From the NCBI RefSeq assembly GCF_000003605.2, contig NW_003137831.1, positions 428,018-474,807 on the forward strand: a DNA stretch of 46,790 nucleotides. The letters run 5' to 3'. Made by a program: the position numbers and the translations under genes. The notes below the pieces were generated by a model. That model ran no database searches and was not told the origin of the DNA. It saw nothing but the letters and a program-made list of their open reading frames with translations. Shown here one piece after another: positions 1 through 46,790 of the stretch. The stretch's first letter is position 1; each line of letters starts with the position of its first letter. The DNA is from Saccoglossus kowalevskii. Lineage: Eukaryota > Hemichordata > Enteropneusta > Harrimaniidae.

Positions 1-725
1 CAAAATGGCCGCCAGTCGGCCATTTCGAACTTGATCCGAAAAAAAAAATGACGTGCATCAAGGTCCTATTATGTTTAATGTATGTACCAAATTTGAACGA
101 AATCCGTCCATGCATAACTGAGATCCGGGTCCGGAATGGTGAAAATGTGCGATTTTGATGCATTTTCGGCCTTAAAATGGCCGCTATTCGGCTATCGTTA
201 ATGAGATCATGAAACAAATGCACATACATATTTGTGACATGATGTACCTCGTGTGTGTGAAGTTTGAACTTGATCAATCCAGACATGTCTCGGATACGGA
301 TCCAGAACTGAATTCTTTTAAACAAAATGGCCGCCAATCGGCCATTTCGAACTTGATTCGAAAAAAAAAATGACGTGCATCAAGGTCCTATTATGTTTAA
401 TGTATGTACCAAATTTGAACGAAATCCGTCCATGCATAACTGAGATCCGGGTCCGGAATGGTGAAAATGTGCGATTTTGAGGCATTTTCGGCCTTAAAAT
501 GGCCGCTATTCAGCTATCGTTAATCAGATCATGAAAAAAATGCATGTGCATATGTCCCATATAATGTGTGATGTATGAGTGAAGTTTGAACTTAATCGGT
601 CCATTCATGTTCGAGATACAGGTGATCACGGACGGACGCACGGACGGACGGACGCACGCACGCACGCACACAGGGCAGAACATAAGTCCCCGTTTTCGGA
701 CTACGTCTGAACGGGGACTAATTAC
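1..725. repeat. Two-copy 322-bp tandem repeat with terminal (ACGG/ACGC)n tract and foldback
   Basis: The block starting CAAAATGGCCGCCA at 1 recurs almost unchanged at 323, giving a period of 322 bp. The second copy runs into a degenerate tract of ACGG and ACGC units at about 631-672. It ends in a perfect 10-bp inverted repeat, AGTCCCCGTT at 685-694 and AACGGGGACT at 710-719. Each unit also carries short internal palindromes (GGCCGCC...GGCCATT). The architecture is that of a dispersed non-autonomous repeat common in marine invertebrate genomes. I see no coding capacity and cannot name the family. Copy 1 may begin before the window. It lies inside the inferred Sowah intron 2. Confidence 0.85.
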
Positions 726-3700
726 ACCCCCATCTCCCACCCCCAAAATCATCAAAATTTGAAATGTGTACATATCCATAATTCCAGTAATTAAACAAAT
801 TATTTTTTCGCAGCCACAGGTAGAAAAATAGAGTAAATTAAAGTGACACAGTAACTATCAGTTGAATAAAATCTCATGTGAAATGCATTGATAATTTAGA
901 ATAATATGTGTTGTAAGATGAACATGACACTTTTTCAAATTGGTCAAAATCATATTATATCTATTGGGAATTTACTTTAGTTTAATGGATAAATAATGCA
1001 TTACCCTAAAATAAAATTGTTGTCCTAATATTGACTTATATGTAGGATAGGGATTATTTATTTACTTTAGAGAATTTGGAAGGTTGAACTAAATATAGAA
1101 AACGAATCACATGTAAATTGGTGCGGACAATTTGTGACTAGTATATTATAGTCAGACTACAAAATAAAATTTAAAAAAAAAACAATGACGTTGCTGTTTT
1201 TATTTGACAAGAAAGGTTGTAATGTGTAAACTGCTTTAACTTTGCGAGACTAATTTTTTAACGGGAAAATTCATCTGCGGTCAGTGACTTTCGCGAAATT
1301 TTATTTTTCACAAATGCCATAAAATTATCAAATATTTCTAGCAGTGAAAATTAAAAGACATATAAATAGAGAGATGAATTATAAGGTAGTATAAAGAGGT
1401 ACATTAAATCACCAGTTATTATGCCAGGTACTGAACAATAATAACCATGAGAAGAAATCAGATTTTTACAGTTGTCATTTGACAAAATAATTTGGTGGCC
1501 AGCTTGCCATCATAATACAGGTTGGATTGAAAATCCTGCAATTCAATACACAACAAGTCATCTCGTTTAGTTTTAATGAAGTGATTCCCCACCAGTATCT
1601 CTTGCAAATAAAACCTCACTAAGTTTTAATATAGCTGCTTCTGTACAGCTTGACAAAATCAGCTTATCATACAAGCTATGTATTAGTAAAATAACACCAC
1701 TTGTGGACACATTTTAACAATTGCGCTGGTTACAATTGAGTACCTCTATCTTGTCCAGGATATCATGTTACAAACACAAACAAAAAGAGCTTCAGCTCAA
1801 TAATACATATGCATGTCATTCAAAATAGAAAGAAATCAACCGTGAGGAAAAAGGGGAGCATAATGAATGTCTGTGTTTGAGGCCAGCTAATCAAAAACTG
1901 AGGACAGGCTGAATTTATTTTACAACAGGTGGGTAAGTGAGCAGTTGAAACAAATTTCAGTTGCATCCAATCTATTCAGAATGCTATAAAGTCAGCTTTA
2001 TAGATAACAAATCGGTAGTCATGTGGTCTGTTAATTTTGCTATTTTTTCCTCCCCCTGACTAGATACACACTGGTACATCCCTTAGTAGGAATACAGACA
2101 TACAACACCCACCTAGAAATTAAGTTGGTAGGCCTATGTATGACTGCTTAATTATTTTATCCAGTGTTTCTATGTGCATGCATGGGCGGAATAAAGACTT
2201 AATTATCTGGAGAACAAGGTGTGACTTTTACATATTCTTGTTTTACAAAACAATACATCTGTGCCAAGCACATTACACTGAATTGATTCTGGTATTACAA
2301 CTCAACTTGTTGTATTTTTTTTTTTTACTTGGAAATGTTAATGATGCAAGTGGGAAAACTACATGCCCAAACCTGAAGGTTTCCCCTTCCATTTTTGTAT
2401 TCTCTTGCAGGGGAGGGAACTAGTAGGGACACACAGAGAAATCAGGCTCATTGTTCGGTTATAAATAACAGCAATTTGGAATCTAGAATAAAATTAAATC
2501 ACATATATTGCAGGGCCTAAACAAACACATGCTGAGCTTCTGTCACAATTAAGTAAAATTGAGATACCAGGAATCTCTGCTAAATAAACAGGTTGTGTAT
2601 GGACAACCACTACCAGTAATATTATTTTCATGTACTTAGAGGTGCCTAGAAGAAGTGCCTGGTAGGCTAGTGGTGTTTTTTTTACACATATGTTTTGCAC
2701 TAAAAAACAAGACTCTGTATGCATAAATTTTATACAAATGGTTTGCAAACATGGGAGTGTTTTCATGATAATTGCTACAAAAATAGCAAACAAAATTATT
2801 AAATAATGATCTATGGATTAAGAGAAATTAAAAAAAAAGTGCAATACCCTGCTGTTAAACATGTGGGCATGGTTTAACTGGTTACTTATACATACATCTT
2901 ATCTAAAATTATAGAACTGGGAGGAGGCTCACAACTGTATTATCAAGTCAATGAAATATCAACAAATTCTACCTTAATACAAGTACATTTGTAACCTGGC
3001 CATTTTTGGTACTAAACACTCATCACTTGGTTCAACTGAAATTATATGTAATGATACACACAGAATGAAAACAAACAAATCACTTCTACAAGCTTAGGAA
3101 AATAGCATTTTCATATGTAACTGTTGCAGGGACATGGATGCATCATCTTTCTTGTATCCGTTGACAATTATTCTCCCTCAAACTGCATTCAATAGGTATT
3201 TGTTTTGTCTACGTAAAATGTTCACTGCTTGTGTGCATACAATCTGGTATCACTAACCGGTACATCCTAATATTGACTGGGCTGAATTCAACACTACGAA
3301 AATTGTTTTCATAAATTAAAATCTTGCTTCTAAATATATTAAAATTAATATTTTTCGTCCTTATTGTATGTATAAACTACAATAGCCAACAATAAGTACA
3401 GACTGAACGTTACATTTTTCCATAGAAACTATATTCCTATTTGGGAAATATATGCGATAGGACTGTGTGACCATCTTCATATGATGATGGCAACAACCTA
3501 AAATTATGCAAGTAAGTTTAATTAGTAAGTTCATAAACTAGCGATTAAAAATACTCCAAAACATTCATCAATTAAATTATTTTTTTTTACATTATAAAAG
3601 AAAACATTGTTATATGTGTACATGGCCCAAAAAGAAACACATACCTCAAAATAATTGCATTAAAATACAGGAAGAATTGGGAGAAAATAATTGAGGAAGC

Positions 3701-4912
3701 ACTAGAATACAGCAGAATACAACAAATTAAAGTGGAGAAAGTGATCAGAAATTTAGTTATTTATGAAAACATCTCTATATCGATATAATCAGAGACTACT
3801 TGTAGTGGTTGTAAGCTACATAATTTACTGAAAACATCTAGTAATGCCATTTACAAAGCCAAAAAAGACACATGGCAACTGAAATTGTGGGGGGAAAATG
3901 AACAATATACAGGTAGGAATATACATCTATACAATCTTACTGCACAATGTGCATTTGGGTCACTGGTCACAAGTGAAGGGGTATTATAAGGTTAGAACGC
4001 TTAGTGTTCGATGTATATCACCAAAATAATTCCTTGCCCACAATAAAATACATAGTAAAATCCATGTTACAAATATGATACACAATGTAAGCACCAATAG
4101 TGCTTTGACATTGTATACACATAAGGGAGGTGTGATAGTTTATTCATTAGGATGATACACACACATTTCAGGTACAGAAGTATGAATAAGAGCATTCTTG
4201 AACCTAACAGTGTACAGTAGTAATGTGCGACTCTCCTGTTCACAGATGGGACAGATTTTCTTTAATTATTCACAAATCTTGTTACCAGAGTCCTACTCAA
4301 GGATACCTTGTAATGAAAGTTCTTCATTAGAAAGCAATGTGTTCATAAAAGAGAAACACATCATTTTGCAATCAACTTTTCAACAGAAACAGTTATTTCT
4401 GCTATGGTGCAATTTTAACTACAGGGAATATGCTTGAATCTTGCCTTATGCTACTCACACAATAACTATAAATGTTATCAGAGTGAGATGTAGCTGAATA
4501 ACAATTACTCAAGTTTATTGGCATAAATGTTGGGACATTTATGAAACATTGGCTAGCCACAAATTAACACGGCAACCACTTTTAAGTAGATCATTTGCAG
4601 GTTTGAAGTACATGGAACATTCCAATCAAGTACGTATTCTTGTGTCAAACAATTCAAAAAAACTGTCTCGTATCATATTAACCTTTTTGAGCGCCAACGT
4701 CAACTTCAGGCACCGTGCACAAAATCATTCCATTTATAGTCTGTACTTTTCCACATAAAATGTTGAGAAAATTGTGTCTGTTTGGTTCATAATTGGGATT
4801 GAATTTAGTGAAAATTACAGAAAAAGTGAACATATTTTCCCACATTTAAGCCGAAAAAAATTTGGCGGTCAAAGGATTAAAGTGGTTTACAGTATCGTTA
4901 AAAGTAACTTAC
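726..4912 (-). other. Sowah intron 2 (continues past left edge), no gene seen
   Basis: This AT-rich stretch has only short chance ORFs. I searched the minus strand for a third Sowah exon starting in phase 0 after the exon 2 donor at 4911-4912. I did not recognise continuation of the N-terminal SOWAH domain or any ankyrin repeat. The remainder of Sowah is therefore inferred to lie left of the window. Segments near 1250-1320 and 4840-4880 contain the TTTCGCGAAATTTTATTTTT style of sequence also found in the MITE at 5046, possibly decayed relatives. Confidence 0.5.
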
Positions 4913-4962
4913 GTCTTCCGTTTTGACAGATGCAACAGCATTCACATATTCCTTGAATTTGG
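4913..4962 (-). CDS. Sowah: Sowah-like gene, coding exon 2 (50 nt)
   Basis: On the minus strand the acceptor TTATTATAG is followed by 50 coding nt and the donor GTAAGT. Exon 1 ends with one base of a split codon. Joined to the two leading bases here it gives Ala, then KFKEYVNAVASVKTED, so the combined reading frame is 174 nt (58 codons) and ends in phase 0. The segment FKEYVNAVASVK matches the family pattern in which a short N-terminal helical module of SOWAH proteins continues as F-K-x-x-V-N-x-V-A-x-V-K. The matching phase, both splice sites and the family fit support the exon despite its small size. The next exon was not found in the window. Confidence 0.82.
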
Positions 4963-5045
4963 CTATAATAAACAGAATAAAAGAAAACTGTAAAATCAAA
5001 ATTGTTAACTATTGACATATTAATATTAGAATATTGGAGTAAAAA

Positions 5046-5257
5046 TACTGTGGAATACTTTATTTTCACTGGAATAAATTTTCGCTGAAAAAGCTTTTTG
5101 GGTGTTTTGAATGGAATTTATTTTCACTGATTTTTGATGAGTTTGATGTGAAATATAGGAAAAAAAGTATATTCGATGGATTTTATTTTCACAGAAACAT
5201 CCCTTCAGCTAAAATAGCAAAAATAAATTCCAAGCGAAAATAAAGTATTCTACAGTA
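5046..5257. mobile_element. MITE-like element with about 35-bp terminal inverted repeats and TA flanks
   Basis: The left end TACTGTGGAATACTTTATTT (from 5046) is the inverted complement of the right end, which reads TACTGTAGAATACTTTATTT on the minus strand from 5257. Similarity continues inward through TTTTCRCT..GGAAT..ATTTT for about 35 bp with a few mismatches. TA at both borders suits a Tc1/mariner-type target duplication. The interior repeats the GGAATTTATTTTCACT motif and has no transposase ORF, so this is a non-autonomous MITE of about 212 bp. It lies 84 bp from the Sowah exon 2 acceptor, inside intron 1. Confidence 0.8.
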
Positions 5258-7591
5258 GATAAATATGATAAGAACAAGGTGAGACCATGAATTGATGGAG
5301 ATGCAGAATGGATTGATAAAGATGTAAGTTTTTTTGTTTTTTTTTGTAAAGTTGATGAAAGTCGGTTCATTTAGAAGTGCGCATACTAAGTCACACACTC
5401 AGATGCAACGACAGATGTTGATTACCAATTTATATCAATGTTAGTGATGAATGCAGATAACACACTTTTCAAATTTTTGTTGTTGTCAAGTTATTCCCTG
5501 TAACTTGTTAATTTAGAGTCTGAAGAATTTGGGGCGGGGGGTCCCGAATTATCAACCCTCAACTGCATGTATCTTAATCAATTTCCATATTTAAATGACC
5601 AACATATTAGCAAATAACACTATGGGAATACCATGAAGTCAATGCTTTCAGGAAAAAAACAATCTTGGGTACTCCTACTTCTCTCTCTTTATTTTCACTG
5701 TATTTTTCAATTGACAAAAATTCAAAATGTTCATGCTTTTTAATTTTTAAGTATTTTCACTAGTTAGTCCGGAAACTCAGAATCTATGGTCAACCATTTC
5801 CAGGATGGTAAATGGCAGACAATGTGATCGCACACGTTCATTTATATCATGACGATATGATCTGCACTTGCAGTATTAATTTGTAATCTTGAATAGAAAT
5901 CTAACACATCCTCTGAAACATTTAGTCAATTAGAATAAGAATACCCCGACATATGCAAGAGTGATGGTAATTTTGTATGTACAAATTACCGTGAAGTAAA
6001 ATTTTTATCTAAAATTTCCAATATGAATATTGATAAACAATTCCTTTTCTCATACATTGAACCAATTATTAGATGGTGTAATGTGGCAATAAATGCAAGA
6101 AGGGTTACACAAAAACCTTAGTTGGCAGGTTAATACCTTATACCATAGTCAACTGTTTACTAGTAAAAAGTACTAAACATGTTTTATTATGCAGGTCTGG
6201 GTGACTGTCATACTATTGGATGATGACAATAAAAACTGTTGCCTGTGTGCTCACTCACCTCATGCACTGAAAAAAGTAACAAATTTATGGCGGGGAAATA
6301 CTGGTTTTACTGCATGCACTGTAACACATACCGAGTTGTTGCACAATATATCCAGATCAGAATTCAAAGCAATAGCAAGTGAGTGACAGAGCATGAGTCT
6401 ATCCTATGTACCGGTAGTAAGGTAGGCCTTGGATGCAGAGAGCACTAAGAATTTAATATTATGGTAAATTCAACTCAAAAAAACAAGAATCGTAGTTATG
6501 ATGGCAAACAAACCATTGCACAGGATACAATTGTAATAGTTCTTGCAGTAAAATTTAGAGATAAGGAGGAGTAGGGGTATGGGTTCACATAGCGTAATAG
6601 TTAAACAAACTTTAAATAGTGTAGATGATGTATGCAGAGTTTGGTTTAACGTCACAATTTTGAATATTATCCTGGTGAATAATTATTATTTTAATACCGC
6701 AGACAATTCACCAATGCGTTACCATGATTAGAATAAATGCTGACGAAGTTGAAGATGTTGCATGTTGTATATTGTGCAAGTAACCACTTCCGTGAGAGGT
6801 CATTCAGGGATTATAATACGACTATAATAAACAAAAAAACTGAAAATGCTTCATTGATTAAAATTTAGTTATGCAATCAACATTTACCAATTAATTATTT
6901 AATTTACTAAAGTTCCTTGCTTATCTGACACATTCAGGCGAGCATCAATCTACCACTGGCCTTGACAACATTGCTCTAAGTTCGTGTAATACACCACTCA
7001 GACAGAGGTACGATCAATTTCTTGGCTTGTATGGTTCTCTAAGTGTTGATAAATTTATATTTGTCTGACATTAATGATTTGTTGAAACATTCTGGAGGAT
7101 TTCGTTTGCTTATTCTGTCTCAGACATTGGCCACTATGGCATCAATTATTCTATCATTGTCGTACTGTTTCCCCGACGAAAACAAATTCATTGTGGAACT
7201 AAAGTTATAAGCTGGCCGGTTTGGTACACATCTCCAAAATGTTTGTTGCGAGTAGCCACTACATGTGAATTGTTTTAAGTATTATAAGGTCAATTGTCTG
7301 TGGTAATAACAATGTTTCAAACCCCAAACCATGCTGAAACTTAAGCGAAACCCCTAAACTTTTCCTCAAAGCATGGATGTACTAACTAAACTCTCACCCA
7401 AAACTGTATAATTTTAAGGTATTCCACTTGTGTCTTGTGCAATTATAAAATGGCATTTTTATGACAGGACTATTCCACACTCTCAAACTACACCAACACC
7501 GGTTGAGTGTTTAAAATTTTATTAGAAACAAGCTATTCAACACGAACTATATACCCATATTCCCAATAACTCTATATCGTGACGTCAGACG

Positions 7592-7607
7592 CCCCCCCCC
7601 CCCCCCC
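7592..7607. repeat. Poly-C homopolymer, 16 nt
   Basis: An uninterrupted run of 16 C lies just after the CRE-like palindrome. It is in Sowah intron 1. The exact length may be affected by sequencing error. Confidence 0.9.
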
Positions 7608-7832
7608 GTCTCTCACCAACCAACACCACAACCCGGCTAAAAACATCTGCACATGATACTGTTTGTAGTCCATTATTGGTCGAGGGTAGTGGTAGATGCC
7701 GTGTACCATGGTGCAGTCGACACAATATTATAATATCGCCTTTTATTATTGATGTTATCAAATGAAACTGAACGAACGGCTGATTGAGCATCGGTGTCCA
7801 CCGCAAATCACACACAGACACGCAAGTCTTAC

Positions 7833-7956
7833 CTTTGTTATCTGCATCATTGAAATATATCTTGAATCTTTTAACGAGGTGTTCATTTTTCGTTTTACCC
7901 CCATTTTGTACCAGGAAGTCCCTTATCCCAGCTTCGCTGAATTCATCTTCTGCCAT
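7833..7956 (-). CDS. Sowah: Sowah-like (Sosondowah ankyrin-repeat family), coding exon 1
   Basis: The minus-strand ATG at 7956-7954 opens 41 codons plus one base, ending at AACAAAG followed by the donor GTAAGA. The peptide begins MAEDEFSEAGIRDFL, then VQNGGKTKNEHLVKRFK and a DADNK end. This matches the SOWAH N-terminal module, in which a helix I-x-x-F-L-x-x-x-G-G-K-x-x-N-x-x-L-x-x-x-F-K precedes an acidic turn. An in-frame TGA lies four codons upstream, so this start is well fixed. Exon 2 at 4913-4962 continues in phase. SOWAH proteins carry C-terminal ankyrin repeats and their molecular role is poorly known; the repeats are not in this window. Sowah beside Irx is a conserved bilaterian linkage, which strengthens the call. 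It is transcribed away from Irx, with 13.6 kb between start codons. Confidence 0.85.
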
Positions 7957-7966
7957 TATTGAGATT

Positions 7967-7978
7967 CAAAATGGCGAC
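7967..7978 (+). promoter_or_regulatory. YY1-like site next to the Sowah start codon
   Basis: CAAAATGGCGAC at 7967-7978 resembles the YY1 consensus (AANATGGCG). YY1 sites of this form often sit at transcription starts of TATA-less genes. It lies 11 bp upstream of the Sowah ATG, antisense to that gene. This is one motif match, not tested for conservation. Confidence 0.35.
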
Positions 7979-8095
7979 TTTTTGTTCAGTGCGCATGTTC
8001 AGGAAGTTGTTCAGCCCGTGCAAACTTTGACTGATGACACTGATTCGTGACCTTTTGAATAAATCCGCACTTCGGCATCGCCGGCTTGGTATTTT

Positions 8096-8302
8096 CATGG
8101 AGGTACCTCCATGGTATTTTAGACTGAACATGAATCTGTTTTAGTGCGATTTGTATTACTGTGGACGTTGTTAATATGTTTGCTTCGATCAGGGAGCTGT
8201 ATTAATACATTACAGCTCCCAGCTTCGATTAAACGACAGTCGACGGTGCTTGCTTGTTCGTCTACAGTTGGTAACTGCATGGAGGTCTTTTCTACCTCCA
8301 TG
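8096..8302. repeat. Nested inverted repeats upstream of Sowah
   Basis: Three symmetric structures fall within 210 bp. The first is a perfect 18-bp palindrome CATGGAGGTACCTCCATG at 8096-8113. The second is a 10-bp stem GGGAGCTGTA / TACAGCTCCC at 8192-8201 and 8211-8220 with a 9-nt loop. The third has the same 9-bp CATGGAGGT / ACCTCCATG arms at 8278-8286 and 8294-8302, spaced by 7 nt and flanked on both sides by GTAACTG. The arms of the first and third structures are identical. The block starts 140 bp upstream of the Sowah ATG, so it may be promoter or 5' UTR sequence, or a small foldback element. Confidence 0.75.
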
Positions 8303-11300
8303 GTAACTGTGAACAGAGAAAAGGATTCTCAGAAAGAGAGGGTTTATCCACAGTCCCTGAGGTCCTCATATACCTGATTACAATTATAAATAACATTTTC
8401 GAAATTTCTATTACATTTTGTAGTCATCTTTGACAGACCAATCACCCCACCCCACCCCTCTCCTTCCACCACCGTTTTCAAGTGGGAAACCTTTTATACG
8501 GTGTTAGTGTGTACACGTTTTATATTGAAAAATCGTATAAGTTTTCTGCAATGAAAATAAATATAATGTTCACCCCCCCCCCCAAATGGCGAGTACATTT
8601 TCCTTCGAACAACTCACTATTGAAAACCGTCGGCTTCGTGTTGTGTTACAGTGTATTCCCGCCCTTCCCCTCCCCGGATCGGAGGTATTCGACACAAATT
8701 GACTATAAGTAAGCCATCCAAACTATAAAAAAAACGATCCTGTTCTAGCGAAACTTTGGTCTGAAAATGAAAGAAAAACGCTAATTTGGGAAGGGAAAAT
8801 GACAGTTTCCGCTCAAAAGTTATAACGCAAACCAAAAAATATTTTATTTTTTAATTTTTCAAAATCTGACCCATGTCTAGGGAAAATTCTGCGAAAAGTA
8901 ACCAAATTGGGCGGCATGTATAACTTTCCTTAAGTAAGTAAACCTGATGCATAAACCCAAGAAGTTTCAATCTTTATAAAGGCAACATCTGAAAACCCAA
9001 ACTGTAGGTGTAATTGGCTGAAAAGCATCGGTGACACAACGCCCACCGAAGGTTTATCGTGTCATTCAAACCGTAGTTCGGCAAACTAGTTCGCGTCATT
9101 GTCGTCCACCACGACCGTGACCAATTTCAGGTACTTGTGGAATATGACGGTGCACCGCAATCCAGATGTCTGGGGCGCAGGGATAAACTATTACAAGACA
9201 GTTGATAATGTACTGTATTATCGCAGAAAAAAAGAAAAAGACAAGCTACGATACAACGCAAACCATAACATAATCATGCCTTTATAAGGAAACAACTGGG
9301 GAGTTTGTAATATGTGCCACTGAATGTTTTCTGTAATAAGAATTTTCTTTCCTTGTATTCACATGTATACTGAACGCTATTCGTTAAATGTCACATTCGC
9401 GTCATTTTTGTGACCTTTTTTTTTATTATTATTAGTAAGGAAACCTTAGTCGACCAGATCTTTTGGGTCGTGTCTGTGTATGGACTACATCTATCTACTT
9501 TATCATCAAACACCGATCATACTTCAAATACTTGCAGGGACAACGGTGCCAAACTTTGATGGCGAGATTCGCGGGTGAACCTGAAATGCGCTGATGCCAA
9601 TTTATGCAAATGATCACATTAAATATTCTTACTGTCGTTGACAATAATGGACGGAAGCACATACGATGAATGTCCCACAAATGAATCGTGTTTCACCATG
9701 TGCAGAGGTCATGTATTATTTACAGAAAATAACGACAGAAAGAATCAGTATCTGGTGTGAGAATTATAAGCGAAATAACAGATTAAAATGAATTAAACGT
9801 ATTCATCCCGAGTAGTCGGTATTGATTTTTATTTTTTGTCACAATGCATTAAGAGTGAGAGCGATGAGTTTAGCTCCCTGTGTTATGGTAATGATTTTTC
9901 TTCCATTGGACTAAAAATCAATGACTTTATTTCTAAATTAATCGTTGTAAATTTGTTTGCAAGCTTGTAAGTAGTGTTTGTACGCTGTGTATCAAGTTAG
10001 ATATCGATGTCAGCTTCCGCCAACGCATCACTTTTAGTGTCTGCGAAAATCGAATAGCAAACACCGCCAGTTTCACTCTGCACGTAATTTATGTGGCTGG
10101 TTGAGATTTATGAAATAGGAACTTACCAACTCTCATCTATGTGGTTGTATGAGATAACTGTGATGTCGGCTAATAATGAATGAACTAAGTTATCTGTGGA
10201 ACCGACGCTGAGACAAAATCTAAATAAAAAAATGATTGCAAAAATAAAAGGAAACAAAAAGGCGCGTGTGACCCTCGGAGACAAAAAATGTCCTCCAAGT
10301 TAAGAGACAAAAGATAGCGCAATGTGATGGGACAAAACACTTTATATAGCATTTCTAGCATAACTGTGTTTTTTTTTTAATTATAATAACCTCTACCGAC
10401 TCATTCAAAGTACATGTACAAATCCAATGCCATTCGCCAACACCAATCTGACGGAGGCGATTTGGCGAGTTGTTCCACCATTTTATAGAAGTAGGTCTTA
10501 TATCTCGTATTGTGGAAACGGTCAGTCGTCCTATAAACACATTCTTTCTTTTCAAAGTCGGTGCAAACATTTCACTCACATGGCTTAATAAACCTGAAAG
10601 TGACATGCCAGTGGCTGTTTATGTAACAGTAATTTGTCACCTGTGTGTGGTAATCACGTACTTTGCATTATGGCCCTTGAACGGAGTTCCTAGGTAAATA
10701 AACCTTAACACATTTCCTGCAATGTGATTGGGACATTTGAACAAATGTTTTGCGGCGCTGACACTGATCTTGACAAACGTACACGGTAAAATGCTTTCTA
10801 TGCAATTGACCCTTGTATATGTCTGTAATGTTATTTTTTTTTTAAAACAGCGGAAGACATTGTATGTGGCTCATCCGTAGCTGAGGGCATGTTTCAAGCT
10901 AATACCACGAGTGGTCAATGCCAGGTAGACATACGAGCATAATAAAGATAAGTCTCGCATAATGTGGTGTGAAAACACCACGGGCAAATTCAAATCTAAG
11001 CAAGCGAGTTCGGCTAGCATTCCCGATATGTGGCGAAAGCATCCTCGTTTGCATCGCGATTATGCCCCTGTCAATGTCAGCTACCTCTCCCATCCGAACA
11101 GAAGAAAAGTCATTTCAGACAAGTAAATTTCAACATAATGAAAAATATTTGGCATTGTGATATCCTGTAAAGATGCCTAAATAGCCTGTCCACTAAATGC
11201 GCCAGGTGTGCTTCTTTTCTCATCCGTTTTAGGCAGCATTCTTCGACGTGTGAAGAATCAGTGGCGCATAATTGTGCCTTCTTCAACAACATGCAATGGC

Positions 11301-12163
11301 CACTTGAGTAATGCCAACATTGTTTATATTACAGATGGTTCGGGAGGAAAAACCTCTATGGTGTCACCTCCCCCTTGTCAAAATACTGTCGGCTATTTAA
11401 CACGAAGCTTCCTTTTAGCATATTCAAATTCATTGGCGCTTGTTAACACTTTATAAACGAGGTTGTTTTCCCAGTTAACAATCGCATAATGTATAGCGTA
11501 TGTCGATAATTAAGCGAAAACCGCGCGTTGTCGATAATGTGAAGAGTTGACCGAGCGTAAGTCATCTAAACACGAGAGTGAAAGGGGACGACAACGTTTT
11601 TATTGACGGCTCGAACAATGGGTGACATTTAGCTTGTCCACACCGTGATCAATAACTAACTGTGAAAACAACAATAGCGTGCAATTAGATGGACAATAAC
11701 AAACACGAACTCATTCACACGGTCTTCACAAGTGATGGGACAATTCACGGACCGGCTCTGAAAAGTGTACCCACGGGCTTTTTAATCATGCTAGAGTGTG
11801 AGATTAAAATACGGATTATACTTGCATTACGCTGTGGCTGTGGGCTGGAATTAGCGCACGTGCAAACAGCTCCACTCCCCGATTCCTAGAAAAATCCTAC
11901 CCCGCTGGTCATTTGACCATGGTACAAATTTATTAAATGAACGAGACCCTCCCCCATTCACCAGCACCATGTGTGTGCTCGTGACATTTGTTTTACGAGC
12001 GATTGGTACTCATTATTCACAAGTTGTGTGATCACATCGACTAGTTGGCGTTATTTGACATACCAGTATCTCACCGACCCCTCCCAATACGATAGCTAAA
12101 TCAGTTTGCGGAGTGCAGTGTAAATAAATACGCTTAGTTACTATCTATCACGTCTTTATTATA

Positions 12164-12300
12164 TAGTAAATTAATTACCCGGGGTTGCATATTGTTTTCT
12201 TGGTTAATTCATTAATTATCTGAAGGCGGGCAACTTATTAAAATTCTGAAGGAGAATCCATGCGGGAATCAGTGAATTTATGTGGCATCCTAATTAATAT
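12164..12300. promoter_or_regulatory. Candidate regulatory element rich in TAAT cores
   Basis: Within about 140 bp are TTAATTA (12171), TTGCATATTGTT (12185-12196, POU/SOX-like), TTAATTC, ATTAATTA (12211-12218) and TAATTAAT (12291-12298). Some GC-containing sequence lies between them, so this is not simple AT sequence. Homeodomain and POU-type clusters are typical of developmental enhancers. Conservation was not testable. Confidence 0.25.
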
Positions 12301-14015
12301 AGTTTACGAACGTCGCTAATCACTACGTTGAGCCCCGTTTATTTGCTCAGAGGGGGTAGCAAAATAAATACGGACAGTACGTCCCTGTGTCAAGCAACGT
12401 AAGCGTGCCAAGTTCCAATCCAACACCACGCGATCTTCACAGTACACGAGTAGGGGGTTGATTATATGATGATGATGTTGTATTTAGTTTGTCACGATGT
12501 CATAAGATATTTGAAATATACTATATGTGTGGTCATTTTGGGAATATGGCATGAATACTGACCAGCAGATGGACATTTCAAACATATTTAGATACCAATT
12601 GGAAAATACGAATGATTTATGTTTGTCTATCGAACATTCAAATAACTTGTGAAGATAGTTCCAAAACGTCTTTTTAATGCACTTATTATTTTGATACCCA
12701 ATTTGCAAGAATTGAATGCGTATATAGTCATGCCTTTTTAGTGATTGATGTTGCTGGGCATTCAGATGTGTCCAATCCGTTAAGTTGCAATTTTCGGCTC
12801 GATTAGTCGAGAGGATAGACTGTCTCCGTTCGCTTTGAATCGTTTTTCGAAATCTTAAATATCTATCGCATATGAATGATGTACAAAATCGCATTCGCGG
12901 GCGTCATTATTGATACTCCCCCAATTTGCCATCTCTAATTCTCCCATTGTCAAAGAAATCAAACGATACAACAGAATAGTACGCGGAGGAGATCAGTCTT
13001 TGCTGCCGGCAAGCGCAGTAAATCCCGTTGCTTTAATATACACACTGTTGAAATATTTATCTGTCTACGATTAGAATATGTTTTTGTATGCATGTATTCG
13101 TGTGTCATTAGATAATAACCCTGGCTAGAGCAAGCGGCTTTGCTATTACTGGCACAGGGGATACACTAGATATATGAACAGATCCTATCTCGGTCCAAGC
13201 CCATCCGATCCTCGGTTCCCGCAACAGAATGTCATTTGTTAGGATTATAGGGGAGATAGATTGGGTAGGAGTAGTTAGCTACCTAGTTACTGTCTAATTT
13301 ACTCACTTCTTTTGTTCTGCATGTGTTCACAAATCTGATTTACACTTAAATACAATATCATCTTTTTACACACAATAAATTTCACTCCAACAATACATAT
13401 ATTACGGCATTCAGGCGGTATTGATCGCTGTAATCGCTCGGTGTAAGAAGCTTGCAGCATCGTCATAGCGATGAATGCACCCCACTTTCCTTTTCACGAA
13501 AATAGCTGTAACACATAAAAGGCATCGAGAAAGCAATCTTCGTGAAAACGTCGACGCCCCCAAAAGAATCATCGTTTAAAAGCAAACTTTTCTTGCAATC
13601 AGAACATGAAAATCTGTTTTTTTTTTATTGAAAGCGCTGATGGCCGGGATACATGTATAGATGGACCCTGACAACGATGCTTCTGACGTCACATGCATGA
13701 TGGAGATGTTCGTATACCAACACGCCCGGATAAATTGGTTAACTCTTGTTTGTTTTTATAAGTACATTATCGTTTTATAACTGTTAATCACCTGTTTCCG
13801 TGACAATAACATGGCAAACCATTGTCAACATTCTTGTTAAAATTCATTGATTGAAAAACAATGTTTTGTTCACCGTGTAGAGATGATAGCGAGGGGCGTC
13901 TTGGACCGGTCAGAGGACGTGCGTGTGTCTTATTTCATAAATCACGTGATGTAAACATACCATCATGATCGTCCATCAGTAAGTGTGTCGGTATATATAT
14001 AATAATAATTTAATT

Positions 14016-14033
14016 ATATATATATATATATAT
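14016..14033. repeat. (TA)n microsatellite
   Basis: This short TA dinucleotide run is preceded by TATATATATAATAATAATTT from about 13992. It is a simple repeat only. Confidence 0.8.
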
Positions 14034-17000
14034 TGCCAAAATGCCAAAAAACAGGGACGCTTATAGATTTAGTAAAAGTATCAAGTTGAGAATGGAAGGG
14101 ATATTTTCTTTAGAAATAAAACGGTCGTTATGAACATCATTCCATTGAGAGTCATTTTTACGAGACTTTGACATAGGACTTTTTGTCATAAACGCCACTC
14201 TCCCATAACTTGACTATGTTTATTGTTTTATTGCTTTATCCACTGGCATTAACATACGTCAGAGATAGAGTATTTAGCGGTGCACGACAGGCATGTGCTT
14301 ATACTTCTCGGTGCCAGCTAGTGTGAATCATTATTACTATTCTACCTCATGAACATAGCTGAGCGAATTTTACCAATCTTTTTGCAATGTGTGTCCGTAT
14401 CTATAATCCAGCACTATATGGCACAGGAAACGTGTTTGTACACATACGCACATGACCTGGGAATCACATTTTCCAGTGTCTAGATGTTAAATGTCAGGTG
14501 CTGTCAAATTATGCGACGAAATCTTGTAATATATAAGTTCCAACATTGGGTTAACATTCACAATTTTGTGGGATTGTAGGTAATTTGTGGTACGTATATT
14601 TTCCCCCTCGTATTATATTCGCGCTTGATGCTTTTTATATTGCCCATTTCAAACGTTTTCCTCTAAAATGGTAGGAAATGGACCCAAACTACCGAGAGCC
14701 GTCGAGTTGTTTGGTAAATGGCGGCTTTTAGACGGTTGACAGATAATTCCCGTCATTTAGAGACTGTATTAGAGTATATATTCCGTGACATGCAAAGGGA
14801 ACTACTGTAATTACAACTTTTATTTTATCGCGTAAAATGCTAGCCAAACAAATTGTGATTGGCTCAGCCTGACAACCGACGCACCTGCATCGTAAGTAAA
14901 GAACCGGCTGAAAAGTTGAACAAACGGCACATCCCAAATTCCCATTGTTGACCATGATATTGCGCCCACTTGAGCTTCGTAAATTGGGGGCCGAACTTAT
15001 ATAACAGTATGAGGCACATGACAGAATACGGGGTCGAATGACGAAATAGTACAAAAGACTGACGTATAAGCCGATATCGTCTCCATTGACGAACGCGCTT
15101 ATCTCGAGTTTTGATGAGTTAAATGCGGTAAAATCATTTACAGTAAAATGAGACAAAATGGGACGGGGATTACGGGAATAAACTACACGTAACTATCTTC
15201 GGATTACTTTCAAATGTGTTTTAAGGATGTGGCGTTTTGGAATCGCATGTACGCTCATCCCATGGTAATTGATGTAGTCTGAGTTAATGGGAGCTGTACT
15301 AACGTGGAGATGTCCGTGTATAGCCCGCTAAGACGACTCGCACCGCTGAATCCCATTAGCGCTCATCTAACATGGCTTTCACGCAGATTTTGCCCCCAAA
15401 TTTATCGTCCTATGCTTGACTTACTTTTACCGATAGTAGTCTCCGTGAAAGATGTTTAAATTGGGTAGTATTTGGGGTGCAAATACTTCGCATTACCCAC
15501 CAAATAGCGAGGTTAAACTTCTGTGCGCGGTGATCCTCCCGACTCACTTATAGCGGAAGAAAACGTTGAAATGTGCAATAACGGTAGCGGTCACGTGCTA
15601 CAATTTGTCTTACACGTCGGGTCATTCGGCGCGTCATCTGCTACGTCATAGCCATCTTTTTACGCGGAGTGTGAATTGATGGCAAACGTTTTATGTCTTT
15701 GCCACTCTTCACACTTTTGATTCACTTTCCCGTAACGCCCTTACGAACCTCGTCCTATGCGTAATAGCCAAATCATATCCTGTTAACGCTTGCACACTGT
15801 CAGACAATCCCCAGCGAAAGCCCGGTGGTGAGATGGGGAAACGCCATAACCTAATATGCGCTTCCAACGAATCTCTCTATATATATATTTATACTTATAT
15901 GATGGATATCATATGTGTTGAATTTCGTTTACTTTCAAAACAATGTTGCTTGTGTCGTTCGTTTAAAGCACTGGAATAGGAAATAAACTTGGTCCAGCTT
16001 GAGCGAGACATACTGGCGACCTTTTTCCAAATGTGCTCCGCTTTGTCATGCATGAGCACCGTAGTCTGACACCTACCTCGAAGCTCGGTTACAGGGAGTA
16101 GTTTCCAATACTCGACGCGTATGTCCGTATGTTGCATGTTTGTATATGCCTCTGGGCTTCCCTCTTTTCTTTCTTTCATTTTCGTTTTTGCTGGTAGCGA
16201 CATGGTCATTGTGGAGCACGCGTTTTTTTTTCAAATGCGTTGGAATGTGCGGCGAGCGCGCAGAGGAAAGTTGGATTGGTTATAATCGATAAATGGATTA
16301 TTGGTAAACTCTCAATCATACTGGTTCACGTAAATATCAGCATGTTTTTTGATTCTTAATTTTTTCCGAACAAATGTTCATACAATTACACATAGTAGAA
16401 TTTACGGATTTTTCGCAACTATTTACAACTCTTGGTTGGTTGTACAAAAACGCAAAATCCAATTAGAAATGGGGAGGCTGTGTTTTTTTCTTGGTATGCT
16501 AATCAGTAACGGATCCGGCGTTCCAATCCCTTGCCTAATTAGTCCGACATGAGCACGACTTTAGATAGCAGACAGAGATGTGTCTCCACTGTAACAAAAC
16601 AGTGTGGTCCCAGTGGTACCACCTCATCTCTATTCACTAAGCTCCGGGTTAAATTTTTTATCGGATATCTTTCCTCCATTATAAGGAAAGCACTCACTAA
16701 TACAGTTACCACGTGTGGTCGTTGGTTGATCGGATAACCGTAGTTTCTGAGGTCGCCGACAGTATTATCTGCATTGGTTAGGAGAGAAAGCGGTCGGCTT
16801 GGTGAAAAGAAGTCGGTACGTTGGGATAAAGTAAACAACAAGCTAAGACCCATAGTTTAGGTGTTAATGTGTTACAGTGATAATCACCAAAACAAAAAAG
16901 TTTCCAGACAATCTCGGAACAAAACAGGGAAAGTTAAAAAAAAGTAATTAGATTGTGTAGTCGAATGTGTTAACATACAGCGAAAATAATGGCTTTGTAA

Positions 17001-20000
17001 ATTTGTAATCTATTCGCATCAAAACGCTAAACGATACGGAGAAATCAAACCAACGCCGATTCCGCCGCCGTCACCGGGATCCAGAACTGAGGGATTCCCC
17101 CCAGTAAATGTATCTTTCGATTGAAAGGAAAGAACCAAGATAAAAAAAAAACGAAGTACCATGTCACTACACATAAAGGTCAAGTCGTGCTTAACAGACT
17201 AAAACATAACATACACAGTATTCTTCCCATGGGCGAGATCTCTACGTTCATAACACTTCGCAACTTCCGCTGTTATGGTGGTGTGACCCGCAACCTACAA
17301 GTGTGTAACACATTTTGACTTGTGAGAAAATAAAGACTTGACTTGTTGATCCGATCTACTAATTGCCTTTTTTTTTTACTGATAAACACTAATGTAAATA
17401 TTTTCTTTCTGCTTGTTTACATTTTTCTTCTTCTCCGCTGCAAAGCGGGGTTTATGTAAACTATTGGTAAACACGATTGCACTTGCTGATGACAGTTATT
17501 TGTACACATAGGCTTAAGTTCAAAGCAGTAAGTTAGGACACTGAGAATGAAACACGCCAAAGTGCGATCTGTTTGAATGGAATCCGAACATCTAACAAAA
17601 ATGTAAGGTACCGGGCGACTATCTTTTTTGTATGGTTTCTCTTGTGGTACGCGGTCGCGGCATCCCTTTATTCCATGAAGCATTCTGGGTATAAATAAAA
17701 CTTCGAATATAAAAACGACATCAGACGTAAAAACACGAATCGTTAGAAGATAGACCGCGTTTCGTCTTGACCGGAACTCGCGATTTGCCGAGTTATATTG
17801 GTTATATATCGCCATAGTGTTGCCTCAATATGTGTGAGTTGGTGCAACATTTAGTGGTGTAACACATGTGGGGTCGACGGAGAAACAGTCTTCAAACACC
17901 AACAAACTGCTTTATATGTTAGAACAGAACGATCGTATCACTCGGCGTTGGGTGCGTCCTAAGTATGGCTGCTGCTAATCATCGCAACCATCAAGCCAAA
18001 TATCTGAAGAATTTCACCAAAAAAAAGCAGACAACATTTTCCCTCAATGTAAATAATTGTGAATTTTATATATACAAGTTATTATTAATACTCGCACTGA
18101 TGCGCGCATGGATCGTGGGAAGTGAGAAAGTAGTTCTCATCCGGGTAATGTTAAAAATCTCTTTAATTTGTGCCATGATCTGTTACGTGTCGTTAGCAGT
18201 GTCTTTTTTATTCGCACCTTTTGCTATATGCTTCCCCATTAACTCGTCACATAAAAAAGCGCTGAGACACTGTCAAATAAGTCAAACACATTTATAAATG
18301 GCATTGAATGACAGTTAATGTGTCTAGGCATGTTTTACGAGAAGTACTTCTGAGGTAACAAGTACACCGATCATCGGTCGCACCGTGACGTGCTGCCCGG
18401 GATAACGCCAGTTGAAGTCCATTACCAATCGGGAATACACCATCCAATCTACATCCACACACCAAACGATTCTTGGAAGTCATGGCAACGGTAGTTAGGG
18501 AGTTTTGATGGAGGGCTACAATCTCGTTTTTTCATCTTCGAACGCTGTTATATTGCATGTGTATGTCTATCTCTTCTTGTATTTTCGCAAGCGGCGTGGA
18601 GTCTGGGGCTATTATTCGACTTAAAACACACGCGATATTAGCATGAAATTGAGTAGCGAACCTTTTCAAAACAGATACCATCTTGAATAGGGAATTCGAA
18701 TAGCCAATGTATGCATTTACACGTTAAGTACTGAGCTCTATCTGACATAGTACTTAGATGACTGCAAGTGAGTCTGGTATAAACAGTAGATGGACTAGAT
18801 GTGGTCGTCCCCGCCCCTTGCTCGATCGCCACCACCCTACTGGTATATATTGACTGTTTGCTTTGGCGGTCCGATGGCCTGCCTCGCTGGCTGCCACCGT
18901 AATCGAACGAACATACATTTACTCCAATTATGCTTGTTTCGCTGTCATTTTGCATTAGCGAAACGCACATACCGTGCAGAAGTCTGAAATCCATGGCATA
19001 ACATACATGTTTTGGGAATGGTAATGTCATCACGTTTCAATAAGTGGGCTTCCCAGCACTAATACAGGGGAGCACAAGGAGAGAGGCAGCTGGTACCTGA
19101 CAACACCCAACCCCTTACATGTTGCGCTTTGCTTTTTAGTTCAGCCTCCCAGCTAGTTGATACATCTCCTAATTAGATTCCTTCATTTAGCAAAGGGTAT
19201 GGTTTTAATTTGCTCAGTAAGCTATGAGCCCACATCTTATGAAATATGCAATCAATATCCGCGCCCAGGGCATGGAGCGATAACTAGCGTACTTCTGTGC
19301 ATATCCACCTAATTGAGCGTCAAGTACAGTCATAAAATCGCTATAAAAACCTCCCGATTAGTTCCCGACCCACTCACTAAACTCAATCGAAGTCGAGAAT
19401 GGCATATCATAAGTTTATTTTGTTCAATTTCACATGGTGGACTGAATGCGATGAAACGCACCGGTTCGTTCTTTGGGATGTGGTCCACACTGTGGGCGGG
19501 TGAGTGTAGCTGCAAGGGTCGGCGTTCTCTGTGCCCTTTTCTATACAACGTGCCAAACTTTCTAGCGATCAGTTTCCTGTTTGCTGAGAAAGTAACGAAG
19601 CCTAAGGCCAAATGGTCACGAAGTAACGTAGCAATGTTCGAAACATTGTTTATTATGTGTTTACCTTATCCAAGACGCGATACATGTGCTGGGAGCTGCC
19701 GAAAGTAACTCTGTAGGCTTCTCTTGTATGTTTTACCTACCGCACCATATTCAGTTTCCTGTCTACTTTCCATGTATTATACGCATATTGTAACTATTTT
19801 CTTAAAAATAGAATATCCACATTAGATCCATGAAAGTAACCAACTATCCACAATTACATGTTTTGGAACATCTCTTTAATAATAATAACAATACCAGCAA
19901 GACAGTTTTACAAGCTTTCTTCAAAATTATAGACTCGTTTATCCCCGTTTCTGTGTTTAAAAAATCTATGTTTGTAAAATCTAATGAAAGGCACAATATT

Positions 20001-20874
20001 TACGTTTGCATGGAGAGAATAGTGAGAAATTGAGTTTTCCGATTGCGTACGTGTTACGAGCCACTACCAGCTGTTTTTGTAACTAGCATTGCATTTATAA
20101 AACTCCGTGAAGGACGGTATAAACCCCCGCCCAAGGCAAGATCATGAAAACTAAAACTTCAATAAAATAACACTTGTGGCCAGCTACTGATACGCTTGCG
20201 TCTGGACGTAATTCGACTTGGATATTGAGTTGGGTTTCGGCACATCGGCAGGTTTGTCCTCCCACAATAAAATTCGAATGGTGTACGCTAGCTTGATCCA
20301 AGACAAAAGTTATAATGAGATTTGTGGAAACAAACCGCCTCCCATGCGAATTTGTTTTCATTTAATCTGCCGTCCAATATGCGAATCGTAAATTAAGCTA
20401 TATTCCGAGGCGTGTAAAACCGAGCGATCTATCCAGAAAAAAAAGAATTGCGGCCTATGTGACTATGTCCACAGACCGACTGGACCAAATGATGAATTGT
20501 CTTTAGGAAAACGTGTAAAAAGATAGGTGTTAGTTGCCTCAGGGCATTGGTTTGTGTATGGTGTAAACTTGGAATAGTATTACCAACAACAACACTGACA
20601 AGATGGTGGTGTACGGTCGTGATGATATATGGAACATGGTCCATGGTCAGTGATCGAAATAATGTTCCCTGGCTGCCAGACGAAAAGCGCGCCCGTTAGA
20701 CTCTAACCTATTGCATAGTCGAACAGTTAATTTACAATCATATATAGCTTACGTTAACGTGTTGTATTTTTTCCGAGTACGCTCTTACAAAGGGGTCATA
20801 GCTTCCCTGCCAAAACAGTGCTTTATCATTGTCCATTATGCCTGCCTGCCGAGTTTGTGATGTGAAAAACAACA

Positions 20875-20916
20875 CCCATAGTGGGCTGGCATCTGTGCAC
20901 TCCGCCCACTTGTGGG
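20875..20916. promoter_or_regulatory. GC-rich inverted repeat in the Irx upstream region
   Basis: CCCATAGTGGGC at 20875-20886 pairs with GCCCACTTGTGGG at 20904-20916. The core arms GTGGGC / GCCCAC are perfect, and a GTGCAC palindrome lies between them. CCGCCCAC matches Sp/KLF-type boxes. The block is about 600 bp upstream of the Irx ATG, where a promoter-proximal element would be expected. The function is inferred. Confidence 0.3.
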
Positions 20917-21246
20917 AGGAGTTCGCACAGCGGCGACCTCGCCGAGCTACCTAAATGGATGTTAAGTATTCAGTCGAGTTGACTGTCAATCATTTTAGCG
21001 CATTCGACCAATGCATTTAGTTGGTTATAAATTAATTCGATTGGCGAGGCCCAACGGAACTGTCACATCAAGGCAAGTGTCGCTGTGACGTATGCATGCT
21101 TGTTACGGGAGCACAGCTACATGCAGCTAGCACCAGGCTGATAAGATAGTAGTTACTAGACCCATTCTTTACTTTTCATAGGAACCAAGGCCCATACACA
21201 GCGACTGTGCATTACACAGAGTTACTCATTCTTGAAAGAGACCCAC

Positions 21247-21252
21247 TATAAA
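21247..21252 (+). promoter_or_regulatory. Possible Irx TATA box
   Basis: TATAAA in ACTATAAACGGG lies 266 bp upstream of the Irx ATG. A start about 30 bp downstream would give a 5' UTR near 240 nt. A second candidate, TATAAAT at 21026-21032, has CCAAT-type sequences nearby at 21008 and 21040. Neither is confirmed, and developmental genes often lack a TATA box. Confidence 0.25.
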
Positions 21253-21517
21253 CGGGTTGTTTATTAGTGCACCCTGGCTGCACTTAAACGTGCGTGCTTC
21301 CATACCACTGACCGGGACTTGGACTTACATTGAAACTACCGTGTACTCTTCTCTGCTATAACCCAGTCCTGGTGCTTGATTACCTGATCCACGCTGTCCG
21401 TCTTCGACATAGTTAACGATAGGGAGTGATTAATAGTTCTTTGCGTGGCGCTGGAAAGTAACCCTATTTTTAAGCGATTCCACCAATTCATCGGGATATT
21501 ATCGTGGCCGCGTTGAC

Positions 21518-21559
21518 ATGTCGTATCCACTTGGTTATCCATATCCAACGTCTTCTCAG
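21518..21559 (+). CDS. Irx: Irx exon 1 (14 codons)
   Basis: The exon encodes [14 protein letters not shown] and ends in phase 0 at CAG before the donor GTAAAT. The MSYP/MSFP start and GY motifs are shared with vertebrate IRX N-termini, which supports the choice of ATG. Intron 1 is 181 bp. Confidence 0.92.
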
Positions 21560-24500
21560 GTAAATATAATCTACGTTATCAACTATTCCCAACTATTCTG
21601 TGTACACCAAGCGTTAAATTGGACGACCGGACATCAGAACATGGTCGTACAGCTAATGCCCCTTGTATTAGCCGTTAATTTCTCCCACTCCTGCTTACGT
21701 TTTACTCTGTTATCTTAAACCGATGCAATTTTCTTTGTAGATACTCATGTCAAGCGTGAGTCACAGCGGTACATCGTGCTGCGAGAGTGGACGTCCGATT
21801 ATGACCGACCCGCACACCGGACAGACTGTGTGTTCTTGTCAATACGATGCCAGTCGCGCTGCGATCATGCACTCAAGAGTAGCCGGCCTACCGCTAATGT
21901 ACGGTTCAAGCTACACAGCCGAACAAGGCTATGTACCAACATTTGGCACAGATCCGTCAGCCTTTTACTCACCATTGGTATGTATTTGTAGCTGGTGATT
22001 TCTGTACTTGTTTTTAACTGCGAGCATTTTTGTTCATACCACCGATAAACAGAAAACTAGCACACACAAACTATCATCACTCGGCGACTGTGTTTATTTC
22101 AAATGTTCGATCTATGTGTATATAGTATTCAAAGAATAGAGCTAGATACCAAGCAGCGAGGTTTGAAAAGCGAATATTATCGTACTTTTTTTTGAATGCT
22201 TGCCGTTAAATGGACAAAAAAGTTTGTGTTTGTGGACCGGCAGCTGATACTATGCACATCGGGGTTGTCAGTCTGTCTGGCTCGCGAAACCACTTACACC
22301 CATTGCGCATGGTAAACTTCAAAGCACTCAAGCTTAAAATTATCAAATCTTGCTGAAAAAACCAAACTCGTCAATGTTTTCGGCGAATTATATCCATCGA
22401 CACGTTTCTCATCCATTTTCTTATTTGTGATTTAATTTCAGAACACCACGTACGATCTAAAAGGCAGCGCCGAAGGAGGCTGGAGCGCTACACCATACCA
22501 ACCCACCGCTTGTTACCCATACGATCCAGCTTACCAATACTACGGGGATAGGTGCGTAGTATATGACATTCAGCGAATAGTTTTACCGACTCCGATTTCC
22601 TGGGCTATTGTTGATTTGGAGGGTCTTATAAATGGTGCTTTAGTACTTATTGATGTGAAATCTGTAGAGACTAATGTTGTTACGTGAAATCATAAGTGTA
22701 CTTGTTATAATTCAATGTAACTTTAAATTAAATAATTAATAATGAAACCGTTTCTGTTTTAGGTATGGCGGCGTGGACATTAACGGTGCTGCTAGGAGGA
22801 AAAACGCCACCCGCGAAACAACAAGCACTCTAAAAGCCTGGCTGTACGAACATCGAAAAAACCCATACCCAACGAAAGGAGAAAAAATAATGCTGGCTAT
22901 CATCACGAAAATGACCTTAACGCAAGTGTCCACGTGGTTTGCGAACGCTAGACGACGTCTTAAAAAAGAGAACAAAATGACTTGGTCGCCGAGAAACCGA
23001 TGTGGGGACGATAGAAAATACGATTCTGGCGACGAAGACGGCGACAATGAAAACGACGATGATAAAATCGATATTAAAGATGACGATGAAATCCTCTCAG
23101 ACAGGTTCGATGGGCTAGGTGAGTAGTTTATGAAGCCAAGTACTTAGCTCATTATGGCGCTCATTAACGTCCCGTGGAGATTGCTAACTATACTTATAGC
23201 GTTCTCCCAGTATACCATATAGAACCAAAACAATTATCCCCACTTTCATTTATTCTCAACTTATGATTTCGCATGCTATTAAAGTGCAGTTGGGGTGGCG
23301 ATCGATTCATCGTTTATTGTCGTTTCATTTTTATCCGGTTTTCCTCCTGCCGTGTCGGCAAACAAAACATATAGTTACATTATTTTCTGCAAATCATCGA
23401 CTCGTTTATCTATAGCACGGGTGTTGTTGTTTTTTCTCCGGAAATCCACTTGCGGTTATTTTTGGAAGTAGGGGATTAAAAAATAAATAAAAACTATATA
23501 TATGTATATATTTTAAAATGATGTTAGTGCATTGAGTGATTGTAGAGTGAAATGTGATAGGCTCAGTTTGGCAATCTTACACATCAATAACATTTACTTG
23601 CGTCTTTTTAAATTTTTAATGAGAGAATCACTTTGATGCAAAATTGCTCTTTCCTGTTGATCTAACAAAAACCCATTTGATTGCATTAAATATAGATACT
23701 GATAAAGAAATTGATGATAAAGATAACAGCGATGATGAGGACCAAGATCATCTGGGAGGAAAGGCTGAAACCAGGCATTCGTCGGCTAACGAAGATTCGC
23801 TAAGTTTGTCCCCCTCACCGTTATTGTCACAGAACATTGGCACAAACAGTAGTTTGCTTACTCCAGCTACCTCAACAACTTCGCAACAACAGCAACCGCC
23901 GCAACCGCCAACGATTAAGCCAAAAATTTGGTCACTAGCATCGTTAGCAGGTACATCGTCAAGTCCAACTAGTCCAGAAATGTCGCGAAGGTCTCCGTTA
24001 TTGTGTCACCAACCTTCAGCCAGTACCTTCCATCAACCCCATTTGAACACGGAACCCAATGTGAGTTCTCTTCAACACTGGGTAGACGGGGTGTTCCATC
24101 ACCACCATCATCACCACCATCAACAATCACATTTAACGTACAGTTCGACGAGTAGGACTTCTGCGGCAACGTCAGTGTTATCGTACACGGCGCAAAATTC
24201 ATTACTTGGAAATGAACATTCGGCGTTACGATCGCCACCCGGATCAAGTAACATGAACGGTGACCATTTGCCCCCTGGTGGACCGTGCCGGGACTTGGCC
24301 ATGATTGCCCATAACAGTGCGGAAGCTGCCAAATACAGTGTTGCTGCTTTGCATCCAAGTCGAGATGGTATGTGTAAATACGCTATTTCTGATAATTACA
24401 TCATGGAAACCATTACGTACATCCAGTATAACGTGTTTTATAATTACCGTTGACCCAAATGTATTTGACTACGTATACGTAGGGTACCACATTAGAGAAA

Positions 24501-25745
24501 ACACGCTGCTAACTTTCCACGCAAATTTGGAAGATACTAACGAAATAAAATAAATGCGGAGAATTCTTATCTCGTTCCGCTTGTTGAGTTTTAATTTTAC
24601 TTTGAGAAGAAAAAAAGCGAGGTTTCACATGTCTAATTATTGTGATAATTTTGTTGTGGTTTTTTTAGATGACTTGAGGGAGAAATCAGTGGTGCATCCA
24701 AATGATAGCGACGAACCCATTAGAACAGCCTTCAAACCGGTAGCAAAGAGGTAAGCTTAGGTAAATAGTGAACTTTCCTTGTTCCTAATTTCAATTGCTT
24801 TTTTTGTGGGAAGTTCGTGCCAGTGTCAGATTTGTGTATCACCAAAACCCGGCCTGCGCGAGAAGCGTAGCTTTATAGCCAATGTCCACGACAGGAAGCT
24901 ATGACCCCTATGACAGGAAGCCGCCTGATTGTCTTAGGTAACGTCACTTTAGCTATGAAGCCAGAGCTGAAAAAAATCTACGTCCCCTGATTTCACCAGT
25001 ATTATTTAAAACACCCGTCCATTTTTTTTATCAAAATATTTGTCTTATTCATTTATTCTTTTATTTAGCGAAGATTGCTTTATATTAAATTAATGCGTTC
25101 TCCCGATTGTTGGGGCCCTCGCACAATTGACGGCTGATCTGTTCTGCTATTGATGTCGGATTTCCATTGAAAAAAATAATATGCCGTCTCTTGATTTAAA
25201 AGTTAATTTGATAGAGAACGAAAAGTCCGCTGCTTGTATGCATCTGTTACCCATACATGCTTCGTCACACACTCAAAGTGCAAACCAAAATTAGTTCGAT
25301 GCCATGTGCCTTTATCGTCGTGTATGGGGGTTTAACATGCACCAATAGTACACTGTCACGAATACTGCTGTCCATACCGTGTATTGGTACTCAGCGGCTC
25401 TCACATTTACGTATATAACTAGTGTTATAGAAATAACCTCTGTATTTTTAACAACAATCGGGGCGTAAAAAAAGTCAGCAAAATGACTGACTGACTGATA
25501 CACTCCATAATCCCTTGCATAGTATTTTTTAACCCAAAATCCGTAGTTACTATTCAATCTGATACCACATATTAAAGTTTAATAACCGCAATTTAAATCA
25601 GGAACGTATAAATGATATCTCCACTAATTAAATATACATTTATGTCTTTTATTCTAGGATAGGACTTAATATTGGCATAAATGGACAATCGATTCCACTG
25701 GAGTACGACGCAGCGATGGCTCTTACGAATCTTTCATCGCGGTGA
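21518..25745 (+). CDS. Irx: Iroquois-class TALE homeobox transcription factor, 7 exons, 528 aa
   Basis: This DNA-binding developmental regulator acts in the nucleus. The exons are 21518-21559, 21741-21977, 22442-22551, 22763-23118, 23696-24367, 24669-24750 and 25658-25745. All introns are GT/AG and the phases join without error to a TGA at 25743. Residues 27-50 carry the conserved [21 protein letters not shown] block. A TALE homeodomain lies at about 138-200 with the loop PYP at 164-166 and the recognition helix WFANARRR at 188-195; position 50 is Ala190. An acidic stretch spans about 211-267. KPKIWSLA is at 323-330 and an Iro-box-like LQHWVDGVF at 374-382, directly followed by eight His (383-390). 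TAFKPV is at 492-497 and the [11 protein letters not shown] tail at 517-527 matches the ends of vertebrate IRX proteins. The start MSYP agrees with other family members. Length is typical. Introns contain no other gene. Confidence 0.97.
21741..21977 (+). CDS. Irx: Irx exon 2 (79 codons)
   Basis: The acceptor TTCTTTGTAG precedes ATACTC and the donor GTATGT follows TCACCATTG. The exon encodes residues 15-93, including the Cys-rich CCESGRP and VCSCQYD block that is characteristic of Iroquois N-termini. Both junctions are phase 0, so skipping it would keep the frame. Intron 2 is 464 bp. Confidence 0.95.
22442..22551 (+). CDS. Irx: Irx exon 3
   Basis: The acceptor TAATTTCAG precedes AACACC and the donor GTGCGT follows GATAG. 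It encodes residues 94-129 plus two bases of Arg130. NTTYDLKG and the Tyr/Pro-rich [13 protein letters not shown] segment correspond to the YELK and YYPYG regions just before the homeodomain in other Irx proteins. Intron 3 is 211 bp. Confidence 0.95.
22763..23118 (+). CDS. Irx: Irx exon 4: homeodomain and acidic region
   Basis: The whole TALE homeodomain is in this exon ([42 protein letters not shown]). It is followed by the first half of an Asp/Glu-rich region containing IDIKDDDE. The donor is GTGAGT. Reading through the donor meets TAG at 23124-23126 after Gly-Glu, so intron retention would give a 250-residue protein lacking the Iro box. Confidence 0.98.
23696..24367 (+). CDS. Irx: Irx exon 5: acidic end, KPKIWSLA, Iro-box-like and His-rich region
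   Basis: The acceptor TTAAATATAG has a weak polypyrimidine tract, but phase fits exactly: G from exon 4 plus AT gives Asp249. It encodes [18 protein letters not shown], a Ser-rich stretch, a Gln/Pro run (QQQQPPQPP), [17 protein letters not shown] and eight His. It ends SRD at the donor GTATGT. Intron 4 is 577 bp and intron 5 is 301 bp. Confidence 0.95.
24669..24750 (+). CDS. Irx: Irx exon 6
   Basis: The acceptor GGTTTTTTTAG and donor GTAAGC bound 82 nt encoding the end of Asp473 to the first bases of Arg500. The TAFKPVAKR segment matches the TAFQPVPRR segment near the C-terminus of vertebrate IRX3-type proteins, confirming this small exon. Intron 6 is 907 bp and holds a direct repeat GACAGGAAGC at 24892 and 24912. 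Confidence 0.93.
25658..25745 (+). CDS. Irx: Irx exon 7 (terminal coding)
   Basis: The acceptor TTTTATTCTAG is preceded by a good pyrimidine tract. The exon completes Arg500 and encodes 28 residues ending in [12 protein letters not shown] and TGA. The DAA..L..LSS pattern matches the DAALVLSALSS end of vertebrate IRX proteins. Confidence 0.93.
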
Positions 25746-26585
25746 CCTGACTATACCATCTACTCAAAACGCCGCTCCACCGATTAAATAAGCGACGAAA
25801 CTGGGAAAATACGCGAAATGAAACGACTTTTTACTTAAGTAAGCTCACGCCGTTTATTATTATTACCATTATTGATGTCCTTGTCATGGCAAACCATTCG
25901 CGGTATTGGGTTATTTTTTTTTCTCTTTTCCAGTTTGGCACCCAGTGCAGTCTTGTAAATTACTTTTTTTCTTCTTCCCGCCGTCATATGGGCGTACGGA
26001 TTTCAAGAGAGATTTCTACTCAGTAGGCTATCTTTAAAAAAAAAAAAAAACAACTCTGAACTTATGATATGAGGTATTGAACACATATCGCTCATACCAC
26101 CGACTATATCTGTTAGACATTTTTCCCGTGACTTTTAAGCAAAAGTTGAAATGGTATGTAAGTTTTATGTAAAGAAAAAAAACCTGTAATAACGAACGAA
26201 GTGTTTTATTTATAAATGTCTTTTGTATGTATATAGATTTGAGGCGAAGGCGAGGCCGCCGATAGATAATCGCACAGTGTATAACAACCATCATGCATGG
26301 ATGTCAACTCATTCTAAAGCAAAAACAATATTTTTTATCAAATTTGCCAAAATATTGATGAAACTTGCTTAAATAAGGGGGATATTTTATTGTGATTTTT
26401 TTAGATAATATATAGAAAATTGAGGTTATGATTGTCTCTATGAATTTTATTTTTAAACCGACTTGTTGAGTTGAGTTATACCCATCGGTTTTCATTACAC
26501 CGTCCCTTGTCTTGATGACAAGTTTGACCTTTTTATAGCCAGGTACTTTGTTCAAACTCAATAAAAAGAAGATGGAATTTGGACT
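25746..26585 (+). other. Irx 3' UTR (inferred)
   Basis: The interval from the stop codon to just beyond the first canonical AATAAA on this strand is AT-rich, with long T and A runs (26039-26050 is an A tract). It has no other gene. It contains one Pumilio-type site TGTATATA at 26228-26235. The extent is inferred from the polyadenylation signal only. Confidence 0.55.
26560..26565 (+). terminator. Candidate Irx polyadenylation signal
   Basis: AATAAA at 26560-26565 is the first canonical hexamer downstream of the Irx stop, 815 bp after it. It is followed by T/G-containing sequence (TTGTACTTGTTATGTG) within about 40 bp. Another AATAAA at 24544-24549 lies inside intron 5 and would serve only a retained-intron transcript. 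Confidence 0.5.
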
Positions 26586-29069
26586 ACTTCAATCTATTGT
26601 ACTTGTTATGTGATAATATTGCTCTACTTACAAAGTGAAAATTATTTTTAAAGAAAACCGCAAGACTATTTCTTGTGAAACACTGAATTAGCGTGTTCGG
26701 AATATTTTTTGTTTGTTTTCATTGTGAGAATTTGTCACGGTTAAGGGGAAGATTTACGACTTTGTATAAGCTTTCGATTTCTCTCGTCTTTCAATCATTT
26801 TTTTTTATAAAGAAAAAAAGTATCCACCGATTTATTTGAGTTGTTGAAAACTATACAGAGTCGTACGTCTTCTTCGTACACGTGCACACAAGTTCTGGTT
26901 TCAATTTCATTTCTACGCCCTAGACTGGCGTGTGGATTGGGGGACACCCGGCACGGGTATACTGCTGTAACATAGCCCTAATGCTCACTGACTCAGTCCT
27001 TGTATCGGAGCAAAATCCAACCGTAAATAAATGTATTTCTTACATGCGATGAAAAGCGGTAGTGTTTTGTGTTGCAGTGTTGCGGGGAACCCATTCTAGC
27101 GTTTAGGTGCACTTTGGCGTGTCAGTTGCAGTGTCTTGTTGTTAGGACTTGACAGGGTGCAGGGGATTGAAAACTGTGTTTTACTTGTTAGTCGTTATCT
27201 GAGAGATATGTCGTGCAGTCGATCCGACGCGCGCGAGTCAACCAATATACCCAGTTCTTGTTTCCTTCCTCTAAATTATAGCCAGTACAGCACGTGTTTC
27301 GTATTTCACATATCATCGTTGTAGTAATATCATTTAGCGGCACTTTTGTAGTGGATTGGTTTGTCCACGCCTACCATTACCTATCACTAAGAAAGCTATC
27401 TCGTGTACGGAGATTAAATAGGGAGAACCACCCAACTGGTGTGCCAACATTCCCCCTCCGTTCCATCGGCCGATACCATTTCATAGTTAACGTTAACTTT
27501 TGAACGTTTTCATTTTATCCGTTGCGGACAGTGAGTGTTCCCTCGAAATCTGGACCGTTATGTAGAGAGCTGAGGGCGTTGGGTCACTGACAGTCCAACA
27601 AAACAGTTTCTCGAAGACACCTGATTTATGCCACAGTTGTTATCAACTTCGGAACCCGGGTATTACTAAGTACATAATGAACGAAACTCAAAATGAAAAA
27701 GTACTAACTCTAAAAAAATAAATATGCGAGCAAGCTGTGATGGATTGATGTATAACTTGAAATATATACAGTAGCGAATGGAAAGTTGTAGAGGAACTTG
27801 TCACGTTACGGTCCATGGCCGTAAGTAACAGCACAACATAACACCATTGTTGCCTTAGACGGGTTTTTAAGTGTGACCAGCGAGCAAAACAACTGGTCTA
27901 TGTAGTACGGGGACATATAACCATGTTAGTTGTTAGTATCAGTAGTCACACAAATTAGTTGAAGGTATTTGTATCGCCCTTCGCTGCATGCACGGTCGTT
28001 TCTCGCGGCCACGCTGTTCAACCTGCCATGAGCCATTCCCTATTGTCCTCCACATACCGTGGTATAGCTTCCTGTTACTGACTGATATGCATTTTTAATG
28101 TCACTGAAGCTGACAATCTTTCTTTGGTATAAATTCAACTTGAGTGTTTCCAAGCTGTACTTACAGCGCGTACCACTCGGAATTGTCCAATGTTTACGTG
28201 TATAAGCGACGGGAACAACAGTGTGTTTTTTGTTTGCTGTTGTACGACTTGTTGTTCACCATAATGTCACTATTTTGAAGCGAATGGATAAGCAAACATT
28301 ACTACAATGTTAAAAGAGATTTCATCGAGGGAGACTAGTCCGCAAATTAAACAACTTGTGCGTTAAGATACTTTTAGTTGAATGGAGAACGGCAGTTAAC
28401 CGGAACAGTACGTTTTACAAAAGCCGCATGTCGCCGCCAGTCTATCGTCAAGAGTATTGGCCATTTCGTTGAGTATTGACAGACTGGCCCGAACTATCAG
28501 CACCAATCACATGCTTAAATTATATAACAATTACCGTTATATAAAATAAATTCCTTTTCTCTTTTTTTTTTTTAAATCAACTTCGGGAGAGATCCTTCGG
28601 CGTGCGCTGATATGTAAACATGTAGTTGCGGTTTTCAGGCAGGCTGAATTATATTTACTTTTGACCTTCATTCTTATTTTTATCTCAATCTGTTTCCATT
28701 GTCATTATAGCATGAGCTAATTTTCGTGCCGTTAAATTACCTGGATTACGAAGAACCTTAGAGACAAAGATAAAAATCGCCCTGATCCCCAGTCAGTTAA
28801 TCAACTTATCGTTGTTGTCTTCTCATGCCTGTTTGTTTGTTTGTCTACTCTTCGCGTCAAAATGTTACCCACTAATCGCCTATAGTTATCGACTAGAGGA
28901 CAAAAAGAAATGTATTTGGAGGAGGGGCGTAAACATAAATAAATGCCACCGCATCATAAAATAACAGTTTTGAAACTAACATCAACGCGCGTCTCATTCC
29001 ATGGCGTGATTTGTGTAGGTAGTTAAGCTTTAACCCATATATTCATCTTTCAACCTATCTCATGCTAAC

Positions 29070-29150
29070 ACTATAATTACTTCATTAACATTAGCATCAT
29101 CTAATTTAATTAGGGGGGCTTTATTAATGAGAATCATCAGTTGTTCTGAA
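29070..29150. promoter_or_regulatory. Candidate homeodomain-site cluster
   Basis: ATAATTAC, TTCATTAACATTAG, TCTAATTTAATTAGG (to 29114) and ATTAATGAGAATCATCAG lie within 80 bp, interrupted by a GGGGGGC run. The density of TAAT/ATTA cores in otherwise mixed sequence suggests an enhancer. Motif evidence only. Confidence 0.22.
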
Positions 29151-32100
29151 GGACCGCTCTAGATAGCCTCTCCTTTCCTTCCCTTCCTTCTAAGGGTGAT
29201 AACGATCGAAAATGATTGCATAAAAGCTATACAATGAATACGTTGACGAGGTTGTTAATATTCCTAAACCCAGGGTATTGATTCAGCGTGCCTTTGTTAT
29301 TTCTCATAGAACCCGAACTGTCATTTTTTCATTATTGGGCCAAACGTTTTTTTATTGTCTGCGTTCGCTAGATTTCTCATCCATACTGATGTTATTCGTT
29401 CTGAGCACAGAGACATCCCCGCCGTTCATGACATTCAAATAATCGATTTTCTTTTCACTTCACTCCCCACCGAAATATGTAAGACAACGTTCATCCTTTT
29501 TTTTTTATTATTATGATTTTAAAGACTCTTCAAATAAAGTAGCGATCGGTAGTGATCAGTTGTAAGCGTCAGACGCCGGATATGATATGAACGGAGTGGC
29601 GACTACTGTCCGATATTAGGGGGCGCTATGAATTTTACGCTTTCTTTTAAAAATCGTGTCCCATTTCCATCCCCTTGTTCAGCAGAGACATTGGCGACAC
29701 TCTTGAATCACGCTATATAATATTGAATTAATTACCCAAGTGATAAGCACTCGAATTCGGGGCACAATGCCTCTATCATTAGTTAGACTTTTATTTATAT
29801 TTTATGACCGTTTTAATTTAGCGACTAAAATTGACAGCGTGAAAGAAAAAATGTAATTAATTTGAAAAGTGTGTAATAACACATTGTTGAGGAGAAAGAG
29901 TGAGTGTGGTCGTGGCCGGCTTACAATATTGCTGATTTTTTTTTCGTTCACTGTAATATAAAGCGCCGCCGTTTAATGAAATGAGCAAGTATTACTGTCA
30001 TTATAATAGAATACGAACTGTAGTAATAAAACCGATGACTGTAATAGTATATGTAATTATAGAGATTCATAAAGTCAACAGAATAATAGATCCAATGAAT
30101 GGACGCTGATTTTCCGGCCAATAACAAACTCCGTTTATAGCGGCAAACGTAAGCCGTATGTTTGCAAAACAAAGCGTAGCGGTGAGAAAACAAACGTAAT
30201 CTGACGGCGCGTCTTGAAACGAATGGGGAAAATCTACGATGATGTCACCAAGACCTTCGCAGGCAGAGATTTATATTCGTGTTACTTGTTTTTTAAATAA
30301 TCGGGCATACTCCGAAAATGAAACGAACAAAATGGGGGTGAGACGGACAATGACGAGATTTTTTTTTCGATTGGAGATGGTATGATTATAAAAACAGGAA
30401 TGTTGACTAAGTTAACACAGTGCTCGGGTCAGAGTCTGCTCACATATATATATTCATTCCTCCAACTTGTACAATGGGTGCTTACACAGTACAAGTCAGG
30501 ACCTGGCTTGAGGGAGTGTGTACAAAATATAAACCAGATACCCAACTCGCTATTGTCCCATCCACAATACTAGTATTGATGCGATCTTATCTTAGTCAGT
30601 TGACGCTAAAAAGCGGCACGTTTGGCAACTATCTTGCTTGGAGCTAGTCGTTGGAATCCACTGCCTTACAATAACTCCGTTCACTCGAAGAAGGAATACT
30701 GAAACTACTAACACAGACTGCTTTATTGTTACACTATTGAATTAATGTACTTACAGTACTATACACAGCAATTCTGAGCAAGGCTAGATCATGATATCTC
30801 AACAACCTGCCCAGCCACAAGCTACAATTTTCATCCGATACTCTTACATAAAGTGTCGGCTGTCCTTTTTCCCATTGTCCTCTGCGAGACGCGTGTTTAT
30901 TTGCTATTGTATTTCGATTCAACTGTGTGGCTCGCCAGCAGCTGAATCGCCATTGCAACTTTTTCAAAAAATAAGAAGAGTATTCACCGCGATAGTCATC
31001 AAAGAAACATATTACACAAATTCAGTTTGTTTTACAATCATCCGATGAAATCTATCGTGTTAGAACGACTCTTCCTGTTTTTAATGAGGATTGATTCCCC
31101 TACAAAATAAACACAATTTGCGTTTATCTGATTTGTTTTTTTGTTTGAAGTATTTGTTGTGATGTGTTTATTAATTAACGTCAGGTTGAAATTGAGTCGG
31201 TTAAACACATGAAAACAATGTACGCATAATAATGTCATACAGGATACTCCAGGCGGGTAATTTTCTGCTCAAATCTTTTGGAAAGTATAAACATGGTGTG
31301 TATAAGATTTTTTTTTTCATTTTGACGCAATAACACTGTTATTGGTAGTCACGGTGGCTATAATGCGACAATATGCCAGAATACCAATCACAAATAGCGC
31401 TAAATTACCTCGTTCTCATCGACGCTAATTGAGAGACGCACTCCATGCTGGAAGGTCTGTTGCTTTTCTAACGCTACATTAAACATGCACATACACATAT
31501 TAGAGCGAAACGTTTAGTGTAGTCAGGTAAAAACTCTAGCGATCAACTCGATTGATTTGACGAAAGCAAGAACATGTCCTCAATATGGTTTTTTAAGCAA
31601 ATCAACATCAGACAATTACGCAGTCAGTAAGGTGGGTCACGGTAATAATTTGACACTCGACAAGCCTTGGGAAAACGTGACATCAACATTGATGTAATGT
31701 ACGAGCTCCCTGAAACTTACATCTATCCGAATATACTAAATAGTAATACTTTTTGGGGGGGAAGGAGGGGGGGGGGGATTTTCCAAACATAAAGTTGAAG
31801 ACCGGCTCGAATGTTTGCGTAAGGAAAGGGAAGCTAAATAACGGCATGTATTACGATCGCTTAAGTATTAAAAGGTTAGACGTTATTTATCTTCGCTTTG
31901 GATTCTGTTTCTTTTTGTTTTCTTTTCGTCGCTGGTTCAGACATTGCCGACACCGGTATCATGAATCTATATCGCTCTATCTAAGTACGTCCCACGACCA
32001 GCGACGAAACAAAACCAAACATATCGTTTACATAGAAGAATGGGAATGCGGTCGGGCAGGGCGGCTTCCAGCCAAACAAACAAGCCTTTTAGAAAGCTTA

Positions 32101-35100
32101 TGAAATGCTCTACGACAACTATGCAGCCACTTAAACAAAGTGTACCGTTGGCAACATGCACGTAACATGCTACGCATCATTCCCGTATTTTCACTCCACT
32201 ACATCACTATGTATAAATATGCTTACTACATAGATGTAAACATGACACTGTCGGGATATTGAAGCCGTGGAGAGCGCTTCCCTTTCACGGTGTCTGGAGA
32301 CGTTATTAAAACAAATAAAAAACAGCGATCGCGTTAACAGTTTCGCCGATTTCCAAAACGTGTAAACAAACAGTGCACGGGAGTGGAGAGACAGATCACT
32401 GGCTTCCCCCTGTTTTATATGATTCCGCAGTAGAATAAACTTTCATCATATCGCATCCACCTAGGCCCTTGGCGAAATGTTAGTCTAAGGCTGTTACATG
32501 TGTTTGACATACTATCAACATATAAGAAAATGTTAACAGCTGCTCTCCCCAGAAGAAATTCTACACAAAATCAATAAATTTTCTCCCTCAAAGAAAATAT
32601 TTGCCGGAGCGAAAAACTCGTTGCAAAAATAATCATTTCGTGTGTTTGAATATGGTGAGCAATGAACGTGTTGTTACATTGCTCCGGTATCGGTTGTGTA
32701 TCTATAGCAATCCCCAAGCAACTTGAGACAGGCGTTATTTAGCGTAGAAATAATATTGATATTGAATACCGTCAATAATATTACTGTATTCAGGTATTTG
32801 CGTCAAAATGATATATTATTGTACCACCATTCGTTTTTTTTTTCGTTGCTTTTATTTGTCATCGACTTCCAAATAGTTATAAATAAATAATTTCTTTCTG
32901 CATCTATGATCATGGTCACGTGACAGTTGTCTCACTTAGTGGGTGAGTTTCGCTTGGAGATGGTGGTAATGTCACATAATGTAATTCTGATATATGTTTT
33001 TATTTGAAAACTATAATGTTGTACACATATTATTCATCAGTTGACTTGAAATTTTAATGGATTTACGCTTACTTTTGTCAGAGTTTCGCAGTGTTTTATC
33101 TTATTTTCAAATCAACCCCATCGAGTTCCATTTCCACACCCACACGCGACTCTTAAAAATTCACGTCTTCGAGACCTCGCCATAGAATCCGCCATCGCTG
33201 AAAGTTGGTGTATAATGTATAGAAAGATACATTTATCGAGTTCGCGTTATTTCATATTACTAACTCGAAAATGATTGTTATTATACTGGAATATATTTGT
33301 GTTACTGTGGAATATTGTCCTGGGTTTTGGGATACTATGCCCCGGGGGACACATATGGTGGTGTAAATATTGAACGACGAAAATCGGCAGTTCATAGAAA
33401 CTCCTCAAAATATTAAGTCAAACTCGGTACTTTTACTTGATTTGCCTGCCGCAGATTTACTGTAAAAAGCGTTCAGCGCAATATTGGATGGGCACTGAGT
33501 CATTTTCAGGTCGCGCCGGGGCGAAAGCAGCTAAATGCTATGTCGTTTCCGGAAGTAGGAAAAACGTTAGTGAGTGCGAGTTAGAATGCACGGCGTGATT
33601 GACATGCGAAACATACATGGACTGAATATACGCTACATTTCCTACATCAGAGACTGTCAGTGGACGAAATAAGTAACTGGGATACAATCAAAATAACATT
33701 ATAACGGAACAACGCTGAATGGTCGACAGGAAAAACTGGCAAATTATTAAACAAAAAGACAGATGAAATCTTCACCTTCTATAAGCCGATGGACGCTTCT
33801 AATTCAATTTACCAAATTGACTAAGTCAGCTTAAATAATATCTGCATTGTGCATTAGCCACACGGGCTAGTTACACTAAAATAAGCGAATAATCAGGGAA
33901 AATGCCAAACAAATCCCTGGATCTTGGGAGAAAACCTAATATAACGTGTGTATACACAGGATATGTGTCTACCGTGTACAAGGACTCTATTGTATTTTAG
34001 CGGCGACTTGAATGTTGGGGATCTGTTTTACTGCAACGGTTGAAATTGATTAAACGCCGATGATTTGCCTGCAGCAATGTTGCCACCACTGATATAAATA
34101 CCATATACGAGTAAGCGTTCTTAAGAAGGGGACTAAAACATTATACTCATTGAACACTCGAAACTACTAGTGTGTCTCACAATCATAATGTTAATGTGCA
34201 AATAAAAAAAATCGAAATATTCTGATTATAAAATGAAGTACAAGGCATCTACAATAACACATTCAATAAGAATAAAAGTAAAAATAATAAATGCCTTGCG
34301 GCTGTTAGAATATTTAAAAAAAAATACACGGCATTTGCAGAACTTCTTTGAGAAGGGATACAAGTTAATGATTCCGTAGGCAAACCTCGGGGAGTGTGGA
34401 CGACTATAAAGCTGAATGGGGGCATATGGTGGGTGTCAGCACGCGATTTTGCTTCGCATAACACCGTTACTTATTGAATGACACATACTTCAAATGAAAA
34501 GGTCGCCAGTTCTAGTTATGCGGCGAACTCCTTTCCTAACTCAAAATAGGATAATATAAAGAAGCATAATGGAAAAGAATTATTTTTTTTTTTTTAATTT
34601 TTCCCATGGATTAATTCAGTGCACACCCGTTCAAGTTAGTTTCTCGGTATATAACACAAGCTGCAGCGTCGATTACTCTAGCATAGTGTTTCGATTACAT
34701 GGCCCGGGGCGATAGTGAAAGACGAAGCGGTGCTTAGAATCAAAGCGATAGAGTCAGACTATATCCACTGTGCAGCATGTGTGTGTCGGCTTGCCGAGTT
34801 TCATTAGCTCTTGTTTGTGCTGACAGACGGACGCGTCGATGAACCGTCTTGTCATGCGAGTAGCGCATCTCTGTGACAAATACATTGTTTTTTGGGGGAA
34901 ATTGCAATATGGGCAAACACATCAAAAAGGACACCGTCGGCAAGAAAAAGCACAAACTGCCTGAAGCAAGGTGTTTTCGGCATCTAACAAACTACAATCA
35001 GATATCACACGTGGTATGATACCAAGAGCTTCACTCGAAACGCTAGGTAGTGGGGGTTTTTTTTCACACGCACGCAGCGATTTGAAATATACATAAAGCA

Positions 35101-38054
35101 AACGAGGTACAATATTATGTTAATGATCGGTGTGTCTGATTGCCAACAAAATTGAGCGTTCAGTTTCAGATCTTGTCTAAATGACATCGAGAGTAGCCGT
35201 TAACTAACAAAAGGGTTTGTGTATGCGATGCGAACTAGCGTCAATCTAGCTACAATGCTTCCATTTTCCAGCACACCGCCTTCATATATTGTAGTAACAA
35301 CATTACATTACCCTATTCTATAATTTTCAATATCGACTCATAGTTTGTATTTCAATAAAATTGCTCCTCCCTTTGTTATTCGCATAAATATTGTCTCAAT
35401 GCGTCGTTAATGGTAATTCTGTAGCACCACTAAAAAGGCGGCTTTTAAAGTGAAAAAAGGACGACTGAACGACACTTGTCAAAGCAATGTATTTCTATGA
35501 CTTATTATAAGTAAATATGGCGTTAAAGCAAGTCGGGTTATGTCTCTTCTACGTTAAGTACCGTACAATAGAGCATTTTGAGAGCCAGGCAAGGCCTTGA
35601 TCCGCTACTGGCAAAATGGCTTCTCTTATGCACAGCGGACACTCAGGAAACGCTTGCCTTACAAAACGCACCAATTAGACGACGCGAATATCAATAACAA
35701 TGTTGTATTGAAAAAGAAGAAAAAAATCTATATCAACATCTTTGATGAAATGTCAGTCTTTAATTGAATAAAATGCACTTATAAAATAAAGCGGACATGA
35801 ATAGCAAACTGTTGCCTACTGTGGCAACAAAAGGATACTGATCACGTTAAATTTGAAAGTGTCCTTAAAAGCTGCGAGAACTCTCGCACTCACTGCGATG
35901 TTAATGGGGGAACCGCAGAAATGTACGGTTGTCTCGAATGCGAAAAGCAATACGCGATTAAATAACACAGACACCGTAAATACAATGATGTATTTAAACT
36001 TTTAACGATCAATTAATGTCAGGAATTGTAAAACTTCAAAGGTAATCCGAAATTTTGCGTGCTAGCATCATATAATTTGCCCATGTTTGTGTGTGTCACA
36101 TTAAACAATGCCTTCACCGGGGGGCAATATTTGGAACTAGTCGCCTAGTTATTAACATGAGTTACCGCCTTCATTTGTACTTAATACTCAATAATAAGTT
36201 GAATTATAGGAATTCAATTCCAGCAGATTAAATGATAATATCACCGTGAGGGAGAAAGATGGTGGGATTAGGAGGGTCGGAAAGGCGGGAAACTCGAAAG
36301 GATATGATGAGTACTCATGGGAAAAGCAGTATTGGATGAATTCCCTAGATTTGACAACGGTTCCGCGGACATTTGCACGCGGATTGTCAGCGACTTAGAC
36401 CGAGTCAATATTGTCAATGGGGTATGCAGTGACGAGAATCAATCCCCAATATTTTGTTCAAACTCTTCAAATATTAATCGTAAGTTTCAACATTTTCCCG
36501 ATTACAGGGAATTTACTGATATGAGCACGAGACTTATATGATTATGTTGAATTCATATGGAAGTGAAAGAATGGTGTTGTTCCTTTCAAAACTTTCTACA
36601 GTGAGACGAGTATGTATAGGGCTGAATGAAGTTAGTATGGTGACGTGGAGTCGATTGGTTCGTGAAAGACAGTGATTTGCATCTATATAGTTTGTATTTA
36701 ACTCCAGAATGTTCACCAAAACACTGCACAGTGTCGGGCTTTTCAATAAGACGCTGCTGAGGGTAGTATATGCTTTGGTATAGGAAAGGCACTCGTCAAA
36801 AACCACAGCCTTGAAAAGGTCTCTGGAAAGGCGTGGTGTGTTGAAACGCAGTTCCACAAAAGCTGTTTTGTCGGGATTAGTCTGCCTCTATTGTAGGGTT
36901 TCTAAACGCATAAGCAGATAAAAGCTTGTCAAACATATGTACCACGTTCAGTTGGCCAAATTAGCAACCTTCTTATTTTTCGCCATCTAAATCCCACATC
37001 GTTGGTGAACATGCAACAAATCAAATACAGAGAAAGCAAGGCCAGGCAGGTGGTGAACACTATCTCAGGTCGCCTCTGTAACCATGTTCGCAAGATAGTA
37101 CTCAATACTAATCACCCAGACAAATACACACAAATACATTTTTTTATGAGAAAGAACATGATTCCTGAAGGAATGTCGCTTCTTTTGTGAGAGGTATGTC
37201 AACTCATGGCGCAGTGGGTAGGCCGGCATGTGAACCCCCTTCTTCTTCTTCGGATAAATATGGACAGTGTCACACGATGTCTGACTCGCTGTAAAGTTGC
37301 TTGTATGTCTAGTGTTCGGTTGCATATACCGTTGAAAGGAGAATTCGGTGGTTTCCTCTCAGATTTATGCTCTTGTTAATATACGGACAAAATGGCGTAG
37401 AGCTCGGACAATGGAAAGTGCGTTCGAATTTCATGTAATGTACGGAGTAGTTTACACGTTGTATTGTAGGAGCAACTTTACAGTGGTCCAATGTGTGTAA
37501 TACACTCTTGAAACAACACAACAGGGGGTAGGAGGGAGGGCCAACACCACCGAAATGTAAGCTGCGTCTCTATTGACCTGGCTAGCAATAACATGTGATT
37601 GGGGCAAGGTAAGAAACACAGATTAGTTTACGGCAACTCGCTCACTGCAGTAAACACACAGTGCTTACACAAACTCTATAGTGTTACAAGTGGGCTCGAA
37701 ATGCTAGACAACTTGATAGTTAGCACTTTGAAAACAGAGAAGAGCGCACAGAGGCGCTGACAGGTAAAAACAAAACCCCGAACCGATTTCATCCACTCCA
37801 ATCCGTCGCACGGAACAGTTAGAATAACTGCGTAAAACAAAGACTCGGTGGTGGACGTTACTTATTTCGTTGGCCCCTTTCTTGAAAGTCGTGTGCGTGT
37901 GCGGTCTACTAACATTACCGTGATTGGGGTAAAGCAACCCCGTCTGCCTCAACCGTGACAAACTTTACAAACTTAACGCACATGCGCGTACAATACTAGC
38001 GTAAAGGGTTCACCACATTTGACCGCGGATGAGACTCCATCAGCGAGTGATCAC

Positions 38055-38066
38055 GGGGGGGGGGGG
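38055..38066. repeat. Poly-G homopolymer, 12 nt
   Basis: A run of 12 G follows GTGATCAC. It is a simple repeat and a possible site of length error. Confidence 0.85.
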
Positions 38067-38724
38067 ACTTGTAGGCTCTATATATTACATATTCCTTCTC
38101 CTTATCGGCGGCATTTCAACACTTTTCACAGGGCCAAGAGCAAGCGCGGTGACAAATGGTCTTTGCTCCAGGGTATACGGCATATATTTCAAAGTATTGA
38201 CAGTTATGATATCTGTTTACATATGAGTAAATACGACCAGTGAAAATAAAATCAAAGTGCCAAGGGTTGGCCCCGATGTTCAATTCCTAACATTTTTTGT
38301 AATGATATTTAACACAGCGTTACCATATGTTTGAAATTGAACCACGGCGACGTGTAATGTAAAACTGGTATATATTTACACCGGTGAGACTTTTCTGAGT
38401 ATTGTGGATATGCCGCCGTATATATAATTGCAAGCACTGTTTTGATGTACAAATATACGTGTGAGAACCCCCCTCGTCTCCGAAGGTGTCGGTAATCCAA
38501 GTCGATATTGAAGCAGACGTGCGAGACAGCGCGATACCGATCAGAGTGGAATCGACCTCATAGCCTGTTTTTTTTTGTATATAAAAAAGTGCCGAAAATA
38601 TGGGATAACATCGTCACCGAGATTGAACGAAAAGACAGGGGATGTCATCATCATTAATAATATGATAAACGACGTTAACATTATGGTAACACTTTTTTTT
38701 CCCTTTGACAACCTGCTGGCTATC

Positions 38725-38745
38725 GTGATTGATTGATTGATTGAT
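38725..38745. repeat. (GATT)n microsatellite
   Basis: About four and a half GATT units follow CTATC and end at GATAGATC. Simple repeat. Confidence 0.85.
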
Positions 38746-40340
38746 AGATCGGCTCTATACGACTTATCTTTCCAAAATATCGCTGACTATTTATATAGTT
38801 ATTCAGTATCACTTAAAGATCATAGCGGCAGTGGCATAGTGTTCGCCTTCGACGCAATTTGATAGCCCCATAAAAGTTCACAGGAAGAACAGTTTCAAAG
38901 CAAGGGGAGCTGTTTGTATTGCATTATGTCGGTGTATACGTCGCTATTGAAACTATCCCCTCCCCCTCCCCTCCCGAGGTCCAGCCGGTGCGGTTTCAAT
39001 TAATAACAATATAGAATTGCAGGATGTAATTTATTCAAACCACCAGTCACGTGATTTTTGAGTATTGCGATCTCCCTGAATAGGACTCTACTTTTTCCCG
39101 CCAAAAGTCCGAGTAGTTCTTTTCATTTTTTTTAAATTTTAAATATTGATGATGTGTCATCAACTTAAACGGGTGGTATGGTTAAAATAGCCAAAAAAAT
39201 AATCATGTTGGTGCTAAGATGCAGTGCCGCAGTAAACTTCGAAAGCATCAGAATAGTGTTCTGTTAAAGGGGAGGAGGGTACGACGCCCTCGTGTTTTCA
39301 AGGTTGTACTCACCAGTAATGTATGGGCGACCGTAATCGTGTAGACAATGTAATCTTCTCCAAACTGCATGCAGGGGCATGTGGCTGGGCCCAAGAATTC
39401 AATTCCCTTCTGAATCGAACTTTTAAGCCAGAGTAACGAATTTGTTGTCAATTTGTTATTAAGCGCCCTTGAAAGAGAATGCCGAATGATTAATGGCAGA
39501 GGGGTGCAAGAAGCCATCCACACGCACGCTGTTCCCATCTTAACGACGGAGCATACGGTCTTCCAACACTCGTTGTGACAAAACAAATCGTGTGAATACG
39601 GAAAAGAACTTTTACATTATTGTTTTAGTACAAGGAACGGCGACGTGCCGGTCTGCGTGGACACATGCTTATAACAACTCAATGCCGCCGCGAAAAAACA
39701 AATCGTAAAAAAAATATGTACATTGACTTGTATTGGGTTTGTTGAGGTGTCTCCCAGTCGTGTTAACACGATCCCGGGAACAGACTTCCATTAATTTTTT
39801 TCGCTGTCGCTGTCAACTTTTATATGCACGGATATCTTAGGAGCTGCACAGCCGGCTGTAATTATGATAATTACAAGCAAGAAAACATGAGCAGAACTAT
39901 GCCGTGCCTTGTAAACACGTCGCATAGTTTACATGCACGTCTTGTTACCCGGTTCTATCCAATCTAGCCCACCATGCATGAAATGTACATATATATGAAT
40001 TGTTGAGAGTAACCATCAATGCAGTACACAGGGCCGGATCTATTGAGAGGCGGTGGTGCGAAAGAAGGGGACACCCACATACAATGAGCGTAGTCAGCTT
40101 CTGGGTAAATAATCAAAATACGTCTGTTCAATGCTCCGATTCGGTACGACTCTGAGGAACTAAAAGTGACAGCCGATGTATTGCTTTTAACTTGGTTTAT
40201 TGCGGTGATAATGATAGCTAGACAATGACTCAGATTATGGAAACTCCGTCTCTTATTTCTGCTTGGAAATCCTACCAGATGCCACGGGCATTTGCCGCCA
40301 ACTACCAGTTTGGCGCACCTACGTTACACTTTTTTTTTTA

Positions 40341-41350
40341 TTAATATGCAAATGATAATAGGCTGCGATTATCTGCTATGAGTTGACACCCAGGTGACCT
40401 CGTCAAGTAAGGGTCGACTATTATCCCGCGCATCATCCACAAAATCGTCTCTTCACACTTTGCCATTTCCATGGTAACCGGGTTTTAAATGGATGGAAAT
40501 GAACAAGGTGACCATCAATAATTTTAATGAGAAAAGTACAATAGCCGAAATCAAGTAAATCTTCGGATTTTCCGTCATAAAACACTACCATGGTTACCAT
40601 GGATATGGTAGAATGCAAGAAAGTGTGGACGCGCGCGGAATGCAGAGGATGGTGATTGCAAGGTGCCAGCCAGATTCTGTTACAATATCATCAGCAACTT
40701 GCGTGCCCCGAGCTTTATTTTGTCTTCAAAATGGATGAAGTTAATTGCGTAGAAACGTCGGTAAGTATCGCCCGAGGCCGAATGACGAGTCTAGTAGTCG
40801 ACACACATGTTACAAACAAAGTAAACATTTTAGTAAAAAGTTATCAAAGAGCGATGGAGGAGAAATCTATCACAAATGAATAACTGAATAGCGGTTATTA
40901 CTTTATTATATAGCGAAACATTGACTCGATCCCCATTTAGCGTATTAGTGCCCGGATGAGAAATATGCACTGTTTTGACAAGATCCACGAAGACTGAGAT
41001 GAAAACAAAAGAGAAAGCAAGTACTTGATGGGAAAAAGAATAATGTTCAGGTGTTCGGCAATTCTGGCCTGATGAGGTTAATATATTAATCGTTTTACAT
41101 GAAATAAACATCTCACACTGAGATACACCATAGAGCCGTAATCAAGTCTCCAACTTAATCACTTCCGGCGCGTCTAATGGCTTGTCAGCTGAGTCTCTTA
41201 TTTCCATGGCAACAAAACACGTTACGGCAAGGGTCGAAACAGAAGTGATTTGGAAACGCTGATTTGTTTTCCAAATTTTAGTCAGACATATTTAGCTTCT
41301 TATGTGGGACAGCTGTACAACCAGTCAGTCTTTCGTTGAAAAACGAAAGC
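40341..41350. promoter_or_regulatory. Candidate distal enhancer with octamer and X-box-like sites
   Basis: The patch contains a perfect POU octamer ATGCAAAT at 40346-40353 within TTAATATGCAAATGATAATA, and a CAGGTG E-box next to AGGTGACCT near 40392. Two near-identical ATTTCCATGGYAAC sites occur (about 40465-40478 and 41200-41213). A GTTACCATGG half-site sits in overlapping CCATGG palindromes at 40588-40602. GTTACC and RGYAAC are the halves of the RFX X-box. The combination looks regulatory. No conservation test was possible, and the target is assumed to be Irx. Confidence 0.3.
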
Positions 41351-41373
41351 AAATAACTTTCAACTTGTGAAAG
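41330..41373. repeat. Two adjacent small hairpins
   Basis: CTTTCGTT / AACGAAAG (41330-41337 and 41342-41349) forms a perfect 8-bp stem with a GAAA tetraloop. It is followed by CTTTCA / TGAAAG (41357-41362 and 41368-41373) with a 5-nt loop. A 7-bp inverted repeat CGGCCAC-G-GTGGCCG follows at 41508-41522. No known RNA family is recognised. Confidence 0.55.
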
Positions 41374-43794
41374 CTAATATAATAATGGCTGTTCGATTTT
41401 TCCCAGCTAATATACTGAAATGCTATGTCAATGATGCATATAAATGCTACCTGTATCCCACCGATAACACGATCGCCTTCAGTGAATGAAATAAGGTCAA
41501 AGAACCGCGGCCACGGTGGCCGAGGGAACCAGTATGCCTGGAGTGACGAGTTAACGAACGAACATGCACAATTTTAAACGAAACTCGGATTGGTTTTCAG
41601 TTAGCATTCTCTATTTCGCGTATTTATCAAGAACTGTATTCGAGTTTCAAGTTCGTTTGCAATATCATGGGTTTGTTTTCAAATTGAAATGTTCGGAAGG
41701 TCCCTGTCGAATACATAATTAAGAACAACTTCATAGATATGACCGTAGCCGAAGCCATTGATGTATAAAACCGACATAAATTGGAAACTAGCATGTACAT
41801 CGGCTTATTTACTCTTTCTCTGGGCCACTTATTTGCTTTTATGCACTTTTATGCTTTCCCTTAATTATGTTTTTAGTTGTCAATTTCGGTATTTTATTAA
41901 ATAATGGAAACGAGTTAGTGAAATGTTAACTCGGTATAAGACGTTAACATATATGTATCCATATTAGTACGCGATTGAAAGACGTCAGGTCTCAATTTGG
42001 TCGTTTTCATTATTTAAACCAGACCAATGGGAAGTTTGGCTAGAACAATCATCTCACATCAGTGCTTGAGTGTTCGGGGAATAAAACGTCAAATCACTTT
42101 CTATTATCGTCACATAGTATGATCTCGTGGCACTGTCGGACTGACTCTATACACTTGCACGCCGATGATGATACTATGGGATACTCCCGCTATTGACGCA
42201 TATCCACGTCGTGTTAACGGTCATGGAGCGCGTCGGGCAAATTATGATCGATGCACATTATTTGGCTTTTAGGCAGCGGTGAAACTCAAAGAGATTGGGA
42301 TGTGGTCCGGGCGCATCGGTAAAGTTCACGGTCACGGACGTTGACGGAGTACTAGCGTCACAGAAAGCGAACGCATCATCTACAAACAAACAGTCTGGTC
42401 GGTTAATGCAATGGCGATAACAGATAAAATGGTTCTGATAGATATTTCACATCAATCTACATAGCGCTGTAAGTAGTAGTATGATGTTGAAAAGTCCTGA
42501 GACAATTCCCACCGTGATACTATGCGTGTATCATGACAGCAGCTACCACATATATATGATGTGTAATTTATACATGCACTAACGCCAAATTGCAGAATGA
42601 AAATTATACCAAATCATCCAGTTTGTCGGAAGAAAAAAAAAGTAGACCGTAATTCTAACGCAAACAGTGCGATTAAGAAGTCACAGAAAAATGTTTATTT
42701 TCTGTCTTCTCCGGGACATCAATCATATTTGGCATGCTTTCAGTGCACAATTTTATTCAATAGAAAAAGGGTCGACACTCGTTGCTGCTAGAACCCACCT
42801 TCTCCACGTAGAAGATGCACAATGACGACTATTCTAAAGGGTAATCAATCTTGTCCAAGTGCACCAGCACTAGATGTTCATTAAAAAACACTGGTATAGC
42901 TTACTACCCTGGAGCTGCAGGCCAGGTTTTAAAATTCAGAATAGGAGGGCGCGTAGGCCGGCACTTCAAAACAACTCGAACTTTGACGTTTTGTTTAATT
43001 TAATAGAGTTGAAAATGAGGACCACCTGCATGGTATCATCCGATGCATTGGCTGGCTGAGCGTGACTAGTTGGTGAACAAATCAGGAACGGAATGTCCTT
43101 GACATTGAGATTGGTCAAAATAGACTTTTCCTTACTTCCTAGTAAGGAGTTCCGAATTTCTGGATTCTAGTGTATCATTACATTTAATGTTTATGCTATA
43201 GAGGCTGAGTAGAAACATTTCTGGCAAATAGATACAAAAATACGTATTTTCACGAAGTCATACATTTGAATAAACTGTTCTAATGTACTACGTATATCAC
43301 GGGCACTCTGTGTTAGATAAATGACACGAAATAGTCAGCGCAAACGTGCATTCTATATAATGCACGTGGCAATGACTCCGAACACTTTGCAGCCCCAAAA
43401 CGCAATGCCTAACCTTATCACCACCAGACTTTCTCGCCAATTTTCTTTTGCACTTTTTTTTTTTTAGATTCTTCAATATTTCTGGAAATGAACCCTCATT
43501 TTGGAGCCAACAGATAAAAATTGAGTCAATTTTCAGTTTTTACGCAAAACATTTGGCTATTTTTGCCCCTATTTTTGCCAATCTCCTGAAGAAAAGTACA
43601 GACTATAAACAGGACTATTTTGTGAATTTGTGAGAAAGTTGGTCATAAATCACATGACTACTAGAGTATTGTTTTATTATGTAAAATCGCGAAACTATCC
43701 CCCCCACATGTCACAATGAAATAGCATTCTTTTGTGTGTTACAGTGACGTATTCAGAGAAACCTCTGACACTTTTCAAAAATTGCTATTTCCAT

Positions 43795-43820
43795 AATTGT
43801 TCCATTTCTATGGAACAATT
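43795..43820. repeat. Perfect 11-bp stem-loop
   Basis: AATTGTTCCAT at 43795-43805 and ATGGAACAATT at 43810-43820 are perfect complements around a TTCT loop. A similar 8-bp stem TCCTTACT / AGTAAGGA with a TCCT loop is at 43129-43148. The surrounding AT-rich segment (about 43440-43950) looks like dispersed repeat sequence, but no terminal repeats were identified. Confidence 0.6.
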
Positions 43821-44137
43821 CTACAGAACACAATGTTAAAAAAAAAATTGGATTTCCTGAGATTTTTTTAAATAATCCGGGACAACAAAAACTATCCCAT
43901 TATTAAAAACATGTGTTTTTTCTGCTTATATCACCGTAACCAGCCTACAATTTGAGATATGACATAATATCTCTGCCAGCAACCAGTGGTAAAAGCGTTA
44001 TAATACTACCAAAATGGCAAGTATTCACTATCATTTTCTCAAAAATTAGGCTGGTGACCTCAAACTTAAACTTTAAAGTCAGTATCCATATATTTATATA
44101 TAGGCGTCTACTTCAAACGAACGAAAATTTTGTAAAG

Positions 44138-44271
44138 TTTAAAAGGCGGTGGTTGTCGTGCAGTGTCCTGTTCGATATGAGACTCATAACGACATATACA
44201 ATGCGTGTAAAATACATTGTTTATTTACATGAAATTCGAACACGCGCTGCGTGACGACCACCGCGCTTTAA
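44138..44271. repeat. Imperfect foldback, about 25-bp arms
   Basis: TTTAAAAGGCGGTGGTTGTC continuing to GTGCAG (44138-44163) pairs with CTGCGTGACGACCACCGCGC continuing to TTTAA (44247-44271) with about five mismatches. Weaker pairing continues outward. The spacer is 83 bp. It could be a small MITE or a structured RNA. No clear target duplication was seen. Confidence 0.5.
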
Positions 44272-44632
44272 GTGATTTAACAACTTCATAGCAAATCATC
44301 TTAAACAGTTTCATAATCAAATTGAGAACCAGGATGTTACATCATCTCGGAGCCTCGTGACGTAATCGAAAGAGTGGGTTTATGTAATTATAATAATTTT
44401 AGTTCTATGAGAAATATGGAACAAGATAAAGGTATCTCGTCTTCGAGAAGCTTTAATATTTGTGAACAAATAGAATAAAGAAAACATACAGACATTCTAC
44501 AAGTTACAGTTACTGTTTCTGGGAGGTTGTAACTCAATTCCAAAGATGTATAAGAAGGTTCTTGATCAGTAGATGATGTACTTGCTCCACCGAATAGCGC
44601 AAATTGAAGACATAAAACGAAGCAGACATAAC

Positions 44633-44646
44633 GTTACCATGGTAAC
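44633..44646. promoter_or_regulatory. Perfect RFX X-box palindrome
   Basis: GTTACCATGGTAAC fits GTNRCC-N2-RGYAAC exactly and is fully self-complementary. RFX factors bind this element. It stands 19 kb downstream of Irx, with no adjacent gene visible in the window. A chance 14-bp palindrome is possible. Confidence 0.4.
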
Positions 44647-45814
44647 TCAAAGTTTGGCGTATTATGGTTCAGCATCATCATCAACGATATATTTTATCAC
44701 TTTATTTCAAGTTTCATTCACAGATAACAGTAAAAATAGTCTTGTGACAAAAACGACTTTCAGCGTATGAGCTAAGAAGACGGGTTTATCGAAACAAAAG
44801 GTGGACATGGTTGAGAGAGACGGTCGATAATAGTGTCACACAACGCTGCCCGATTGCTCTCCTGAGAGCGCAGTAAAGTTGAAAAAATGCGACGGGATAA
44901 AGGAATAACTTGTAGTTCTAGACGAAAAAAACAACATTAAAAGATTAGAGTGTCTGAAGATCGGAATACGAGGTGTATGGGGAGAAAATCCGATGACGTG
45001 AGATCGCAGTGGAAGGAGAATGGTGGCAACTGATGTAGTATGGCTCGGAGATGCCGACGTATATCAATCATTTAACGTCAAAAAATAACACCAACATTCC
45101 TATCCCGCACACCCTAAGTGACGTCGAGATCCTAATCCGGGGTAGTTTAGCTCGCACAGGTGTCTGTAGACTTCACAGTGAGTGAGTGGTCAATAGTCAG
45201 CTTAGTTAGGCTGCTGCCTCCTACTGATAACACAGCAAAACATTGAGATTTCAACGTTTACAGGCGATAAGAGCATGCCCCTACTTAATAACCTTCAAGA
45301 CGTTGAGTCAACACGAAGAACGCAGCGTGGAAATCAGGGAGGCGGGAATCGGGGAGTGGTACAGTGGGTGTCGTGCAGCAAAGAGTGTTCTGACCGTGAT
45401 GCGATAAGATAAGGTGTATCCGGCACTATTACCGTAAGTCAATCTATACACAGACAATCATCAAAATCAACATCTTAGTGAGGACGAAATTTTACATTTT
45501 GTTCGTCAACACGCTGTTACAGTAACAGTTATGTATACCAATGCACAAAAAACAAGTTATAAATACTTTTCCAAAATAATATAGTCTAAACATAATTTCT
45601 TTTCACTCCTAAGTTATGTAACTTGTTGTTGCACTGGCACGCAAATGCTCTTCAGGTTAAATGAGCACGAAAAGCGTGGGTGAAGTGGTGAAATACACAC
45701 GCATGCTTTTGCCAAGTGTCCATTCATATTTAAACATATTTGAAAGATGTCAATTCCGATGATATCGACTAGTAAATACACATCGCTATGTAATTTGTAT
45801 ATGTGAAAAAATAA

Positions 45815-45840
45815 ATACACACACACATATATATATATAT
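45815..45840. repeat. (AC)n(AT)n microsatellite
   Basis: Compound simple repeat of ACACACACAC followed by ATATATATATAT. Confidence 0.85.
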
Positions 45841-46790
45841 TTGGATTAAAAGTTGTCATAACCCATGCCTGAGCGCCTCATTGATGGAGGTATGCGTCAT
45901 TGCACATAGAAGGGTTGAACGCATGGAGCACCCATTCTGTGTGAATCATCAAACATTTCCTGATCCACTGTGTTTTCAGGTTCGTGTGGATTCATTCTTG
46001 TCAATATATCAAACCAATCTTGAAAAATGCCACTGCAAGGACTGTACATCAGAGATTTAAACACCAAATTGTCATTCGTGATCAAGTTATTAAATTATTA
46101 AAGCATTCACCCCTGTTTGTTTTACTATTCGATATCATATTGGGAAACGACGAAAAGTGAAATTTGTGGCGAGTTCCGACAATCGAGAGTTTTCTTATTG
46201 TGCTTTATGGTTTTAATTAGCTACTCTCGTGATTTCTAGTCGGACCACTTTATAGTGGTAAAATAAAACGGCGGTATAAAACACACAAAGGCACTGATCG
46301 GTCATAAATATTATGATGTTATCACAAGTCACATCAAAAAAATGGAAGAATAAGGTTAGATTTTAATATCCTACATTGCCATGACAACTTGATGTGGATT
46401 TACTACTGTCAAAATTGCGGAAAGTGGGTGCACACGACGAGGATTTACAAGAACTTTGTAAAAACTGGAACGTGTACATTGCCTTGGATTAGTCTAATTG
46501 AAAATGACTGATCTCCGAGGCGTAATGCCGAGCTGTTATTTCACAATCACAACATAATAATACAATTTGGACACAGATTGTAGGAGTTTACAGTAAACTA
46601 AAACAAAAAAACTAATAATAAAATCCAATTAAAAGTACTCACACGATAATGATATTCTGACACTTTTTGCACTTTTACGCGAAATCCAAAACAGGGTATT
46701 TGAAGCACGCGATTCGAGTCTGTATTAAATAAAAATAACCGGCGAATCGGCGACTAAAAATCTCTGGCACAGGAACCATGGTGTTTCACG

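Follow-up and report, generated by a model that had tools for sequence, protein, structure and literature searches.

A head-to-head Irx-Sowah gene pair in Saccoglossus kowalevskii as a probable Iroquois-Sowah regulatory block, with a CpG boundary near the 5' end of Sowah

With regard to the locus studied here, two questions arise: does it hold an Iroquois (Irx) gene next to an intron-bearing Sowah gene, and where would enhancers that tie such a pair together be located? The Iroquois-Sowah genomic regulatory block was reportedly described by Maeso et al. in 2012, with the linkage said to be explained by Irx enhancers. According to several papers, the linkage of Irx and Sowah has been recorded in animals across the Bilateria (PMC5585340, PMC8767184), and Irx enhancers residing in Sowah introns tie the two genes together (PMC5803294, PMC8793726). 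The window, i.e., the whole stretch of 46,790 bases that was analyzed, corresponds to positions 428018-474807 of contig C2925, which is 679,650 bases long and belongs to a 572-Mb assembly with 4830 contigs. Contig stretches on either side of it were examined as well, parts of which read N.

Structure and affiliation of the Irx gene

A complete Iroquois gene on the plus strand, as put forward in the original prediction, is represented by a seven-exon model that leads from an ATG at 21518 to a stop codon ending at 25745, encodes 528 amino acids including a homeodomain and features GT/AG intron ends and consistent phases. Coding exon 1 (21518..21559) is followed on the same strand by exon 2 (21741..21977), exon 3 (22442..22551), exon 4 with the homeodomain (22763..23118), exon 5 (23696..24367), exon 6 (24669..24750) and exon 7, which includes the stop codon (25658..25745). 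The acceptor of exon 5 was picked from several open AGs and constitutes the least certain boundary of the model. The homeodomain is of the TALE class and the Iroquois type (Homeobox_KN, 2.4e-19) and proved near-identical to that of human IRX1 in an alignment with an approximate, partial sequence of the latter, which the protein matched at 1e-41 (42% over 223 residues). Among solved structures, 28 homeodomain sequences were matched at <=0.001, with TGIF, PKNOX and MEIS at the top.

A search of the genome with the Homeobox_KN profile returned nine matches, the one in the window being Irx itself. The other eight include one partial homeodomain as well as matches that we take to be one TGIF-like, two SIX-like and one zinc-finger homeobox protein. 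No second Irx was present among the five of these eight that were read; two were blank by the pattern used and one came without a locus.

Sowah exons within and beyond the window

Two exons of Sowah had been predicted on the minus strand, and their coordinates are exact. Exon 1 (7956..7833) starts with an ATG at 7956, encodes 41 residues plus one base and ends at the donor GTAAGA, and exon 2 (4962..4913) is delimited by the acceptor TTTATTATAG and the donor GTAAGT. The two join in phase (G|CC) into 58 residues without a stop codon, again as predicted. Intron 1 (4963..7832) is CpG-depleted with a CpG observed/expected ratio (o/e) of 0.60. Intron 2 occupies 1..4912 and extends to the left beyond the window, the next exon being located at 418047-418145 of the contig; tblastn with approximate human SOWAH N-termini found no exon in 1..4912.

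Whether ankyrin exons follow further downstream on this strand had been set as a test in advance; they were found to the left of the window on the same contig, where five further exons encode the end of the N-terminal domain as well as the ankyrin repeats. The SOWAH queries matched, in order and on the same strand, GEKYLVLKKKYRHL, TALHWAAKHGKKEM, GYTPLHIASMYGNEAA and ANVDARDYSGKKPKQHM with E values of 0.093, 0.044, 0.003 and 0.83, each of these four matches being weak when taken singly, and a motif scan yielded ERQWMIAASAGETPTLSKLLIKEPHLAKQK with a score of 39 (next best 8). In contig coordinates, the minus-strand gene consists of exon 1 (435850-435973), exon 2 (432930-432979), exon 3 (418047-418145), an open exon featuring ERQW (400724-400825), two ankyrin exons (364121-364210 and 362027-362099) and a last ankyrin exon with the stop codon (360962-361224), all with GT/AG ends. 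Exons 1, 2 and 3 join in frame and contain the conserved N-terminal domain as judged against the human SOWAHA and SOWAHB queries. The three ankyrin exons are mutually in frame when joined, and the joined ERQW and ankyrin part carries C-terminal ankyrin repeats (Pfam Ank_2, 4.7e-16). The distance from ATG to stop codon amounts to 75,012 bases, and every intron found has GT/AG ends. The intron-bearing Sowah of the original prediction is, hence, a multi-exon, ankyrin-bearing gene spread over 75 kb. The model comprises the exons found with the queries and the motif scan, and further middle exons may exist; four patterns failed to reveal a short segment that should precede TALHW in the interval from the ERQW exon to ankyrin exon A.

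An alternative in which the exons on the minus strand are open by chance or belong to another gene, with the Sowah call biased by the expected linkage, is hardly credible. This explanation can draw on the circumstance that the queries, N-termini of human SOWAHA and SOWAHB, were approximate and were drawn up after exons 1 and 2 had already been seen, and on the performance of exon 2 in tblastn searches of the whole window, in which it was the second match for SOWAHA (0.15) and, with the SOWAHB query, stood at 0.67 behind one chance match at 0.49. Its score was also reached in random windows (23/300 for SOWAHA and 140/300 for SOWAHB) and exon 2 is, therefore, without significance by the tblastn measure alone. 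In addition, nothing in Pfam matched the N-terminus above cut-off, a result that is uninformative because the human SOWAHA and SOWAHB queries lack a Pfam match as well. A PDB search returned three chance-level matches each for the 58 residues and for the human SOWAHB query. Exon 1, however, was the top match of both queries in the whole window (tblastn, 4.3e-6 and 2.1e-5), and the lower of its scores, 32.3 bits, was reached in 0/300 random windows (first-order Markov). Exon 2 in turn ranked best among phase-compatible open AG..GT segments located downstream on the same strand, 396 of 664 of which were long enough to score, with a score of 43 against SOWAHA, where the second-best segment reached 20, and of 36 against SOWAHB, where the second-best reached 13. 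Moreover, when applied to DNA that had previously been unseen, the same queries picked up exon 3 and then, one after the other, the ankyrin exons. Given the score of exon 1, the rank of exon 2 and the ordered exons on the contig, we reject chance open frames.

Irx and Sowah are positioned head-to-head with 13,561 bases between their start codons, in agreement with the predicted divergent pairing about 13.6 kb apart, and the stretch between the start codons (7957..21517) is CpG-normal (CpG o/e 1.07). With an Irx gene adjoining an intron-bearing Sowah, the locus very probably represents the conserved bilaterian Iroquois-Sowah genomic regulatory block, made up of Irx and the bystander Sowah in head-to-head orientation. 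The same gene content, Irx beside a multi-exon Sowah, is described for the block elsewhere (PMC5585340, PMC8767184, PMC5803294, PMC8793726). In Drosophila, sowah is likewise linked to ara/caup, and the deletions EGP1 and EGP3 suggest that the order is head-to-head in the fly, too (PMC12311624). The fly has both ara and caup at the locus (PMC12311624), whereas the homeobox matches read in the genome studied here included one Irx-like homeodomain. The tetrapod SOWAH retrogenes belong to the same protein family; unlike them, the Sowah described here keeps its introns and its Irx neighbor, which corresponds to the ancestral state (PMC5803294, PMC8793726). The linkage itself is already known, and the locus adds another example.

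An ankyrin search of the genome gave nine matches elsewhere, and the Sowah on the window's own contig was absent from the listed matches. As Sowah itself was missed, this search is a weak test for a second or intronless Sowah; an ankyrin pattern was read in three of eight loci, none of which we judge to be of the Sowah type. A Sowah retrocopy may be present elsewhere in the genome. Further genes were sought in the window among ten of its long open frames, a subset of all frames, which gave no Pfam match above cut-off, and neither Rfam families nor tRNAs were found there. About 35 kb past the Irx stop codon, the minus strand carries an exon of a carbonic anhydrase of eukaryotic type (PF00194, 1.1e-13).

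CpG composition on either side of the Sowah 5' end

The region containing the Sowah 5' exons differs sharply from the remainder of the window in that CpG o/e is 0.41 in 670-7500 vs. 1.09 in 7957-46790, TpG/CpA is 1.35 vs. 1.13, GpC o/e is 1.00 vs. 1.05 and the longest gap without CpG measures 703 bp vs. 188 bp. A single change point, fitted after exclusion of the tandem repeat with which the window begins, was placed best at 7541 with a support interval of 6549..7698, i.e., about 0.3-1.4 kb from the Sowah start codon. Its log-likelihood gain was 46.4 vs. <=12.8 in 1000 permutations of 250-bp blocks. In the wider contig, overlapping 500-bp windows gave a median CpG o/e of 0.44 for the Sowah body (1262 windows, those with N dropped, 1.9% above 1) and of 1.11 outside Sowah (1314 windows over about 66 kb, a few of which touch N at their edges, 1.4% below 0.6). 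CpG accounts for 0.085 of CG+TG+CA sites in the Sowah body and for 0.241 outside. The readable Sowah body is thus CpG-depleted from its 3' end through its 5' end, while Irx and the readable flanks are spared. Further to the right, at 170-174 kb of the joined stretch, CpG o/e falls again (0.64, 0.75).

The depletion looks like a footprint of germline gene-body methylation confined to Sowah, since an excess of TpG/CpA with normal GpC is the pattern expected from deamination of methylated CpG. Sowah would then be transcribed in the germline and carry a methylated body, with Irx and the flanks unmethylated. Among the matches listed for open-licence literature, no title dealt with methylation of the Irx-Sowah block. 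Compared with the described Iroquois-Sowah blocks, the CpG boundary separating Irx from Sowah comes as an additional, new observation.

It is improbable that the step instead marks a compositional or mutational-domain boundary that has nothing to do with methylation of Sowah. Such a reading takes into account that methylation is deduced here from sequence composition, that the tandem repeat at 1-619 is CpG-normal although it lies inside Sowah, perhaps because it is young, and that the Sowah body has a reduced GC content as well (about 0.34 vs. 0.39-0.41), which could contribute to the CpG depletion. It does not account for TpG/CpA being raised while GpC stays nearly level across the step, nor for a depletion that spans the readable body of one gene and ends so close to its start codon. 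Another reading concerns the linkage and holds that the pair was inherited passively, nothing regulatory keeping it together in this lineage. Although the regulatory role is taken from the literature, we consider this quite unlikely, as retention of the pair is reported across bilaterians (PMC5585340, PMC8767184, PMC5803294) and lesions within fly sowah act via ara and caup according to a Drosophila study (PMC12311624).

Putative locations of the Irx enhancers

By inference from the literature, sharing of enhancers, i.e., Irx enhancers in and around Sowah, would be the reason for the linkage in this animal. In the fly study, enhancers within sowah introns are backed by genetics, with a su(Hw) mutation suppressing the tilt phenotype as though intronic enhancers had been severed by an insulator (PMC12311624), whereas the Irx enhancers considered here are putative only. 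An echinoderm study counts Irx among those genes for which regulatory elements have been conserved between deuterostome phyla (PMC13317027).

In about 63 kb of the Sowah body, the CpG-normal pockets detected were only marginal. The uncorrected p value of the largest pocket was 0.062 (200 bp), 0.034 (300 bp), 0.106 (500 bp) and 0.042 (800 bp), and the pockets map some 54.7 kb to the left of the window, to the Sowah 3' end and, for 500 and 800 bp, some 20 kb to the left of the window; for the window part of Sowah alone, p ranged from 0.18 to 0.66. This scarcity does not fit simply with the presence of many enhancers in the Sowah body and raises the question how far the intronic-enhancer account applies to it in this animal. 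Irx enhancers may here be located mostly outside the Sowah body, or they may reside within it, methylated in the germline and opened later.

When methylation is lost in a cnidarian, chromatin opens and spurious transcription can start in gene bodies (PMC13345969). Gene-body methylation that keeps intragenic chromatin closed, as this work suggests, would argue for Irx enhancers mostly outside the Sowah body. We therefore offer, as a tentative and rather doubtful proposal, that the Sowah promoter might divide the block into two epigenetic domains, with the 75-kb Sowah body methylated and the Irx domain free of methylation, the Irx enhancers being situated mostly outside the body. If this division into two domains were true, the enhancers would be sought in the 13.6 kb between the genes, in the 3' flank or in occasional pockets lacking methylation, the one about 20 kb left of the window being a weak candidate, and the linkage would depend on sequence close to where the two 5' ends face each other instead of on Sowah introns. 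With only marginal CpG-normal pockets in the Sowah body, the location of the Irx enhancers has become testable.

The Irx-Sowah pair is a textbook instance of gene order being constrained by regulation, to which the locus adds a clean example of the ancestral state. The CpG boundary poses the question how developmental enhancers persist in, or avoid, the putatively methylated body of a neighboring gene.

CpG content across the Sowah 5' end

The body of Sowah, which is read from the minus strand, is marked by CpG depletion with an excess of TpG/CpA, and this signature extends leftward over the readable part of the gene on the contig, while Irx and the stretches surrounding it lack it. The step in CpG content is placed best at position 7541 of the window (support interval 6549-7698).

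CpG-normal sequence within Sowah

A weak candidate CpG-normal pocket lies inside the Sowah body at 408016-408816 of the contig, C2925, across the end of stretch L011 and the start of L010 (p 0.042, uncorrected). A tandem repeat at window positions 1-619 (322-bp unit, 1.9 copies) is CpG-normal despite its location in a CpG-depleted Sowah intron.

The region to the right of Irx

The 21 kb 3' of Irx (25746-46790) are CpG-normal; Rfam and tRNA searches of this region gave no match, and Pfam searches of three long open frames in it returned nothing above the cut-off. About 35 kb to the right of the Irx stop, stretch L018 carries a eukaryotic-type carbonic anhydrase exon on the minus strand (C2925:488930-489421; PF00194, 1.1e-13).
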